64,000 nucleotides of DNA, taken from contig JACDNX010000006.1 of the NCBI GenBank assembly GCA_017656385.1, positions 1 to 64,000 on the forward strand. The letters are read 5' to 3'. The notes under the pieces were generated by a model. The model was not told where the DNA came from and searched no databases. It worked only from the letters and a program-made list of their open reading frames with translations. Positions 1 through 64,000 of the stretch are shown piece after piece (the first letter of the stretch is position 1; each line of letters starts with the position of its first letter). The translations under genes and the position numbers were made by a program. The DNA comes from Thermodesulfobacterium sp. Its GTDB lineage: Bacteria > Desulfobacterota > Thermodesulfobacteria > Thermodesulfobacteriales > Thermodesulfobacteriaceae.

Positions 1-1138
1 CTCCTATGGAGAAAATCCAGCGAGGATTTATGTTCCACACAAGATTTCCCCACAAACCGTAAGCCTCAATGGCCTCACCGTAATCGTTTACTCCGAGATC
101 GTACCTCAGAAATTCCTTATCAATACCTCTACCGGTCCACGCCTCTCCTTTAAACTGAAACTTCTGATCAAAAAGCTCAAAGTTCAGCTTCCACTCTCCT
201 GCAATGAGCCAGCGATCGACATCACTTTCATGGGACGAGGGCTTGGAAGCATCAACAGCTTCGTGCTTGTACCCACCTCCTATGGCCAACATGCTCCCCT
301 TACCGAAAATCCTGTTTAAAATACCGTCTTTATACTGAATCCTTACAAGAAGCCACGGCATGCGCTCCTCTGAACCAGTAGAAATTCTTCTGTGCATCAT
401 GAGTGAGCCGAGAATTTCCCAGTTGTCAAATACTTTTTGTCTTACAGTTAGTTGTGGCACTCTCCACCAGAGGTTTCCTGCAGCTGTTAAAATTCCGAAT
501 TCAATAGTTGATGGATTTAGTTGGGCTACAGGAATCCAGTCCTGTCCGAATCTCACGCTGGTTCTGGTTTTTTTGTTATAAATGTCGAGATAAGCAAGCC
601 TCAGTCTGGGAATGATGTTGTTTCCCGAATAGTCTCCGTAAAAATCTATTTCGGTGTGTCCTTTAATTACCCAGTTTCCTCTTCTATGAAACACCAGTGC
701 CCCGAACCTGGTGTCCCTTGGATTAAAGTTCGTTGAATCGTTCCGATAATCTGAGTGCTGTTTCCTATTAGCAACTGCTCCAACAAAGTCATTATATTTT
801 TCAATGCGTGCTGTATCATAATGATAATCCATTTTTACTCTACCATAAAGTTGCCATTCTAAACCGGGCTTTCCAAAAACTGGTTTTGATTCTTTTGCTA
901 CAAATTGAGGAGTTATTTTTTCAGTTTTTGTCTCAACCTGCTTAAGTTTCCCCTGAAGTGTCTCAATTAAAGCCTGCATAGAAGCCATTTGTTGTTGCAT
1001 AGCAGCCATTTGCTGTTTTAAAGCCTCAATTTGAGCTTTGAGATCCTCTGGTGTCTCTTCAGCAAGAGAGGTTTTAACAAATACACTTCCAATCATTAAA
1101 GCTGGTAATAAAACCTTTGCAATGCTTTTCCGCTTCAT
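1..1138 (-). CDS. Outer-membrane porin-like protein, 3' end beyond the window
   Basis: About 379 codons are visible from the ATG at 1138; the frame is still open at base 1. The N-terminus is a basic, hydrophobic signal peptide ending near SLAEE (about residue 27). A short coiled coil rich in Q, M and A follows (about residues 30-65), where repeats such as KQQMAAMQQQMASM stand out. After about residue 90 the sequence alternates polar and aromatic residues in the way of a beta-barrel. A GGGGGTGG-type ribosome site precedes the start. This layout (signal, periplasmic coiled coil, barrel) is common among outer-membrane porins; the substrate cannot be told. The barrel part looks richer in G+C (about half) than the first 370 coding bases (about 36%). 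Confidence 0.75.
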   Translation of the reverse strand, partial: MKRKSIAKVLLPALMIGSVFVKTSLAEETPEDLKAQIEALKQQMAAMQQQMASMQALIETLQGKLKQVETKTEKITPQFVAKESKPVFGKPGLEWQLYGRVKMDYHYDTARIEKYNDFVGAVANRKQHSDYRNDSTNFNPRDTRFGALVFHRRGNWVIKGHTEIDFYGDYSGNNIIPRLRLAYLDIYNKKTRTSVRFGQDWIPVAQLNPSTIEFGILTAAGNLWWRVPQLTVRQKVFDNWEILGSLMMHRRISTGSEERMPWLLVRIQYKDGILNRIFGKGSMLAIGGGYKHEAVDASKPSSHESDVDRWLIAGEWKLNFELFDQKFQFKGEAWTGRGIDKEFLRYDLGVNDYGEAIEAYGLWGNLVWNINPRWIFSIG

Positions 1139-1393
1139 AGCACCACCCCCCTTTTAAAGGTTTATGTGATTTAGGTTACATAATTTTTTGTTTTTCAAAA
1201 TTTTTAAAGAAATTTTTCACAATTAAATGTGCTTTTTTCCTTACAACTCTAATGCTTTTTAAGCTTTTAACCTAAAAATAAAAGACCAATCCCATATAAA
1301 AATTTTCACAAAATCCATTTTTTTAACTTTTAAAGATTTTGGAGTATATTAATTTATTGAATTCTCAGGATCAGGAATTAATTTCTTTATACC
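1139..1393. other. Divergent intergenic region, porin / uvrB
   Basis: AT-rich gap between two divergent genes, so both promoters should lie here. I see no hairpin, repeat or convincing -35/-10 pair. uvrB has no recognisable Shine-Dalgarno sequence immediately before its ATG. Confidence 0.5.
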
Positions 1394-3406
1394 ATGCATT
1401 TTTTAAGAAAAGAGGCTGAGTTCAAACTAAAAGCAGATATTGAGCCAAAAGGAGATCAACCAAGAGCGATAGAAGAATTAGTAAAAGGTGTTAAAAGTGG
1501 GTTAAAGCATCAGGTTTTGCTTGGTGTTACTGGCTCAGGGAAAACTTTTACCATGGCTAATGTAATTGTAAGAGTAGGAAAACCCACCCTCATTGTTGCT
1601 CCCAATAAAACTCTTGCAGCTCAGCTTTACAATGAATTTAAAAAACTTTTTCCTGAAAATGCTGTGGAATATTTTGTTTCCTATTATGACTACTATCAGC
1701 CCGAGGCTTATGTTCCCATAACTGACACTTATATTGAAAAAGATGCCTCTATTAATGATTTCATAGACAGACTAAGACATTCAGCAACTGCTGCTGTTCT
1801 TTCAAGAAGGGATGTAATCGTTGTAGCAAGTGTTTCATGCATTTATGGTTTGGGCTCTCCTAATGAGTATTTTCAAAAACATCTTTATTTAAGAGTTGGA
1901 GATAAAATAAGAAGAGATGCTCTTTTAAGAGCACTTGTAACCATGCATTATGAAAGAACCGAGATGGATTTCACACGAACTACTTTTAGAGTAAGAGGTG
2001 ATATAATTGAAATCTTTCCTTCCAATGAAGAAAAAAGGGCTGTGAGAGTAAGTCTCTGGGGAAATGAAATAGAAGAAATAAAAATAATTGATCCCTTTAG
2101 AGGTAAAACCCTTGGAAAAGTAAATAGTATCGTAATTTTCCCTGCAAGCCATTATGTTACTTCAGAGGATAAACTTAAATGGGCAATAGAGGAAATTAAA
2201 AAAGAGCTTAAAGAAAGAGTTGAATACTTTAAAAGTAAAGGGCTTTATCTTTTTGCAGAAAGACTTGAAAAAAGAACTCTTTACGATTTAGAACTTCTGG
2301 AAGAAGTTGGTTATTGTAAAGGTATTGAAAATTATAGCAGATACTTAGATGGAAGGAAGCCTGGTGAACCTCCCTATACCCTTTTAGATTACTTTCCCGA
2401 TGATTTTCTTATTTTTATAGATGAAAGTCATATAACCATTCCTCAGTTAAGGGGAATGTATAGAGGTGATAGAAGCAGAAAAGAGACACTTGTAGAATAT
2501 GGGTTCAGACTTCCTTCTGCACTTGACAACCGTCCTCTTACTTTTGAAGAATTTGAAGAGAGGGTTAATCAGGTTATCTATGTTTCAGCAACCCCAGGAG
2601 ATTACGAAATAGAAAAAGCAGAAGGAAGGATTATAGAACAAATCATCCGCCCAACAGGACTTCTTGATCCAAAAGTAGAAGTAAGACCCTCTGAAAATCA
2701 AGTAGAAGATCTTTATTTTGAAATAAAAAAAAGAGTAGAAGACAAAGAAAGAGTTTTAGTGTGCACTCTTACCAAAAGACTTGCAGAAGAATTGACAGAT
2801 TATTACAAAGAGCTTGGTATAAAAGCATGTTACATGCATTCCGATTTAAAAACCCTGGAAAGAGCAAGAATTATAAGAGATTTGAGAAAGGGAGTTTATG
2901 ATGTTTTAATAGGAATAAATCTTTTAAGAGAGGGGCTTGATCTTCCTGAAGTTTCTTTAATAGCCATACTTGATGCTGATAAGGAAGGATTTTTAAGATC
3001 TGAAAGAAGTCTTATCCAAATGATAGGAAGAGCTGCAAGAAATGTTAATGGAACAGCTATACTTTATGCACAAACTGTTACTCCTGCTATGAAAAAGGCA
3101 ATTGAAGAAACTGAAAGGAGAAGAAAGATTCAAGAGGAATACAATAAAAAACATGGTATTACTCCGAAAAGTGTGGTAAAATCTTTGGATGATCCACTTA
3201 TGAGAATGGTTGAAGCTGACTTTGTGGATTTAGAAAAGATAGTTGAAGTTACAGAAACCTTTGAAAGCTTAGAAGCCTTGAGAGCTGAGATTGAAAAAGT
3301 TGAAAAGGAAATGAAAAAAGCAGCAAAAAATTATGAGTTTGAAAAAGCTGCCATCTTAAGAGACCGTCTCTTCTCTTTAAAACAACTTGCCATGCAATGG
3401 AGCTAA
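1394..3406 (+). CDS. uvrB: Excinuclease ABC subunit B
   Basis: UvrB takes damaged DNA from UvrA, verifies the lesion and recruits UvrC in nucleotide excision repair. The 670 residues match the family length. Walker A GVTGSGKT is at residues 44-51, the beta-hairpin motif [12 protein letters not shown] at about 97-108, the DESH Walker B box at about 343, and helicase motifs VI (QMIGRAARN) follow. The C-terminal UVR coiled coil that binds UvrC is at about 630-660. The ATG at 1394 gives the usual short N-terminus but lacks a clear ribosome site. rsmB follows after 11 bases, so the two are probably co-transcribed. Confidence 0.98.
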
Positions 3407-3417
3407 ACTTTTAACTT

Positions 3418-4800
3418 ATGCCAAGACTTCCAAAAACCAACCCAAGAGCAGTTGCTTTAAAAATCCTTATTCGTTGGGAAAAAGGGAAACCCCTTCTGGA
3501 TGAAATCCTTTCCCAAGTTTTAACTAAGAGCGTGCTTCCCGATGAAAGAGACAGAGCTCTTGTTGGAGAACTTGTAAATGGAGTGGTAAGGTATCTCTAT
3601 TACATAGATTTTGTTATTTCCCGTTTTTCAGAACATCCGTTAGAAAAAATGGATGCAGAAGTGAGAAATATTCTGCGTCTCGGGACTTATCAAATAATTT
3701 ATACCAGAATGCCAGAAAGGGTTGCTCTTGCTGAAAGTTTAAAAATTCTCTCACATAGGAAAAGAGGACAATGGATAAAAGGATTAGTTAATGCAATTTT
3801 ACACAAAGTTGCAGAAAGTAAAAACAATCTTCCTGAACCCCCAGATTTTAATCCAGTATTTTATCTATCTATAAAGTATTCTTTTCCTGAGTGGCTTGTA
3901 AAAAGATGGCTTGATAGATTTGGCTTTGAAGAAACAGAAAAACTTCTTTCAGCAAGTAATGACCGCCCTCCTTTAGTAATAAGAGTAAATATTTTAAAAG
4001 TAAGTAGAAACAACTTTTTAACCTTTTTGCAAAAAGAAGAAGTTCCACAGGCTAAAGCCTGTCCCTATAGCCCTGCAGGAATTATTTTGGATGGATTTAG
4101 AGGTAAAGTTACAGAATTAAAAGCTTATCATTTTGGGTGGATAAGTGTTCAGGATTCTGCAAGCCAGCTGGTTACTTTTCTTTTAAATCCAAAACCAGGA
4201 GAAAAAATTCTTGATGCCTGTGCAGGAGTTGGAGGAAAAACCACACACATTGCTGAACTTATGCAAAATAAAGGAACTATATGGGCTTTTGATCTTTATC
4301 CCTGGAGACTTGAAAAATTAAAGGAAAACTTCCAAAGACTTGGTCTTAAAGAACCAAAAGTTTTTCAGGGAGATGTGGTAAAAGAACTTCCCAAGCTAAA
4401 AGCTCCTCTTTTTGATAGAATTCTTATTGATGCTCCATGCACAGGAACAGGTGTAATAAGAAAACATCCAGATATAAAATGGGCAAGAAAAGAAGAAGAC
4501 TTTGTAAAAATTCCAGAAAAACAGCTTAGACTCCTTGAAGGGCTTTCTTCTTTTCTTAAACCTAAAGGAATTATGGTTTATGCAACCTGCAGTTTAGAAC
4601 CAGAGGAAAATGAAAAAGTTATAGAAAAATTTTTAAGTAATCATCCTGAATTTGAATTAGAAAACCCTTTAATTGTGTTTGAAAAGACTTGTGAAAAGAA
4701 AATTAAAGAACTTGTTGAAAATAACCTTTATCTCAAGACCTTTCCTCATAAACACAATCTTGATGGTTTTTTTGCTGTAAGACTAAGAAAATTAAAGTAA
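3418..4800 (+). CDS. rsmB: 16S rRNA (cytosine-C5) methyltransferase RsmB
   Basis: Methylates a cytosine of 16S rRNA (C967 in E. coli) from S-adenosylmethionine. The 460 residues show an N-terminal NusB-like helical domain (about 1-140) and a C-terminal SAM fold. The SAM site DACAGVGGKTTHIAE is at about 263-277. The two family cysteines are in DAPCTGTG (about 341) and ATCSLEPEE (about 388). Both the NusB domain and the length support RsmB over the shorter RsmF/NOL1 relatives. It sits 11 bases after uvrB and 14 bases before the mscS gene. Confidence 0.95.
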   Translation: MPRLPKTNPRAVALKILIRWEKGKPLLDEILSQVLTKSVLPDERDRALVGELVNGVVRYLYYIDFVISRFSEHPLEKMDAEVRNILRLGTYQIIYTRMPERVALAESLKILSHRKRGQWIKGLVNAILHKVAESKNNLPEPPDFNPVFYLSIKYSFPEWLVKRWLDRFGFEETEKLLSASNDRPPLVIRVNILKVSRNNFLTFLQKEEVPQAKACPYSPAGIILDGFRGKVTELKAYHFGWISVQDSASQLVTFLLNPKPGEKILDACAGVGGKTTHIAELMQNKGTIWAFDLYPWRLEKLKENFQRLGLKEPKVFQGDVVKELPKLKAPLFDRILIDAPCTGTGVIRKHPDIKWARKEEDFVKIPEKQLRLLEGLSSFLKPKGIMVYATCSLEPEENEKVIEKFLSNHPEFELENPLIVFEKTCEKKIKELVENNLYLKTFPHKHNLDGFFAVRLRKLK

Positions 4801-4814
4801 TTAAGGAGGTTTCG

Positions 4815-5927
4815 ATGGAATCTTTGTTAGAACCTGTTAAAAACTTAACAGAATACCTAAACTATGTAATATTCGGAATTCCTCTTTATAAAATAGTTTT
4901 AGCATCATTAGTTCTTCTTCTTTCTCTTTTTTTAAGAAAATTTTTTATTTTGGTAGTGGTAAGATTTATAGAACGCTTAGCAAAGAAGAGTTCTACTGAG
5001 TTAGATGACCTTCTTATAAGTATTACTTCCAAACCTCTTAGTTTTTTAATTATAATTGTCGGTTTATTTGTAGCTTTTCTAATACTTGGAATGGAACACA
5101 GCATAATTGCCAAACTCATTAAAAGTCTGATTATTATCGTTATTTCTTGGACTTTGTATAATCTTGTGGTGGGGCTAAGCAATTATATCTACAAATTTAC
5201 AGAAAAATTTGGAGAGGAAATAGCAAAAGAACTCGGAAGTTTTTTAATAAAGCTTTTTAAAATTTTCGCTGTGGGAATTGGAGTTCTTGCTATTCTTCAG
5301 GAATGGGGAATAAACATAAGTGCTGTTATTGCTTCTTTGGGACTTGGTGGTCTTGCTTTTGCCCTTGCTGCCAAAGATACAGCAGCAAATCTCTTTGGTG
5401 GATTAACAGTTCTTGTAGATAAAACCATGAAGGTGGGAGATTGGATAAAAATAGGTGATGTAGAAGGAATTGTAGAAGATATAGGATTAAGATCAAGTAA
5501 AATAAGGAGTTTTGAAAAAAGCTTAATTGTTATCCCCAATCAAATACTTGCCAACCAATCCTTAGAAAATTTTTCCAGAAGAAATGTTAGAAGAATAAAA
5601 ATGGTTATAGGAGTAACCTACAACACAACAAGAGAACAAATGGTTAAAATACTTAATGAAATTAGAGATATGTTAAAAAATCACCCAAGAATTGCCAAAG
5701 ATCAACTTTTAATGGTCTATTTTACAGACTTTGGGGACAGTTCTTTAAATATTTTTATTTACTGCTTTACAAATACTGCTAAATGGGAAGAATATTTGGC
5801 TATAAGGGAGGATGTAAATTTAAAGATTATGGAAATTATTGAAAGAAATGGTGCTTCCTTTGCATTTCCAAGCACATCAATATATGTGGAAAAACTGCCT
5901 AATTTCTGGAATAAAAAAGAGGCTTAG
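4815..5927 (+). CDS. MscS-family mechanosensitive ion channel
   Basis: Likely an inner-membrane tension-gated channel that protects against osmotic downshock. The 370 residues start with hydrophobic segments at about 22-48, 73-92 and 96-118, followed by the pore-lining helix with the typical Ala/Gly pattern (about 168-190, with SLGLGGLAFALAAKDTAANL split around the pore) and the cytoplasmic beta domain (GDWIKIGDVEGIVEDIGLR). A ribosome site AGGAGG precedes the ATG. The gene ends tail to tail with the ArsA-like gene, overlapping it by 4 bases. MscS-like proteins vary in gating, so conductance is not implied. Confidence 0.92.
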   Translation: MESLLEPVKNLTEYLNYVIFGIPLYKIVLASLVLLLSLFLRKFFILVVVRFIERLAKKSSTELDDLLISITSKPLSFLIIIVGLFVAFLILGMEHSIIAKLIKSLIIIVISWTLYNLVVGLSNYIYKFTEKFGEEIAKELGSFLIKLFKIFAVGIGVLAILQEWGINISAVIASLGLGGLAFALAAKDTAANLFGGLTVLVDKTMKVGDWIKIGDVEGIVEDIGLRSSKIRSFEKSLIVIPNQILANQSLENFSRRNVRRIKMVIGVTYNTTREQMVKILNEIRDMLKNHPRIAKDQLLMVYFTDFGDSSLNIFIYCFTNTAKWEEYLAIREDVNLKIMEIIERNGASFAFPSTSIYVEKLPNFWNKKEA

Positions 5928-7066
5928 CTAAATCCTATTTCTAAAAATTTTTCTTTAATAACTGCACCCTTTATCTCTTTGTTTAGCAATACTCTCGGAA
6001 GGAAAAAGTGCTTCTTGTGATTTCCAATTTTAATAATTAAATCCTCATCCTTTTGATAAACTTCAAGCTCTTCCTGTGGAACCTCTTTTAAAGCTAACTT
6101 TAAGATGTATTCTCCATTCTTTTCCAGAATTTCAAAAGGCTTATCCTTGTAAAATACCTCAGCAGGGTTTTTGTCCTGATAAATTCTTTTCCCAAATTTC
6201 TTTAGTTTTTCATAACCCAAGATTTCTTCGTAAAGCTGTGGAATCATAAAAATGGGGGTTGGCTCAAAGCTTTTTGCAATTCTTTCTACATATTTTCTTT
6301 GGATTTCGTAAAAAGGACTCCCCTTTTCAGCTACCCGATTTATAAAAACCCCATCAACAGGGAAACCAAAAAGATGAAGATAGGTAAAGGCTTTTTCTGT
6401 CTCCTTTATTACCATTTTTTCAGGATTAACAACCAGCCTTACTGAAGAAACTTGACTATTTTGCAAAAGATAATAAAGGTTATACACCTGTCTAAAAAGA
6501 TCCTCTAATGCATCATAGGTCTCCTCTTCTGGAAGGGGTATATCAGTAACTACTCTGGCTGCAGGTCTTATAAACTTCATAAGTTTCCTCTGTAAAGGAA
6601 GTATTTTGGTTATCCACCAGCTTGCTGCATCTGGAAGGCTTAAAAACCTTAAAGTCTCTCCTGTTGGTGCAGAATCAACAATAATAACATCAAATTTTTT
6701 ATCTTCTACATGTTTGTTTATCCACAAAAACGAGGAAACTTCTTCCATACCAGGCAAAACTGACATCTCTTCAGCTAAAATCTCATCTATCCCTTGCCAT
6801 TTAAGAAGACTTTTTAAATATTCCTTTAAAATTCCCCAAAATTTTTCTATTGAGTAATAAACATCTATTTCTTGGGCATAAAAGTTACTAAAAATTTTTT
6901 TTGGCTCTGGCCCTACATCTTCCTCTAATACATCAGAAAGTGAATGAGCAGGATCAACAGAAACCACTAAGACTTTTTTACCAAGCTCTGAGAGATAAGT
7001 ACCTGTTGCTGCTGAAAGGGTGGTTTTCCCTACTCCTCCCTTTCCTGTAAAAAGAATTATTCGCAT
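5924..7066 (-). CDS. ArsA/Get3-family ATPase with C-terminal HSP20-like domain
   Basis: A soluble SIMIBI-class ATPase. The deviant Walker A GKGGVGKTTLSAATG is at residues 8-22, the A-loop DPAHSLSDVL at about 39-48, and the switch DSAPTGETLRFL at about 131-142. The last 70 residues form a small beta-rich domain like the HSP20-like tail of bacterial ArsA homologues. Family members are arsenite-pump ATPases, Get3-like tail-anchored protein chaperones or proteins of unknown role. No ArsB pump or ArsR is nearby, so arsenic resistance is not supported. The gene follows a 69-residue gene by 7 bases on the same strand and is probably its functional partner. Confidence 0.88.
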   Translation of the reverse strand: MRIILFTGKGGVGKTTLSAATGTYLSELGKKVLVVSVDPAHSLSDVLEEDVGPEPKKIFSNFYAQEIDVYYSIEKFWGILKEYLKSLLKWQGIDEILAEEMSVLPGMEEVSSFLWINKHVEDKKFDVIIVDSAPTGETLRFLSLPDAASWWITKILPLQRKLMKFIRPAARVVTDIPLPEEETYDALEDLFRQVYNLYYLLQNSQVSSVRLVVNPEKMVIKETEKAFTYLHLFGFPVDGVFINRVAEKGSPFYEIQRKYVERIAKSFEPTPIFMIPQLYEEILGYEKLKKFGKRIYQDKNPAEVFYKDKPFEILEKNGEYILKLALKEVPQEELEVYQKDEDLIIKIGNHKKHFFLPRVLLNKEIKGAVIKEKFLEIGFS

Positions 7067-7073
7067 TTAAACC

Positions 7074-7283
7074 TTAACTCTTTTCAACCTTTACTTTTTT
7101 AATTTCTTTTTTGCCTTTTTCCAGTTCTTCAATCCTCTTTTCTATCACACTTTTTAAGGCAAGCAGTATTTCTTTTCTTGCATTTTTAATATGTTTTTTA
7201 CTTTCTTCTGGAACAAAAGAAAACATTTCTTCAATAAAAGCATCCCAAGCTTGAGCCAAATGCTCTATCCATTTATGTCTCAT
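7074..7283 (-). CDS. Small helical, charged protein next to the ArsA-like ATPase
   Basis: 69 residues, not recognised. The first half is amphipathic helix with aromatic residues (WIEHLAQAWDAFIEEMF), the second a Lys/Glu helix ending in a basic tail. No signal peptide or membrane segment. A strong ribosome site (AGGAGGTG) precedes the ATG. The seven-base gap to the ATPase gene points to co-translation, so a client, adaptor or regulator of the ATPase is the simplest guess. Confidence 0.75.
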   Translation of the reverse strand: MRHKWIEHLAQAWDAFIEEMFSFVPEESKKHIKNARKEILLALKSVIEKRIEELEKGKKEIKKVKVEKS

Positions 7284-7317
7284 TCAATTTTCACCTCCTT
7301 TTTACTGGAATAGGTAA

Positions 7318-7389
7318 AGCCGGCGATGGGATTCGAACCCATGCCCTGCTGATTACGAATCAGCTGCTCTACCGCTGAGCTACGCCGGC
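7318..7389 (-). tRNA. tRNA-Thr(CGT)
   Basis: A full cloverleaf on the minus strand: acceptor stem GCCGGCG/CGCCGGC, D arm with AGCGGTAGA, anticodon stem GCTGA/TCAGC around the loop TTCGTAA (anticodon CGT), and T loop TTCGAAT. The discriminator is T and no CCA is encoded. It lies between the FAD oxidoreductase gene and the ArsA pair. Confidence 0.96.
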
Positions 7390-7439
7390 TTATACTTATA
7401 AATATAAATTCTTATTTTAAAAATGGCAAACCAAAATTT

Positions 7440-8402
7440 TTAGCCTGAAAGATACTTCTCTTTTATTCTTTTTATAATGATGTGAGCTGAATTAAAGGCT
7501 TTCATTATGCTTCCTTGCTTTAAAGCTATATCTCCAGCTAAGAAAACCTTTGGTAAATTGGTCTCAAAAAACTCATCCATTAACGGCTCTCCTTTTCCAT
7601 CAAATTCAATTCCTATCCTTCTCAAAAAATTTTTAGGAGTAGTTCCTCCTAAGCAATAATAAATGAGATCATATATTTCCTTTTTTCCATCTTTAAAAAA
7701 AACTTTTACTCTATCATTATAGGATTCTATCTTTTCTATATCTGTTGCCATAAGGAGCGTTAATCTCCCCTGCTTTTTTCTTTTTTCCAAGTTTTTCAAA
7801 TTAATTTCGTTTATTCTAAAAAACTGAGGTCTTCTATAAGAAAGAAAAACTTGATTTGCTTCACAAAGAGCACATGCAACCTCTGCTGCTGTATTCCCTC
7901 CTCCAACTACTAAAACTTTCTTATTTTTGGGTATCTCAAGAGGAGGTTCTAAAAACACCTTATCTTCAAGTTCCTTAGGTATTGGATAGGATGGTCTATT
8001 GGGTTTCCCAAAAATACCTATAGCTATAACTACATATTCTGATAAAAACTCTGGTTTATCTTTTACAAAAATTTCATATTCTCCATTCCTTTTTTTAATT
8101 TCTGTAACTTCAGATTTTAACCTGATATCCAGCTTCCATTTCTTTACCCAATTTTCTATTCTCTGAAGAAATTCTTCTTTGGTCTCTGTTTCAAAGGAAC
8201 ATATCCCTAATGGTTTTATATCCTCTTTTCTAAAATTTGCGTCCACTCTTTTGCCTGGTTTATAAAATTTTACTATGGTGTTACAAATACATTCTGATCT
8301 TTCCAGAACCACTACAGGTTCTATATTATTAGCCTTTGCTTCTATAGCTACTGCAATACCTGCTGGTCCTGCGCCGATAACAGCAATCTTAACCTTCTCC
8401 AT
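7440..8402 (-). CDS. FAD-dependent pyridine nucleotide oxidoreductase (YpdA / thioredoxin-reductase-like)
   Basis: 320 residues with two dinucleotide folds: the FAD site VIGAGPAGIAVAIEA at residues 8-22 and the NAD(P) site VVGGGNTAAEVACAL at about 168-182, plus the distal FAD motif with VFLAGD near residue 295. No CxxC redox pair is visible between the folds, so it is closer to YpdA-like or ferredoxin/flavodoxin-reductase-like enzymes than to true thioredoxin reductase. A GGAGG site precedes the ATG. It sits 40 bases downstream of the last small gene of the acetyl-CoA operon and may be part of it. A redox link to that pathway is possible but unproven. Confidence 0.82.
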   Translation of the reverse strand: MEKVKIAVIGAGPAGIAVAIEAKANNIEPVVVLERSECICNTIVKFYKPGKRVDANFRKEDIKPLGICSFETETKEEFLQRIENWVKKWKLDIRLKSEVTEIKKRNGEYEIFVKDKPEFLSEYVVIAIGIFGKPNRPSYPIPKELEDKVFLEPPLEIPKNKKVLVVGGGNTAAEVACALCEANQVFLSYRRPQFFRINEINLKNLEKRKKQGRLTLLMATDIEKIESYNDRVKVFFKDGKKEIYDLIYYCLGGTTPKNFLRRIGIEFDGKGEPLMDEFFETNLPKVFLAGDIALKQGSIMKAFNSAHIIIKRIKEKYLSG

Positions 8403-8442
8403 AAAATCCTCCGGCTAATTCAAGTCTATCCCACCTGAGAAA

Positions 8443-8613
8443 TTAAACCTCTTTCATTTTTAAAGAAATAAAAAGCATACATCTATCTCTATATGGACAG
8501 TAGCCCTGAGGATTTTTACATCCTCTTTTTAGTTCTATATATTCTTTAAACTTCTCACACCAAACTTTCTCATTTCTGTTTTTTTCTTCATTTTTATTAT
8601 CTCTCGATTCCAT
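8443..8613 (-). CDS. 56-residue Cys-rich protein at the end of the acetyl-CoA operon
   Basis: ATG at 8613, stop at 8443. The polar N-terminus leads into a segment with four cysteines at residues 19, 32, 39 and 45, embedded in KRGCKNPQGYCPYRDRC. The spacing (C-x12-C-x6-C-x5-C) suits one zinc or iron-sulfur site. It starts 13 bases after the stop of the acsC-acsE fusion and keeps the strand, so it is probably translated from the operon, although the ribosome site is weak. I do not recognise the family. It could be a metal-site accessory or a small electron carrier; these are guesses. Confidence 0.7.
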   Translation of the reverse strand: MESRDNKNEEKNRNEKVWCEKFKEYIELKRGCKNPQGYCPYRDRCMLFISLKMKEV

Positions 8614-8626
8614 CTTTTTACTTACT

Positions 8627-10957
8627 TTAAACTTCTAACCATGATTCAGAAAATATAGTTTCTCCTGTTAAAACCTTAACGGTCTTGTATATTTCAGTTT
8701 CCTTAGGTGAAAGCTTTTGAGTATCTATTTCTTCTCCTTCCATTATCCTATGCACAAGTGAAACCCATTGAGGATGTTTACCCTTAGCAATTTCTATCAG
8801 TTCTTTATCGTATATGTCAAGTATTGCACTATAAAGATTGTATTTCATAAGCATCATAAGCATAACTCTGTTTAAATAAGGCCTTAAATGAGGAGCTACT
8901 CCATTGGAAACATTTGAAAGGCCAACAATTGTTTTAACTCCTGGTGTAACTTCTTGAAGCATGGAAAGAAAGTTAAGAATCTCTCTAATCTGTTGAGCTC
9001 CAAGAGTTATAGGGGTAAGAACAGGATCAACCCATATTTTTTCATTTGGTATATCGTATTCATTAAGTTTTCCTACCAGATCCACTGCAAGGGAGGCTCT
9101 TTCATTGGCATCTCTTGGAAGCCCTGATTCTCCCCATAAAAGTGCAACCACATCACAACCGGTTTCAGCAGCAAAAGGTGCAAGTCTGTTTAGTCTTTCA
9201 GGATGAATAGTAATGGAATTTATAAGTGCTTTTGAGGGCTGTTTTGAAACCTTAAGCCCTGCTATCATTGCATCTGGATTTGTAGTATCAAGTGAAATAG
9301 GAATATCTACCACCTCTTCAACAATTCTTACAATCCAAGGTGCCAGTTCTTGAGCATCCTTTTTTGCTGGTCCTATATTTAAATCCAAATACTCTGCTCC
9401 AAGTTCAGCACTTTCCTTAGCCATCTTTTGAATAGGCTGTGCTTGGCGTTCTTTTATGGCCTTCCCTATTCTTTTTGACATTATATTGATATTTTCAGCT
9501 ATACAGACCACTTTGTGGTTGCCTTCTTCTTTTTTTTCTTTTTCTTTCTTAACTGCTTGTTTTTCCTCCTCTACCACTTCTATCCTTTCAGTTTTTTTTT
9601 CTTTTTTTAATTCTTCAGTAAAATTTTTAAAAAAAGCTGGTATCCCACTTGCTTCTCTTGGCCCTACAATAATTTCCCACCCAGGCAATTCCTCCTCAAG
9701 TTCTCCTTTTATACCAGCTAAGTATCCGGGAATAATGAGCTTTCTGTGTTTAATTTTTTCTTCAATTCCACATTTTTTAATAAACGGAGCTATGGTATCA
9801 GCTCCAAACTTACCAGCTGCCCAAGCTGTAAGAACTGATAAACCATCTGTATCTTTTATAAGAAGCCAGGTTGGAACCCTGCTTGCTTCAATTTCACCAT
9901 TTACAATAAAATAAGTAAGAGCAAAGTTACAAGTTATAGCAACTAAAGAGTTCTCGTCAGGACCGTTTATAGGATAAATACCCTCTTCCACAACAAGTGG
10001 TTTTTGAGGATCTGTATAGATATTCATTCTTTCTACTAAGAGATTAAACAAAGCTTCTGGCTTTAGATCCGAAAGAATAATGATGCTACTGTATTTACAA
10101 ATGAGTGCACTTGCAATGAGTGCCTCAAAAAGATAAGAACTTGTATAGCGGTATGGGAAAGTTATAACCGGAAAACCAAAAGGTTTAAATCTATTCTTAA
10201 CAGCTGTTTTTCTTATAATTATCAAATCTTCAAAAAGCTCTCTTACTCCTTGAGAACCAGGATCAAGAACAAGCTTTCTTAAACCCTTTTTTAAAGCCTT
10301 TTCAGATAATTTAGAAATTTCATCTAAGCTCTCACCTATTATGGTAAGAGGTGCTTGAGTCTCAATAGAAAGCTTAGAAAGTTCCTCAAAATTTTGAGAA
10401 CCGGCACCGTAGATCAAGGGTTTAAAATCTCCGCATACTTCTATAGCCTCTCTTAGTATTTTAGTCTCTGAAGATGCTAGAACTAAAGCCACCCAGGGGA
10501 GTTCACTTCTTACTTTTCTGGTAATTTCTACCAGTTTACCCCCGTTTTCTTCATCTTGTAGAAATAAAATCTCAGGTTTAAGGGTAATTCCTACCCTTTC
10601 CCATTTCAGTTTTTTATAAAGCTCTATTCTCCTTAAAATTTCTTCTTCTTGCATTTTTGTTGAGATAAAAGTTCCTATAAGTGGAGGATTTTCAAAGCGT
10701 TTATCGTGTCTGAAAAGGACACTTTCTCCACCCAGAAAATAGGTATATTCACCTCCGCCGAGTTCTACTTTTTTTACAGGTGGAGCTGAAGCTTCAGCAA
10801 TTTCTTCTTTAACTGCAGGGTCAACATAAGGACAGGCATTTATATCTGCCTGACCCGCAGCCACCTTCATAGCAAATGCCATACAGGTAGAAAATCCACA
10901 TTCCTTGCAATTTGTCTTAGGTAATTTTTTTAAAATCTGAATCCCTGTAAGACCCAT
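8627..10957 (-). CDS. acsC-acsE: Fused corrinoid Fe-S protein large subunit (AcsC) and methyl-THF:corrinoid methyltransferase (AcsE)
   Basis: Residues 1-446 are AcsC: a [4Fe-4S] site with Cys17, Cys20, Cys25 and Cys42, a TIM barrel, and the cobamide-binding end closing with VGPREASGIPAFF, where free AcsC normally stops. A 33-residue Lys/Glu linker (447-479) follows. Residues 480-776 are the pterin-binding methyltransferase AcsE, with IAENINIM, DLNIGP, LDTTN, WVDPVLTP and GLSNVSNG as family landmarks. Together these move the methyl group from methyl-tetrahydrofolate to cobalt and on to ACS. In the acetogens I know, acsC and acsE are separate genes. An insertion of about 25 residues lies near the AcsE C-terminus. 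Lies 21 bases after acsB. Confidence 0.95.
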   Translation of the reverse strand: MGLTGIQILKKLPKTNCKECGFSTCMAFAMKVAAGQADINACPYVDPAVKEEIAEASAPPVKKVELGGGEYTYFLGGESVLFRHDKRFENPPLIGTFISTKMQEEEILRRIELYKKLKWERVGITLKPEILFLQDEENGGKLVEITRKVRSELPWVALVLASSETKILREAIEVCGDFKPLIYGAGSQNFEELSKLSIETQAPLTIIGESLDEISKLSEKALKKGLRKLVLDPGSQGVRELFEDLIIIRKTAVKNRFKPFGFPVITFPYRYTSSYLFEALIASALICKYSSIIILSDLKPEALFNLLVERMNIYTDPQKPLVVEEGIYPINGPDENSLVAITCNFALTYFIVNGEIEASRVPTWLLIKDTDGLSVLTAWAAGKFGADTIAPFIKKCGIEEKIKHRKLIIPGYLAGIKGELEEELPGWEIIVGPREASGIPAFFKNFTEELKKEKKTERIEVVEEEKQAVKKEKEKKEEGNHKVVCIAENINIMSKRIGKAIKERQAQPIQKMAKESAELGAEYLDLNIGPAKKDAQELAPWIVRIVEEVVDIPISLDTTNPDAMIAGLKVSKQPSKALINSITIHPERLNRLAPFAAETGCDVVALLWGESGLPRDANERASLAVDLVGKLNEYDIPNEKIWVDPVLTPITLGAQQIREILNFLSMLQEVTPGVKTIVGLSNVSNGVAPHLRPYLNRVMLMMLMKYNLYSAILDIYDKELIEIAKGKHPQWVSLVHRIMEGEEIDTQKLSPKETEIYKTVKVLTGETIFSESWLEV

Positions 10958-10978
10958 TTATACTTCCCCTTTTAAAAT

Positions 10979-13201
10979 TTACATAATAGGTGGTAATTTA
11001 AGCACTGGATGGTTTACTTTTTTTATCCAGTTAATAAGTTCTTCCTCTGTATTAACCGTGGTCTCATCTGCAATTTTTTCCAGAAAATCTGGAACACCCA
11101 ATTCTTCTGCTCTTTTCTGGAGTCTTTCTCTTAACTCTTCTTTTAACATCTTGGGCATCCAAACAATTCTTAAAAATCCATCTTCTGCAGAAATAAACTT
11201 TTTGGAAGTAATGTATTGTTTGGAAATACCTAAAAATCCCGGAGTTACATTTCCTCCACCTATCATTCCTGCAAGAGTAGAAAATTTAAATCCAATTGGT
11301 GTTTCTTTAGTAAACTCTCTATTTACTATGATTATTCCATTAGATCTTGCAGAGACAGCTGCAATGGCTTCCATACAACCACATACAGTCATCGGATTAT
11401 TGACTATACTATACAAACTAACTCTATCTACTGTACCTTTGGAAGCTTTTTTAATAAACTCATTTACCCCTTCAAATTGACCCAATTTCAAATCAATAGG
11501 CTTTCCTTTTAAAATTGGCTGATTTGGTCCAGCAGGATTGATCTGATAATAAGCCTTTCCATCAAGCCAGCTATAAGCTCCGCAAGGGCCTCCTCTTTCA
11601 GGAGTAATTACACAAACATGGGTAGGTGCAAAACTCTGACATAAAGTGCAGGAATAAAATACATCTACATTCTCATCAACCATATCTGCAAGCCTTGCAT
11701 CTCTTTTTTCATATACACCTTTAGCCATTTCCAATATTTCTTTCACCCTCTCCTCATCTGTATAGATTGTAACCTGACACTTGTCTACTATTGCACTAAA
11801 ATCCTGTTTAATTCTGGCATACAAAATCTTCCCAATGTGTTTAAAAAGAAAACCCTTTTCAACAGCCTGTTTGCTAACTCTAATCCATACTATGTTCCTC
11901 TGCCCTATATGCATAATCCCTTGAGCATAGTTGATGAAATAATGAAACTGTCTTTCAATAATGGGTTCAAAATCTTCTTGCATATTTGCACCAGCTACTT
12001 TCACCACTATAGCAAGAGGCACTCTATAAGGTGGGCCCTTTTCATCAATTTTGGGAAGGTCAGAAATTTCAGGGCCTACAACCTCTATTTCACCATCTTT
12101 TATATCTTCAAAAGATGTAGATATTAAAAGTTCTACTGCAGGGCTTTTCCCTCCACCACATTCTAAAAACAGATCTTCTTTTCTAACTCTTTCTCCTTCA
12201 AAAGCAGGTGCATAAGCTACAGGAACATCTATTTTTGTTGTAGCAACTTTAACTCCTCTTACAAAAAGTGCTTTTTCAACAATTTCCTCATGAGGCACTT
12301 TTGATACCAGATGTTCATAAGTGCAAACTCCGTAAGGTTTAATTTCTGGCAATTCCCAGTCAGAAATGGTTGGAAATCCCCAATTCATTGCTCCAGCTGC
12401 ATTTGCAGCCCACTCTTCCGAAGGAGGTCCAAAAGCAATTACAAAAGCATAGGTTCTATCTTTGTTAAAAAGCAGATTATTTATATAATCTCCTGGTTTT
12501 ATCCCTCCAAAGGACATGGCAACTCTGCAAGCAAAACCGATAGCAAAAACTACACTTGTGTAATCTGGACCAAAGGGTATCAGTCTTACAGGCCAACCGA
12601 GTTGAATTCCTGCTTCTTTAAGTAGGTAGGGCATATAAATGCCATTTGTTTGATCATGCATAAAAACATAAAGTGATCTTTCAAGGAGTTCTTGAGTTAT
12701 CTTTTTTGCTGTTTCTTTATCAGAAGGAGAGCCAAGTAAAACTGCAAAACCAGGAGCTGTCCCATCAACAAACTCAACCCCTCTTTTTCTAAAGATAACA
12801 TCGTCTGCTGCTCCAAGCCAAATGTTTTCTTCTGTAGGCTCTTCAGTTTTTGTATATAAATCAGGTTTTTCCAAATAGTTTATAGCCTCAATTATTTCTT
12901 CTGCAAAAAAAGTGGCCATTCCTGCATCAAGTGCTGGACCTAAGTACGGAAGACTATGCTTCTCAGAAGGAACTTTAGGTAAAAGCTTTTTAGCTTCCTG
13001 TAAAATCTCTTCACAATCACCAAGCCTCTTTACTGGATAACCCAGTATGGCATAAATAACAGGTAAATAATAAGCTGTATTGGGAAATCCTATCTCAGTA
13101 GATTTCCCAAATTTTTTTACAGCGGATTCATATTTTTCCCATGCTCTTTCTATAATTTTATGTGCACCTTTTATAGCTACACTAAAAATTATCTTAGACA
13201 T
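10979..13201 (-). CDS. acsB: Acetyl-CoA synthase catalytic subunit
   Basis: Joins CO, a methyl group and CoA into acetyl-CoA at the A-cluster. 740 residues, the full bacterial length, including the N-terminal CODH-binding domain that archaeal versions lack. The A-cluster [4Fe-4S] ligands are all present: Cys518, Cys521, Cys530 and Cys540 in YSCTLCQSF...VCVITPERGGPCG. The nickel-binding Cys-Gly-Cys motif is at 607-609 (TVCGCMEA). The C-terminal motif TPIGFKFSTLAGMIGGG is also intact. It lies between acsD and acsC-acsE with short gaps (19 and 21 bases). Nothing suggests loss of activity, in contrast to the CODH-like protein upstream. Confidence 0.98.
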   Translation of the reverse strand: MSKIIFSVAIKGAHKIIERAWEKYESAVKKFGKSTEIGFPNTAYYLPVIYAILGYPVKRLGDCEEILQEAKKLLPKVPSEKHSLPYLGPALDAGMATFFAEEIIEAINYLEKPDLYTKTEEPTEENIWLGAADDVIFRKRGVEFVDGTAPGFAVLLGSPSDKETAKKITQELLERSLYVFMHDQTNGIYMPYLLKEAGIQLGWPVRLIPFGPDYTSVVFAIGFACRVAMSFGGIKPGDYINNLLFNKDRTYAFVIAFGPPSEEWAANAAGAMNWGFPTISDWELPEIKPYGVCTYEHLVSKVPHEEIVEKALFVRGVKVATTKIDVPVAYAPAFEGERVRKEDLFLECGGGKSPAVELLISTSFEDIKDGEIEVVGPEISDLPKIDEKGPPYRVPLAIVVKVAGANMQEDFEPIIERQFHYFINYAQGIMHIGQRNIVWIRVSKQAVEKGFLFKHIGKILYARIKQDFSAIVDKCQVTIYTDEERVKEILEMAKGVYEKRDARLADMVDENVDVFYSCTLCQSFAPTHVCVITPERGGPCGAYSWLDGKAYYQINPAGPNQPILKGKPIDLKLGQFEGVNEFIKKASKGTVDRVSLYSIVNNPMTVCGCMEAIAAVSARSNGIIIVNREFTKETPIGFKFSTLAGMIGGGNVTPGFLGISKQYITSKKFISAEDGFLRIVWMPKMLKEELRERLQKRAEELGVPDFLEKIADETTVNTEEELINWIKKVNHPVLKLPPIM

Positions 13202-13220
13202 TTCTTTATCACTCCTTTCT

Positions 13221-14465
13221 TTAATTTGCCATCAAGAGATCAAAAAACGATTGACAAAGTTCTATAGCTTTAGGGTGTCTCATTATCAACAAATCTCCTC
13301 CAGCAAGAGAAAGCACTATTGCTGTAATTGCTTCCATCAGCACACCTCTTGTTTCCTGCTCTCCAAAAATATCATCTGTAGGTAGTTGTGCCTCTTTGGT
13401 TGCCCAGACCTCTCTTCCAACAGCACATACAAAAGGAGATTGTAAAGTCGTATCATTGTAATACAAAGCTGCAATCCTTATTCTCTCCATCACCGAATAG
13501 GCATACTCAATTCCATACCCCAATGCACCTATAGAAGGATCCATTATTATCTTATCTAAGGGTAATCCCATGTTTTCAAGAAGTATGTTAAGCTGTTTTG
13601 CCAAATTAACATCTATAGGACTTGATGCAATTACAGGTAAATTATATCCCATTGCAACAGCTGCCAGAGTTCTGTAATTACTCTCCAAGAGAGGTCCTAT
13701 TGCTATTCCTTTTCCTCCTATTAACTCTGCAACTTCTTTTATTATTTTTACATCCTTTTCAGAATTGCCAGAGCCCCATATAATAATAGGCACATCAACT
13801 GAATCTGTCACTTTTTTTACCACTTGTTTAGCATGCTCGGCATCAAGATTTAAGTAATTGGGATCTGTTCCTTGTAAATAAAGACATATAGCCTCTGCAC
13901 CATAAACTTCAACACACTTTTTTGCCCAAAGAGCTGGATCATGAAAAACATCAGAAAAATATTTAGCCAAACTTTCAGGCCAGTCTTCTGGTTTAACATC
14001 CAAAATTTCCATAGCAATTTTTACTCCGTTCCCCATATGCCCTTCAAAAAGATAAAAAGGTAAACAGGTCTCTCCTCCAACTTTTAAACTTCTTTCTCCC
14101 CCTCCTATTACAACCTCTCTTATCTTTTCAGTGGTAACATCCTTATAAAGACTTTCAGAAATATTTTTAGCTCTCTCTGATAAAGGTCTGTAAATATTGG
14201 TAGGCTCAGCTTTTGCTATTTGTTCTATTTTTGTTTTTTTCTCTTCTTTTTTTACTGATATAACTTTCTCTTCAACCTTTAATTCTTCTTTTTCTTCTTT
14301 CAATTCTTTTTCTTCCACAAAAATTGTTTTATTAAACAACTCTGTTTCAAGCCTTTCTATTCCCTCTTCCAGCTGTTCAATCCCTGCATGAAGACTCTTT
14401 AAACCCAGTCTCAGGTCTGATAAAATATCAATCAGGCTTTTTAAAAGCTCTTTTTCATTTTGCAT
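13221..14465 (-). CDS. acsD: Corrinoid Fe-S protein small subunit with N-terminal heptad extension
   Basis: The core (about residues 90-414) is the TIM-barrel small subunit that pairs with AcsC and holds the cobamide; SLKVGGETCLPF, EGHMGNG and VWATKEAQLP are typical landmarks. The N-terminus carries about 90 extra residues: a helix with leucines at 18, 25, 32, 39 and glycines at 21, 28, 35, then a Glu/Lys linker. The same pattern, one residue earlier, starts the CODH-like protein of this operon. The family usually begins near the barrel at about 310-320 residues, so the extension is an addition. It most likely serves as a docking helix. Confidence 0.96.
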   Translation of the reverse strand: MQNEKELLKSLIDILSDLRLGLKSLHAGIEQLEEGIERLETELFNKTIFVEEKELKEEKEELKVEEKVISVKKEEKKTKIEQIAKAEPTNIYRPLSERAKNISESLYKDVTTEKIREVVIGGGERSLKVGGETCLPFYLFEGHMGNGVKIAMEILDVKPEDWPESLAKYFSDVFHDPALWAKKCVEVYGAEAICLYLQGTDPNYLNLDAEHAKQVVKKVTDSVDVPIIIWGSGNSEKDVKIIKEVAELIGGKGIAIGPLLESNYRTLAAVAMGYNLPVIASSPIDVNLAKQLNILLENMGLPLDKIIMDPSIGALGYGIEYAYSVMERIRIAALYYNDTTLQSPFVCAVGREVWATKEAQLPTDDIFGEQETRGVLMEAITAIVLSLAGGDLLIMRHPKAIELCQSFFDLLMAN

Positions 14466-14493
14466 TCTATCCTCCAGAAATTATAAAACTTAT

Positions 14494-15417
14494 TCAACAA
14501 ATTTTTGGTCTAGGGTAAAGCTTTGCCCTCTTTACAATTTCAGGAACAATAAATTCCCATCCAATTGCCATGATATGGACCCCGCTAACACCAGGATTTT
14601 CTTTAACTCTTTCTATAATTTCCACCGCAATATTAATCCCTTCTTCTTTTTCATCTTTTGCAGATTCCATTCTCCTTATCAGCTCGTCTGGAACCTCTAT
14701 TCCAGGAACTTTGTTCTCTTTCATATATTTAAGCATTTTTAAAGATTTGGGCGGAGCAATACCAGCAAGTATGTAAACTTTTTCTAATATACCTAAATCT
14801 TCACACAATCTTATAAACTTTTCAAATCTCTCTAAGTTGTAAACTATCTGAGTTTGAATAAATCTTGCTCCTGCCTTTATTTTTTTTGCCAATCTTATCG
14901 GTCTAAACTCTAATGGATCGGCAAAGGGGTTTTCCACTGCTCCTATAAAAAAATAAGGATGTTTCCCTTTAACTTCTTTTTTATTAAAAAATCTACCTTC
15001 AGAAAGATTTTTTGCTAAGCTAATTAGCTGAATTGAATCTAAATCAAAAACAGGCTTTGCTTGCGGATGATCTCCCAAGCTTACATAATCTCCTGTTAGG
15101 CACAAAATATTTTTAACTCCCAGAGCTGAAGCTCCCAGCAAATCAGATTGAATGGCTATTCTATTTCTGTCTCTGCAGGTAATATGCATTACAGGTTCAA
15201 TATTTTCTTTTTGTAAAATAACTGCTCCTGCAAGGCTTGACATTTTAACCGTAGCCCTTGGTGAATCTGTAATGTTAACTGCATCCACATAGCCTTTTAA
15301 CCACCTTGCCTTTTCTTTTATCAACTTAGGATCTGCATTCTTAGGAGGCTCTATTTCTGCAGTAACTGCAAATTGACCTGATTCCAACACTTTTTGAAGA
15401 TTAGTTTTTATTTCCAA
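14494..15417 (-). CDS. metF: Methylenetetrahydrofolate reductase, MetF subunit
   Basis: Reduces methylene-THF to methyl-THF, the last step of the methyl branch. 307 residues forming one FAD-binding TIM barrel. Landmarks are AEIEPPKN near residue 20, VNITDSPRA near 48, HITCRDRNR near 79, LTGDYVSLGDHP near 105 and FIQTQIVYN near 188. It overlaps metV by 17 bases, a tight pairing typical of the two-subunit MetVF enzyme of acetogens. No HdrABC or RnfC2 genes accompany it here, so its electron donor is not shown. Confidence 0.95.
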   Translation of the reverse strand: MEIKTNLQKVLESGQFAVTAEIEPPKNADPKLIKEKARWLKGYVDAVNITDSPRATVKMSSLAGAVILQKENIEPVMHITCRDRNRIAIQSDLLGASALGVKNILCLTGDYVSLGDHPQAKPVFDLDSIQLISLAKNLSEGRFFNKKEVKGKHPYFFIGAVENPFADPLEFRPIRLAKKIKAGARFIQTQIVYNLERFEKFIRLCEDLGILEKVYILAGIAPPKSLKMLKYMKENKVPGIEVPDELIRRMESAKDEKEEGINIAVEIIERVKENPGVSGVHIMAIGWEFIVPEIVKRAKLYPRPKIC

Positions 15418-16078
15418 CTCTCAACCCCTCTCTCAATTCTCTTATTCCTTCACCATAAAGACTTCTCCAATCTTTTGCTTCCCATATTTCCATTAATTTT
15501 TCGAGTTTTCCTCTTTTTTTAAGCCTTTTTATAATTTGATACCACACACAGGGTAACCCTTTTCTTACTTCACATACTCCATTTTTAGATCCACCACATG
15601 GCCCATTAAGCATATTTTTAGGACATCTTGTTATTGGACAAAGCCCAGCAGTATAACCTACTATACAATCTCCGCAAGCCCTACATTTTTCAATACAAAT
15701 ACCTTCTCTTAACTCTGCACCCAAAAATAAAGTATTCATTCCTGGATATACTTCTATTTCAGAATAAATATCCGCTATTAAATTAACCCCCACTCCGCAA
15801 CTCAATGTTACTACTGCCTTAACCTCTTTTATTAAATCATTTATACCTTTCACATATCGAAGTTCACACAGTCTAATTAATGTTTTTTCTAAAATTTCTA
15901 TGGATTTCCCCAAGTCTCTCATTTTGTTTTTTATCTCTTCGGCAAGCCTTTTTACTGCATCTCCACCAGATGTTGCACAGCCATAAGGACATTCCTGACA
16001 TCCCAGCACAAGAATTTTATCATGTTCCTCTATATAGCTCAAAATTTCTTCTAATGGCTTTCTTTTGATTACTATCAT
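15401..16078 (-). CDS. metV: MetV, zinc/iron-sulfur partner of methylene-THF reductase
   Basis: 225 residues with many cysteines: CQECPYGC at about 27-34, LSCGVG near 94, and a dense C-terminal cluster (CIEKCRACGDC, CPITRCPKNMLNGPCGG, GVCEV, PCVW). The last cluster is the hallmark of the MetV/MTHFR C-terminal domain, which in characterised acetogens links MetF to an electron donor. The gene lies between the CODH-like gene and metF and overlaps metF. The assignment rests on the Cys signature and the metF pairing. Confidence 0.92.
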   Translation of the reverse strand: MIVIKRKPLEEILSYIEEHDKILVLGCQECPYGCATSGGDAVKRLAEEIKNKMRDLGKSIEILEKTLIRLCELRYVKGINDLIKEVKAVVTLSCGVGVNLIADIYSEIEVYPGMNTLFLGAELREGICIEKCRACGDCIVGYTAGLCPITRCPKNMLNGPCGGSKNGVCEVRKGLPCVWYQIIKRLKKRGKLEKLMEIWEAKDWRSLYGEGIRELREGLRVGNKN

Positions 16079-16091
16079 CCGGCTTTTCTCC

Positions 16092-18392
16092 TTAATTAAT
16101 TGACCGATTTTCTAAAATTTCAAAAAATCCAGATTTATGAATAGAAGAAATATATCTTTTTTCATCAAGAGTTCTTCTCATAGCCATATCATAAAAAATC
16201 CTTGGCCTTAACTGATCAATGCCGAGTTTTTTTCTTTTTTGCTTAATTCTATCTATTATAATCCCTGAAAACTCACTTGCTGTTTTTGCAAATCTAATAG
16301 ATCCTCCGAAATACTTTTCTACTTCTTCAAAAAGAAATTTGTTTGTTTTTTTGTTTTCCACGATTAAATTTCCAGGATCAAAAACAACCTGTAATCCGCT
16401 TGAAACAAAACACATTATCGTAGATAAAGCTTTTTCATTCACCCACTGAGGCAAACATATTATAACAGGAAGCTCACATATATCTTTACCCAACCCGCCA
16501 GTATTAACCATTTCTGTTAAAACTGTAAGAACTCTTGAGTTAGACACACAGGATCCCGTATTCAACACAGGCGGACATCCTATTGCTTCAAGGACTTCTC
16601 TTAATCCTTCACCAGCAAGTTGAGACGCCTCTGGAACTAAGAGTCCTGCCATACCAAGTTTAATCGCAGAACAACCTGTAGAGAAAACAAGCACATTATT
16701 ACTTATTAGCTCCTTTGCCAGCTCTACTTGAACATTTTCATTCACTCCAAATTGATCACAACCTGAAATTAGTGCTATACCCAAAATTTTTCCGTTAATT
16801 ATATTTTCATTTAAAATACTTAATCCTGCCCTAAATCTTCCTCCCATAACATACATAAGAGCCTCTGCACTAAATCCTGAAATTGCCTCAATTGCTTCAT
16901 CAGGAATATAAATCCTTGTTGAATCTCTTTTAGAATATCTTGAAACAGCAATCTTTAAAATTTCCTTTGCACTTTTTAAAGGATATTTTCTGTTAAATTC
17001 AACACAAATAGCACCCTCCATCAGGGATATCGGATTTGTGGTGATAACTGCCGTGTGAAACCTATTTGCTACTTGCACCACATTTGGTATAAGTCTTCCT
17101 ATTATTGCTTCCACCGCTCCTGTAGCAATAACTGCTTCTTGATAAGCAAATGAACCAGCAACAGGGAAACCCTTTCTCATTAAAATTTCATTTCCTGCAC
17201 AACCCAATCCAACGAGATTAACACCCTTTGCACCTGCCTTTTTAGCCAGTTTGAGAATTTCTAAATCCTTGGAAGCCTGTATCAAAGCCTCAGCAACCAA
17301 AGGATCCTCTTCACAGACTACAACATTTACCATATCTTCACGAATAACCTCTTTACCTATGTTAACCTGCGCTCTAACTGGTTGAGGAGTACCTAAAAGG
17401 ATATCTTGCAATTCTGTGGCTATCATTGAAGCACCCCAACCATCAGCAAGGGCACACCTTAGAGATGCAAACAAAATATTTTTATAATATTGATCAACCC
17501 CTAAGGAAGTTCTGTAAATAAGCTCTGCAATCTCTCTGTCAATACCTCTTGGCATAACCTCATATTTTCTCCACTTTTCAATTAAAGTCTTAGGAGCTCT
17601 GTGAGCCAAAATTAACTCTCCTTTTTGTTGAAAAAAGATTTTACTAATTTTGTCTACAACCTCATTTAATATCTCCTCTTCTGATTTTTCCAGATTAATT
17701 CCTAACGCATAAGCAAACATTTTTAGCTTTCTTTTGTCTCTGAATTTAAACGGAATTTCTCCTTTAACGATATCGTTTAAAGTCTCTACTATAGATTTTG
17801 CGTAATCTGCTTGTGCTGAAACTCCTGCTGCAACTAATCTTGCAAAATTTCTCGCAGAAACTAAACTTGCATCTGCTCCACAAATCCCTTTTAATTCTTC
17901 TACCCCCTCAACAACTTTGCAAGGGCCCATATTACAAACTCTGCAAATCACTTCTCCTTTATCTACCTCGCCAATTTTGGTCTTTTCTGCTCTTTTTAAA
18001 ACTGTATATAAATCGGAAAATTCTCTGTGTAATCTGTCATAAAGTTTTCCCAGAGTTTTATTGTAAAAACCGATTTTTATCTCTTCTGCAGATTCTATCT
18101 CAGCTGGTTTAGAAACTTCTGATTTTTCTTCCATTTCCGGTTCAATCTCTATCTTTTCTATCTTTATCTCCACACTTTCCTCTTTTTCCTCAACAAATTT
18201 CAAAGCTTCAAATTCCTTAGAGATCATCTTATGAAGTTTTTCAAGTGCTTCTTTGTTGATGTTAAGAATATCTTTTTCTAACTTGCTCAGCCCTTTTTCT
18301 AATACTACCATACCTGATTTAAGAGCCTTTATACCTGTTTTTAAACTTAAAAATATTTCTCTTAATTCTTTTGTTGAATTTTTATTTGACAT
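16092..18392 (-). CDS. CODH-family (AcsA/CooS-like) protein with altered C-cluster ligands and N-terminal heptad extension
   Basis: 766 residues, about 130 longer than typical CooS. Residues 1-44 are a leucine heptad helix with Gly20, 27, 34, followed by a Glu-rich linker to about 110. The CODH fold starts near 110. B-cluster cysteines are kept (150, 153, 158, 171). Of the C-cluster ligands in C. hydrogenoformans CooS-II numbering, Cys295, Cys446, Cys476 and Cys526 are kept (398, 545, 574, 615) and Lys563 is Lys654. His261 is Glu362 (local VCEEDP instead of HGHNP). Cys333 is lost with a three-residue deletion near 432. His93/96/99/102 are Gln194, Tyr197, Ser200 and Glu203. D-cluster cysteines 39 and 47 are missing. 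It occupies the acsA position, but normal CO dehydrogenase activity is doubtful. Confidence 0.9.
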   Translation of the reverse strand: MSNKNSTKELREIFLSLKTGIKALKSGMVVLEKGLSKLEKDILNINKEALEKLHKMISKEFEALKFVEEKEESVEIKIEKIEIEPEMEEKSEVSKPAEIESAEEIKIGFYNKTLGKLYDRLHREFSDLYTVLKRAEKTKIGEVDKGEVICRVCNMGPCKVVEGVEELKGICGADASLVSARNFARLVAAGVSAQADYAKSIVETLNDIVKGEIPFKFRDKRKLKMFAYALGINLEKSEEEILNEVVDKISKIFFQQKGELILAHRAPKTLIEKWRKYEVMPRGIDREIAELIYRTSLGVDQYYKNILFASLRCALADGWGASMIATELQDILLGTPQPVRAQVNIGKEVIREDMVNVVVCEEDPLVAEALIQASKDLEILKLAKKAGAKGVNLVGLGCAGNEILMRKGFPVAGSFAYQEAVIATGAVEAIIGRLIPNVVQVANRFHTAVITTNPISLMEGAICVEFNRKYPLKSAKEILKIAVSRYSKRDSTRIYIPDEAIEAISGFSAEALMYVMGGRFRAGLSILNENIINGKILGIALISGCDQFGVNENVQVELAKELISNNVLVFSTGCSAIKLGMAGLLVPEASQLAGEGLREVLEAIGCPPVLNTGSCVSNSRVLTVLTEMVNTGGLGKDICELPVIICLPQWVNEKALSTIMCFVSSGLQVVFDPGNLIVENKKTNKFLFEEVEKYFGGSIRFAKTASEFSGIIIDRIKQKRKKLGIDQLRPRIFYDMAMRRTLDEKRYISSIHKSGFFEILENRSIN

Positions 18393-18424
18393 TTTTCCTC
18401 CTTCTTTTTGAAAAATAAGACCTT

Positions 18425-19327
18425 TTATTCTACTTCATTTGGAAGACCGTTCCACATTTTTGCTGCTTCAAGGGTATTTTTCATAAGCATGGTAATGGTC
18501 ATAGGTCCAACTCCACCCGGGACAGGAGTAATAGCTTTTGCCTTTTCCTTAACATTTTCAAAATCTACATCTCCACAAAGAATAGCTTTTCCTTCTGGTG
18601 TAGTTCCAATCCTATTTACACCTACATCAATTACCACTGCTCCATCCTTTACCATATCAGCAGTAACAAATTTGGGTTTCCCCACAGCTACAATTAAAAT
18701 ATCTGCTCTTTTTGTATGAGAGGCTAAATCTTTTGTTCTTGTGTGGCAAACTGTTACAGTTGCATTGCCCACAGTCTTTCTTTTCTGCATAAGAAGATTT
18801 GCTATGGGTTTCCCCACAATATTGCTTCTCCCCACAACAACAACCTCTGCTCCTTCAACCTGGCATCCAATTTTTTCCAAGATTACCAAGATACCATAAG
18901 GTGTGCATGGTAAAAAACAGGGTTCTCCTATAACCATTTTTCCTACATTAACTGGATGAAAGCCATCTACATCTTTTCTGGGATCTATGGCACTTATTAC
19001 TCTTCTTTCATTTATGGATTTCGGTAAAGGGAGCTGAACCAGTATCCCATGAATTCTCAAATCTTTATTGTATTTATCAATAAGCTTTATCAACTCATCT
19101 TCTGAAGCACTTTCAGAAAGTCTTTCTTCCACAGAATAAAATCCGAGTGCTTGAGCTACCTTTTGTTTCCCTTTAACATAAGAAATTGAAGCTGGATCAT
19201 CTCCTACTAAAATAGTAACAAGTCCAGGAACAATATCATATTTTTCTCTCAATTCTTCAACCTCTTTCTTAATCTTTTCTCTTATCTCCTGAGCTATGGA
19301 TTTTCCATCTATAATTCTTGCTACCAT
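18425..19327 (-). CDS. folD: Bifunctional methylene-THF dehydrogenase / methenyl-THF cyclohydrolase
   Basis: Converts formyl-THF to methylene-THF in two steps of the methyl branch. The 300 residues contain the substrate site YVKGKQKVAQALG with Tyr and Lys near 50-54, the family motif QLPLPKSI near 98, and the NADP site VVGRSNIVGKPIANLL near 165. PVPGGVGPMT is at about 270. Length and motifs are standard. No separate fchA is present, which fits a bifunctional FolD. It lies 15 bases after fhs and 32 bases before the CODH-like gene. Confidence 0.97.
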   Translation of the reverse strand: MVARIIDGKSIAQEIREKIKKEVEELREKYDIVPGLVTILVGDDPASISYVKGKQKVAQALGFYSVEERLSESASEDELIKLIDKYNKDLRIHGILVQLPLPKSINERRVISAIDPRKDVDGFHPVNVGKMVIGEPCFLPCTPYGILVILEKIGCQVEGAEVVVVGRSNIVGKPIANLLMQKRKTVGNATVTVCHTRTKDLASHTKRADILIVAVGKPKFVTADMVKDGAVVIDVGVNRIGTTPEGKAILCGDVDFENVKEKAKAITPVPGGVGPMTITMLMKNTLEAAKMWNGLPNEVE

Positions 19328-19342
19328 TTTACTTCCTCCTTA

Positions 19343-21106
19343 TTAGAAAAGACCTTTTACTTTTCCTGTATCTAAATCCACATCAATTCTCCTGTAAGCT
19401 GGGTCTGAACCTGTTCCAGGCATAAGTTTTATTTCTCCAGCCACAGGCACTATAAAACCCGATCCCCTGTATATAAGAACATCTCTTATTCTCAGTTGCC
19501 ACTCCTTAGGAACCCCTTTTTTCCCAGGGTCATCGGAAAGAGAAAGATGAGTTTTTGCCATACAAATAGGCATCTTTTTTAATTCCTCATCCCTTTCAAT
19601 CAACTTGATTTTTTCTTCTGCTGCAGAGCTGTAGATTACTCCCTCTGCTCCATAGATCTCTTTTGCTATTTTTTCAATCCTTTTTTTTACAGGCTCATCA
19701 AGTTCATAGAGAAATTTAAACTGAGAAATTTCTTTAGATGCATCTATAACAGCATCTGCAAGCTCTAAAGCACCTTCTCCTCCTTTTAACCAGTGTTCAG
19801 AAAAAGCCACCCTCACCCCTAAATCTTCACAAAATTTTTTTACAAAATCAAGTTCCTTTTTAGTATCGGTATAAAATTTGTTAATGCACACCACGGGATT
19901 TATTCCGCTTTTTCTAACAATATTTATACAGTGAAGAAGATTTTCACATCCTTTTTTAATCCATTTTAAATTTTCTTCAAAATATTCTTTTGGTATAGAA
20001 CTTCCTGATTTGGGAACAGGAGCTCCACCATGGCATTTAAGCGCTCTTATAGTAGCAACTATTACTACTGCATCAGGAACAAGACCAGAAATTCTGCATT
20101 TTACATTCCAGAACTTTTCAAAACCTATATCTGCAGCAAATCCGGATTCAGTGACTACATAATCTCCAAGTTTTAAAGCAATGTAGTCGGCAATAACGGA
20201 TGATTGGCCCAAAGCAATGTTGCCAAAGGGACCTGTATGAACCAGAACAGGTTGCCCCTCTATTGTTTGCACAAGATTGGGATTAAGTGCATCAACAAGT
20301 AGAGCTGTCATAGCTCCTGCTACCTCTAAATCTTCTGTAGTTATAGGATTGCCGTATCTGTCAAGAGCAACAACTATTTTCCCAATTCTTTTTCTTAAAT
20401 CTTTTAAGTTTTTTGCAATTGCTAATATTGCCATTACTTCAGAAGCACCAGAAATATAAAATTTGCTTTCCATAGGATATCCATCCATTTTACCACCGAG
20501 CCCTATAACAATGTGTCTCAATGCTTGGGCACAAAAATCTATAACCCATCCCATTTCAACCCTTTTAGAATCTATGTTCAACCTTTTTAAGCCTTTTTTA
20601 GCCAAAATCTCATCACTATAATTTGCTTCGTGTTGCATTCTTGCTGTAAGGGCAACCATAGCAAGATTGTGGGCATTCATTACTGCATTAATATCTCCTG
20701 TGAGCCCTAAGGAAAATTTATCCAGCGGAATAACTTGAGAAAGACCTCCTCCAGCAGCCCCCCCTTTAATATTAAAAATTGGTCCACTTGAAGGCTGTCT
20801 CATAGTTCCTATTACCTTTTTCCCTCTTTTCCCAAGCCCTTGAACCAAACCTATTAAGGTTGTGGTCTTCCCCTCTCCTAAGGGTGTTGGAGTAATGGCG
20901 GTAATATCTATGTATTTTCCATTAAGTCTATTCTTTAATCTTTCAAAAACTTTTTGGTAATCAATTTTAGCTATATAATGTCCATAGGGCAGGAGTTCTT
21001 CTTCTGTTAACTCCAGTTCTTCCCCTAACTGATATACAGTCTTCATGTTTTTCTCGGCTTCATAAGCTATTTCCCAATCTTTCATTTTTAAAGGATCGAA
21101 TCTCAT
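19343..21106 (-). CDS. fhs: Formate-tetrahydrofolate ligase
   Basis: Activates formate with ATP and THF, the entry step of the methyl branch. 587 residues. The P-loop TPTPLGEGKTTT is at about 71-82, and MRQPSSGPIFNIKGGAAGGG follows near 100. The Trp/aromatic folate site and the C-terminal LMPGTGSDPAYRRIDVD are present. A GGAGG-like ribosome site precedes the ATG. As the first gene of the long operon it is 119 bases from galE on the same strand, so the operon promoter lies in that gap or upstream of galE. No formate dehydrogenase is in the window. Confidence 0.98.
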   Translation of the reverse strand: MRFDPLKMKDWEIAYEAEKNMKTVYQLGEELELTEEELLPYGHYIAKIDYQKVFERLKNRLNGKYIDITAITPTPLGEGKTTTLIGLVQGLGKRGKKVIGTMRQPSSGPIFNIKGGAAGGGLSQVIPLDKFSLGLTGDINAVMNAHNLAMVALTARMQHEANYSDEILAKKGLKRLNIDSKRVEMGWVIDFCAQALRHIVIGLGGKMDGYPMESKFYISGASEVMAILAIAKNLKDLRKRIGKIVVALDRYGNPITTEDLEVAGAMTALLVDALNPNLVQTIEGQPVLVHTGPFGNIALGQSSVIADYIALKLGDYVVTESGFAADIGFEKFWNVKCRISGLVPDAVVIVATIRALKCHGGAPVPKSGSSIPKEYFEENLKWIKKGCENLLHCINIVRKSGINPVVCINKFYTDTKKELDFVKKFCEDLGVRVAFSEHWLKGGEGALELADAVIDASKEISQFKFLYELDEPVKKRIEKIAKEIYGAEGVIYSSAAEEKIKLIERDEELKKMPICMAKTHLSLSDDPGKKGVPKEWQLRIRDVLIYRGSGFIVPVAGEIKLMPGTGSDPAYRRIDVDLDTGKVKGLF

Positions 21107-21225
21107 TATTTCTTTTCCTCCAACCTTTAAAAATTCTTTAACACCAATTCACCTCAAAGATTTTTTAGCTTGGAAGTTTCCTTTAGAATTTTTTATTGTA
21201 AACTGATTTGAACGGTTTGAAAAGT

Positions 21226-22200
21226 TTATTGTTTTAATTCCCAATGCCAAGCGTTTTTTATAATGGTTTCTAAGGAGTCATATTTGGGTTCCCATTTTAA
21301 TATCTTTTTAATTTTACTATTATCAGCAACAAGAACAGGAGGATCTCCAGCTCTTCTTTTTGTTTCCACCACTTTAAAATCGATCCCTGTTACCTTTTTT
21401 ACTGTAGAGACTACTTCTCTCACCGAAAACCCTTTTCCATAGCCACAATTAAGCACCAAACTTTCTCTGGTAGATAAAAGATATTCCATAGCCAGTATGT
21501 GTGCTTCTGCAAGATCCATAACATGGATGTAATCTCTTATACAGGTTCCATCAGGAGTAGGATAGTCAGTTCCAAAAATTTCTAAATAGGGATACTCTCC
21601 TTTTGCAGTTTTTAATGCTCTTATTATCAGATGAGTAGGCTGTTTATAAGTGGGGCCCAGTTCTCCTTCTGGATCAGCCCCTGCCACATTAAAATATCTC
21701 AAGGATATATAATTTATTTCCTGAGCTTTTGCCATATCTCTTAAAATCTTCTCTACCATAACCTTTGTCTCACCATAGGGATTTATCGGTTTAAGTTCAG
21801 CTGCCTCAGAAACTGGAACAACATCAGGAATGCCATAAACAGCTGCTGATGAGGAAAAAAGAAAGTTATTGATTTCAGCTTTTCTCAGAGCAGAAAGGAG
21901 CTTTATTGTATTTCCTACATTGTTTTCATAGTATAAAAAGGGTTTTTCTAAACTTTCTGGAACACTTATAAAAGCTGCAAAGTGCAAAACTATATCAGGC
22001 CTTTCTTTTCTTAAGATTTCTAAAACTGATTTTTCTTCTTTTAGATCTACTTTATAAAGCTTGCCGTAGATCTTTCTTGGGTTTGAAGAGGAAAGGTTAT
22101 CTATAATGATTACTTCGTATCCATTTCTTGTTAAAAGTTTAGCCACATGTGATCCTATGTAACCTGCTCCTCCTGTAAGCAAAACTTTTGCTTTTGACAT
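21226..22200 (-). CDS. galE: UDP-glucose 4-epimerase
   Basis: Interconverts UDP-glucose and UDP-galactose for surface polysaccharides. 324 residues of extended short-chain dehydrogenase fold: the NAD site GGAGYIGSHVAKLL at about 10-23, a serine-rich active-site strand FSSSAAVYG near 110, and the catalytic YGETK near 142. The substrate end TDYPTPDGTCIRDYIHV is the GalE signature. It is divergent from recJ, with a 69-base promoter gap. It precedes the acetyl-CoA operon on the same strand, though no functional tie is evident. Confidence 0.94.
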   Translation of the reverse strand: MSKAKVLLTGGAGYIGSHVAKLLTRNGYEVIIIDNLSSSNPRKIYGKLYKVDLKEEKSVLEILRKERPDIVLHFAAFISVPESLEKPFLYYENNVGNTIKLLSALRKAEINNFLFSSSAAVYGIPDVVPVSEAAELKPINPYGETKVMVEKILRDMAKAQEINYISLRYFNVAGADPEGELGPTYKQPTHLIIRALKTAKGEYPYLEIFGTDYPTPDGTCIRDYIHVMDLAEAHILAMEYLLSTRESLVLNCGYGKGFSVREVVSTVKKVTGIDFKVVETKRRAGDPPVLVADNSKIKKILKWEPKYDSLETIIKNAWHWELKQ

Positions 22201-22232
22201 CTCTTTTAGCTAAAACTTAAGTAAATTATTGT

Positions 22233-22260
22233 TTTACTTTTGGGCTTGATATGATACAAT
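22233..22260 (+). promoter_or_regulatory. Candidate sigma-70 promoter of recJ
   Basis: TTTACT at 22233-22238 and TACAAT at 22255-22260 with a 16-base spacer. The predicted start of transcription falls within a few bases of the recJ ATG at 22270, so the message would be almost leaderless. There is no Shine-Dalgarno sequence in front of that ATG. Confidence 0.45.
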
Positions 22261-22269
22261 AGAACCTAT

Positions 22270-23952
22270 ATGATGTCAAGCAAACTTTGGATTAACAAAG
22301 CTCCCAGCCAGGAACTTGTTTATGAGTTTGTTTCTCAAGGCTTTTTTACTCCTCTATTAGCAAAAGTTCTTATAAACAAAGGCTTCTCAGATGTAAAATC
22401 TGCTTACTCTTTTCTTTATCCCAGACTTTCTGACTTCTCAGACCCTTTTATTATTCCAGATATGAAACTTGCAGTTGAGCGTATTTACAAAGCTATAAAA
22501 TTTGGAGAAAAAATCTGTATTTATGGAGATTCAGATGCAGACGGGATTATAGGAACTTTTGTGCTTTATGATTTTTTAAAATCTTTTACTCCTTATGTAG
22601 AGTGGTTAATACCCAGCAAGGAGTTAGAAGGGTATGGTTTTCATGCCAAATTTTTGCCCTATTTTAAAGAAAGGGGAATAAGTTTAGTAATTACAGTTGA
22701 TGTAGGGATATCAGCTTATCACACAGTCAATTCTGCCAAGGCCCTAAGTATAGACGTGATAATTACTGATCACCACGAGATAATCAACAAACCAGAAACT
22801 ATTACTGTAACAGGCAAACTTACACCTCCCTCTTCTCCTTTCTATTATTTATGCGGAGCAGGAGTGGCTTTTGCCTTAATAAGGGCTTTGAGAACTTATC
22901 TTTTTTCTCAGGGATTTTTTGCAGACAGAGAACCTCCTTTCCTGCGAAAATATTTAGAACTTGTTTGCTTAGCAACTCTTGCAGATATGGTCCCCATAAA
23001 AGGAGAAAATCGCCTCATTACTTTTTTCGGATTCAGAGATCTTTTAAATCCTTTCTTTCCCTGCACAAAAGTGCTACTTGAAAAGGCTGATCTAAAATTT
23101 GGGCTTTCTGAAGAGGATATAAATTTTAAAATTATCCCCAAAATTAATTCAGCCGGTAGATTGGGGAAACCAGAAGTTGCCTTTGAATTCCTCACATCCT
23201 CTGATAAAACCTATGCAGAAAAAGAATTTTCTAAAATAGAAAGTTTAAATCAGGAAAGACAAGCCCTTGAAGAAGAAATTTTAAACTCAACTATATCCCA
23301 ATTTGATGAAAACTTTAAAAATTCTAACTTTTTATTTTTGGTTTTTGAAAATATATCCAAAGGGTTGCTGGGATTGATTGCTAACCGATTCAAGAATTTA
23401 TACAATTTGCCAACCATCGTTATCTCTCAGGAAAATGAAGTAGCACATGGATCGGTAAGATCTCCTTCCAGAATAAATTTTCTAAACATTATTTCTCAGT
23501 GCAAAGACCTTTTAATACAGTTTGGAGGGCATAAGTATGCTCTGGGTTTTAAAATATATAAAGAGCTCATACCCCAACTAAAATCCCGCTTAGAAGAACT
23601 TATGAAAAATTATAAACCAGATACCCCTTCTGTAGAACCGATTTATATTGATGCTGAAACAAGTTTATCTGAACTTCTTTATAGAGAAAATGTTTTTGCT
23701 TTTGAACAATTTCATCCTTATGGAGAAGGACATTTACCGCCTGCTCTTCTTCTTAAAAACTTTGAAATAAAAGAAATTAAAGTTTTAAAAGAAAAACACT
23801 CAAAACTTATTTTACAAAAAGAAGATAAAGAACTTTCTGCCATCTTTTTTAACAAGCTCTTAGAAAATAATGAAATAAAATTAATTGTAGGAACTCCTTT
23901 TATTAATAGCTTTACAGGGAATTTAGAGATAAAGGTTGAGGATGTTAAATGA
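22270..23952 (+). CDS. recJ: Single-stranded-DNA exonuclease RecJ
   Basis: 5'-3' exonuclease of recombination and mismatch repair. 560 residues. The DHH superfamily motifs are [11 protein letters not shown] (near 91), VITVDVGIS (near 143), and TDHHEI (near 169). The DHHA1 end carries GGHKYALGF near 422. A C-terminal OB-like domain follows. Slightly shorter than E. coli RecJ (577). Start chosen at 22270; ATG codons 1 and 2 are adjacent, so either could serve. The end overlaps dgt. Confidence 0.95.
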
Positions 23953-25021
23953 TTTTATAAGAAAAGAGAAGGAAGCCTTAGAGGAAAAAATTCTTTCTCC
24001 CTTTGCAGCAAAGTCTAAATATTCTAAAGGAAGACTCCATCCTGAAAAGGAATGCGAAATAAGGACCTGTTTTGAAAGAGATAGAGATAGAATTATCCAT
24101 TCAAAGGCTTTTAGAAGGCTTAAACACAAAACTCAGGTCTTTCTTGCACCAAAAGGAGATCACTATAGAACAAGGCTTACTCATACCTTGGAGGTAGCTC
24201 AAATTGCAAGAACTATAGCAAAGGCACTAAAACTTAATGAGGACCTGACAGAAGCTATAGCCCTTGGACATGATCTTGGACATACCCCTTTTGGCCATGC
24301 AGGAGAGGAAGTATTAAATGAGCTTTTACCTGAAGGATTTAAACATAACGAGCAAAGTTTAAGAGTAGTAGATATATTAGAAAAAAATGGAAAAGGGCTT
24401 AATTTAACCTTAGAAGTAAGAGACGGAATACTAAATCATTCCAAAGGGAAAGGGCCTGTTTTTTCTGAAAAAGAAAAGCCTCTTACTCTGGAAGCTGAAG
24501 TGGTAAGAATTTCAGATATAATCGCCTATGTTAACCATGATACAGATGATGCCATAAGAGCTGGCTTGATTACCATAAAAGATCTTCCTGAGATGGTAAA
24601 AAAAAGACTGGGACTTTCCCATTCTGAAAGAATAAATACCTTGGTAAAAAGTGTAATTTTAACCACCAAGGAGGCAAATAAAAAAGCCATTTTAATAGAA
24701 GAGAAGTGCTTAGAAGCCCTCATAGCTTTGAGAGATTTTCTTTTTGAGAAAATATATTTTTCTCCTATAGTGAGAAGGGAGTTTGAGAAGGCAAAAAAAA
24801 TTTTAACATCTCTTTTTGAGTTCTACTACAAAAATTTTGAAAAGATAGAATATTTTCAAAAAGCAAGCCAGATTTTTGCTAACTTTCCTAAGGAACGAAT
24901 TATCGCTGATTATATTTCTGGAATGACGGATAGATTTGCTCTTTATCAGTATTTTGAGCTTTTTATTCCCAAACCTCTGGGAATTAATTTTGAACCAAGG
25001 AGTTTTTTTTATGAGATTTAA
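23942..25021 (+). CDS. dgt: Deoxyguanosinetriphosphate triphosphohydrolase-like protein
   Basis: HD-domain dNTP hydrolase that trims dNTP pools. The HD metal residues are in [16 protein letters not shown] and [19 protein letters not shown] and [13 protein letters not shown] complete the site. The 359-residue length fits the bacterial Dgt type 2 group. ATG 23942 is preferred because AAAGG lies six bases before it; TTG 23936, in frame, is the alternative. Overlaps the 3' end of recJ and the start of the following gene. Confidence 0.92.
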
Positions 25022-25814
25022 AAAAATAGGCTGGTTTACCACAGGAAGGGATCAAGCAGCTATAGACCTTTTAAAAGTTGTTTATTCAGAAATAAAATCA
25101 GGATTTTTACCATTAAAAATATCTTATGTATTTGTAAGCAGAGAGCCTGGAGAAAGCTATTTTTCGGATAAATTGATAGAAATTGCCAGAAACGAAATGA
25201 AATTAAAAGTTATTTCCTTCTCTGCTCTAAAGTTTAAGCCTGACCTGAGAAAAAAGAATAAAGAGCTCTGGAGAAAACTCTATCATGATGAGGTTTTGAA
25301 AAGACTTGATGAAAAGGTAGATTTTGGTGTCTTTGCAGGATACATGTGGATTGCTTCTTCAGAATTTTGTAATTCCTTAAAACTCATTAATCTTCACCCT
25401 GCTTTACCTGGAGGACCTAAGGGATCCTGGCAAGATGTTATTTGGCAACTTATAAGTGCAAGAGCTTGTGAAACAGGAGCAATGATGCACCTTGTAACCC
25501 CTGAACTTGATGAAGGCCCTCCTATTAGTTTTTTTAGATTTTCTATAAGAACCCCGGAATTTTTGCCCCTCTGGGAAGATACTGAAAAAAAACTTTTAAA
25601 ATATCATTTAACTGGACTTAAAAAATTTGAAGGGGAAAAAAATAGACTTTTCAAAAAAATAAGAGAAGAAGAAGTTAAAAGAGAGTTGCCTTTGATAGTT
25701 TACACTTTAAAATATTTAGGAGAAGATAAAATAATTTTTAATTCAGAAGACTTACCCTTAGATTTAACAAAAGAGATAGAGGTTTATTTAAAAACAAAAG
25801 GGGGATTGAAATGA
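25011..25814 (+). CDS. Formyltransferase-fold protein (PurN/Fmt-like)
   Basis: 267 residues of the formyl-THF-dependent transferase fold. The catalytic Asn-His pair is in [10 protein letters not shown] (about 127-136) and the Asp in ELDEGPPI (about 163-170). ATG 25011 is chosen because AAGGAG lies eight bases upstream; longer frames reach back into dgt and would give an unlikely hydrophobic leader. The N-terminal part is longer and more divergent than in PurN, so the substrate may not be glycinamide ribonucleotide. Overlaps the dgt stop by 11 bases and is followed by an ATGA junction. Confidence 0.8.
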
Positions 25815-26743
25815 AAAAAGTTTTTTTGATCCTTTTTTTACTTTTACCTCTGATAATGGCAGGTTGTGTAGCCTCTCAGGATGAAATTCAAACTCTTAAA
25901 ATTAAGGTTATCAATCTTGAAACCACTTTAAATAAGCAAAACCAGAAGTATGCGGAAATTGAAAAAAAATTGAATGAATTAAACAAAAAAGTAACTAACC
26001 TTGAAGCTAAAATTTCCAAAGATGTTTTGGTAGATATAAAAACTCAAATTTTTTCTGAATTGGAAGAAATTAAAAATGAACAGGCTCTGCTATCTTCTCA
26101 ACTGGAAGATCTTAGATTTTCACAGGAAGCAGAGAAAAAAGAATTTACTAATCAGTTAGAAGATTTATCCACCAGGACCCAAGCATTAGAATTGAGGATG
26201 AAAGAGATTGAAAAAAAATTGTCAATAACCTCTGAAACTGTTTCCAATGAAACCCTTCCTGCATCAAATGCAACTCTTCTTTCTAATGCTACATCAATTA
26301 CTCCTGAAAAGACTACTAATGCTACCAATGCTACAAATGCTACTGCACCACAACCACAAAAACCTGAAGAAAAGCCTTTGAATGAGGCTGAACTTTATGA
26401 AAAGGCTTATTCCTGTTATCAAAAAGGTGATTTTAAAAATGCAAGAAAACTTTTTGAAGAATATATTAAAAGATTCCCAAAAGGCAAATGGATAGGACAG
26501 GCTTATTTTTGGATTGGAGAAAGCTATTTTAAAGAGAAAGAGTATGAAGAAGCAATTTTAAGTTATCAGAAACTAATTGAACTTCCAGGCTGGCATCCTT
26601 TAAAACCAACTGCTATGTTCAATCAGGCTAAAGCTTTTAAAGCTCTCGGAGATACAGAGGCTTATAAGCTTCTTCTTAAAAAGGTTATCAACAATTATCC
26701 AAATAGCAAAGAAGCTGAAATTGCCAAAAATTTGTTAAAATAA
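25811..26743 (+). CDS. CpoB/YbgF-like TPR lipoprotein
   Basis: Signal peptide with lipobox LIMAGC, so the mature protein starts at about Cys19 and is lipid-anchored. A coiled coil follows (about 25-140) with regular Leu/Lys/Glu heptads, then an Asn-Ala-Thr-rich linker (about 145-180). TPR-type repeats (YEKAYSCYQKGDFKNARKLF and EEAILSYQKLIELPG) end the protein. This is the layout of CpoB, the periplasmic coordinator of the Tol-Pal machine and peptidoglycan synthesis. pal is 15 kb away at 41644; tolAB are not in the window. Overlaps the previous gene by four bases. Confidence 0.85.
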   Translation: MKKVFLILFLLLPLIMAGCVASQDEIQTLKIKVINLETTLNKQNQKYAEIEKKLNELNKKVTNLEAKISKDVLVDIKTQIFSELEEIKNEQALLSSQLEDLRFSQEAEKKEFTNQLEDLSTRTQALELRMKEIEKKLSITSETVSNETLPASNATLLSNATSITPEKTTNATNATNATAPQPQKPEEKPLNEAELYEKAYSCYQKGDFKNARKLFEEYIKRFPKGKWIGQAYFWIGESYFKEKEYEEAILSYQKLIELPGWHPLKPTAMFNQAKAFKALGDTEAYKLLLKKVINNYPNSKEAEIAKNLLK

Positions 26744-26744
26744 G

Positions 26745-27203
26745 CTATTTTTCTTTAATTCTATAAGGATTTACAGTTAATACTGGAATAGGGGAATATT
26801 TAACCACCCCTTCTGCTACACTTCCAAAAATAATTTTATCAATTCCTTTTTTTCCATGAGTTCCCATTACAATAAGATCTGCTCCATTTTCCTTAGCAAC
26901 CTCTATTATCTTTTCTACCACGTTTCCTTTAACAATAACTGGTTTTACATCAGGAAAATCTGAGAAGTGTTTATTCAAAAAGCTCTGCATATACTCCCTT
27001 GCCCCTTCAAAGAGGGTTTTCTCAAGCTCCTGAAAAGTTTTGGCATCTGCAGAGATATCTTCAAAAGCTGATATATCTTCCACTACATTAATCAGTATTA
27101 TCTTAGCACCCAATTTTTTTGCCAGTGCCTTACCCCACTCTGCAATTACAGAGGAAATTTCAGAAAAATCCACAGGAATTGCAATAATGTTAAACTCTAC
27201 CAA
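26745..27203 (-). CDS. Universal stress protein, UspA family
   Basis: 152 residues with the nucleotide-binding fold: an N-terminal strand IAIPVDFSE, and the C-terminal loop GTHGKKGIDKIIFGS that matches the G-x2-G-x9-G(S/T) ATP-binding signature. Converges on the CpoB-like gene with one base between stops. A ribosome site (GGAGGG) precedes the ATG. The role is stress-related but not specified by sequence. Confidence 0.9.
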   Translation of the reverse strand: MVEFNIIAIPVDFSEISSVIAEWGKALAKKLGAKIILINVVEDISAFEDISADAKTFQELEKTLFEGAREYMQSFLNKHFSDFPDVKPVIVKGNVVEKIIEVAKENGADLIVMGTHGKKGIDKIIFGSVAEGVVKYSPIPVLTVNPYRIKEK

Positions 27204-27217
27204 TTTTTATTCCCTCC

Positions 27218-27919
27218 TTATTTACATTTTAATTTTACTTCAGCTCTTACAGTAATAGTCTTTTCTTCTCTTTTCGGTTCTGGAGCTTCTACAGTTGCCT
27301 TTTCCATAGCTCTTGGTGGATAAATATAAAGAGGATGTGGTGTCCGTGCTTGATAATCTATAAGCTCTATATCACAATTTTTACCAAGTGCCTTAGATAC
27401 AGTTTCTGAAAACTCCTTTGCTCTTTCAATAATTAAAAGTCTGAGTTTATCTTCTGCCTTTTTTGCCTCTTTTTCAGAAACAATCCAGTCTGTTCTGTAA
27501 ATGCTAAACTTAAGCTTTTCTCCGTATTTTTCTTTAAACCCATTAAGTATTTCAAAAATTTTATTCTGCTGAGAAACTTCTTTTAGCAAAAATACATATT
27601 CTACCCTTCCTTTATATCCTGAACACCTTCTTTCACCCTTTTCCCACCAACAGTTTTCATAAACCGAATATCTACCACCTTTATATTCTAAATTAAGACC
27701 TTTTAAAGTTTTATCTATTTCTCCCATTATATTTATAGCTTCTACTTCTTTTTGAGTTAGCACACTTATTCTTAAATTTATAGATAGTGTGTCTGGAACA
27801 ATCTCTTTTTCTTCCTCAAGTATTATAGAAACTCTTGTTCCGTTTTCTTCACAGGATTGAGCATTTAACTTTTGTGGTAATATAATTAACAGCAGAACTA
27901 ACAACAAAACTCTTTTCAT
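27218..27919 (-). CDS. Periplasmic SIMPL-domain (DUF541) protein
   Basis: 233 residues with a cleavable signal peptide ending near NAQSC (residues 1-20). The body carries alternating strands and a central helix typical of SIMPL domains, with REEKTITVRAEVKL at the C-terminus as the family's closing strand. Four or more cysteines (CEEN, CWW, RCSG, KNCD, LKCK) suggest disulfides. The molecular function of the family is unknown. It sits 14 bases upstream of uspA on the same strand. Confidence 0.75.
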   Translation of the reverse strand: MKRVLLLVLLLIILPQKLNAQSCEENGTRVSIILEEEKEIVPDTLSINLRISVLTQKEVEAINIMGEIDKTLKGLNLEYKGGRYSVYENCWWEKGERRCSGYKGRVEYVFLLKEVSQQNKIFEILNGFKEKYGEKLKFSIYRTDWIVSEKEAKKAEDKLRLLIIERAKEFSETVSKALGKNCDIELIDYQARTPHPLYIYPPRAMEKATVEAPEPKREEKTITVRAEVKLKCK

Positions 27920-28123
27920 TTCTTTTCTCCTTCCTGTAAATATTTTAGCTTTTTATTTGACATATTTTATCCTGCAATTTTCAATACTTCTTAATATACT
28001 TCCTCATCTTTTACATGTCTATAAATATCTTTTATTACTCAATATATTTTTTAAACATTTTCGGTATTGTGGTCAAGGTATATATTGATTTTTTTTATTT
28101 TTTGTCTATTTTTAATTAGACAT

Positions 28124-28642
28124 ATGAAGGCTTTACTTATTATAGACATGTTAAATGATTTTGTTAAACCTGATGGAGTTTTATATTGTGGAAAAAAGGC
28201 AGAAGAAATCATTCCAGAAATAGAAAAGATAAAAAGAGAGTTTAAAGAAAAGGGCTTCCCAGTAATTTATTTATGTGATGCACACGAGTCTCAAGATGAG
28301 GAATTTTCTGCTTTCCCACCACACTGTATAAGAGGAAGCAAAGGTGCACAGGTAATTGATGAGCTTACACCAGCTTCTGATGATCTTGTAATTTATAAAA
28401 CCCGCTTTTCTGGTTTTTACAGAACTAATTTGGAAAGTATTTTGAGAAGCCTTGGTGTAAAAGAACTTTATCTAACTGGGGTTTGCACAAGTATTTGCAT
28501 AATGGATACCGCTGCAGATGCTTTTTACAGAGGTTTCAAAGTAAAAATACCTGTTAAAGCCGTTGCAGACTTTGATGAGGAGTTTCACAATTTTGCTCTA
28601 AAACGTTTGGAAAAAATTTATAAAGCTGAATTGATTTATTAG
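28124..28642 (+). CDS. pncA: Nicotinamidase / isochorismatase-family hydrolase
   Basis: Hydrolyses nicotinamide to nicotinate for NAD salvage. 172 residues from the ATG at 28124; a longer frame from 28067 would add a hydrophobic stretch and is not believed. The catalytic triad is visible: Asp in LLIIDMLNDF, Lys in YKTRFSGF, and Cys in TGVCTSICI. The metal site lies in CDAHES. pncB starts four bases after the stop, which strongly supports nicotinamide as substrate. No ribosome site is visible. Confidence 0.9.
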   Translation: MKALLIIDMLNDFVKPDGVLYCGKKAEEIIPEIEKIKREFKEKGFPVIYLCDAHESQDEEFSAFPPHCIRGSKGAQVIDELTPASDDLVIYKTRFSGFYRTNLESILRSLGVKELYLTGVCTSICIMDTAADAFYRGFKVKIPVKAVADFDEEFHNFALKRLEKIYKAELIY

Positions 28643-28646
28643 TCAT

Positions 28647-29972
28647 ATGTTTCCTCTTTCTTCTCTGGGACTATTTTTAGATCTATACGAATTAACAATG
28701 GCTCAAGTTTATTTTGAAAAAGACCTTTTTGGAAAAGCAACTTTTTCCCTTTCTATAAGAACTCGTCCAAAAAACAGACCTTTTTTTCTTTTTGCAGGGC
28801 TTGAATCCTTTTTAAAACTTCTTAAACACTTTAAGTTTGAAGACGAAGATTTAGATTTTCTGGAAAGTCTGAAAATTTTCAAAAAACCTTTTCTTGATTA
28901 CTTAAAAAATTTTTCTTTTAAAGGAACTATAAGAGCTATTCCTGAAGGAACGATATTTTTTGAAAAAGAGCCTGTTTGTGAGGTTGAAAGTGATCTTATA
29001 TCAGCTCAAATTATAGAAACTTTAATAATCAATACCTTACACATAGAAACCCTTATTGCAACAAAAGCATTACTTTGTGTAATAGCTGCCAAAGGAATTC
29101 CTCTTTTTGACTTTTCTGCAAGAAGAACTCACGGAATTAGCAGCAGTCTTCATGTAGCAAGGGCTTCCTACGTAGCCGGATTTTCAGGAACAAGTAATGT
29201 CCTTGCTGGAAAATTGTGGAACATTCCTGTTGTCGGAACTATGGCTCATTCCTTTGTTGAGGTTTTTCCTTCAGAAGAAAAAGCTTTTAAGGCTTTTTCT
29301 CAAACTTATCCCGACAGAGCCATACTCCTTATTGACACCTATGACACCATTAAAGCTTCCCAAAAAATTGTAGCTTTAAAAGACTTTTTTAAGAAAAATA
29401 AAATTTCTATAAAAGGTGTTAGAATAGATAGCGGAGATCTTGCAGAGCTTTCTAAAAGGGTAAGAAAAATTCTAAATAACGGTAGCTTTAAAGATACTCA
29501 AATATTTTTAAGTGGTAGTCTTGATGAAAAAGAAATCAAAAATCTTTTAAAGAAAAAAACACCTGTATCTGGTTTTGGAGTGGGAACAAAAATGGGGGTT
29601 TCAGAGGATTCTCCTTATTTTGAAATGGGATATAAACTGGTAGAATATGAGGGTAAACCCTGTTTTAAACTTTCACCCAAAAAAGAAATTCTCCCTGGTG
29701 CAAAAGATTTTTACAGAGTATGGGATAAAAATGACAAATTTCTTTTTGACTTAATCACTCTTAAGGGTGAACCTGTTGACCTTTCTTCCTATCCAAAAAG
29801 CCAAAAACTTTTAAATCCCGTATACCAAGATGGCAAAATACTTTATCATGAGTCCTTAGAAGTAATCAGAGCAAGAGTTAAAAAAGAGGTAGAAAGGAAT
29901 TACAAAAAACGTATAAAAATATCTCAGAAAATAAGAACTCTTTTTAAACAGTTGAAGAAAAATTTTACTTAA
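28647..29972 (+). CDS. pncB: Nicotinate phosphoribosyltransferase
   Basis: Makes nicotinate mononucleotide from nicotinate and PRPP. 441 residues; the N-terminus LDLYELTMAQVYF is the NAPRTase signature, followed by FDFSARRTHG near 152, GTMAHSFV near 196, DTYDT near 230 and GVRIDSGDLAELS near 256. Coupled to pncA. nadD for the next step lies at 55461, so the window encodes three consecutive salvage steps. Confidence 0.96.
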   Translation: MFPLSSLGLFLDLYELTMAQVYFEKDLFGKATFSLSIRTRPKNRPFFLFAGLESFLKLLKHFKFEDEDLDFLESLKIFKKPFLDYLKNFSFKGTIRAIPEGTIFFEKEPVCEVESDLISAQIIETLIINTLHIETLIATKALLCVIAAKGIPLFDFSARRTHGISSSLHVARASYVAGFSGTSNVLAGKLWNIPVVGTMAHSFVEVFPSEEKAFKAFSQTYPDRAILLIDTYDTIKASQKIVALKDFFKKNKISIKGVRIDSGDLAELSKRVRKILNNGSFKDTQIFLSGSLDEKEIKNLLKKKTPVSGFGVGTKMGVSEDSPYFEMGYKLVEYEGKPCFKLSPKKEILPGAKDFYRVWDKNDKFLFDLITLKGEPVDLSSYPKSQKLLNPVYQDGKILYHESLEVIRARVKKEVERNYKKRIKISQKIRTLFKQLKKNFT

Positions 29973-30068
29973 TCTTTTTAAGTCAAAACTTCTCCTCTCT
30001 TGACTTTTCTTAGAGTTCTTTTACATTGAATAGTGTCACTTTAAATCTTAAGTTTAAGGGAGGTCTCT

Positions 30069-30515
30069 ATGAAAAAATTTTTACTATTTGTTTTTATAAA
30101 TCTTTTTATTCTTTCAGCTGTTTTGGCTCAAGAAAAACCGAGTGTAGAGGTAGTAACTCCCAAGGCTGAAGAAGTAAAAACCCAAAAAACAAAGGAGCTG
30201 GTCTATTTTCCTGTTCCTTTCATTCCTGTGTTAAAAGATTTAGAATATCAGGCAGAAAAAAGTGCACTGTTACGCACTGGGAAAATACTTACAGGAATGC
30301 TTGTCTTCAGAGGAAATTATAGTCCCAATTCTCTTGTAGAATTTTATAAGGTGCAGATGAGAAATCAGGGATGGGAAGAAATTGGTGCTTTTTCTTCAAA
30401 AGTTACTTTTATAGCTTACAAGAGACCTGAAGGAACAGCATTTATAAGCATTTCTCAAGGTTGGTATTATACAGAATTGAGAATAGTGGTAATGCTAAAT
30501 CAAGTAAAAAAGTAA
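30069..30515 (+). CDS. Small secreted protein, unknown family
   Basis: 148 residues. A clear signal peptide (residues 1-20, ending VLAQE) leads to a Pro/Lys/Val linker and a compact beta-rich domain. In it GMLVFRGNYSPNSL and EFYKVQMRNQGWEEIG stand out, a pattern seen in small periplasmic or outer-membrane-associated proteins. No lipobox. AGGGAGG precedes the ATG. coaBC begins eight bases after its stop, so the two may share a transcript without sharing a role. Confidence 0.75.
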   Translation: MKKFLLFVFINLFILSAVLAQEKPSVEVVTPKAEEVKTQKTKELVYFPVPFIPVLKDLEYQAEKSALLRTGKILTGMLVFRGNYSPNSLVEFYKVQMRNQGWEEIGAFSSKVTFIAYKRPEGTAFISISQGWYYTELRIVVMLNQVKK

Positions 30516-30523
30516 GAACTTTT

Positions 30524-31738
30524 ATGTCTTTTTCAGAGCCTTTAAGAAACAAAAAAATATTAATTGGAGTATGTGGTGGTATAGCAATTTACAAGGTATG
30601 TGAGTTAATAAGAAAATTAAAAAACGAAGGCGCCCAAATAACCACTGTCTTAACCACAGGAGCAGAAAAGTTTATAAATCCTGTTCTTTTTGCCTCTTTA
30701 AGTGAAAATAAAGCCTATACCAATGAAGATTTTTTTAAACCTGAGGGAAGTATTCTTCACATTGAACTTGGCAAATACCCAGATGTAATTTTAGTTGTTC
30801 CTGCAACAGCTTCTTTTATTTCTAAACTGGCAACTGGTTCTGCAAGTGAACTTCTTTTGGCAACTCTGCTATCTACCAAAGCTCCTGTTTATATCTTTCC
30901 TTCTATGAACACATCTATGTGGGAACATCCTGCAACAAAAGAAAACATTGAAAGATTGAAAAGATATGACTATTTTGTGTATGATCCATCTGAAGGACCT
31001 CTTGCCTGTGGAGAAACTGGTAAAGGTAGGCTCCCAGAAATTGAAGAAATTTCAGAAGTTGTTAAAGCTCATTTTGTTAAAAAAAATCTTCTGGGGAAAA
31101 AAGTTTTGATAACCGGTGGTCCAACAAGAGAATACATAGATGAGGTAAGGTTTATTACCAATGCTTCATCTGGGAAAACAGCCTTTTTCCTTGCTAAAGA
31201 AGCCTATTATAGAGGCGCTGAGGTACATCTGGTCTGGGGTTTAGACACTTTCCCCTATGTGCTTCCCAAACTGAACTGTTTTTCCAAAGTCCCTTTTCCA
31301 AAGGTCTATTTTGTAAAAACAACAAAAGAGATGTTTGAGACTGCAAAAAGTCTTTTTCCTCAATGTAATATTTCCATTTTTGCAGGTGCACCCTGTGATT
31401 TCAGACCAAAAAGTTCTTTTAAAGGTAAACTTAAGAAAAAAGAAACACTTGCTATAGATTTGGAGTTAACCGAAGACATAGCAAAAATTCTAAGTGCAGA
31501 AAAAACAGAAAAGCAAATTACCATTGGTTTTGCCTTGGAAGAAAGAAAAAAGCTTTTAAATTATGCAAAAAAGAAGAAAAAAAAGAAGAATTTTGATTAT
31601 CTTGTGGCAAATCCTTTAGATGCTGCTGGTAAGTTTGAGTCTGATTATGTAATTTTTACACCTAAGGATTTACTTGAATTTAAAAATCTTCCAAAATTTC
31701 AGCTTGCAAGGGTTCTTTTTGACCTTCTTGGTTCATAA
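30524..31738 (+). CDS. coaBC: Bifunctional phosphopantothenoylcysteine decarboxylase/synthase
   Basis: Two successive steps of coenzyme A synthesis. Residues about 1-185 are the flavin-dependent CoaC half: GVCGGIAIYK, then FPSMNTSMWEHPAT with the catalytic Asn and substrate-binding Met, and PLACGETGKGRLPE with the catalytic Cys. Residues 190-404 are the CoaB synthetase (LITGGPTREYIDEVRFITN with the nucleotide motif, and a Lys-rich insertion KKKKKKK). ATG 30524 gives the standard N-terminus; 21 extra codons upstream overlap the previous gene. The 3' end overlaps ahbD by 40 bases, tail to tail. Confidence 0.95.
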   Translation: MSFSEPLRNKKILIGVCGGIAIYKVCELIRKLKNEGAQITTVLTTGAEKFINPVLFASLSENKAYTNEDFFKPEGSILHIELGKYPDVILVVPATASFISKLATGSASELLLATLLSTKAPVYIFPSMNTSMWEHPATKENIERLKRYDYFVYDPSEGPLACGETGKGRLPEIEEISEVVKAHFVKKNLLGKKVLITGGPTREYIDEVRFITNASSGKTAFFLAKEAYYRGAEVHLVWGLDTFPYVLPKLNCFSKVPFPKVYFVKTTKEMFETAKSLFPQCNISIFAGAPCDFRPKSSFKGKLKKKETLAIDLELTEDIAKILSAEKTEKQITIGFALEERKKLLNYAKKKKKKKNFDYLVANPLDAAGKFESDYVIFTPKDLLEFKNLPKFQLARVLFDLLGS

Positions 31739-32778
31739 AGACAGAGTGGCTCTTCCTCTAAGTAATCTCCGGTTGCTTCATAAGCCCTTGCCCTGCAACC
31801 ACCGCAAACTCTTATATATTCACACTTTCCACACTTTCCTTTATACTTTGTAAAATCTCTTAAATTGTTAAATACCTCCGAATTTTCCCAAACTTCTTTA
31901 AAAGTCTGTTTTCTTAAATCTCCACAAGGTATTTCTAAATATCCACAGGTTTGAACCACTCCTCTATGAGAGATAAAACAAAACCCTGTTCCTGCAAGAC
32001 ACCCTCTGGTAACTGCATCAAGACCAAAGGTTTCAAAGGTTACTCTTTTTCCTTCTGCCTTTGCTCTTTCTCTTAAAATTCTATAATATGTGGGAGCACA
32101 AGTTGCCTTAAGCTGAAGCTCTGACTTTCCCCTCTGTTCGTAAAACCAATTAAGAATCTTCTCGTATTCCTCTGGAGTTAGACTTTCTTTGCTTATCTCT
32201 TTTCCTCTGCCAACTGGGACAAGAACAAAAATATGGTGAGCAACAGCTCCTAATTTAATGGCAAAGTTGTGTATGGCTGGCAATTCTTTTGCGTTAATTC
32301 CTGTAATAGTCGTGTTGATCTGAAAAGGAATCTCTGCTTTTTTAAGGGTTTTTATTCCCTTTATTGCACCTTCAAATGCACCTGGCATTTTTCTAAAATC
32401 ATCGTGAGTTTCAGCTGTTGCTCCATCAAGACTTATGCTTACTCTTGCAATGCCTGATTCTTTAATTCTTTCAGCTATCTTTTCATCTATAAGGGTCCCG
32501 TTTGTTGCAAGAACAGGCTTTAAACCAAGTTCTATGCACTTTTTCGCTATATCAAAAATGTCTTCCCTTAAAAGTGGCTCTCCTCCTGTTAAGATTATAA
32601 TAGGCTGAGCAACTTCCCTTATTTCTTCTAAAATTCTGAAAACTTCCTCTGTAGATAGCTCTCTCTCGTAGGGACCTTTTGAGGCAGCAGCTCTGCAGTG
32701 AATACAGTCAAGATTACAGGACCTTGTTACCTCAAAAGCTATAAGCCTTGGTAAAAAATCTTTTTCCTTAGGTTTCAT
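31699..32778 (-). CDS. ahbD: AhbD-type heme b synthase, radical SAM/SPASM
   Basis: Converts Fe-coproporphyrin III to heme b in the anaerobic siroheme-dependent route. 359 residues. The radical SAM triad is Cys21, Cys25, Cys28 (CNLDCIHCRA). GGEPLLR is near 68. FQINTTIT, LKATCAPTYYRI, TRGCLAGTGFCFISH and GYLEIPCGD are segments I know from AhbD of sulfate reducers. The SPASM cysteines are in CGKCEYIRVCGGCRA. Its relative AhbC has different segments there. Presence of an octaheme cytochrome 3.3 kb away gives heme demand. The gene overlaps the FAH gene by 11 bases. Confidence 0.88.
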   Translation of the reverse strand: MKPKEKDFLPRLIAFEVTRSCNLDCIHCRAAASKGPYERELSTEEVFRILEEIREVAQPIIILTGGEPLLREDIFDIAKKCIELGLKPVLATNGTLIDEKIAERIKESGIARVSISLDGATAETHDDFRKMPGAFEGAIKGIKTLKKAEIPFQINTTITGINAKELPAIHNFAIKLGAVAHHIFVLVPVGRGKEISKESLTPEEYEKILNWFYEQRGKSELQLKATCAPTYYRILRERAKAEGKRVTFETFGLDAVTRGCLAGTGFCFISHRGVVQTCGYLEIPCGDLRKQTFKEVWENSEVFNNLRDFTKYKGKCGKCEYIRVCGGCRARAYEATGDYLEEEPLCLYEPRRSKRTLAS

Positions 32779-33532
32779 TTTTTCTTACTCCATTTTTTAA
32801 AATTCCTATTCCCTCAATAAATATCTCAACTACATCTCCTTCTTTTAAAGCTCCCACTCCAGGAGGTGTTCCTGTTGCTATGAGGTCTCCTGGAAGAAGG
32901 GTCATTATATTTGAAATAAATTTTACAAGCTCAAACACATTAAAAATCAGTTCCTTTGTTGAACTACTTTGTTTTATTTCTCCATTTACCTTAGTCTCAA
33001 TTCTTAAATTTGTTGGATCAAGCTCTGTTTCAATAACTGGTCCTAAGGGAGCAAAAGTATTAAAACTTTTACTTCTGGTCCATTGTCCATCTTTTCTTTG
33101 CAAATCCCTTGCTGTAACATCATTAAAACACGTGTAACCTAAAATTGCAGATTCAACTTCCTTAAAATTTTTTGGACGATAAATTGCTTTCCCTATTACT
33201 ACTGCCATTTCCCCTTCGTAATGCACTTCTTTACTCTCAGGAGGAAGAAGAATGTCTTCTTCTGGTCCAATCACCGCTGTTGGTGGTTTTAAAAATATAA
33301 TGGGTTCGTCAGGTATTTTCATTCTAAGTTCCTTTGCATGATCCCTGTAATTAAGACCTACAGCTATAACCTTAGAGGGCATAACAGGAGAAAGAAATTT
33401 TACTTTTTTTAGTAAATATTCTTTCCCTGTATATTCCGAAAAGGAAAAGGGGTTTTTTATTTCCAAAACTTTATTCCCTTTAACCACTCCGAAAAAGGTT
33501 TCATGATCGCAACGAAATCTTCCGATTTTCAT
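32768..33532 (-). CDS. Fumarylacetoacetate-hydrolase-family protein
   Basis: 254 residues. VGLNYRDHAKEL, PIIFLKPPTAVIGP, VHYEGEMAVVIGK (metal Glu residues) and the closing GDLIATGTPPGVGALKEGD are the FAH core signatures. Members act on acylpyruvates, oxaloacetate tautomers or aromatic ring-cleavage products. Short N-terminal part fits the small acylpyruvase/oxaloacetate-tautomerase type. Substrate not determined by sequence. It overlaps ahbD, though a functional tie is not evident. Confidence 0.9.
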   Translation of the reverse strand: MKIGRFRCDHETFFGVVKGNKVLEIKNPFSFSEYTGKEYLLKKVKFLSPVMPSKVIAVGLNYRDHAKELRMKIPDEPIIFLKPPTAVIGPEEDILLPPESKEVHYEGEMAVVIGKAIYRPKNFKEVESAILGYTCFNDVTARDLQRKDGQWTRSKSFNTFAPLGPVIETELDPTNLRIETKVNGEIKQSSSTKELIFNVFELVKFISNIMTLLPGDLIATGTPPGVGALKEGDVVEIFIEGIGILKNGVRKNET

Positions 33533-33691
33533 AAGCCCCTATTTTATACCATTTTCGTAATTTTTACAATTTAAAAACCTTATTAACACCTCGCATCAGG
33601 GAGAAGTAAAAATTCATTAAGGATGATACTTTTACCACTTTTTTAAAAACAGAAACTGAAAAAAATTGAAAATACACCAGAGGCTTAAATC

Positions 33692-35959
33692 TTATATCAG
33701 TTTTTCTCTACCTATAATTATCTGACCCAAGGCTATTCCACCATCATTTAGAGGTGTTTTTTGAGGTAAAAATACCTCAAACCCTGCTTTTTTTAATTTT
33801 TCCCACAGTCCTTTTAAAAGAATTCTATTTTGAAAAGCTCCACCACTTAAAACAACCCTTTTTATCCCGCTCGATTCTCTTATTCTTTCAACTACCTTAA
33901 GACTTACCTCTATTATTGCCCAGTGAAATGAAAGAGCTATCTCAGGATTGCCTATTCCTCTGTCTTTTAATTCCACAATTTTTCTTATAAGCTCTTCTGT
34001 AGGAATAACTATCTCTTTTCCCTTTTCCTCTGGCTCTATATTTAATTTATAAAAATTTTTTGCTTTAAGTGCTGTTTCTTCTAATTTTTGGGCTGCTTCT
34101 GCCTCTGTGCTTATAGTTTCACAAATCCCAAGAATTGCTGAAACACCATCAAAAATTCTTCCGATACTGCAGGCAAAAGGAGAATTAAGTTTCTTTTCTA
34201 ACATCTGAAGTATTATACTTAAGGGTTTATTTTCTCTGAAAGGTAAATACTCTATAGGGATACCAGCATGATAAAGAAGGGAAAGACCTATTCTCCATAC
34301 CTCTTTTATAGCCTTCTCCCCCCCGGGAAGCATAAAGTAAGAAAAATGAGCAATTCTTTGAAAATCTTTTCTATCTGCTATTAAAAACTCACTTCCCCAG
34401 ATTTTGCGATCTGTCCCAAAACCCGTTCCATCAAAAGAAAGACCAATAACAGTATCTTCTATTTCATGCTCAGCCATAACAGTTACAATATGAGCATGAT
34501 GATGCTGAACTTTTATTCTTAGCTTTTCTCCTGCAAGTTTATCTGTGAGGGCTGTGGTAAAATAATTAGGGTGCATATCTGAAATAAATACCTCTGGATG
34601 AACATCAAAAACTTTTAGAAAATGTTCTACAGCTTCTTTATAAACCCTTTGAGTGACAGGTGATTCTAAATCTCCTAAATACTGACTTAAAATGACCACT
34701 TTGTCTTTTGCTATGGCAAAGGAATTTTTTAGATCCCCTCCTGAAGCAAAAAGATGAACTGGAAAGGACTTTTTCATTAAAATTGGAGAAGGAACAAAAC
34801 CTTTAGACCTTCTTATGAAAAAGGGAGTTTCGTTTATAACAAACATTACACTATCATCGCTGTGAGCTACAATTTCGCGGTTGTAAGTTACAAAGTAGTC
34901 TGCAATATGGCTCAAGCGTTCAAAAGCCTCTTCATCTCTAAAACATATAGGTTCTTCAGAAAGGTTTCCGCTTGTCATAACAAGAATCAAGTCTTTGTCA
35001 AGTGAAAAAAGAAGATACTGAAAAGGGGTATAAGGAAGCATAATACCAATGTAGCTAAGATCCGGAGCTACATATTTGCTAACTAAGGATTTTTTCTCTT
35101 TTAAAATCAGAATTGGCCTTTCCTTAGAAAGGAGAACTTCTTTTTCTTTGGGTGACACATACAAAAACTCTTCTACTTTTTCTATGGATCCTGCCATCAA
35201 GGCAAATGGTTTAAAAGGTCTCCTTTTTCTTTCTCTTAGTTTTAAAACAGCTTTGTTATTTGTTGCATCACACGCCAGATGATACCCTCCTACTCCTTTT
35301 ATAGCTACAATGTGTCCAGATTTTAAGGAGTGATAAACTCTTTTAACAATTTCATCTATATCTTCAGAAATCAAAGTTTTGTCGTTTTTATATAAAAATA
35401 ATTTCGGACCGCATACAGGGCAGGCTGTGGGTTGTGTATGAAATCTTCTATCAAGGGGATCTTCATATTCTTTTTTACATTCAGGACACATTGGAAATTC
35501 AGCCATAGAGGTGTTGTGTCTGTCATAGGGAATGTCCTTTACTATGCTAAATCTTGGCCCACAATGAGTGCAAACTATAAAGGGATAGTGATACCGTCTG
35601 TCTTTTGGATCAAAAAATTCTTTTAAACAGTCCTTACATATATTTGTGTCTGGAGGAATAAAGGTTATTTTTTTTTCTGTAGTTCTGCTTTTCTCTATCC
35701 AAAATTTCTCAAAATGATTTACCTCTTTTTCTTCTATCTTTACTTCTTGAACTATAGCAAGCGGAGGAAAATCTTCTTTAATTGCTTTTATAAACCTTTT
35801 AAGTGCCTTTTCTTCTCCCTCAGCCTCTATGGTTACCCCTTCTGTATCGTTTAAAACATAGCCTTTTATATTATGTTCAAGTGCAAGACGGTAAATGAAA
35901 GGACGAAAACCAACACCCTGAACAATTCCATTAACCCTTATATGAAAGTGTTTTAACAT
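33692..35959 (-). CDS. hypF: Carbamoyltransferase HypF
   Basis: Makes the cyanide ligands of [NiFe] hydrogenase by carbamoylating HypE. 755 residues with all four domains: acylphosphatase (1-90, GIVQGVGFRPFIYRLA), two zinc fingers (CKDC...CTHCGP and CPEC...CPVCGP, about 107-185), a YrdC-like domain (about 200-385), and a Kae1-like carbamoyltransferase end with HHHAHIVTVMAEHE near 485. No other hyp or hydrogenase genes are in the window, so the [NiFe] hydrogenase must be elsewhere. Confidence 0.97.
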   Translation of the reverse strand: MLKHFHIRVNGIVQGVGFRPFIYRLALEHNIKGYVLNDTEGVTIEAEGEEKALKRFIKAIKEDFPPLAIVQEVKIEEKEVNHFEKFWIEKSRTTEKKITFIPPDTNICKDCLKEFFDPKDRRYHYPFIVCTHCGPRFSIVKDIPYDRHNTSMAEFPMCPECKKEYEDPLDRRFHTQPTACPVCGPKLFLYKNDKTLISEDIDEIVKRVYHSLKSGHIVAIKGVGGYHLACDATNNKAVLKLRERKRRPFKPFALMAGSIEKVEEFLYVSPKEKEVLLSKERPILILKEKKSLVSKYVAPDLSYIGIMLPYTPFQYLLFSLDKDLILVMTSGNLSEEPICFRDEEAFERLSHIADYFVTYNREIVAHSDDSVMFVINETPFFIRRSKGFVPSPILMKKSFPVHLFASGGDLKNSFAIAKDKVVILSQYLGDLESPVTQRVYKEAVEHFLKVFDVHPEVFISDMHPNYFTTALTDKLAGEKLRIKVQHHHAHIVTVMAEHEIEDTVIGLSFDGTGFGTDRKIWGSEFLIADRKDFQRIAHFSYFMLPGGEKAIKEVWRIGLSLLYHAGIPIEYLPFRENKPLSIILQMLEKKLNSPFACSIGRIFDGVSAILGICETISTEAEAAQKLEETALKAKNFYKLNIEPEEKGKEIVIPTEELIRKIVELKDRGIGNPEIALSFHWAIIEVSLKVVERIRESSGIKRVVLSGGAFQNRILLKGLWEKLKKAGFEVFLPQKTPLNDGGIALGQIIIGREKLI

Positions 35960-36031
35960 ACAATTTTTAGCTTACACCTATTTTTATTTTTATAAAGTTT
36001 GGATTTGGTTAAGATTTATCTTTAAATTTGA

Positions 36032-36052
36032 AAGGGGGAGAAAATCCCCCTT
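36032..36052 (-). terminator. GC-rich hairpin downstream of the cytochrome gene
   Basis: An eight-base-pair stem, AAGGGGGA/TCCCCCTT, with a five-base loop. It lies 24 bases beyond the stop of the cytochrome gene and ahead of hypF. The following T tract is weak (TCAAATTT), so termination is likely but not certain. Confidence 0.55.
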
Positions 36053-36075
36053 ATTTGAAATTAATCTGATCTCTT

Positions 36076-37128
36076 TTATTTTTTGCTTTTAAATGGCATC
36101 ATCAATTTTCTTAGTTGAGACTTCGTTAAAGGTTTTCCAAATGCTACAAACTGATGCATAGGCTCTTCTGGATTTTCAAGGGGTATCCACTTTCCATCCA
36201 CATATTCCATATAGGCATTTTTATATTTTACTCCCTCAACAATAGGAATAACCCCTTTTAAATTGGTTAAAGTTCCCTTTTCTATCCAGGTAATCTTTAT
36301 TTTTCCTTTGCTAATTTGTTTAACTATATCTGTTGCGTGACATTCTTCACACTTTCTTCCTGTTTTTACTACATCATGAGAAAAGAAAGGCGCATAGATA
36401 ATAAAAGTTTGATTTTTATTAACAACAAATGTCTGAATATTTCCAGAAACTACCTTTCCATTGTAATTTACAAGAAAAATCCAATTACGGAGAGGTATAA
36501 AAGTTTTTTTACCTGTTTTTAAAAATGTATCCATATGACAGTTTGCACAGGTTATAACCTGACGCACATGGCAGGCTGTGCAATCAAGTTTATCTTTGTG
36601 AATTCTGTGAGAAACTGTTGCTGGTCTTTCTTGATGGCAGTTTTCACACTTTGTATCCATAGCTCCTTGCTCTCTCATAGAAATATATTTTTCCCCGTCT
36701 CCATGGATTTCTCTTGCAGTATGACAATTAATACACTCAAGTCCCTTTGAAAAATGAACATCCTGAAGTCCTTTTTTCTTAAAAACTCCCAATAACATTT
36801 TCTCCCTTGCATGACATCCAAGGCAATTCTTCATAGATTTAGCTTTTTTTACCGAGTAGGCAAATTTGCCATTTACCTCAACTTTGTGACATCTATCACA
36901 GGTTTTAGCATGACAATGATTACAGGCAAGTTTATCGTAAGGAATACATGTAAGTTTTTCTATTCCACCGTTTTCCTTGCTATACCAGTGAGCCATACCA
37001 CGAGCATAAAAGTGTAAACTTGATTTATAAAAAGTTTCCTCATCATTATTTTTTTGAGAAAATCCTTTGCTTAAGCTTCCTACCAAAAATAAAATGACCA
37101 AAAATATAATACTAATTGTCTTTTTCAT
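36076..37128 (-). CDS. Periplasmic octaheme c-type cytochrome
   Basis: 350 residues with a signal peptide (1-25, ending GFSQ). Eight CxxCH sites start at residues 69, 77, 102, 132, 161, 183, 194 and 260. Further His residues (SHRIH, DVHF, EIHG) may be distal ligands. The last 85 residues have no heme site. The first two sites are almost adjacent. An electron-transfer role or a terminal reductase of a sulfur or nitrogen compound would both fit; no catalytic motif is clear. Monocistronic: divergent from tRNA-Ser and followed by a hairpin. Confidence 0.9.
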   Translation of the reverse strand: MKKTISIIFLVILFLVGSLSKGFSQKNNDEETFYKSSLHFYARGMAHWYSKENGGIEKLTCIPYDKLACNHCHAKTCDRCHKVEVNGKFAYSVKKAKSMKNCLGCHAREKMLLGVFKKKGLQDVHFSKGLECINCHTAREIHGDGEKYISMREQGAMDTKCENCHQERPATVSHRIHKDKLDCTACHVRQVITCANCHMDTFLKTGKKTFIPLRNWIFLVNYNGKVVSGNIQTFVVNKNQTFIIYAPFFSHDVVKTGRKCEECHATDIVKQISKGKIKITWIEKGTLTNLKGVIPIVEGVKYKNAYMEYVDGKWIPLENPEEPMHQFVAFGKPLTKSQLRKLMMPFKSKK

Positions 37129-37289
37129 TTTTACCTCCTAAATGCTTATTATATTTATTAATTTTATAAAATTTGTAATTTTTATCAAAATTTTTTAAAC
37201 TCCTTTTTTCACCAATTTATATAAGTAAATGTTTTTTTCTTTTGAATTATTCAGGTTTTTTTATTTTTTCTTTTTAAATCTTGATTATC

Positions 37290-37317
37290 TTTACATTAAC
37301 TAATTTTGTAGTATATT
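37290..37317 (+). promoter_or_regulatory. Sigma-70-like promoter of tRNA-Ser
   Basis: TTTACA at 37290-37295 and TATATT at 37312-37317, with a 16-base spacer. Start of transcription would lie about at the first base of the mature tRNA. Confidence 0.5.
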
Positions 37318-37325
37318 TTTAGCTT

Positions 37326-37415
37326 GGAGGAGTGCCCGAGTGGACGAAGGGGGCGGCCTTGAAAGCCGCTGAGGGAGTTTGCCTCCCTCCGGGGGTTCGA
37401 ATCCCTCCTCCTCCG
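37326..37415 (+). tRNA. tRNA-Ser(TGA)
   Basis: Acceptor stem GGAGGAG/CTCCTCC, a long variable arm (GAGGGAGTTTGCCTCCCTC region) typical of class II serine tRNAs, anticodon loop CTTGAAA in stem GCGGC/GCCGC (anticodon TGA), and T loop TTCGAAT. Discriminator G. No CCA encoded. Confidence 0.97.
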
Positions 37416-37478
37416 TGTTTTACCTTTTAATAAAATTTTTTTCTTTATAATTTACTGAGTTCAAAAAGGTATTTAAAA

Positions 37479-38411
37479 ATGTTCAATTTCTTTAAAAAAG
37501 AAGGTCTCTTTGAAAAATTTAAAAAGGGTCTTACCAAAACAAAGGATTTACTATCTGAAAAATTTTCTGAAATCTTTGAAATTGACAAAATTGTTGATCT
37601 GCAAACCATAGAAGAACTTGAAGAAACTTTTATCCTTGCAGATGTAGGAGTAGAAACAACCTTAGCTCTTCTTGAACCCTTCAAAGCAAAAATTCTTCAA
37701 GGAGAAACACTTACTACCAGAGAGTTAAAATCTTTTTTAAAAAATCAGTTACTTTCTTTTCTTAAGGATACAGACAAATCCTTTCCTCCTAAAGGGAATC
37801 CTGCTGTTCTTTTTTTCTTAGGAGTTAATGGTGTAGGAAAAACCACAACTATTGCAAAATTGGGGAAAAATTTAAAAGAAAGGGGTTACTCAGTAGTTCT
37901 TGTCGCTGCAGACACCTTTAGAGCTGCTGCTATAGATCAATTAAAAACCTGGGGAGAAAGAATAGGTTCTCCAGTAATTACTTTACAAGAAGGCTCTGAC
38001 CCAGGAGCTGTAATTTATCAGGGAATCACTTATGCTCAAAAAAATAATATTGATGTAGCTCTTATTGATACAGCTGGAAGACTTCACACTAAGTATAATC
38101 TAATTGAAGAGCTTAAGAAGATGGTAAGGGTTATGAATAAACTTGTTTCTGTTGAATCTCAGGAAATTATTCTTGTTCTTGATGCAACGACTGGACAGAA
38201 TGCAATAAGTCAGGCTCAGCACTTTTCATCGGCTATACCTATTCACAGCGTAATCATTACTAAAATGGATGGAACTGCAAAAGGGGGAATAGCTATAGCG
38301 GTGTCTCATAAATATAATTTGCCTATAAGATTTATAGGTCTGGGGGAAAAACCAGAAGACTTAGTTCCTTTTAATAAAGAGGCTTTTGTTTCCGCTATAT
38401 TGCCTGATTAA
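37479..38411 (+). CDS. ftsY: Signal recognition particle receptor FtsY
   Basis: Docks the SRP-ribosome complex at the inner membrane. 310 residues with a short N domain and G domain: P-loop GVNGVGKTTTIAKLG near 112, DTFRAAAIDQL near 147, DTAGRLHTKYN near 196, TKMDGTAKGG near 261 and GLGEKPEDL near 291. The N-terminal acidic region of E. coli FtsY is absent, as in most thermophiles; a Phe/Lys-rich amphipathic start (MFNFFKKEGLFEKFKK) is likely the membrane anchor. The stop lies five bases before the fluoride aptamer. Confidence 0.97.
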   Translation: MFNFFKKEGLFEKFKKGLTKTKDLLSEKFSEIFEIDKIVDLQTIEELEETFILADVGVETTLALLEPFKAKILQGETLTTRELKSFLKNQLLSFLKDTDKSFPPKGNPAVLFFLGVNGVGKTTTIAKLGKNLKERGYSVVLVAADTFRAAAIDQLKTWGERIGSPVITLQEGSDPGAVIYQGITYAQKNNIDVALIDTAGRLHTKYNLIEELKKMVRVMNKLVSVESQEIILVLDATTGQNAISQAQHFSSAIPIHSVIITKMDGTAKGGIAIAVSHKYNLPIRFIGLGEKPEDLVPFNKEAFVSAILPD

Positions 38412-38416
38412 CTGCA

Positions 38417-38468
38417 GGGAGATGGCGTCCTCCCTTAACTGCCCATCAGGGCTGATGACGCCTACAGC
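38417..38468 (+). promoter_or_regulatory. Fluoride riboswitch aptamer (crcB motif)
   Basis: All conserved pieces are here. P1: GGGAG (38417-38421) pairs with CTCCC (38430-38434). Its loop holds ATGGCGTC. P3: GCCC (38441-38444) pairs with GGGC (38449-38452) around ATCA, flanked by TAACT and TGATG. Pseudoknot: GGCGTC (38424-38429) pairs with GACGCC (38457-38462), followed by TACAG. The match to the published Thermotoga petrophila aptamer is nearly base for base outside the stems. It begins five bases after the ftsY stop, and a TATATT (38396-38401) inside the end of ftsY could be its -10 box. Confidence 0.97.
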
Positions 38469-38526
38469 TTTAACAGATTGGCTGTAGAAGGTTTATTAAA
38501 TAAATGCCCTGATGGAGCTTCTTATA
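38469..38526 (+). promoter_or_regulatory. Expression platform of the fluoride riboswitch, translational type
   Basis: GCCCTGATGG at 38506-38515 is exactly complementary to CCATCAGGGC at 38443-38452, which is the heart of aptamer P3. It overlaps the GGAG (38514-38517) that would be the ribosome site for ATG 38527. A separate hairpin CTACAGC/GCTGTAG (38462-38468 with 38481-38487) touches the last pseudoknot base and brings the two complementary parts closer. There is no T tract, so control of translation start rather than termination is inferred: aptamer folded with fluoride, ribosome site open. Confidence 0.75.
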
Positions 38527-38931
38527 ATGCGTTGGTTTTGCCCCTTTTGTTGGACAGAACTCAAAGATGATGTTACTAAATTTTGCCCAAAATGCAAAAA
38601 CGATTTAACCTCCTTTAGTAATCTTTCTTTTGAAGATAAATTACTTTTATCTCTTAAAAACCCTGTTTCTCAAAACAGAAGATTCGTAATAGAGTGTTTG
38701 GGAAACTTAAAAAGTCAAAAAGCTGTAAACATTCTCTGCAAAATGCTATTTGAAAAAAGAGACCTTTATGAACTTATGGAAATAGCAAATGCTCTTTTTA
38801 AAATAAATACACGCTTATCTATAGAATGTTTACATAAATTTATTAACTTTACAACCAACAAAATTTTAAAACATTATATCTCAAACCTTTTAAATAAAGA
38901 ATCAAAGATAAAAGATGAAAACTTTAAATAA
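38527..38931 (+). CDS. Zinc-ribbon and helical-repeat protein under the fluoride riboswitch
   Basis: 134 residues from ATG 38527, nine bases after GGAG; ATG 38512 in the same frame lies inside the riboswitch pairing and is less likely. The N-terminus is a four-Cys zinc ribbon (CPFC and CPKC). The rest is helical: SQNRRFVIECLGNLKSQKAV and the next 70 residues resemble HEAT-type repeats. A small scaffold or nucleic-acid/protein-binding adaptor is possible. Not recognised as any known fluoride-resistance protein. Overlaps the next gene by 17 bases. Confidence 0.75.
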   Translation: MRWFCPFCWTELKDDVTKFCPKCKNDLTSFSNLSFEDKLLLSLKNPVSQNRRFVIECLGNLKSQKAVNILCKMLFEKRDLYELMEIANALFKINTRLSIECLHKFINFTTNKILKHYISNLLNKESKIKDENFK

Positions 38932-39682
38932 ATTAATTGATTTTGTTTTAAAAAGAGAAAAAAGCGAAGGAGGTTTTGGAGCCACCCCTTTCCTTCCTGC
39001 AACTATAGAGGATACCTATTATGCTGTAAAAATTCTCTATCTATGCAATTATTCTCCAAATAAAAATTTGCTCAAAAATTTTCTTTTTCGTCAAAACATT
39101 TTAGAACTTTATATAAAACCCTTGGCTAAATACTTTAAACTTTTAAATTATTTAAATCTACTTAACACTTTTCCTCAGCCTATTATAAATATCTGCAAAA
39201 ATAATTTAAAAATTTCTTTTTACAAAAATCTAACAAATCTTGAAACCCTTTGTTTTATTTTGGAAATATTTGAAATACTGGGAGAAAAAGATATAGTTTT
39301 AGAAATTAAAAAAACTGTTTTAAATAATATTTCTTTGTTTAATTTAAACACACTTAAAAGCTTTTACCATCTTTATAAAATTCTCAAAATGGATTTTCCC
39401 ATAGATTTTTTAAATAAAATTTTAGAAGCTCAAAATCCTGATGGAGGTTTTGGATTTTTTAAAGGAACTACCTCTTATATGGAAAATACTTATTATGCTT
39501 GTTATATTTTATATCATTTTAATTTAAAGCCTAAAATGTTAAAAAAACTAAAAGAGTTTATTTTATCCTGCTGGAATGTTGATGGAGGATTTGGAAGAAA
39601 TTCTCAAGGAATTTCTTTTTTAGAAAGCACATATTATGCTTTATGGATCCTGAAAAATTTTAACTTGGTAAATGGATTTTAA
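38915..39682 (+). CDS. Prenyltransferase/squalene-cyclase-type alpha-alpha repeat protein
   Basis: 255 residues with at least three copies of the toroid repeat signature: GGFGATPFLPATIEDTYYA (near 22), DGGFGFFKGTTSYMENTYYA (near 178) and DGGFGRNSQGISFLESTYYA (near 226). This is the pattern of prenyltransferase beta and terpene cyclase folds. The cyclase motif DCTAE and a zinc-site for prenyltransferase are not seen, so catalysis is unlikely from sequence alone. The middle 100 residues are Asn/Leu/Lys rich. Placed between the zinc-ribbon gene and the MFS gene with overlaps on both sides, so it belongs to the fluoride-controlled operon. Confidence 0.82.
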   Translation: MKTLNKLIDFVLKREKSEGGFGATPFLPATIEDTYYAVKILYLCNYSPNKNLLKNFLFRQNILELYIKPLAKYFKLLNYLNLLNTFPQPIINICKNNLKISFYKNLTNLETLCFILEIFEILGEKDIVLEIKKTVLNNISLFNLNTLKSFYHLYKILKMDFPIDFLNKILEAQNPDGGFGFFKGTTSYMENTYYACYILYHFNLKPKMLKKLKEFILSCWNVDGGFGRNSQGISFLESTYYALWILKNFNLVNGF

Positions 39683-40838
39683 AATGATACAAAGGTCTCC
39701 CTTTTTATTAGTAGTTTTACTTGGTTTAGTCAGTCTTTTAGGAGATATAACCTATGAAGGGGCAAGAAGTATTATAGGGCCTTATCTTGCTACCTTAGGA
39801 GCAAGTGCAACGGTAGTTGGATTTGTAGCTGGTTTAGGAGAGTTTATAGGCTATGGTTTGCGCTTAATTTCTGGTTATTTTACAGATAAGATTAAAAAAT
39901 ACTGGACTATTACCTTTGCAGGTTATTTCATAAATTTAATTTCTGTGCCTGCTCTTGCTTTAACAAAGACCTGGTTTCAGGCTGTTTGTCTTGTTTTAAC
40001 TGAAAGAATAGGAAAAGCTATAAGAACTCCTGCCAGAGATACCATCTTATCTTACACTACTTCTAAAATAGGAAGAGGTAAAGGCTTTGGTTTTCACGAA
40101 GCTATGGATCAAATTGGTGCTATAACAGGACCTATAATAATAGCTTCAATTTTATTTTATACTGGAAGTTATAAACTTTCCTTTACTATTTTATTAATAC
40201 CCGCTCTTTTAGCACTTTTTATACTTTTTGTTTCTATTTTTCTATATCCTCATCCTCAAAAATTTGAAAAAGAAGAATCTTCTATAGAACAAAAAGTTTT
40301 TTCTAAAGGTTTTTGGCTTTATGCTTTTGCTATAGGAATTTATGGAGCTGGTTATGCAGATTTTGCTTTGATAGCATATCATTTAAAAAAAACAGAAATA
40401 TTAACAGGTTCTTGGATACCTATTTTTTATGCTATAGCTATGGGAGTAGATGCTATCTCTGCACTTATTTTTGGATATCTTTTTGATAAAAAGGGTTTTG
40501 TAATTTTAATTTTTTCTGTTCTTATTTCTTCTCTGTTTGCACCTTGTGTATTTTTAGGAGATTTTAATGTAGTTTTATTAGGTATGATACTCTGGGGAAT
40601 AGGAATGGGAGCTCAAGAATCTATTATGAGAGCTGCCATATCTTTTTTTATACCTAAGGATAAAAGAGCAACTGGTTATGGAATTTTTAATGCTCTTTAC
40701 GGATTTTTATGGTTTTTAGGAAGCACTCTACTGGGGGCTCTATATGAATTTTCTATCTATGCATTAGTTATAATCTCTATGCTTTTGCAATTTCTTTCTA
40801 TTCCTTTGTTAATAAGTGTTTCTAAAATTAAATTATAA
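39672..40838 (+). CDS. MFS-type transporter under the fluoride riboswitch
   Basis: 388 residues with about 12 hydrophobic segments. The loop between helices 2 and 3 carries the MFS signature in variant form (GYGLRLISGYFTDKIKKYW). LTERIGKAIRTPARDTILS and GRGKGFGFHEAMDQIGAITG follow in the next loops and belong to a widespread uncharacterised MFS group. Last gene of the fluoride riboswitch operon, overlapping the repeat protein by 11 bases. ATG 39684 is an alternative start. Fluoride or hydrofluoric-acid export is inferred from control only; other substrates remain open. Confidence 0.88.
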   Translation: MDFKMIQRSPFLLVVLLGLVSLLGDITYEGARSIIGPYLATLGASATVVGFVAGLGEFIGYGLRLISGYFTDKIKKYWTITFAGYFINLISVPALALTKTWFQAVCLVLTERIGKAIRTPARDTILSYTTSKIGRGKGFGFHEAMDQIGAITGPIIIASILFYTGSYKLSFTILLIPALLALFILFVSIFLYPHPQKFEKEESSIEQKVFSKGFWLYAFAIGIYGAGYADFALIAYHLKKTEILTGSWIPIFYAIAMGVDAISALIFGYLFDKKGFVILIFSVLISSLFAPCVFLGDFNVVLLGMILWGIGMGAQESIMRAAISFFIPKDKRATGYGIFNALYGFLWFLGSTLLGALYEFSIYALVIISMLLQFLSIPLLISVSKIKL

Positions 40839-40851
40839 ATATGTTCAAAAA

Positions 40852-40882
40852 TATGTAGAAAGTTTTAAATCTCTTCTACATA
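40852..40882 (+). terminator. Hairpin after the MFS gene
   Basis: TATGTAGAA (40852-40860) pairs with TTCTACATA (40874-40882) around a 13-base loop, 14 bases after the stop. No T tract follows, so it may stabilise the mRNA end rather than terminate. Confidence 0.4.
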
Positions 40883-41022
40883 AAATTAAGATATTTTTAC
40901 AAAAATTTTACCTACAAAATTAAACCTTAAAAAGCATGAAAATTTAAAGGGTCTCACAGCATGTGTTTATTTAAACCAGAATTTTTAATTAACTTAATTT
41001 TTATATTTTTTAATTTTTAGGA

Positions 41023-41028
41023 TATAAT
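41023..41028 (+). promoter_or_regulatory. Candidate -10 box before the Cys-rich gene
   Basis: A perfect TATAAT in an AT-rich stretch, 28 bases before the ATG at 41057. A -35 box is not convincing. The rest of the 40883-41022 gap shows nothing else. Confidence 0.4.
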
Positions 41029-41056
41029 ACTTGTAAAAATATTAAGGGTAGGAGAT

Positions 41057-41632
41057 ATGTTGAAAAATTTGAAATATATGAAAGTTATAGATCCGGATCC
41101 AACTTCTCTTATTTTAGAAAAAATCAGAATTGCTGAAGAACTTTTCACAGATTGGGGAGAGTACTTTTATAAGGATAAAGAATTTTTAGAAAAACTTAAA
41201 GAGTATGAAAAGGCTATTAAAGTTTCTAATAAAATTATGGAGGAACTTGGAACATTTGAAGAATGTTACAACTGCTCAGTAATAGATAATACAGGGTGTT
41301 GCAAGATCGGGCTTGAAAACGAGGTTACTATTAATATTTTACTTATAAACATGTTCCTAAATGTTAAAATTCCCAAGGAAAGAGAGGTTCCAGGAAGATG
41401 TTTTTTTGTAGGTCCCACAGGTTGTAAAATTTTTGCAAGACCTTATTTATGTAGGGAATACTTCTGTAATAGACTTATGAGACTTTTTTCTCCTGAAGAA
41501 TATGCTTTGGTTACCCAGAAGATAAGTGAAGAACTTACTTTACTTTATTTAATAAATAGATATATTAGAAATGAGTTAGAGTTTTTATTAGGAGATTTTC
41601 TTTTAGAATTAGAGCTAACTGGTTACAGTTAG
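41057..41632 (+). CDS. YkgJ-like Cys-cluster protein
   Basis: 191 residues with eight cysteines at 70, 73, 81, 82, 115, 123, 132 and 137. The segment with CFFVGPTGC and ARPYLCREYFC follows the pattern of the YkgJ family, thought to bind zinc or an iron-sulfur cluster. Flanking regions are helical and acidic. TAGGAG precedes the ATG. pal follows 11 bases after its stop. The function of the family is not known. Confidence 0.78.
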   Translation: MLKNLKYMKVIDPDPTSLILEKIRIAEELFTDWGEYFYKDKEFLEKLKEYEKAIKVSNKIMEELGTFEECYNCSVIDNTGCCKIGLENEVTINILLINMFLNVKIPKEREVPGRCFFVGPTGCKIFARPYLCREYFCNRLMRLFSPEEYALVTQKISEELTLLYLINRYIRNELEFLLGDFLLELELTGYS

Positions 41633-41643
41633 GAGGTGTTTAA

Positions 41644-42234
41644 ATGAAAAAAACTTTATATTTAATTCTTATATGTTTTTTTTTATTTAGTTGTGCAAAA
41701 AAAGAGGTTCCACCACCAGTTATAGAAACTCCTCAGCCTGTTTTAGAAAAACCTGAAGAGGTTAAAAAGCCTGAACAGGTGGAAGAAACTATTGGAGAGA
41801 AAATAGAGGCTAATGCTACTGCTGAAGAGGTTTTTAAACCTGAAGAAATTGTTCCTCAAAAAAAGGATAAGGAATATTGGAAACTTTATGGACGTGGATC
41901 TGCTCCACTTTTAGCTATATTTTTCGACTATGATGAATATACCATAAGAGATGATATGTGGGATAGAATTAAACAAAATGTAAAATATCTTCTGGAACAT
42001 CAGGATGTAAAAGTTGAACTTCAGGGTAATTGTGATGAAAGAGGAACAAACGAGTATAATATGGCACTTGGAGCAAAAAGGGCTCTTGAAGTAAAAAAAA
42101 TTCTTGTGAAACTTGGAATAAATGAAAATAGAATTAACACTATAAGTTTTGGTGAGGAAAAACCACTCTGTAATGAAAGTAATGAAGAGTGCTGGGCACT
42201 TAATAGAAGAGTTGATTTTGTAATTATAAAATAA
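41644..42234 (+). CDS. pal: Peptidoglycan-associated lipoprotein, OmpA-like
   Basis: 196 residues. The signal peptide ends in a lipobox (LFSC, Cys18). A Pro/Glu/Val-rich linker (20-75) leads to the OmpA-like peptidoglycan-binding domain. FFDYDEYTI, LQGNCDERGTNEYNMALGAKRA and the closing RRVDFVI are diagnostic. It tethers the outer membrane to peptidoglycan and completes the Tol-Pal set with the CpoB-like protein at 25811. AGGAGGTG precedes the ATG. skp follows after 26 bases. Confidence 0.93.
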   Translation: MKKTLYLILICFFLFSCAKKEVPPPVIETPQPVLEKPEEVKKPEQVEETIGEKIEANATAEEVFKPEEIVPQKKDKEYWKLYGRGSAPLLAIFFDYDEYTIRDDMWDRIKQNVKYLLEHQDVKVELQGNCDERGTNEYNMALGAKRALEVKKILVKLGINENRINTISFGEEKPLCNESNEECWALNRRVDFVIIK

Positions 42235-42260
42235 ATTTTTTAAAGAGGAGGTTTAAGAAA

Positions 42261-42818
42261 ATGCATAGAAGTTATTTAAAAATTTTTTTAATTCTTGTGT
42301 TTTTGTTGGGGTTAATAAAATGTGTTTATGCTCAAAATACCAATACCCTAAAAATTGGAGTAATAGATGTAAAGAAAGTGATTAAAAATTCAAAATATGG
42401 TCAGGAGGTAATGAACAAGCTTCAACAAAAATATAATGAGCTTTCTGCAAAAATTCAGGAAAAAGCCAAAAAAATTCAGGCTTTAAAAGATGAAATAGAA
42501 AAAAAGAGTTCTCTTTGGTCACAAGAGGTTAAAGAAAAAAAGCAATCAGAATATCAAAAAATGTTAAGAGAGCTGAAAACTATGCAGGAAGATGCTCAGT
42601 ATGAAATGAAGGAATATGAGAAGAAGATGTTAGATCCTGTGTTTAAAGAATTAGAAAAGGTTATAGATGAATTTGTCAAGGTAGAAAAATATGACCTTAT
42701 TTTAGAAAAAAATCAACCTGGGATTTATTATGTTTCTGAAGAGTTAGATCTCACTCAAAAGATTATAAATTTATTTGACAAACATTATGAGAAACTTAAG
42801 AAGAAACAAGGAAAATGA
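42261..42818 (+). CDS. skp: Periplasmic chaperone Skp (OmpH family)
   Basis: 185 residues. Signal peptide 1-25 (ending VYAQN), then LKIGVIDVKKVIKNSKYGQ, the family's opening strand, and two long Lys/Glu/Gln helices (about 55-145) that form the tentacles. It carries unfolded outer-membrane proteins across the periplasm. Context with pal supports this. It overlaps glk by four bases (ATGA). Confidence 0.88.
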   Translation: MHRSYLKIFLILVFLLGLIKCVYAQNTNTLKIGVIDVKKVIKNSKYGQEVMNKLQQKYNELSAKIQEKAKKIQALKDEIEKKSSLWSQEVKEKKQSEYQKMLRELKTMQEDAQYEMKEYEKKMLDPVFKELEKVIDEFVKVEKYDLILEKNQPGIYYVSEELDLTQKIINLFDKHYEKLKKKQGK

Positions 42819-43756
42819 TATTAATTGCTGATATAGGGGGAACAAAATCAAGGTTGGCTTTGGTTAAGAAAGAGAGAAAAAATTTCTTAAACTTAAGGGT
42901 TTATAAAAGCAAAGATTTTTCTGATATTTATACCTTAGTTGAAAATTATTTTTCAGAAATAGGTGTCAAAAAAAAGCCAGCTACAGCAATATTTGCTGTG
43001 GCTGGTCCTGTGGTTAGAGATTGTGCTCATTTGACAAATCTAAATTGGAAGGTTTCGGTTAGGAAATTAAAAAAACTTTTTAAATTTGAAAAATCACTTC
43101 TTATAAATGATCTTGTTTCATTAGCTGCAAGTGTATTACTTTTAAAAAAAAGCGAGATTTTAAATATAAAAAATGGTAAAAAGCTTAAAAGGGAGCCGAA
43201 GGCTTTTATTGCTCCTGGAACAGGTTTGGGAGAAGCAATATTGGTTAAAGAAAAACCATTAACTATATTGCCCACTGAAGGAGGACATATATTTTTTTCA
43301 CCTTTAAATGAGGAAGAATTTAACTATTTAAAGTTTTTGAAAAAAAAGAAAGAAGAACTGAGCTGGGAAAAGGTTTTATCAGGCAAAGCCTTAAGTTATT
43401 GGTATGAATATTATTTTAATGAGGTTGTTTCTCCAGAAAAAATAACCGAACTTGCTAAAGCCAATAATCCACAAGCCTTAAGAGTAATAAAGAAATTTTT
43501 TGAACTTTTGGGAAGAAAAGTTTCACAGCTGGCTTTTTACAGTCTGCCTGAGGGTGGAATTTATATAGCAGGTGGTGTAATACAGGCACTAAAGGACTTT
43601 TTAAAAAGATCCGAAATTAGGGAAACCTTTTTAAATGGTTATTTTAAAAACGAAAAATTAAAAACTCTTCTGGAAAAATTTTCTATCAATATTATACTTC
43701 ATCCCAATCCAGTGCTTTTAGGAGCTCTTGCCATTCTCCGTAGCCAACAAAAGTGA
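42815..43756 (+). CDS. glk: Glucokinase
   Basis: Phosphorylates glucose with ATP. 313 residues of the Glk (not ROK) family: ILIADIGGTKSRLALV at the start, FAVAGPVVRDCAHLTNLNW near 54, APGTGLGEAI near 135 with the catalytic region LLINDLVSLAAS near 92, EGGHIFF near 154, and YIAGGV near 250. The gene converges on tsaE with a 65-base 3' overlap, so the last 21 codons are read on both strands. Confidence 0.92.
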   Translation: MILIADIGGTKSRLALVKKERKNFLNLRVYKSKDFSDIYTLVENYFSEIGVKKKPATAIFAVAGPVVRDCAHLTNLNWKVSVRKLKKLFKFEKSLLINDLVSLAASVLLLKKSEILNIKNGKKLKREPKAFIAPGTGLGEAILVKEKPLTILPTEGGHIFFSPLNEEEFNYLKFLKKKKEELSWEKVLSGKALSYWYEYYFNEVVSPEKITELAKANNPQALRVIKKFFELLGRKVSQLAFYSLPEGGIYIAGGVIQALKDFLKRSEIRETFLNGYFKNEKLKTLLEKFSINIILHPNPVLLGALAILRSQQK

Positions 43757-44156
43757 TTTTTCTTTTTGTATAATCTAAAAACTCAAAAAAAATCTCTATA
43801 TATTCTTCTTTAAGATTTTCCTGTAATCTATCAGCCCATTCAATAATAACTACACCGTCATTTAAGTATTCCCAAAGACCAAGATCTTCAACCTCAGGAG
43901 TATTTAATCTATAAAGATCTACATGATAGATAGTGTATTTGCCTTCGTAAATATTTATTAAGGAAAAGGAAGGGCTTGTAATATATAAATCGGGATCAAC
44001 TTCTAAACTTTCAGCCAGACCTTTTACAAAGGTAGTCTTACCACATCCAAGCTCCCCATAAAGAAGAACTAAATCACCTGGTTTGAGAAGTTTACCTAAT
44101 TTTTTACCCAGGTTAATGGTATCTTCTTCTGAATTACTTATTTTTTCTATTTTCAT
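43692..44156 (-). CDS. tsaE: tRNA threonylcarbamoyladenosine biosynthesis ATPase TsaE
   Basis: ATPase that drives the TsaBDE cycle making t6A37 in ANN-decoding tRNAs. 154 residues. P-loop GELGCGKTTFVKGLA at about 35-49, SPSFSLINIYEG near 64, HVDLYRL near 79 and EWADRL near 104 are the family motifs. It overlaps the M16 peptidase start by 23 bases and glk by 65. tsaB and tsaD are not in the window. Confidence 0.95.
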   Translation of the reverse strand: MKIEKISNSEEDTINLGKKLGKLLKPGDLVLLYGELGCGKTTFVKGLAESLEVDPDLYITSPSFSLINIYEGKYTIYHVDLYRLNTPEVEDLGLWEYLNDGVVIIEWADRLQENLKEEYIEIFFEFLDYTKRKITFVGYGEWQELLKALDWDEV

Positions 44157-46785
44157 TTTTTTCTAAATTTTTTCCTAATACAAATAATACAGCCTTATCT
44201 TTTTTGAGAAAAGTATCAATTATAGATTTTATATCTTCCTGTGTAACAGATTTTACCAGATTTTCATAAAAAGAGCTATAATTCCACCCAAGTCCCAATA
44301 CTTCATTTATTGCCATATCTTCAGATATAGAAAGATTACTCTGTAGGCTCAATTTTTGACTACCTATAAGTCTGTTTTTAGCTCTTTCTATTTCTTCAGG
44401 AGAAAGACCTTCTTTTTTGATTTTTTCTAAGATTTCCCAGAATCCTGAAATTGCAGAATTTTCTTTTTCAGGAGAACATCCCATATATAAGACAAAGGCA
44501 GATTTTTTTGGATAAAAGATTAAAAAGGAGGTTACCACATAAGCTAAGGATCTTTCATCTCTCAGTATTCTAAAAAGTCTTCCGTTTTGTCCGGAAAGTG
44601 CTGCATTTAAAACTTCTAAAACTACTTTTTCTTTGCTATTAAGTCCCGGTGTTTGAAATCCAAGCAAGATTTGAGTTTGATGGGTATCTTTTTCTACACG
44701 ATTTATAAGATTTTTAGGATAAGAAGGATCTTTCTCTTGAAAAATCGTTTCTTTAGATTTGACACTCCAGTCCTTTAAGAGATTTTTAATTTTTTCTTTT
44801 ACCAATTCAGGATCAAAATTTCCTGTAATTACTAATACCCCCTTGTCAGGTCTTACAAACTTTTTATAAGCGTTTTGTAAATCCTTACAGGTAAAGCTCT
44901 GGTAAAATTCCATACTTCCTGCAGAATTAAGACCGTAGGGATGATCAGGAAATAAAATTTTTAAAAATTCGTTTACTGCTAAGGAAAGGGGTTGATCTTG
45001 CTGTTTTAATATTAAAGATATAAGTTCAGGTCTTGCTTTTTCACATTCTTTTTCCTCAAAAGAGGGATTAAGCAAGATATCTTTAAAATATTCCAAGGAT
45101 TTTTCTAAGTTTGAGGATAAAGAGAGCATATTTAAACCAAAGGAATTTCTTCCAGCAAACCCTTTAATAGTGGTGCCAATAGATTCAAGTTTTTCTGCAA
45201 GTTCTTCTGCAGTGTAGTTTTTTGTTCCCCTTGTCCATAAAAGGGCAAGAGCTTGAAAGAGCCCATTTGTCTCTTTTGTTTCAAATCTTAATCCACCGGG
45301 AAAGGCAAGAGTAATTCCTACAGAGGGAATATCGTTCTGAGGATATAAGATTACCTTAAGATTATTCTCCAAGGTAAAAATTTCTGGAGAAGACACAGTT
45401 TTAATGTTTTGTAACATTTCTCTAAGGTCTTTTTCTGTAAAAAGTCTTTTTTCTGAAAGAAAACCAGCTACCAATTTTTGAAAATTAAAGTATTTTTTAG
45501 AAACCCTTATTAGGTCTTCCACAGTAGCACTTTCTATTTTTTTCTGATACCACAGTATATCTTTATAGGAACTACGAACAACTTGGAAGCTTCCAAGGGT
45601 GCTTGATAGACCTTCCGAAGTTTCTGAAGAAAAAATAAAACTTGAAAGAACCTGGGTTTTTGCTTTTTTTAATTCTTCATCACTTACACCAAAAATCTTT
45701 ATTTTTTCAAGTTCAGAAACCACTTCTTTGATAATCTTTTTAAAATTTTGTGGGTCAGCGGTTCCAAATATTTCAAAAAGTCCTGGTCCGTAAGGAGTGA
45801 AAGAAGAAGCTGATATTGTTTTTACCAGATTGAGGTCTCTTTTTAGTTTTAGATATAGTCTTGAAGATTCTCCTCCTCCCAGAATTTCTGCAAGTAAATC
45901 TAAGTAAGGAGCATCATCTTCTCTAAAAGATGCTCCAGGTAAAGTAAAAGCAAAATACCCCTCTTTAACAGGTTTTTCCACCCAGACAAGCTCTGGTTTT
46001 TTTGTATAGGGTTCAGTTGGAAAGACTATTTTTCTTGGTTTTCTTTCTGGTAAAGAAGAAAAATACTTGTTAGTAAGAGAAAAGAGTTCCTCTTCTCTTA
46101 TATTTCCAACTACGATAAGAACCATATTTTCTGGTGTATAAAAAGATTTAACAAATTTTAAAAGATCATTTCTTTTAAAAGATTTAACTGTATTTTCGTA
46201 ACCGATAATTGGTCTTTTATAGGGATATTTTTGATAGGAAGCCCTCATTACATTCTCAAAGAGAACAACAAAAGGGTTATCTAAGCGCATTTTCATTTCT
46301 TCTACAACGACTTCTTTTTCTCTTTCTAATTCTACAGGATCAAAAAGAGGATGAAAAACCGCATCAGAGAGTATATCCAAGGCTTTTTCAGTGATTTTAG
46401 AAGGACCAGCTACATAGTAACAGGTATAATCGTATGAAGTAAAAGCATTCATATAGCCACCAAGAGCCTCAATAGCTCCTGCTATATCTTCTGGTTTTTT
46501 TGTCTCTGTTCCTTTAAAGATCATGTGTTCTATTAAATGAGTTATACCAGCTTTTTCTTCGTCTTCATAGGAACTCCCCACTTTTACGCAAAGCTTAATT
46601 GTAGCAACATCTTCTCTTCCATAAGGATAAAATAACACAGTTAATCCATTTGAAAGTTTTTTCTCTTTTACCTTAGATACTAAAGATTCTAGGCTTTGTG
46701 CCCTTGCCTCCATAAAAAAACCTCCTGAAAGTGTTAGAAAGATAATGATAAAAATAAAAAGGAAAGAGTTAAAAAATTTTGACAT
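44134..46785 (-). CDS. Exported M16-family zinc peptidase, two-half form
   Basis: 883 residues. A signal peptide (1-29, ending ARAQ) is followed by the active half with the inverted zinc motif HLIEH near 85 and the downstream EREKEVVVEEM. The second half (about 470 onward) repeats the fold with the motif replaced (no HxxEH), which is normal for M16B pairs fused in one chain; here both halves form one clam-shell. Likely digests peptides in the periplasm. The first Met may be inside a hydrophobic leader; no better start is seen. Confidence 0.92.
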   Translation of the reverse strand: MSKFFNSFLFIFIIIFLTLSGGFFMEARAQSLESLVSKVKEKKLSNGLTVLFYPYGREDVATIKLCVKVGSSYEDEEKAGITHLIEHMIFKGTETKKPEDIAGAIEALGGYMNAFTSYDYTCYYVAGPSKITEKALDILSDAVFHPLFDPVELEREKEVVVEEMKMRLDNPFVVLFENVMRASYQKYPYKRPIIGYENTVKSFKRNDLLKFVKSFYTPENMVLIVVGNIREEELFSLTNKYFSSLPERKPRKIVFPTEPYTKKPELVWVEKPVKEGYFAFTLPGASFREDDAPYLDLLAEILGGGESSRLYLKLKRDLNLVKTISASSFTPYGPGLFEIFGTADPQNFKKIIKEVVSELEKIKIFGVSDEELKKAKTQVLSSFIFSSETSEGLSSTLGSFQVVRSSYKDILWYQKKIESATVEDLIRVSKKYFNFQKLVAGFLSEKRLFTEKDLREMLQNIKTVSSPEIFTLENNLKVILYPQNDIPSVGITLAFPGGLRFETKETNGLFQALALLWTRGTKNYTAEELAEKLESIGTTIKGFAGRNSFGLNMLSLSSNLEKSLEYFKDILLNPSFEEKECEKARPELISLILKQQDQPLSLAVNEFLKILFPDHPYGLNSAGSMEFYQSFTCKDLQNAYKKFVRPDKGVLVITGNFDPELVKEKIKNLLKDWSVKSKETIFQEKDPSYPKNLINRVEKDTHQTQILLGFQTPGLNSKEKVVLEVLNAALSGQNGRLFRILRDERSLAYVVTSFLIFYPKKSAFVLYMGCSPEKENSAISGFWEILEKIKKEGLSPEEIERAKNRLIGSQKLSLQSNLSISEDMAINEVLGLGWNYSSFYENLVKSVTQEDIKSIIDTFLKKDKAVLFVLGKNLEKNENRKNK

Positions 46786-46930
46786 TATAGTGTAGCTCCT
46801 AAAAAGTTAAAAATTAATTTTAATTTGAGATATATGTTTTTTCAATAAGGAAACACACAGTCAAGCAAATTTTAACAAGCCTAAAAGAAGGGGTTTATAT
46901 TTTTTTATTAGTTTTTATAATTATCAAATT

Positions 46931-48727
46931 ATGTCTTACAGAGTGTATTTATCAGGAAATGAAGCAATAGCTTATGGGTTAATTACAGGAGGAGTCAGGT
47001 TTTTAACAGGTTATCCTGGAACTCCCTCAAGTGAGATTTTACCTACAGCACAGAAGCTGAAATTACGCTATGGATTTAAAGGCTTTATAGATTGGGCTAT
47101 TAATGAAAAAGTGGCTTTGGAGATGGCTTTTTCTTCCTCTCTGTGTGGTATAAAAAGTGCTGTTACCATGAAACAGGTGGGACTTAATGTGGCTATGGAT
47201 CCTTTTGTTAATTCAGCCTATATAGGGCCTTCCGCAGGTTTTGTGATTGTGGTGGCAGATGATCCAGGTCCTTATTCTTCTCAGACTGAACAGGACAGCC
47301 GAGTTGCAGCATATTTTGCCAAAGTTCCTGTCCTTGATCCATCAAGTGTAGAAGAAGCCTATCTATTTGCAAAAAAGGCACTTGAAATAAGTGAGGAATT
47401 TAAAATTCCTATCTTACTAAGAACAACAACAGCTCTTTCTCACGGAAAATCAGATTTTGTAATTCCAGAAATAACAATAAAAGACGAATTTCAACCAGCA
47501 TTTAAAGAAAATCTAAAAAATTGGGATAAAGAAGTATTAAGACTTGCAGCAACACCTAAGCAGAGATTTCTTCTTCATAAAGCACTTAATGAGAAACTCA
47601 AAACTATTTCAGAGAAAAATAAAATACGTTACTTTTATGAAGGAGATATTCTTATTTTGACAAGTGGTATGGTCTTTTCCTATCTTATGGAAATTGTTGA
47701 AGAGCACAAATTACAAAAAAAGATAACCCTTGGAAAAGTTGATATGCCCTATCCACTTAAAAAAGAAGACTTTTCAAAATTTAAAAAAGTAATTACCATT
47801 GAAGAAACAGCACCATTTATAGAGCTACTCTTAGATACAGAGGGAAGAAGAAATGGAATTGTTCCTTCTGAAGGAGAGCTTTCTCTAGAGGTTTGCGAGC
47901 ATATTCTGGCAAAAATTGGTCTTATTCCTGAAAGAAAAAGTATCTCTATTCCTCCTTTAAAAAGACCTTCTCTTTGCCCTGGTTGTGGACACAGAATAGG
48001 GCTTTTTGCAGTGAAAAAAGTTTTTGGAAAAAAAACTATATATACAGGGGATATAGGTTGTTACACCCTTGCTCTTAATTTTGGAGTAACAGATACTGTT
48101 TTTTGCATGGGAGCAGGAGTATCTTTTGCAGGAGCAATGAGCAAAATTTTTAGACTTTCTGATAAAAAAAGATTTGTAGTGGGGATAGTTGGAGATTCAA
48201 CCTTTTTACACTCTGGTATACCTCCTCTTGTAGATGCCTATCACTATAGGTTTCCCTTTCTTCTTATTATTCTTGATAACAAAACAGTTGCTATGACAGG
48301 AAATCAAAAAACCCCTGCTCATACAAAGTCTTACGAAGGAGAGCCACTTAATTCTGTAAAAATAGAAACTATTGTAGAAGGAATAGGGATTGACTTTGTG
48401 AAAGTGGTTGATCCCTATGATTACAGAAAAACTGTTAAAATACTTAAAGAGGCAAAAAAATATCTTTCAGAAAGTGCAAAACCAGCTGTAGTTATTTTAA
48501 GACATCCCTGTGTTTATACTAAAGAGGGACTTGAGAAGAACCCCAAAAAACCTGTTTCTATTATTGAAGAAAAATGCACAGGGTGCAAATACTGTATTTC
48601 TGAATTTGAATGCCCGGCTTTGCAGTGGGATGAAGAAAAGGAGAAAGTCTTTATTGATAAAACACTTTGTATAAACTGTGGATGTTGTATTTTTGTTTGT
48701 CCTAAGAAAGCCATTTCTGAGGTTTGA
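46931..48727 (+). CDS. iorA: Indolepyruvate:ferredoxin oxidoreductase, alpha subunit
   Basis: Oxidative decarboxylation of aryl-pyruvates to aryl-acetyl-CoA with ferredoxin. 598 residues: pyrimidine-binding domain first (GVRFLTGYPGTPSSEI near 22), then the TPP-pyrophosphate domain (LCPGCGHRIGLF near 350, GDIGCYTL near 376, GIVGDSTFLHSG near 420). At the end are two [4Fe-4S] sites (CTGCKYCISEFECP and CINCGCCIFVCPK). A TATAAT box ends ten bases before the ATG and there is no ribosome site, so it may be leaderless. iorB overlaps the end. Confidence 0.95.
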   Translation: MSYRVYLSGNEAIAYGLITGGVRFLTGYPGTPSSEILPTAQKLKLRYGFKGFIDWAINEKVALEMAFSSSLCGIKSAVTMKQVGLNVAMDPFVNSAYIGPSAGFVIVVADDPGPYSSQTEQDSRVAAYFAKVPVLDPSSVEEAYLFAKKALEISEEFKIPILLRTTTALSHGKSDFVIPEITIKDEFQPAFKENLKNWDKEVLRLAATPKQRFLLHKALNEKLKTISEKNKIRYFYEGDILILTSGMVFSYLMEIVEEHKLQKKITLGKVDMPYPLKKEDFSKFKKVITIEETAPFIELLLDTEGRRNGIVPSEGELSLEVCEHILAKIGLIPERKSISIPPLKRPSLCPGCGHRIGLFAVKKVFGKKTIYTGDIGCYTLALNFGVTDTVFCMGAGVSFAGAMSKIFRLSDKKRFVVGIVGDSTFLHSGIPPLVDAYHYRFPFLLIILDNKTVAMTGNQKTPAHTKSYEGEPLNSVKIETIVEGIGIDFVKVVDPYDYRKTVKILKEAKKYLSESAKPAVVILRHPCVYTKEGLEKNPKKPVSIIEEKCTGCKYCISEFECPALQWDEEKEKVFIDKTLCINCGCCIFVCPKKAISEV

Positions 48728-48729
48728 GT

Positions 48730-49176
48730 ATGAAACTTGTAATTCTTGGTAGAGGGGGGCAGGGAGTTCTTTTTTTCTCAAAAGTTTTAGCTCAAACGGC
48801 AATTGAAGAAGGAAAATCTGTTAAGACAACGGAAATAAAAGGTATGGCAAAAAAAGGTGGTGTGGTTGAGGTGCAAATGAAAATCGGAGAAGGATATTCT
48901 CCCCGAATTAAAAGAGGTTCTGCAGATCTTGTAATTTTGTTAAGCCCTGATTTGAAGGCTTATGCAAAAACCTTTGGTGAAAAACATTTCTTTTTTAGTA
49001 AAAAAGAGATGGAAAAAGCTTTGAAAGAGGTCCCTTTGAGATATGTAAATATATATTTACTTGGGATATTTCTTGCAAAAACACATATTTTTGATATAGA
49101 TAAAGCTATAAAAGTGCTGGATGAAGAAAACAAAAAAGCATTGCTAAAGGGGTATAACGATGTTCAATCCAGATAA
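48730..49176 (+). CDS. iorB: Indolepyruvate:ferredoxin oxidoreductase, beta subunit
   Basis: 148 residues from ATG 48730 (TTG 48724 is in frame). The gamma-domain start LVILGRGGQGVLFFSKVLAQ and TTEIKGMAKKGGVVEVQMKIG are diagnostic. The subunit is shorter than the roughly 190 residues I expect, mainly lacking the C-terminal part. It overlaps the ligase gene by 17 bases. With the ligase it suggests use or formation of aryl-acetyl-CoA. Confidence 0.92.
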   Translation: MKLVILGRGGQGVLFFSKVLAQTAIEEGKSVKTTEIKGMAKKGGVVEVQMKIGEGYSPRIKRGSADLVILLSPDLKAYAKTFGEKHFFFSKKEMEKALKEVPLRYVNIYLLGIFLAKTHIFDIDKAIKVLDEENKKALLKGYNDVQSR

Positions 49177-50434
49177 AGAGACCTTACCAAGAGAAGAAAT
49201 TGAAAAACTTCAGCTTCAGAGGTTGAGAAAGACCTTACAATTTCTTAAAAATTCTCGCTCAAAACTTAAGGAGAAATATAAAGACATAAACCCTGAAGAT
49301 ATAAAAAGTCTTGAGGATTTAAAAGAGCTACCCTTTACCACTAAAGACGAATTGAGAGACAGTTATCCTTTTGATCACATAGCAGTTGATATTTCTAAAT
49401 GTGCAAGAATGCATATGAGTTCTGGTACTACAGGGATACCGGTTATTAATATTATGACCAGAAATGACATTGCCCAGTGGGGCGAGATTATGGCAAGATG
49501 TCTTGCTTGTGCAACCTTAACACCAGAAGACAAATTTCAGATAATGCCTTCTTTTGGACTGTTTAATGGAGGGTTTGGGTTCCATTATGGAGCTGAAACT
49601 CTTGGTTGTTTTATTGTGCCAGCAGGTCCTGGAAGGTCCCTTATGCAATTAAAACTTATAAAAGATCTTGAAGTTACTGCTTTTGGAGCTATAGCAAGTT
49701 ATCCTGCAAGATTAATAGAGGTTGCCAAGGAAAGTGGATTTGATTTTAGAGAGACCAAGCTCAGGGTAGCAATTCTGGGAGCAGAAACTTGGTCTGATGA
49801 ATATAGAAAACGCATAGAAGAAGAAATGGGTGTTAAGACCTTTGATATCATAGGTATGACCGAAACAGGTGGAGTAGGGCTTGGAATAGACTGCCCTGCA
49901 AGAGCAGGAATCCATGTCTGGGAAGATCATTATATAGTTGAAATAGTAGATCCAGAAACTGGAGAGGTTCTTCCTGATGGAAAAGAAGGAGAGATGGTAA
50001 TTACTACTTTGACCCGGGAGGGATTGCCTCTTATAAGGTATCGCACAAGGGATATAACAAGAATTGTTAGCAAAGAGCCTTGTTCTTGTGGAAGAACCCA
50101 TCTTAGAGTAGATCGCATAAAAGGGCGCTGTGATGATATGTTAAAAGTAAAAGGAGTTAATTTTTATCCTTCTCAAATAGAGGCAATTTTAATGAGATAT
50201 AAAGGACTTTCTCCTTATTATCAAATTGTGCTTGAAACAGTTAAAGGAAAAGATGAAATAACTATAATAGCAGAAAAAGTTCAGGGTGGTCTTTCTGGAA
50301 AAGAACTGGCACAGCTTGATCTGGAATTATACGATTTTCTTGGTTTTCACTGCAAAATACAGATTGTTCCAGAAGGGACAATCCAGCGAGTTCCGGGCAA
50401 AGCAGTAAGAGTAATAGATAAGAGGAAGAAGTAA
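49160..50434 (+). CDS. paaK: Phenylacetate-CoA ligase-family enzyme
   Basis: 424 residues of the adenylate-forming class. The P-loop SSGTTGIPVI is near 91, GMTETGGVG near 233, YRTRDITRI near 294 and the C-terminal catalytic Lys region PGKAVRVIDKR near 413. CSCGR near 309 is the PaaK-type zinc-like loop. In archaea and many anaerobes this enzyme pairs with IorAB, working reversibly between aryl acids and aryl-CoA. Directly follows iorB by overlap. Confidence 0.92.
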   Translation: MFNPDKETLPREEIEKLQLQRLRKTLQFLKNSRSKLKEKYKDINPEDIKSLEDLKELPFTTKDELRDSYPFDHIAVDISKCARMHMSSGTTGIPVINIMTRNDIAQWGEIMARCLACATLTPEDKFQIMPSFGLFNGGFGFHYGAETLGCFIVPAGPGRSLMQLKLIKDLEVTAFGAIASYPARLIEVAKESGFDFRETKLRVAILGAETWSDEYRKRIEEEMGVKTFDIIGMTETGGVGLGIDCPARAGIHVWEDHYIVEIVDPETGEVLPDGKEGEMVITTLTREGLPLIRYRTRDITRIVSKEPCSCGRTHLRVDRIKGRCDDMLKVKGVNFYPSQIEAILMRYKGLSPYYQIVLETVKGKDEITIIAEKVQGGLSGKELAQLDLELYDFLGFHCKIQIVPEGTIQRVPGKAVRVIDKRKK

Positions 50435-50550
50435 CTTTTTAGCTTTTGAAAAGTAGCTCTAATAAAAAATATTAGACTTTTGTTTCTTTTTAATCTGTTT
50501 AAAGCATTGTTTATTAAAGGTGTAGAAAAAGGATTTCTAAGTTTAGAAAC

Positions 50551-50625
50551 TGGCTGGGGGAGGTGGATTCGAACCACCACTAGTGGATCCAGAGTCCACC
50601 GTCCTGCCGATTAGACGATCCCCCA
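50551..50625 (-). tRNA. tRNA-Gln(CTG)
   Basis: Minus-strand cloverleaf: acceptor TGGGGGA/TCCCCCA, anticodon stem GTGGA/TCCAC around CTCTGGA (anticodon CTG), T loop TTCGAAT, discriminator G. The CCA end is encoded, unlike the other two tRNAs here. It marks the left border of the accessory patch. Confidence 0.96.
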
Positions 50626-50858
50626 AAATTACCTTGATATTTCTTTATTTCACACTTTAAATTAAAATTTCTAATCATTTATACACTATACTACTTACCA
50701 CACCAATCTTTTTATAATTATACTATATATATACAAAAGTCAAGTCTTTATATGTAAGTGTGGTTTCAAATCTAAAATGTCACACTTAATTACTATTTTG
50801 AAAGGTTTTTGTGTTTTCTGGGCTTTTCTTCCTTAAATTATATAAAAGAAAAAAACTT
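50626..50858. other. AT-rich non-coding stretch beside tRNA-Gln
   Basis: No gene seen. ACCACAC (50697-50703) and GTGTGGT (50757-50763) form a seven-base inverted pair around a run of TA steps (TATACTATATATATAC). TCACACTT occurs at about 50649 and again at about 50780. These could be binding sites left from a lost replicon or a promoter of the broken gene that follows. Confidence 0.4.
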
Positions 50859-51225
50859 ATGTCCAGAAGAAAAGCACAAAAAGTAGGTAAACAGTAACCT
50901 TGGTGATTTTACTGATTTATCAAACCTTAAATTGCTCAATGAGCTGTTGCAGTTGATTAAGAATCAAGTGTCCTCTTCACCTCAACCAACACAAACAAAG
51001 AAACAAAGAATAAAACATAAAAGAGAACCAAGATTCGGTTTCAACTTTCTCATTTCTCACAAGTTTTACATGCAGTTGAAAAATTATGTAGAACTCGATG
51101 CTGATAGATGCTGATAAAGGAGAATCAATGACTGAAGTTATACTTATTGACCTGGGAAAAGAGTTGAAAGAGAGATATGCAAAAAGGTTTTTCCTTGAAG
51201 AAGCATCATCAGGTGGAAGAATTTG
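50859..51225 (+). pseudogene. Broken ribbon-helix-helix-type gene (10-base tandem duplication and a 1-base shift)
   Basis: Reading from ATG 50859 gives MSRRKAQKVGKQ and a stop. One base fewer near 50890 opens the frame that runs to 51114. There GATGCTGATA is present twice in a row (about 51099-51118); with one copy removed the frame continues to the stop at 51223. The rebuilt protein has about 118 residues. Its end, with FLISHKFYMQLKNY, ADKGESMTEVILIDL and KELKERYAKR, has the strand-helix-helix form of CopG/ParG-like DNA-binding proteins. Recent decay is suggested by the intact duplication. Confidence 0.6.
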
Positions 51226-51350
51226 AACAGGAGAATACAAATAACAAATACAAGAGCAATTTAAGAGATATTAATAAGTCTTTTAAAAAAGAAATATCTT
51301 TATCTGCAATAAAAACCTTCAGATTTTTAAGTATTTCTAAAACTTTTTTC

Positions 51351-51755
51351 TTAGGAGGCAGTATAGTTTATATTATTTTCTATTTGAAATGTTTTTACAA
51401 GTCCTAAAATTTCCATAAAAGAACGGAATTGAGGATTTTTTGCTTTGAGTTTTAAATTAATTCTGTCTTTTAAAACAAGTTTTAGAAAAAATCCTATAAT
51501 AGAAGAACTAAGAAATTCAGCATCATTAAAAGTTATAATTATTTCTTTATTTCCTTTTTCTACTAAATTTATTACCTTTTCTTTAATTAACCAATAATCA
51601 CTTATACTAACTACATCTCCAGAAACAATAACTTCATTATTTTTTACATTTAAAGAGATATTAGTTTCAAAAATTTCATCTCTTAAGTGGGTTAACGTTT
51701 TTAAATCATTCATCTTTTCATCTTCTGAATAAGGTAATCTCTTTAAATCGTTCAT
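51351..51755 (-). CDS. STAS-domain protein (anti-anti-sigma factor-like)
   Basis: 134 residues. The C-terminal 100 residues fit a STAS fold: VSGDVVSISDYWLIKEKV, then IIITFNDAEFLSSSIIGFF, in which the double Ser is at the phosphorylation site of SpoIIAA-type proteins, and FMEILGLVKTFQI at the end. The first 27 residues hold a short internal repeat (MNDLKRL and MNDLKTL), so two in-frame ATGs have similar surroundings; AGGAGGT before 51755 favours the longer form. No anti-sigma kinase is adjacent. Confidence 0.65.
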   Translation of the reverse strand: MNDLKRLPYSEDEKMNDLKTLTHLRDEIFETNISLNVKNNEVIVSGDVVSISDYWLIKEKVINLVEKGNKEIIITFNDAEFLSSSIIGFFLKLVLKDRINLKLKAKNPQFRSFMEILGLVKTFQIENNINYTAS

Positions 51756-52291
51756 AACTGTTTTTACCTCCTATTTTATAGATTTCCATTACTCACCTTC
51801 TTTTTACCCATTCTTCAAAACACTTTGGTTTATAAAATTATTTAAAAATTTTTGGCTTTTAAAACTGAGATTAATTTTCTATCAACATCATTTAAATAAA
51901 AATTAGGAAATTATATAAAATAATACACCTTAGTTATTTGTCAAAAAAATTCTGGCTCTTTTTTACTGTCCACTTACCTTTTTCATTTGTAATAAGTGTA
52001 GTTCTCAAACTTTTGTTTTTAATATATCCATACTTTAGAAAAAACCATAGATCTAATCTCAAATAGTTTCTTTTGTCCACCACTGTCTTGTAAACCTTCT
52101 TCCTCAGAAATATTTCCTACAATGAGAGATAAGACCTTCCCCAATATTCGATCACATGTTTCTTCGTCAATATCAATACCAGTCTTGTTGATATATTGCT
52201 TTTTTTAAGTAACACCAGCGTAATCACAAATTTTCCCACGGAAGTATTATTTAAATTGTGTCTATGTTATTAAAAATAAGAGGACTGGGAG
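51756..52291. other. Degraded accessory stretch
   Basis: 536 bases with no intact gene. On the minus strand 51934-52116 is an open run of 60 codons with no start (segments KVYKTVVDKRNYLRL and TNEKGKWTVKKSQNFF). Another frame is open upstream of it (52117-52195, TGIDIDEETCDRILGK). They may be halves of one decayed gene. I do not recognise it. Confidence 0.4.
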
Positions 52292-52459
52292 GTGAGGGAA
52301 AAGGAAGCAAAAGAGATTGATTTAAATGCTGAATTTGAAAGACTTATTAAAGAAGCTCAAACTTCTACTTCCCATGAAACATTAACCTTTATCGCTGAAC
52401 AACTTCTCAATCTGCTTATGCTAAAACAAAGAGGACTGTTTCTTAAACAGCAAATGTAA
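52292..52459 (+). pseudogene. Short orphan reading frame, possible transposase N-terminal remnant
   Basis: GTG at 52292 to TAA at 52457-52459, 55 residues, helical and charged (EIDLNAEFERLIKEAQ, ETLTFIAEQLLNLLMLKQRG). The style recalls the N-terminus of IS256-type transposases, but the catalytic part is absent and no terminal repeats are seen. It may equally be a small helical gene. GGGAGG lies close to the start. Confidence 0.35.
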
Positions 52460-52521
52460 TTTTTAAAACTTTAAAACCTTATTAAACTTTTAAAACCGGT
52501 GTGGTACGGTATAATCTTGGC

Positions 52522-54105
52522 TTAACTTTGGATGTTATTAATTTCTTTATCTATTACCAGAGACAAAATTCTCTTTTGACCTCTTAGTTTTAATATATCA
52601 ATTCCGCTTTTTAATGTATTTAAAATATTTTCTAACTGAGGCTCAGTTTTCGGATCAAGTTGTGAAGGATCATAAGAGATAACAGCTATATAAGGAGAAT
52701 AAACAGTGTTATATTTTTGATAAAAGGTTTTTTCTATAATTCTTAAAAGCTTTCTTGCAACTACCATAGCACCAAATAAAGGAGTTTCTGGCAAGATTAC
52801 AGCAAACTGCTCAGGTTTAGAAAGTTTTGCCACTATATCAACTCTTCTCAGATTTTTAAAAAATTCTTGTGCCAGAAGTTTTAAAATGTTTTCTTCCTCC
52901 TCCACCCCATAAAGCTCTGTTATTTGAGAAAATTTATCTATTTCTATCAAAAGAATGCTCACAATTCTTCTATATCTTTTAGCCCTTAAAAGCTCCTCTT
53001 TTAACCTCTTTAAAAAGTAGGACTCGTTATAAAGCCCTGTTAGAGGATCTAAAATAGAACCCTCTTCAAGCTTTTTCTTTAAAGTTTCTATTTCTTCAAT
53101 AAGAATTTCCTTTTCTCTGGTGACTTTTGCCAGTTCATCCTGATACAATTCTATAAGATTTTCTTCTTTTTTCTTTTGCTCTTCAAGTTTTTTAATTTGT
53201 ATTTTTAATTTTTCCTCTTGTAATTTAATCCATTTAGTATAGGGAGTGAGAAGATGGTCTTTATAGTTAAAGGTTTCATAAAAAATATTTGTCCATTCAG
53301 GAAGAGAATCCAGTAAATTTTCTATTTGAGAATCATTTAAGTTAAAATGGGTTTTGCCAAAGTTTTTGAAATCTTTAAATTTTCTTTCTCTATTTACACT
53401 AAAGTAACAGCCTACACCGAGATCTATAAAATTTAAAAATTTTACATCTTCAAAAATTTCAGGAGGAATTTCCTCAGGTAAATCAGGAAACCAATGATGA
53501 TAGTGGATGTTAAGCACAAATCTTCGAGGGAAATTGTAGAATTCAAAATATTCGCTACCTATAGTAGCATGGTCAACTTCAAAAACTTCTCTTTCTGCCT
53601 GGCAAAGAGTTTTGCCCAGTTTTTTAAGTTTAAGGACTTTTAAATAGCCTTCAGGAAACAAAGAATATAGAACAATTATGCCAAAATCCATAAGATATGA
53701 AGAAATGTGTAAATGAGAAGGATAAGTTTCAAATTTAGAAGCACATATAAAAGAAAAACAGAGATTGGCAATAGCTCTTGCCCAAAACAGAGAAAAGCTG
53801 AATTCATTAAAGGTAACTTTGCTTAATTTTGTAGAAACATAACTCAGAACCAGAATTTTTACCAGATCCTCTCCAAGAATTAATAAAGCCATTCTTACAT
53901 TTTGAACAGGTGGGTTGTCTTTTCTATATTTTGGCTGATTAGCTACTGAAAGAATAAGAGAAGAAAGCTCTTGATTTTGATTTATAAGTTCCAGAAATTC
54001 TCTTTCTGATTTTAATAAAAGAGTTTCTAAAATTTCTCTAACTGTTTTAGGGAGAGGGATTAACGGTCTTTGAGAAAGTTTTAACAGTCTGTCTATCTCT
54101 CCCAT
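52522..54105 (-). CDS. HDOD plus degenerate GGDEF regulator
   Basis: 527 residues: an HDOD domain (about 10-260), a long coiled coil (about 290-350, KKLEEQKKKEENLIELYQ), and a diguanylate-cyclase-like domain (about 352-515). The latter starts with the usual DPLTGLYNESYF and keeps metal-site-like IEIDKFSQITELYG, but the GG(D/E)EF loop reads SKPEQF, so cyclic-di-GMP synthesis is unlikely. Possibly a nucleotide sensor or scaffold. Divergent from proA. Confidence 0.88.
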   Translation of the reverse strand: MGEIDRLLKLSQRPLIPLPKTVREILETLLLKSEREFLELINQNQELSSLILSVANQPKYRKDNPPVQNVRMALLILGEDLVKILVLSYVSTKLSKVTFNEFSFSLFWARAIANLCFSFICASKFETYPSHLHISSYLMDFGIIVLYSLFPEGYLKVLKLKKLGKTLCQAEREVFEVDHATIGSEYFEFYNFPRRFVLNIHYHHWFPDLPEEIPPEIFEDVKFLNFIDLGVGCYFSVNRERKFKDFKNFGKTHFNLNDSQIENLLDSLPEWTNIFYETFNYKDHLLTPYTKWIKLQEEKLKIQIKKLEEQKKKEENLIELYQDELAKVTREKEILIEEIETLKKKLEEGSILDPLTGLYNESYFLKRLKEELLRAKRYRRIVSILLIEIDKFSQITELYGVEEEENILKLLAQEFFKNLRRVDIVAKLSKPEQFAVILPETPLFGAMVVARKLLRIIEKTFYQKYNTVYSPYIAVISYDPSQLDPKTEPQLENILNTLKSGIDILKLRGQKRILSLVIDKEINNIQS

Positions 54106-54214
54106 TTTTCCTTATTTAGGTTAAAATAATTTAGTTAATAATAGCAAATGTTTTTTATTTTTGAAGAAGTTTGGGTAGATTTTGTATCAAAATTGATATA
54201 AAGGAGGGAAAAAA

Positions 54215-55480
54215 ATGGGTGAAGAACAGCTTAAAGAAATGGTTTTTGATATGGCAAAAAGAGCTAAAATAGCTTCCAAAGATCTAATTATACTTTCTTC
54301 TCATACAAAAAACGAAGTATTAAAAAGAGTGGCTCAAAAGTTAAGAGAAAAAAAAGAAGAGCTTAAAAAGATTAATGAGAAAGATGTAAACCAAGCAATA
54401 ATTCAGGGCCATACCAAAGCTTTTATTGATAGATTAACCCTTACAGACAAGATAATAGAAGGAATGGCTAAAGGATTGGAAGAAGTTGCGATGCTTCCTG
54501 ATCCAGTTGGAGAGGTAGTGAAGATGTGGAAAAGACCTAATGGACTCTGGGTTGGTAAAATGAGGATACCACTGGGAGTAATAGCTATGATTTATGAAAG
54601 CAGACCAAATGTTACCATAGATGCAGCTGGGCTTTGTTTTAAAAGCGGAAATGCAGTGATTTTAAGAGGAGGAAAGGAGGCTTTAAATTCAAATGTAGCC
54701 TTAGGAGAAATTTTTAGAGAAACTCTAAAAGAGTTTAATATTTCAGAAGATGTGGTTCAGGTAGTTCCTACTCCAGATAGAAAACTCATGGAATACATGT
54801 TAGAACTGGAAGAATATATAGATCTTGTTATTCCAAGAGGTGGAGAAGGACTTATAAGATTTGTTACAGAAAAAGCAAGAATGCCAGTTATAAAACATTA
54901 CAAGGGAGTTTGTCATGTATATATAGATGAAGAAGCAGATATTAAAAAGGCAAAAGAGATTGCAATTAATGCTAAATGTCAAAGACCAGGGGTTTGCAAT
55001 GCAATGGAGACTCTTCTTGTGCACAAAAATATTGCAGAAAAAATCTTACCAAGCTTAGGAGAAGAATACAAAAAATTTGGAGTAGAATTGAGAGGATGTC
55101 CTGAGACCTTAAAATATATACCTTGGGCAAAGCCAGCAACAGAAGAAGACTGGTATGCAGAATATCTGGATTTAATTTTAGCTATTAAAGTGGTAGAGGA
55201 TATAGATTCAGCAATAGAACACATTTCTAAGTATGGAAGTAACCACACAGAGGCTATAGTAACAGAAAATTATTCAAAGGCTATGAAATTTTTAAAAGAG
55301 GTTGATGCAAGTGTAGTGCTTGTTAATGCTTCAACAAGGTTTAATGATGGTGGAGAACTTGGTCTTGGAGCAGAGATTGGTATTTCAACAACAAAAATGC
55401 ATGCTTATGGTCCTATGGGACTTGAAGAGTTGACTACAACAAAGTTTATTGTTTTTGGAGATGGACAAATCAGAACTTAA
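54215..55480 (+). CDS. proA: Gamma-glutamyl phosphate reductase
   Basis: Second step of proline synthesis, NADPH-dependent. 421 residues of aldehyde-dehydrogenase fold. YESRPNVTIDAAGLC near 128, GGKEALNSN near 152, the catalytic Cys in RPGVCNAMET near 258, and STRFNDGGELGLGAEIGIST near 367 are ProA signatures. AAGGAGGG precedes the ATG. proB is not in the window. The end overlaps nadD. Confidence 0.97.
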   Translation: MGEEQLKEMVFDMAKRAKIASKDLIILSSHTKNEVLKRVAQKLREKKEELKKINEKDVNQAIIQGHTKAFIDRLTLTDKIIEGMAKGLEEVAMLPDPVGEVVKMWKRPNGLWVGKMRIPLGVIAMIYESRPNVTIDAAGLCFKSGNAVILRGGKEALNSNVALGEIFRETLKEFNISEDVVQVVPTPDRKLMEYMLELEEYIDLVIPRGGEGLIRFVTEKARMPVIKHYKGVCHVYIDEEADIKKAKEIAINAKCQRPGVCNAMETLLVHKNIAEKILPSLGEEYKKFGVELRGCPETLKYIPWAKPATEEDWYAEYLDLILAIKVVEDIDSAIEHISKYGSNHTEAIVTENYSKAMKFLKEVDASVVLVNASTRFNDGGELGLGAEIGISTTKMHAYGPMGLEELTTTKFIVFGDGQIRT

Positions 55481-56096
55481 AAAAATAGGTATCCTGGGGG
55501 GGACTTTTGACCCCCCGCATCTTGCTCATTTAAGAATAGCAGAAGAAGTAAGAGAAGCTTACCTCTTAGACAAGATTTTCTTTATCCCTGCAGGTGTTCC
55601 TCCTCATAAGAAGGATTACACTCTTACTCCTTTTAAAGAAAGATTGAAAATGGTAGAGCTTGCAACTCAAGATAATACTTTTTTTGAAGTTTTAGATATA
55701 GAAAAGGATATAATACCTTCTTATACTTTGAAAACTCTGCAGAAATTAAAAGAAACTTATCCTGAAGTAGAAAAATTTCTCATCATAGGTTGGGACAGTT
55801 TTTGTGAATTTGAAACATGGTGGAATTATGAAAAAATTCCAAACCTTGCAAATATTGTAGTAATTCCGAGAAAATTAAGCTCTTGGGAAGAAATTGAAGA
55901 GTATTTTCATAAAAAGGTCAAAGAACTTTGGACAGAAAAAAGAGCCCTTAACAGAGTATCCCTTTTTAAAACAAAAACCTTTGATATTTCAAGCACACTT
56001 ATAAGAAGTTTGTGTAAAGAAGGAAAATCTATAAGATACCTTGTTCCAGATAGCGTGTTTTTTTATATTCAGGAAAGGGGTTTTTACAGATCATGA
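55461..56096 (+). CDS. nadD: Nicotinate-nucleotide adenylyltransferase
   Basis: Makes deamido-NAD from nicotinate mononucleotide and ATP. 211 residues. The nucleotidyltransferase motif GGTFDPPHLAHL is at about 12-23 and the ISSTLIRS motif near 180. ATG 55461 is used; TTG 55449 would add four residues. It lies inside the end of proA and overlaps mutS by four bases, so translation is coupled along the run. Confidence 0.95.
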   Translation: MDKSELKKIGILGGTFDPPHLAHLRIAEEVREAYLLDKIFFIPAGVPPHKKDYTLTPFKERLKMVELATQDNTFFEVLDIEKDIIPSYTLKTLQKLKETYPEVEKFLIIGWDSFCEFETWWNYEKIPNLANIVVIPRKLSSWEEIEEYFHKKVKELWTEKRALNRVSLFKTKTFDISSTLIRSLCKEGKSIRYLVPDSVFFYIQERGFYRS

Positions 56097-58696
56097 AAGG
56101 AAGTATAAAAGCTGAAATTACTCCCATGTTTAAGCAATATTTTGAAATCAAAAGTAAATACCCTGATGCTATATTGTTCTTTAGATTGGGAGACTTTTAT
56201 GAAATGTTTTTTGAAGACGCAGAAACTGTATCACCACTTTTGGGTCTTGTTCTTACCAAAAGAGAAGCAGGCAAAAATTTAACAGCTCCTATGTGTGGAA
56301 TTCCAGCAGATAAAAGTTCATTCTATATTCAGAAGCTTGTTGATATGGGATTTAAAGTTGCTATTTGCGAACAGGTGGAAGACCCTGCAGAAGCAAAAGG
56401 TCTGGTAAGAAGAGAAGTTGTAAAAATATACACTCCCGGATTGCTTGTAGATCTTGATTCACTTTCAGAAAAAGACAAAAACTACTTGGCAAGCCTTTTT
56501 ATAGAAAAAAAAGCAGGCTTAAGTTTTTTAGAGCTTTCCTGTGGAGAATTTATTTTTACAGAACTTCAAAAGGATGTAATACTTTCTGAGATATTAAAAA
56601 GAGAACCAAGGGAAATAATATTAAATAAAAATTTAGAAAACTCAGAAATTGTAAAGCTACTAAAACAGAACCTTCCAAAGGTGCATTTAAGTTTTGTAGA
56701 AGAAAGATTTTTTAAAAAAGAGAGTTTAAAAGAGCTTTATTTAGAGTATTTTGAGAGACATAGGTATGAAGAGGGTCTTAAAGCAGCTAATGCAATTCTG
56801 GAATATCTAAAAATTTATCAGCCCCATCTGGTAGATAAAATAGAACATCCACAGTTTTATTATCCAGAAGAATTTTTATTTTTGGATGAAGCAACAAAGA
56901 GAAATCTCGAGCTGATAAAAAATCTCTGGGACGGGAGTGAAAAGTTTTCTTTATTCTGGGTTCTTGATAGAACTCAAACTCCTATGGGAGCAAGGTTATT
57001 AAAAGAATGGATACTTTATCCATTAAAAGACATTAAAAAAATTCAGCAAAGGCAGGAGATAGTTAGGTTTTTTGTAGAGAATAAATCTTTAAGAGAAGAT
57101 TTAAAGAAGATTTTAAAAAAAATTTCAGATCTTGAAAGGTTAAGCACAAGATGTGCATTGAAACTGGTTAATCCTAAGGAACTGAGATTATTAAGAGAAA
57201 GCTTAAAACACCTTCCAGAAATAAAAAAAATATTAGAAAAAGAAAAACCTCTTAAATATCCTAAAAAACTAAAAGAAATTTTAGATAACATAGATGAATT
57301 TTCAGAGCTTTATACAATCTTAAATGACTGGCTTGTTGATGATCCACCTCCAACCTTAAAAGAAGGAGGGATAATAAAAAGAGGAGTTAGTGCTGAACTT
57401 GATGAACTTTTTGATTTAAAAGAGAATGCTATTTATTATCTTTCTGAGCTGGAAAAAAATGAAAGACAAAAAAACGATATTCCAACTTTAAGAATAGGGT
57501 ATAACAAAGTTTTTGGTTATTATTTTGAAGTATCTAAAAGCTATTTAAAAAAGGTGCCTTCATACTTTGAAAGAAAGCAAACTTTAACAAATGTAGAAAG
57601 ATTTATAACTCCTCAACTAAAAGAACTTGAGAACAAAATTCTTTCCGCTGAGGAGAAAATAAAAAACTTGGAATATGAGCTATTTTTGAAACTAAGGGAA
57701 AGGGTTGCTTCATATAAAGAAAAGCTTCAAAACACTGCAAAGGCCTTAGCAGAGCTTGATGTCTTTATCTCTTTATCTCAAGTAGCTGTGGAAAACGATT
57801 ATGTAATACCAGAAATAGTTGAAGAACAGATCCTTGATATAGAAGAAGGAAGACATCCGGTTTTAGAAAAGATTCAAGGCAAAGAAAATTTTGTTCCCAA
57901 TTCTTTAAAAATGGATAAGGAAGATGCTCAATTTTTGATTATTACAGGACCAAATATGGGTGGAAAATCCACTTTTTTAAGACAAAATGCATTAATAGTA
58001 ATCATGGCTCAAATGGGTAGTTTTGTCCCTGCAAGTTTTGCCAAAATAGGTGTTTTTGACAAAATTTTTACTCGTGTGGGAGCAGGAGATGAACTGATAA
58101 GAGGAAAAAGCACTTTTATGGTTGAAATGAGTGAATGTGCATACATTTTGAAAAATGTGTCTTCTAAAAGTTTGGTTATCCTTGATGAAGTAGGAAGAGG
58201 AACAAGTACTTTTGATGGAATGGCACTTGCCTGGGCTATAGCAGAAAACTTATATCAAAAAAAAGCCTTTACACTACTTGCAACACACTACTTTGAACTT
58301 ACAGAACTTGCAAAGACTTACTCAGGAATAAAAAATTACCATGTAACTGTTAAAGAGTGGAACGAAGAAGTGATATTTTTATACAAAGTTTTACCAGGGG
58401 TTGCTAATCAGTCTTATGGAATTGAAGTTGCTAAATTAGCAGGAATTCCTCAAGAAGTGGTTGACAGAGCAAGGGAAATACTTTATAAATTAGAGAGCAA
58501 AAATTTAAAGGAAAATAAAGAATTAACAGTATTTCCTAAAAAGGTTTTACAATTATCTATATTTGAAATGACAAATCCTATAATTGAAAAAATCAAAAGT
58601 CTTAATATAGAAGAAATGACCCCAATTTCAGCTCTGAATTTTCTTTGGGAGGTAAAAAAAGAATTAGTAGAAAAAGAAAAAAAGGAAAATAAATGA
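56093..58696 (+). CDS. mutS: DNA mismatch repair protein MutS
   Basis: 867 residues. The mismatch-reading domain starts with the family motif (F-x-E) in RLGDFYEMFFEDA near 34. The connector, lever and clamp regions follow. The ATPase has Walker A GPNMGGKST near 619, Walker B VILDEVGRGTSTFDG near 697, and the helix-turn-helix dimer region near 785. A standard MutS1. Overlaps the LysM-amidase gene by four bases (ATGA). Confidence 0.97.
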   Translation: MKGSIKAEITPMFKQYFEIKSKYPDAILFFRLGDFYEMFFEDAETVSPLLGLVLTKREAGKNLTAPMCGIPADKSSFYIQKLVDMGFKVAICEQVEDPAEAKGLVRREVVKIYTPGLLVDLDSLSEKDKNYLASLFIEKKAGLSFLELSCGEFIFTELQKDVILSEILKREPREIILNKNLENSEIVKLLKQNLPKVHLSFVEERFFKKESLKELYLEYFERHRYEEGLKAANAILEYLKIYQPHLVDKIEHPQFYYPEEFLFLDEATKRNLELIKNLWDGSEKFSLFWVLDRTQTPMGARLLKEWILYPLKDIKKIQQRQEIVRFFVENKSLREDLKKILKKISDLERLSTRCALKLVNPKELRLLRESLKHLPEIKKILEKEKPLKYPKKLKEILDNIDEFSELYTILNDWLVDDPPPTLKEGGIIKRGVSAELDELFDLKENAIYYLSELEKNERQKNDIPTLRIGYNKVFGYYFEVSKSYLKKVPSYFERKQTLTNVERFITPQLKELENKILSAEEKIKNLEYELFLKLRERVASYKEKLQNTAKALAELDVFISLSQVAVENDYVIPEIVEEQILDIEEGRHPVLEKIQGKENFVPNSLKMDKEDAQFLIITGPNMGGKSTFLRQNALIVIMAQMGSFVPASFAKIGVFDKIFTRVGAGDELIRGKSTFMVEMSECAYILKNVSSKSLVILDEVGRGTSTFDGMALAWAIAENLYQKKAFTLLATHYFELTELAKTYSGIKNYHVTVKEWNEEVIFLYKVLPGVANQSYGIEVAKLAGIPQEVVDRAREILYKLESKNLKENKELTVFPKKVLQLSIFEMTNPIIEKIKSLNIEEMTPISALNFLWEVKKELVEKEKKENK

Positions 58697-60954
58697 AAAA
58701 ATTTGTCAGCTATATTCTTATTGCGATATTATTGAGCTTTCATTTTTTTATTTTTAATCCTTTAGAACTCTTAGCTGTCTCCTCAAATAAAAAAGCCAGT
58801 TCCAAGGAATACATATACTATCGGGTTAGGAGGGGGGACACGTTAGGAGAGATAGCAAGAAGGTATGGTACGACGGTTAGTCAGTTGAGGAAGTGGAATG
58901 GGATAAGGGGAGATAGGATATATGTGGGGCAGAGGCTGATAGTGGGGATAAAGGAGGAGAAGAGGGTATCGAAAGGAGTTAAATACATATACTATCGAGT
59001 TAGGAGAGGGGACACGTTAGGAGAGATAGCGAGAAGGTACGGTACGACAGTTAGTCAGTTGAGGAAGTGGAATGGGATAAGGGGAGATAGGATATATGTG
59101 GGGCAGAGGCTGATAGTAGGGATAAGGGAGGAGAAGGGGGTATCAAAAGGTATTAAGAGAAAAGAGGCTAAGGTTGAAAAGGTAGCAGGTATAACAAGGA
59201 AGATAAGTTACATATACTATCGAGTTAGGAGAGGGGACACCTTAGGGGAGATAGCAAGAAGGTATGGTACGACAGTTAGTCAGTTGAGGAGGTGGAATGG
59301 ATTAAGGGGTGACAGGATATATGTGGGGCAGAGGTTAATAGTAGGGATAAGGGAGGAGATAATAAAGAAAGAAACAATAAAAGAAGTTTCAGATACAGAA
59401 AAGATTTTTTCTGAGCTTGAAAAAGAATATGAAAAACTTTTTTCTACTTCTAAAACACCAAGAACAAAATGGCTGGAACTTATAAATAAATACAGAAGGC
59501 TTTACTTGTTATATCCTGGGAGTAAAACAGCTCCTAAAGCAATATTAAAAACAGCAAATATATATTTTCATCTTTACAAGACTTTTTCAAACAAAGAGGA
59601 TCTTAATGAAGCTATAGAAAGATACTACTTTTTGATAGATAACTATGTTGAGACCCCTCAAGCAGAGGAATCTTATTACAGGCTAATTCAAATTTATAAA
59701 GAAGAGTTAAAAAGTGAAGAAAATGCAGAAAAGCTAAAAAAAGAGTTTAAGTTAAAGTTTCCTAAGAGTTTATACTTGGCTAAACTTGAAGAAAAAAAAG
59801 AAAAAAAGGAAAAGTCTAAAGGGGATACCAAAGAGAAGACCAGCTTGTCTAAGTTTAGAAAGGTATTAGAGGTTCATCCGGTTACTGGCGAAGATTACAG
59901 TAGAGTAATTATTAATATTTCTGATAACTTTGAATATCAGGCTAATATATTAAAGGGCACTAAGGATAAACCTCCAAGGATATATGTAGACATTTATCCT
60001 GCTGTGCTTGATAGCAAAGTTCCCAAGGAGATCAAGATAAAAGATGCGTTATTAACAAAAGTTAGGGTAGCTCAGTTTGATGAAAAGACAGTAAGGGTTG
60101 TTTTGGATCTGAGTAGCTTGACTTCTTATAAAATCTTCAAGTTAAGAGATCCGTATCAATTAGTTTTAGATCTTATAGGAAAAGAAAAAGTTATAACAAG
60201 ACAAGGAAAAGATGAAAAGTATATAAATTTAGCTCGTCAATTTGGGCTCGGCATAAAAAGAATAGTTATAGATCCAGGACACGGGGGGAAAGATCCAGGT
60301 GCTGTAGGGCCAAGAGGACTTGAGGAAAAGGATGTAACTTTGAGGTTGGCAAAAATATTAGCTCAAAAATTAAAAGAAAGGCTAAAATTAGAAGTGCTTT
60401 TAACAAGAACTTATGATAAATTCATTCCTTTAATTCAGAGGCCAGCTATAGCCAATAGTAAGAAGGCGGATATATTTATTTCTCTTCATACCAATGCTTC
60501 TCCAGATCCAAAGGCACATGGTGTAGAAACCTATTATCTCAATTTTACTACAGATCCGGAAGCAATGAGGGTTGCAGCTTTAGAAAATGCGGCTACTGAA
60601 AAATCTTTAAGTGATTTGCAAGATTTGATAAAAGCAATTTTGGCAAACACAAAACTCTCAGAATCAAGATTGCTTGCAGAGAAAGTGCAAGAACAGCTGG
60701 TAAAAACTTTAAGTAGATACTATCCTGATACTGTAAATAGAGGAGTAAGGTATGCTCCATTTCTTGTTCTTGTCGGCACAAGAATGCCTGCAATTCTTGT
60801 TGAGGTAGGTTTTATAACTAATTCAAAAGAAGAAAGAAGATTAAGAGATTCTCATTATCTGGAAATGGTTGCAGAAGGGATAGCTAAAGGGGTAGAGATT
60901 TACCTTCAGAGTTTAAAATTTTCTCAAACTTATTATCATGATAAAAAATCCTAA
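58693..60954 (+). CDS. LysM-AMIN N-acetylmuramoyl-L-alanine amidase
   Basis: Periplasmic cell-wall amidase used in cell separation (AmiC type). 753 residues: hydrophobic signal (1-29), three LysM modules (about 40-86, 98-144, 173-219), a helical TPR-like part (about 235-370), an AMIN domain (about 390-500), and the Amidase_3 domain with the zinc ligands in IDPGHGGKDPGAVGP (about 525), the Glu of GLEEKDV, the His of SLHTNA (about 600), and the catalytic Glu in LVEVGFITN (about 700). The LysM copies are almost identical and use different codons from the rest of the gene. Confidence 0.94.
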   Translation: MKKFVSYILIAILLSFHFFIFNPLELLAVSSNKKASSKEYIYYRVRRGDTLGEIARRYGTTVSQLRKWNGIRGDRIYVGQRLIVGIKEEKRVSKGVKYIYYRVRRGDTLGEIARRYGTTVSQLRKWNGIRGDRIYVGQRLIVGIREEKGVSKGIKRKEAKVEKVAGITRKISYIYYRVRRGDTLGEIARRYGTTVSQLRRWNGLRGDRIYVGQRLIVGIREEIIKKETIKEVSDTEKIFSELEKEYEKLFSTSKTPRTKWLELINKYRRLYLLYPGSKTAPKAILKTANIYFHLYKTFSNKEDLNEAIERYYFLIDNYVETPQAEESYYRLIQIYKEELKSEENAEKLKKEFKLKFPKSLYLAKLEEKKEKKEKSKGDTKEKTSLSKFRKVLEVHPVTGEDYSRVIINISDNFEYQANILKGTKDKPPRIYVDIYPAVLDSKVPKEIKIKDALLTKVRVAQFDEKTVRVVLDLSSLTSYKIFKLRDPYQLVLDLIGKEKVITRQGKDEKYINLARQFGLGIKRIVIDPGHGGKDPGAVGPRGLEEKDVTLRLAKILAQKLKERLKLEVLLTRTYDKFIPLIQRPAIANSKKADIFISLHTNASPDPKAHGVETYYLNFTTDPEAMRVAALENAATEKSLSDLQDLIKAILANTKLSESRLLAEKVQEQLVKTLSRYYPDTVNRGVRYAPFLVLVGTRMPAILVEVGFITNSKEERRLRDSHYLEMVAEGIAKGVEIYLQSLKFSQTYYHDKKS
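58810..59349 (+). repeat. Three near-identical LysM-coding direct repeats
   Basis: Each unit is about 141 bases: 58810-58950, 58984-59124 and 59209-59349. The encoded residues differ at only two or three positions. Units use AGG for Arg and GGG for Gly heavily (about 45% G+C in the part counted), while the surrounding gene prefers AGA and is AT-rich. The spacers differ in length (33 and 84 bases). Confidence 0.9.
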
Positions 60955-62126
60955 GGTTCTTTATGGAGTAGAGAGGTTTTTTAAGGAAGAAATATTTAAA
61001 AGGTATCAGAAAAAGAGAGCTGCACTTCTTTGCAACCAAGCTTCTGTAGATTACAAATTTACCCCGGTTTTTATTCTTTTTAAGGAATATTTTAAAAAAT
61101 ATTTTAAGTTTATATTTTCTCCTCAGCATGGTCTTTTTTCAGAAAAGCAGGCAAATATGATAGGTTCAGAAGATGAGATAGAACCTTTCACTCAAACTCC
61201 TGTGGTGAGTCTTTACGGTCCAAGGCTTAAACCAGAAGATGAGCATTTGGACGAAATAGATGTAGTTTTTGTTGATTTACAGGAAGTGGGGTGTAGGGTT
61301 TACACTTACATATGGAGTTTATATCTTTTAATGGAGGCTTGTCAGAAGAAAGGGAAAAAGCTGATAGTTTTAGACAGACCAAATCCAATTGGTTCTCAAA
61401 TTGAAGGACCACTTTTAGAGCCTTCATATCGTTCTTTTGTGGGAATGGACATATTGCCTATGAGGCATGGTCTAACCATAGGAGAGCTGGCAATTTTGTT
61501 TAAAAATCGCAACTTTCCACACCTTGATTTGGAAATTGTAAAAATGAAAGGATATAAGAGAAGATTTTTATACCCTGAAATTGGACGCTCTTGGATTTTT
61601 CCATCTCCCAATATACCTACCTGGGATACGGCGCTTGTTTATCCGGGTCAGGTCTTGCTGGAAGGAACAAACCTCTCAGAGGGAAGAGGTACCATCAGCC
61701 CTTTTTTAATTTTCGGGGCTCCTTACTTAAAACTTGAAAGATTGACTTCTCTCTTTCAAAATATTTTTAAACTGGAAAGAGATGGATTTATTTTAAGACC
61801 TGTTGCTTTTGAGCCAGTTTTTGATAAGTGGAAAGAAAAGAGATGCTATGGATTTCAAATACATGTTTTTGATTACCATAAATTCAAACCAGTAAAAACA
61901 ACACTTTTAATACTTAAAGTTATTAAGGAAAATTATGAAGAATTTGAATTTATAGAGGGTCCTTACGAGTTTGAGGTAAGAAAAAAACCTATAGAGATTC
62001 TTATTGGAAACTCACAAATATTGAAATGGTTGGAAGGAGATAAAGAAATTGACCTTGATTTTTACCTGTATTATAATTTAAAAAACTACCTGGAAGAAAT
62101 AGAATCCTGTAAACTTTATAAGTCTA

Positions 62127-62134
<8 letters not shown>
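60938..62134 (+). CDS. NamZ-like (DUF1343) exo-beta-N-acetylmuramidase family protein
   Basis: 398 residues. CNQASVDYKFTP, SPQHGLFSEKQAN, EIDVVFVDLQEVGCRVYTY, DRPNPIG and NLSEGRGTISPF are the segments of the DUF1343/NamZ family, which removes N-acetylmuramic acid from the non-reducing end of muropeptide glycans. No signal peptide is seen, unlike secreted NamZ, so it may work in the cytoplasm on imported fragments. It overlaps the amidase gene by 17 bases, supporting a role in cell-wall turnover. Confidence 0.9.

Positions 62135-64000
<1,866 letters not shown>

Follow-up and report, generated by a model that had tools for sequence, protein, structure and literature searches.

An in-frame AcsC–AcsE fusion beside a degenerate CODH in Thermodesulfobacterium

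The CFeSP large subunit AcsC and the methyl-THF:CFeSP methyltransferase (MeTr) AcsE are encoded by one gene in a 64,000-nucleotide stretch of DNA from Thermodesulfobacterium sp. (contig JACDNX010000006.1, hereafter the window). The fusion was confirmed to be real, conserved and lineage-restricted, with a flexible charged linker between its two parts. Judged from its sequence, it is a new lineage-restricted variant of a known system, with a putative effect of the fusion itself. Thermodesulfobacterium are heat-loving sulfate-reducing bacteria. The greatest surprise in its neighbourhood is a degenerate CODH (AcsA) encoded in the same operon. In the literature searched, no description was found of an acsC–acsE fusion, of the joining and splitting of MetF and AcsD reported below, or of the degenerate AcsA. 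AcsC and AcsE are presented as distinct subunits in a 2026 study on the Desulfobacterota pathway, whose text gave no match to fusion words (PMC12827605).

The fused gene and its linker

The fused gene is located at positions 8627–10957 of the window on the (−) strand, where 776 codons form a single open frame with no stop, and it is present in a single copy. The AcsC part (residues 1–446; 9620–10957, (−) strand) was assigned by profile, with NF003195, PF03599 and PF04060 as membership profiles, and by alignment to structure chains. The score against NF003195 (NCBIfam AcsC/gamma) was 556 bits versus a cut-off of 306, residues 1–448 corresponding to profile positions 1–448 of 450. This half aligns end to end with the solved chains 2h9a_A, 9fzy_F and 4djd_C, and the alignment stops at the normal end of AcsC; the initial annotation had likewise placed that end at residue 446. 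The cysteines of the 4Fe-4S cluster (C17, C20, C25 and C42) are kept. The linker was initially described as 33 charged residues; it is indeed charged and K/E-rich, but comprises 34 residues (447–480; 9518–9619, (−) strand).

The AcsE part (residues 481–776; 8630–9517, (−) strand) was identified by profiles, alignment and AlphaFold2. Residues 484–725 match models of the methyltetrahydrofolate:CFeSP methyltransferase and the solved MeTr chains 2yci, 1f6y and 2e7f, and the pterin-binding profile PF00809 scores 62 bits on this half versus a cut-off of 25.5. In the alignment to 1f6y, residues D75, N96, D160, N199 and R207 of the Moorella thermoacetica MeTr correspond to D557, N580, D644, N682 and R692 of the fusion, and all are kept. 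With the barrel and the five catalytic residues in place, the earlier description of a complete pterin-binding methyltransferase after the linker proved accurate. Both curated NCBIfam AcsE models gave scores under their cut-offs (NF005719, 210.5 versus 259; NF040758, 171 versus 370), and this half is therefore called divergent; by sequence criteria it is a Desulfobacterota-type AcsE with retained catalytic residues. The MetH profile TIGR02082 scored 84 bits on the fusion versus a cut-off of 1010.85, which places the protein outside MetH, a family defined also by homocysteine and activation domains.

A Foldseek search returned AcsC structures for the first half and MeTr structures for the second, with TMt of 0.84–0.86 for 1f6y and 2yci. 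The AlphaFold2 model of the whole fusion has a mean pLDDT of 86 and a pTM of 0.45, values that fit two flexibly tethered domains. In the model, a long C-terminal AcsC helix (residues 436–456) is followed by a stretch with pLDDT below 50 (residues 455–479), predicted to be disordered, and then by a confident AcsE barrel; the model is of high confidence on either side of that stretch. At its C-terminus, AcsE carries an extension of about 50 residues (about 726–776; 8630–8780, (−) strand) with two predicted helices, which is missing from the M. thermoacetica MeTr and is also present in relatives with split genes. Directly 3' of acsE, inspection by eye indicated what seems to be a short Cys-rich reading frame (about 8440–8615, (−) strand).

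Among the fusions, linker length ranges between 34 and about 72 residues; Glu and Lys make up 51–68%, and little sequence is shared. On the coding strand, the linker of the window is 86% purine, and linker DNA contains 55–62% A and 9–19% T, whereas the spacers of relatives with separate genes have 19–33% T. Most of these spacers are shorter than the linker and richer in T, so it is not simply an old spacer read through. Runs of A in the linker reach 9 bases in the genome of the window (G000), 12 in G016, and 7 in G010 and G011. Estimates of omega were low (0.14–0.19) for the acsC and acsE parts; the linker sequence is not conserved, which weakens any case for selection on tethering itself.

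Occurrence and history of the fusion

The genome of the window (1,671,364 bases, scored 100% complete) contains only one AcsC/AcsE locus, so the unfused acsC and acsE elsewhere in the genome that could have spoken against the fusion do not exist. The sole other protein matching Pterin_bind is a 284-aa frame, a dihydropteroate synthase by size and score, which disposes of a second, unfused copy. A search of other genomes found the fusion in frame in five Thermodesulfobacterium genomes, including that of the window: G000 (776 aa), G016 (795 aa), G010 (801 aa), G013 (817 aa) and G011, where it is ended by the contig edge at 579 aa. The G016 sequence is that of Thermodesulfobacterium sp. AUK151 (locus L002). 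G010 is a closed one-contig genome of 1,634,377 bases, taken as T. geofontis OPF15, which was finished with 454 and Illumina reads at more than 3,000-fold coverage (PMC3624685).

A sequencing or assembly error hiding a stop and a start codon would be conceivable in view of the long A runs of the linker, and exactly such a frameshift explains a look-alike in a Dehalococcoidia MAG (L003:5890-8226). There, the frame is shifted near the end of AcsC, and the normal ending, GPREGAHIPAYLKTWKP followed by a stop, lies in another frame; the candidate was rejected as a fusion. In Thermodesulfobacterium, however, the fusion is in frame in four genomes besides that of the window, with linkers that differ, and the five genomes come from different assemblies, among them the finished one. 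The probability of an artefact is thus negligible.

In seven further Thermodesulfobacterium genomes, and in every other genus of the family for which there are data, acsC and acsE are two adjacent genes, mostly with 40–90 bases between the cores. In the split relatives that were inspected, acsE begins at a start codon of its own, with a good ribosome site. No further acsC–acsE fusion was found in 395 genomes of the phylum; the long open frames returned by this search (L125–L140) were all split on inspection. No viral copies were found. In the tree of AcsC, AcsE, AcsB, AcsD and MetF, the genomes G000, G016, G010 and G011 group together with full support, and G013 stands apart. The history of the fusion requires two changes on the best tree, but the AU test does not reject a single origin (p-AU 0.131).

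The operon, the MetF–AcsD tether and the degenerate AcsA

Next to the fused gene on the (−) strand lies acsB (10979–13201), encoding acetyl-CoA synthase with intact A-cluster cysteines and CGC motif; the A-cluster is kept in every genome in which the region is covered. It adjoins acsD (13221–14465, (−) strand), the gene of the CFeSP small subunit and putative corrinoid-binding partner of AcsC, which begins with an N-terminal helix and a K/E linker. Further along the same strand are metF, methylene-THF reductase (14494–15417), a metV-like gene of the DUF5981 type encoding an MTHFR C-terminal partner (15401–16078), and acsA (16092–18392), followed by folD (18425–19327) and fhs, formate-THF ligase (19343–21106), the last two assigned by sequence and conserved operon order.

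Elsewhere in the family, wherever there are data, a single ORF of about 720–895 codons encodes both MetF and AcsD (loci L010, L011, L012, L016 and L089–L113), arranged as MetF, a linker (in most cases long and EKP-rich), a helix, a second linker and AcsD. The two genes are separate in the window's clade: they are split in G000, G010 and G011, where AcsD begins with the helix. G013 has both fusions, MetF–AcsD and AcsC–AcsE. The splitting of MetF and AcsD where AcsC and AcsE are joined suggests that the covalent tether moved from the former pair to the latter. Elsewhere, AcsB and AcsD were seen as one ORF of 1174–1267 codons with a low-complexity linker containing a helix (L046:2195-5995, L049:2395-5916 and L054:2369-5929), in MAGs labelled Latescibacterota, SAR324 and Oligoflexia.

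The N-terminal helices of AcsD (14331–14465, (−) strand) and AcsA (18258–18392, (−) strand) are alike, with a local score of 80 compared with 64 for the best of 2000 shuffles. The AcsA helix is present in the window's clade and missing from AcsA of its relatives. Going by this similarity, the two helices could be a shared docking module. The initial annotation had taken docking helices as pointing to a tethered methyl-transfer assembly; this is a reasonable reading, since the helices are alike and MetF is tied to AcsD in relatives by a helix and linker of this kind, but the docking itself is inferred.

AcsA was aligned to solved CODH and to intact relatives, in which the C-cluster His and five Cys, the D-cluster Cys and the relay His are expected. 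In the window, VCEEDP replaces VHGHxP, DVQC is deleted, AQADY replaces AHSDH, and TPC..CC is lost; the score against TIGR01702 (Ni-CODH AcsA/CooS) was 469.1 bits, below the cut-off of 478. Both G000 and G016 lack the C-cluster His, one C-cluster Cys, both relay His and the D-cluster Cys, and other combinations of ligands are lost in G010 and G011. The B-cluster cysteines are kept. Omega for AcsA was 0.23–0.26 versus 0.08–0.19 for its neighbours; AcsA is therefore under purifying selection and not a plain pseudogene, and some activity is possible. No other CODH was found in G000, G010, G011 and G016. The only other Prismane-family match, a full-length protein of 541 aa, was taken as a hybrid-cluster protein and dismissed as a second CODH supplying CO. 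The working CODH/ACS assumed at the outset is not supported, as AcsA has lost ligands of both the C-cluster and the D-cluster and the genome holds no second CODH.

Genomes resembling T. commune (L108–L111; G009, G015, G012 and G021) have an AcsA remnant of 474–493 aa at the operon; an intact CooS-type CODH was seen elsewhere in G012 and G021, and none in G009 and G015. In G013 (L122:4084-7897), two tandem CODH genes lie beside folD, the first intact and the second divergent with several ligands missing. The co-occurrence of the fusion and an intact CODH in G013 means that fusion and CODH decay are separable. Loss of the pathway within the genus has a precedent, since the related Ca. T. torris was reported to be without CODH/ACS altogether (PMC9539880).

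Possible role of the tethered pair

The MeTr takes a methyl group from methyl-THF and passes it to Co(I) of the CFeSP, in which the corrinoid lies between AcsC and AcsD, a separate subunit; textbooks use this transfer to exemplify large domain motions between separate proteins. From its sequence, the AcsC–AcsE protein is likely to be a tethered donor–acceptor pair. The earlier picture of one chain with both the donor site and the acceptor site needs modification, because the corrinoid site is shared with AcsD, a separate chain, and the fixed 1:1 ratio is no novelty, the M. thermoacetica CFeSP/MeTr structures (PDB 4djd, 4dje and 4djf) already having equal numbers of AcsC and MeTr chains. The same partners, domains, catalytic residues and ratio are found in that complex, where they are distributed over two chains instead of one chain with a 34-residue linker and an AcsE C-terminal extension. 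MetH also tethers a folate-binding barrel and a corrinoid domain in one chain, but its domains are ordered differently and include one for homocysteine, whereas the acceptor of the fusion would be CFeSP/ACS. The MetF–linker–AcsD protein of family relatives belongs to the same operon and likewise tethers successive enzymes of the methyl branch by a helix and K/E linkers, although the partners are different and it is split in the window's clade.

Most likely, the linker holds the folate-binding AcsE barrel near the mobile corrinoid domain of AcsC, which would raise the local concentration at unchanged stoichiometry and spare the partners a diffusional search. In an assembly of the type (AcsC–AcsE)2(AcsD)2, methyl transfer between methyl-THF and Co(I) would proceed just as it does in the 1:1 complex already known. 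The AcsC–AcsE tether would replace the older MetF–AcsD tether, adding to it in G013, and the assembly would be built around AcsB, with AcsA kept mainly as a non-catalytic, helix-docked component. Since AcsA appears inactive, the module probably runs without CO2-to-CO reduction, either cleaving acetyl-CoA to methyl-THF and CO or synthesising it from outside CO. A module of this kind is known from Dehalococcoides mccartyi, whose AcsB splits acetyl-CoA; the cell releases the CO and uses the methyl group (work of Zhuang 2014, as summarised in PMC7005905). This incomplete Wood–Ljungdahl pathway likewise keeps AcsB and the CFeSP without CODH, but D. mccartyi has no AcsE and MetF, while the window has both, together with an inactive-looking AcsA. 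The genome of the window encodes a full acetate-CoA ligase, and no Citrate_synt (citrate-synthase-type) match and no GcvP (glycine decarboxylase) over the cut-off were found in it, which is in line with an acetyl-CoA cleavage like that of D. mccartyi. The same two negative results dispose of autotrophy by the rTCA or glycine pathway as the reason for CODH loss. Donation of methyl groups from the CFeSP to methionine via a core-MetE is unlikely, given the full-length MetE frame (764 aa) in the genome. The presence of Fhs, FolD, MetF and MetE, by which methyl-THF could also be made from formate, speaks against a firm choice of pathway direction.

The fusion might also be near-neutral, the stop of acsC having been lost between adjacent, co-transcribed genes and a purine-rich disordered linker having grown in an AT-rich genome with no functional difference. 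The adjacency and short spacing of the two genes in most relatives, the free variation of the linker in length and sequence, and the 1:1 ratio of the known complex would all fit such an origin. Nevertheless, the fusion has persisted in G013 and in four species-level genomes that form one clade, the composition and length of the linker differ from those of most spacers, and relatives have another tether (MetF–AcsD) in the same operon; we therefore consider this explanation unlikely, although it deserves to be taken seriously. Production of free AcsE from an internal start, or of free AcsC by slippage on the A runs, in addition to the fusion is improbable. At the start of its AcsE core, G000 has a GTG with a weak ribosome site (AAGG, 10 bases upstream), and the A runs of G000 and G016 could favour slippage; however, GTA, GTT or TTA occupies the place of the GTG in G010, G011 and G016, the next ATG is 12 codons inside AcsE and has no ribosome site, and the A runs are just 7 in G010 and G011. 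Comparison of G000, G010, G011 and G016 thus revealed no conserved internal start in the linker or at the AcsE start.

Full Wood–Ljungdahl CO2 fixation with an unusual but active AcsA, in which the fusion would serve ordinary acetyl-CoA synthesis, accords with the purifying selection on AcsA and its intact B-cluster, with the reported requirement of T. geofontis for CO2 and its use of H2 or formate (PMC3624685), and with the description of a Thermodesulfobacterium MAG as a Wood–Ljungdahl autotroph from homologues (PMC8579995). It is opposed by the loss of C-cluster His and Cys in different combinations in G000/G016, G010 and G011, by the loss of the D-cluster cysteines, and by the T. commune-like relatives, which have only the AcsA remnant; we judge it to be unlikely. 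A functional AcsC–AcsE tether in an AcsB-centred assembly, with AcsA mainly non-catalytic and probably no CO2-to-CO reduction, is, taken as a whole, the best and a rather probable explanation. Only tentatively would we go further and propose that CODH/ACS has been rebuilt as a CODH-free methyl-transfer machine, with a dead AcsA as scaffold and the MetF–AcsD tether exchanged for AcsC–AcsE, in which AcsB and the fusion cleave or make acetyl-CoA without CO derived from CO2.

The fusion provides a natural single-chain version of the methyl-transfer pair in a culturable, sequenced thermophile, T. geofontis, in which it becomes testable whether the encounter of the partners limits the reaction, and it is a ready-made construct for studying the pathway. 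More important than the fusion alone are the swap of tethers, MetF–AcsD versus AcsC–AcsE, and the degenerate AcsA. The latter is a warning that CODH/ACS homologues by themselves can mislead when autotrophy is called, and it makes one ask what part acetyl-CoA synthase plays in a bacterium apparently incapable of making CO.

Follow-up and report, generated by a model that had tools for sequence, protein, structure and literature searches.

The acs operon described here raises the question of what a CODH subunit can be doing beside an intact acetyl-CoA synthase (ACS) when its own catalytic site is incomplete. The operon lies in a 64,000-nucleotide stretch of Thermodesulfobacterium sp. DNA (hereafter the window) from a genome that is 100% complete in 44 contigs (G000), and the order around the CODH-like reading frame is fhs-folD-CODH-metV-metF-acsD-acsB-acsCE. 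The genes were assigned as follows.

19343 to 21106, minus strand: Fhs, formate-THF ligase (sequence and synteny)
18425 to 19327, minus strand: FolD (sequence and synteny)
16092 to 18392, minus strand: CODH-like subunit (acsA/cooS homologue) of 766 aa, C-cluster incomplete, proposed pseudoenzyme (ORF; TIGR01702; PF03063; alignment with PDB CODHs and relatives)
15401 to 16078, minus strand: MetV (PF12225, 118 bits)
14494 to 15417, minus strand: MetF, methylene-THF reductase (synteny; resembles the MetF portion of fused proteins)
13221 to 14465, minus strand: AcsD, the CFeSP small subunit, with a paired N-terminal coiled coil; separate from MetF, relatives having a fusion (profile and synteny)
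10979 to 13201, minus strand: AcsB, acetyl-CoA synthase, A-cluster intact at C518, C521, C530, C540, C607 and C609 (NF040764, 1034 bits; A-cluster columns)
8627 to 10957, minus strand: AcsC::AcsE fusion, CFeSP large subunit plus methyltransferase (NF003195, PF00809/PRK07535); unfused in most relatives
7440 to 8402, minus strand: flavoprotein of the YpdA/thioredoxin-reductase kind, lying downstream of acsCE in genomes of the degenerate clade (PF13738/TIGR04018)

The original prediction described the frame at 16092-18392 as a CODH-family subunit with a rebuilt C-cluster site. The frame is real and open at these coordinates, and aligning its product with CODHs from the PDB and more than 30 relatives, the check proposed at the time, returned the same ligand losses and the same residue numbers. 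Cys295, Cys446, Cys476, Cys526 and Lys563 correspond to C398, C545, C574, C615 and K654. His261 has become E362 in a VCEEDP motif where the canonical motif is VHGH[DEN]P (VHGHNP in the 6t7j alignment), Cys333 is gone through a deletion of three residues (AIIGR followed directly by LIP, versus VVVDVQCIM), the His93/96/99/102 run reads Q/Y/S/E, and the D-cluster residues C39 and C47 are absent. The corresponding parts of the gene are these.

18258 to 18392, minus strand: residues 1-45, N-terminal helical extension, homologous to the AcsD N-terminus and the MetF::AcsD linker helix
17880 to 17945, minus strand: B-cluster cysteines C150, C153, C158 and C171, intact; present without exception in the degenerate full-length copies and in 31 canonical CODHs
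17307 to 17309, minus strand: Glu362 at the His261 position, the exo-iron ligand being lost (alignment; Lys, Asn, Gln or Thr in other degenerate copies)
17088 to 17102, minus strand: three-residue deletion removing Cys333 (AIIGR/LIP; alignment), common to G201 only
16548 to 17201, minus strand: retained C-site cysteines C398 (C295), C545 (C446), C574 (C476) and C615 (C526) (alignment)

An alignment or sequencing error is ruled out, because each lost ligand falls in a column that is invariant among 31 canonical CODHs of the phylum and because the C333 deletion recurs in a relative that is 84% identical (G201). Nor has His261 simply been displaced: no other His occurs between residues 264 and 446, and H446 itself corresponds to the His of the FHT motif that canonical CODHs conserve.

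By fold the protein is a CODH relative. It passes PF03063, the prismane/CODH fold family (390.7 bits; cut-off 27), narrowly misses TIGR01702 (469.1 bits versus a cut-off of 478), has CODH 6t7j as its top PDB match (7.7e-133, phmmer) and is 45-58% identical to canonical AcsA proteins of the phylum. All four B-cluster cysteines are present; the C-cluster set (His261, Cys295, Cys333, Cys446, Cys476 and Cys526) is broken by the change of His261 to Glu and the deletion of Cys333, and the D-cluster cysteines and the acid-base residue His93 have given way to Gly/Ile and Gln, respectively. It resembles CooS-type AcsA (PDB 1oao/1mjg, 7zkj, 6ytt) in its PF03063 domain, B-cluster, Lys563 and place in an acs operon, but differs in the loss of His261, Cys333, the D-cluster and His93, in an added coiled coil and in having no CooC or Hdr partners. 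On this evidence it is a CODH-family protein that lacks defining ligands and appears to have been retained as a partner of ACS.

His261, together with Cys295, holds the exo iron beside Ni. For Cys295 this role is described in PMC9311411, and C295A and C295E variants of a genuine CODH contain no Ni and do not oxidise CO (PMC9311411). The CODH-like protein should hold no Ni-Fe C-cluster and should not interconvert CO2 and CO. We consider it probable that it is a CODH pseudoenzyme, a scaffold of an ACS complex that receives no CO from it.

Comparison with sister genomes bears on whether the altered site is a new one. The window genome, G201, G198 and G100 (a closed genome of 1,634,377 bp, taken as Thermodesulfobacterium geofontis OPF15; PMC3624685) form a monophyletic clade at 100/100 in both the operon tree and the CODH tree, and none of the four retains His261, His93 or either D-cluster cysteine. 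At positions 261/295/333/446/476/526/563, the window protein has E, C, deletion, C, C, C and K; G201 has K, C, deletion, C, C, C and K; G198 has N, E, C, C, C, C and K; and G100 has Q, D, C, C, C, L and K. Of the other CODHs checked in the taxonomic order, 23/23 have canonical motifs. Ligand sets that differ in this way between sisters speak for relaxed constraint rather than a new defined cluster. The proposal that Glu362 or Cys360 supplies a rebuilt site did not survive this comparison, since neither residue is conserved and each lineage has lost a different set of ligands. The Glu362 position is occupied by Lys in G201 and by Asn or Gln in the other sisters, and Cys360 is common to G201 only.

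A related suggestion, that kinship with hybrid-cluster proteins (HCPs) makes a changed cluster plausible, leads to the idea of a new catalytic cluster of the HCP or CooS-V kind, used for example in hydroxylamine, NO or peroxide reduction. HCPs do belong to the same superfamily (PF03063), G198 has the C295-to-Glu exchange of CooS-V, T. geofontis has no separate HCP, and C-cluster variants can gain hydroxylamine reductase activity (PMC9311411, PMC6344411). In HCPs and CooS-V, however, neither the His261 equivalent nor the other cysteines have been lost (PMC10502027, PMC9311411), whereas His261 is gone in all copies, G198 included. Glu362 stands at the position of the HCP His ligand (equivalence from PMC10502027), and the HCP profiles TIGR01703 and PRK05290 gave no match to the window protein at E 0.001. 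Nor does the window protein fit the CooS-V type, in which C295 is Glu and the rest is kept: it retains C295 and is without His261 and C333. Carboxydothermus hydrogenoformans CooS-V is similar in being a CODH scaffold with a changed C-site ligand and in being inactive with CO, but only C295 is exchanged there, its His and other cysteines are kept, it carries an Fe-S-O cluster and it has no link to C1 metabolism (PMC9311411); the window clade, by contrast, never has His261, differs from genome to genome in what else is lost and carries the gene beside that for ACS. The window genome moreover has its own HCP, and in another relative, G200, the gene was lost along with ACS. We rate an HCP- or CooS-V-like catalyst as the least probable of the explanations considered.

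A plain cubane may nevertheless be left at the C-site, as each copy has at least three C-site cysteines, and this possibility weighs against a pure pseudoenzyme: C446 and C476 are kept in 5/5 degenerate full-length copies, so some Fe-S cluster may remain. In its stronger form this explanation holds that an ordinary [4Fe-4S] or [3Fe-4S] cluster on three or four cysteines, with neither exo-iron nor Ni, works with the fully conserved B-cluster to pass electrons that activate ACS/CFeSP. Each copy does have three to four cysteines around the cubane. Yet the window and G201 have lost C333, one of the cubane ligands, to a deletion, G100 has Leu in place of C526, none of the four genomes retains the D-cluster exit, and the differing ligand sets imply that no common cluster is under selection. 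Such an electron-passing role strikes us as unlikely, although it is the most serious competitor to a pseudoenzyme scaffold.

That the protein is a scaffold, and not merely a damaged enzyme, is suggested first by the pattern of loss. Among 155 columns invariant in the 31 canonical CODHs, 13/16 non-B-cluster Cys and His positions have been lost, as compared to 44/139 others (Fisher p=1.7e-4), and no B-cluster Cys and few Gly or Pro are among the losses, which indicates loss aimed at catalysis and not at the fold. Purifying selection is also evident. The dN/dS of the CODH-like gene is 0.277 (95% CI 0.21-0.36) between the window and G201, with no stops, and 0.276 between G100 and G198; this is about three times the AcsB value (0.08-0.11) and far below 1. 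AcsB is strongly constrained, its dN/dS lying between 0.04 and 0.12. The original prediction that the gene is not decaying is thus borne out by a frame open in four genomes, a dN/dS of 0.28 and the retention of fold residues and the B-cluster. The CODH/AcsB ratio of dN/dS is 2.5-3.4 in the degenerate clade and 1.3-2.0 in canonical pairs; the canonical pairs thus also show a somewhat higher rate for CODH than for AcsB, which counts against the pseudoenzyme.

The raised dN/dS could also be read as a locus on its way out, CODH and ACS both being relics without a current role, and one relative has gone that far. The nearest relative of the window genome, G200 (Fhs 95.6%), retains of CODH only an 82-aa relic and has no AcsD, AcsB or AcsCE (L147, G200:C2:8000-24202, 6751-12557); the deletion is clean, 6.1 kb being reduced to 169 bp within one contig. 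Fhs, FolD, MetV, MetF and the flavoprotein remain, leaving the formate-to-methyl-THF branch intact. The joint loss of CODH and ACS/CFeSP links the CODH-like protein to ACS, and the genes that are left indicate that the methyl branch can live without either. Against a relic locus in the window clade, ACS, AcsD, MetF and Fhs are strongly constrained (dN/dS 0.07-0.18 across genomes with dS of about 1), the A-cluster is intact everywhere, CODH is open in 4/4 genomes and a new coiled coil has been gained. None of the six A-cluster cysteines varies in any genome of the genus that covers that part, including those without any CODH. We find a relic locus improbable.

The coiled coil, too, points to a scaffold. 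An HMM built from the MetF::AcsD linkers and AcsD matches the N-terminus of the window CODH at 3.8e-7, the best unrelated ORF scoring 0.63, and the N-termini of the clade's CODHs score 1.7e-8, 3.8e-7, 1.3e-6 and, weakly, 0.0035. The similarity has a shuffle z of 8.0, and canonical CODHs do not have the segment. As judged from these similarities, the coiled coil is a copy from AcsD gained by the CODH-like proteins, and it probably ties them to AcsD, docking being what we infer from the shared helix. For a catalytically dead enzyme that has taken on a coiled coil from its neighbour, a scaffold is the best interpretation, which strengthens the docking role raised among the options of the original prediction and makes it the leading one. 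An AlphaFold model made from the window protein, L003 and L004 had a mean pLDDT of 44, too poor for use.

If the CODH-like protein makes no CO, a second CODH might do so. A PF03063 search of the whole window genome for a canonical cooS/acsA, suggested at the outset, returned only the CODH-like protein and one hybrid-cluster protein, and the same search of closed G100 found only the degenerate orthologue and no canonical CODH, so the absence is not an assembly artefact. As in Dehalococcoides, then, intact ACS and CFeSP genes occur in a genome without a canonical CODH. The PF03063 survey also found no Ni-CODH in closed G065 and G028. The cooC search proposed alongside detected no close CooC homologue in G000, G100, G198, G201, G065 or G028; homologues (39-46%) are present in G206, G199, G205, G202, G204 and G180, all of which have a canonical CODH. 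This absence is weak evidence, because some CODHs mature without CooC (PMC6006190) and G203 has a stand-alone CooS with no CooC detected. Negative searches of this kind depend on profile sensitivity and on draft completeness (82% for G201, 70% for G200). The operon had been called complete, a description that fails by comparison with canonical relatives, in which HdrA, MvhD, HdrC and MvhD genes lie between CODH and MetV; these are missing in the window clade. The YpdA-like flavoprotein is conserved in G100, G201 and G200, and it may be a replacement electron donor.

In the course of events that we favour, the lineage lost His261, the D-cluster and His93, as all four genomes show, and then further C-cluster ligands, which differ between species; the searches indicate that CooC and the Hdr/Mvh electron module disappeared along with the catalytic residues. 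The CODH fold and B-cluster remain, and purifying selection still maintains the protein, probably for a structural role in the ACS/corrinoid-protein complex, with the copied coiled coil probably tying it to AcsD. ACS, being intact, would work with CO made elsewhere. This CO might be taken up from geothermal fluid and joined with formate-derived methyl groups, or ACS might run backwards and break down acetyl-CoA made from acetate, yielding CO and a methyl group, a reaction that has been reported for Dehalococcoides mccartyi. We slightly prefer CO uptake; the gene content of G200 implies that acetyl-CoA cleavage is not essential for C1 supply. D. mccartyi is not known to have a CODH gene or MetF. 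Its Wood-Ljungdahl pathway is likewise incomplete, and its ACS has been proposed to supply C1 units by splitting acetyl-CoA, releasing CO in the process, according to a passage in PMC7918482 that cites Zhuang et al. 2014; the window clade differs in keeping a CODH-like protein and a full methyl branch.

One difficulty for a pseudoenzyme comes from physiology. T. geofontis is reported to need CO2 and to take neither organic acids nor alcohols as electron donors (PMC3624685). Were it a strict autotroph, CO or acetyl-CoA would have to be formed from CO2 in some way. Substitutes were sought in 14 genomes of the genus, and neither GCS-P, for a reductive glycine pathway, nor a citrate-synthase domain, for TCA-type fixation, was found; the latter result also means no ATP-citrate lyase or citryl-CoA lyase. 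With ACS intact, CO2 required (PMC3624685) and no other fixation pathway known there, the CODH-like subunit could still be imagined to reduce CO2 to CO, or to hand over a carbonyl, by an unusual site. The loss of the exo-iron ligand, the acid-base His and the D-cluster, the differing ligands of the sisters, the lack of CooC and an acetyl-CoA synthetase (acetate uptake) that is intact in 4/4 clade members all tell against this, and we hold it to be very improbable. We would be just as surprised if T. geofontis and its relatives proved to be autotrophs whose ACS receives CO made from CO2 by a subunit without exo-iron ligand, D-cluster or Ni maturation, which would imply a site or partner that forms carbonyl in a way no known CODH does. 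In G205, whose CODH/ACS is canonical, the gene for acetyl-CoA synthetase is in pieces (G205:C7:66855-68197); set against the window clade, where acetate activation is kept and CODH lost, this suggests that autotrophy and the use of acetate trade off against each other.

Our literature search found no report of a ligand-less AcsA-type CODH beside an intact ACS. Close parallels are the Cdh-type groups A-4 and A-6 (PMC6344411), which also have incomplete C-cluster motifs, no D-cluster and a place in clusters with ACS. In them the His and the first Cys are replaced by D,P or N,S, and their function was left undecided by the authors (PMC6344411). These groups belong to clade A (Cdh type), whereas the window protein is of the bacterial AcsA kind (clades E/F), all groups of which were reported complete after sequences with deletions at these sites had been filtered out (PMC6344411). 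The question left for Cdh-type enzymes now extends to the CooS type. A survey of Desulfobacterota pathways scored CODH/ACS by BLAST similarity and coverage and not by residues (PMC12827605); similarity-based annotation and surveys count these species as having complete CODH/ACS, and the residues say that the CO-making step is gone. With a ligand-less CODH beside an intact ACS, the pathway of these hot-spring sulfate reducers must use outside CO, run backwards or use new chemistry. The carbon source of a CO2-requiring hyperthermophile without another recognised route to acetyl-CoA is a puzzle for which the type strain is in culture collections.

A single genus offers the whole series, from canonical CODH through canonical plus tandem degenerate CODH and ligand-less scaffold to CODH-HdrC remnant and loss with ACS, and the series amounts to a natural experiment that can show which properties of a CODH partner ACS depends on. 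The remnant stage is found in a second clade (G065, G028, G199 and G206), where a CODH remnant of 470-489 aa without B- or C-cluster cysteines continues at its C-terminus into a ferredoxin segment with two clusters, which most resembles the operon's HdrC-like protein; MvhD, MetV and an intact ACS follow. An example is L078 13943-15358 (minus strand), with equivalents in L079, L080 and L081, in which the remnant joined to a two-[4Fe-4S] ferredoxin is followed by a 112-aa MvhD. The fusion has the look of a single large deletion whose outcome was retained.

The tandem stage occurs in the acs operon of G180 (L085, G180:C12:58000-77900), where a canonical CODH (4093-6108) is followed immediately by a degenerate copy (6122-7900). 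The latter has intact D- and B-cluster cysteines, Thr at His261, a deleted C295 and a changed K563. The CODH tree groups the window clade with this second copy at 93/94, the copy forming a long branch. The pair is possibly a heterodimer, or a stage giving rise to the window-type protein.

Several smaller observations were made along the way. A short way downstream of the acs operon, at 5924-7066 (minus strand) of the window, lies an ArsA/Get3-type ATPase with an HSP20-like domain, 94% conserved beside the operon in G200; it is not a CooC homologue. FdhG-like formate dehydrogenase genes are present at G000:C8:36620-39343 and at G100:C1:499594 and 1446299, with an in-frame TGA, probably encoding selenocysteine, in the G000 gene and one G100 copy and none in the matched stretch of 1446299. 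Finally, a CODH-like ORF from Lachnospiraceae (L004, JALERL010000064.1, 3588-5747) appears to combine an N-terminus like an ABC-transporter substrate-binding protein with a CODH domain in which Glu (VQEV) takes the place of Cys333, which fits the clade B/transporter link.
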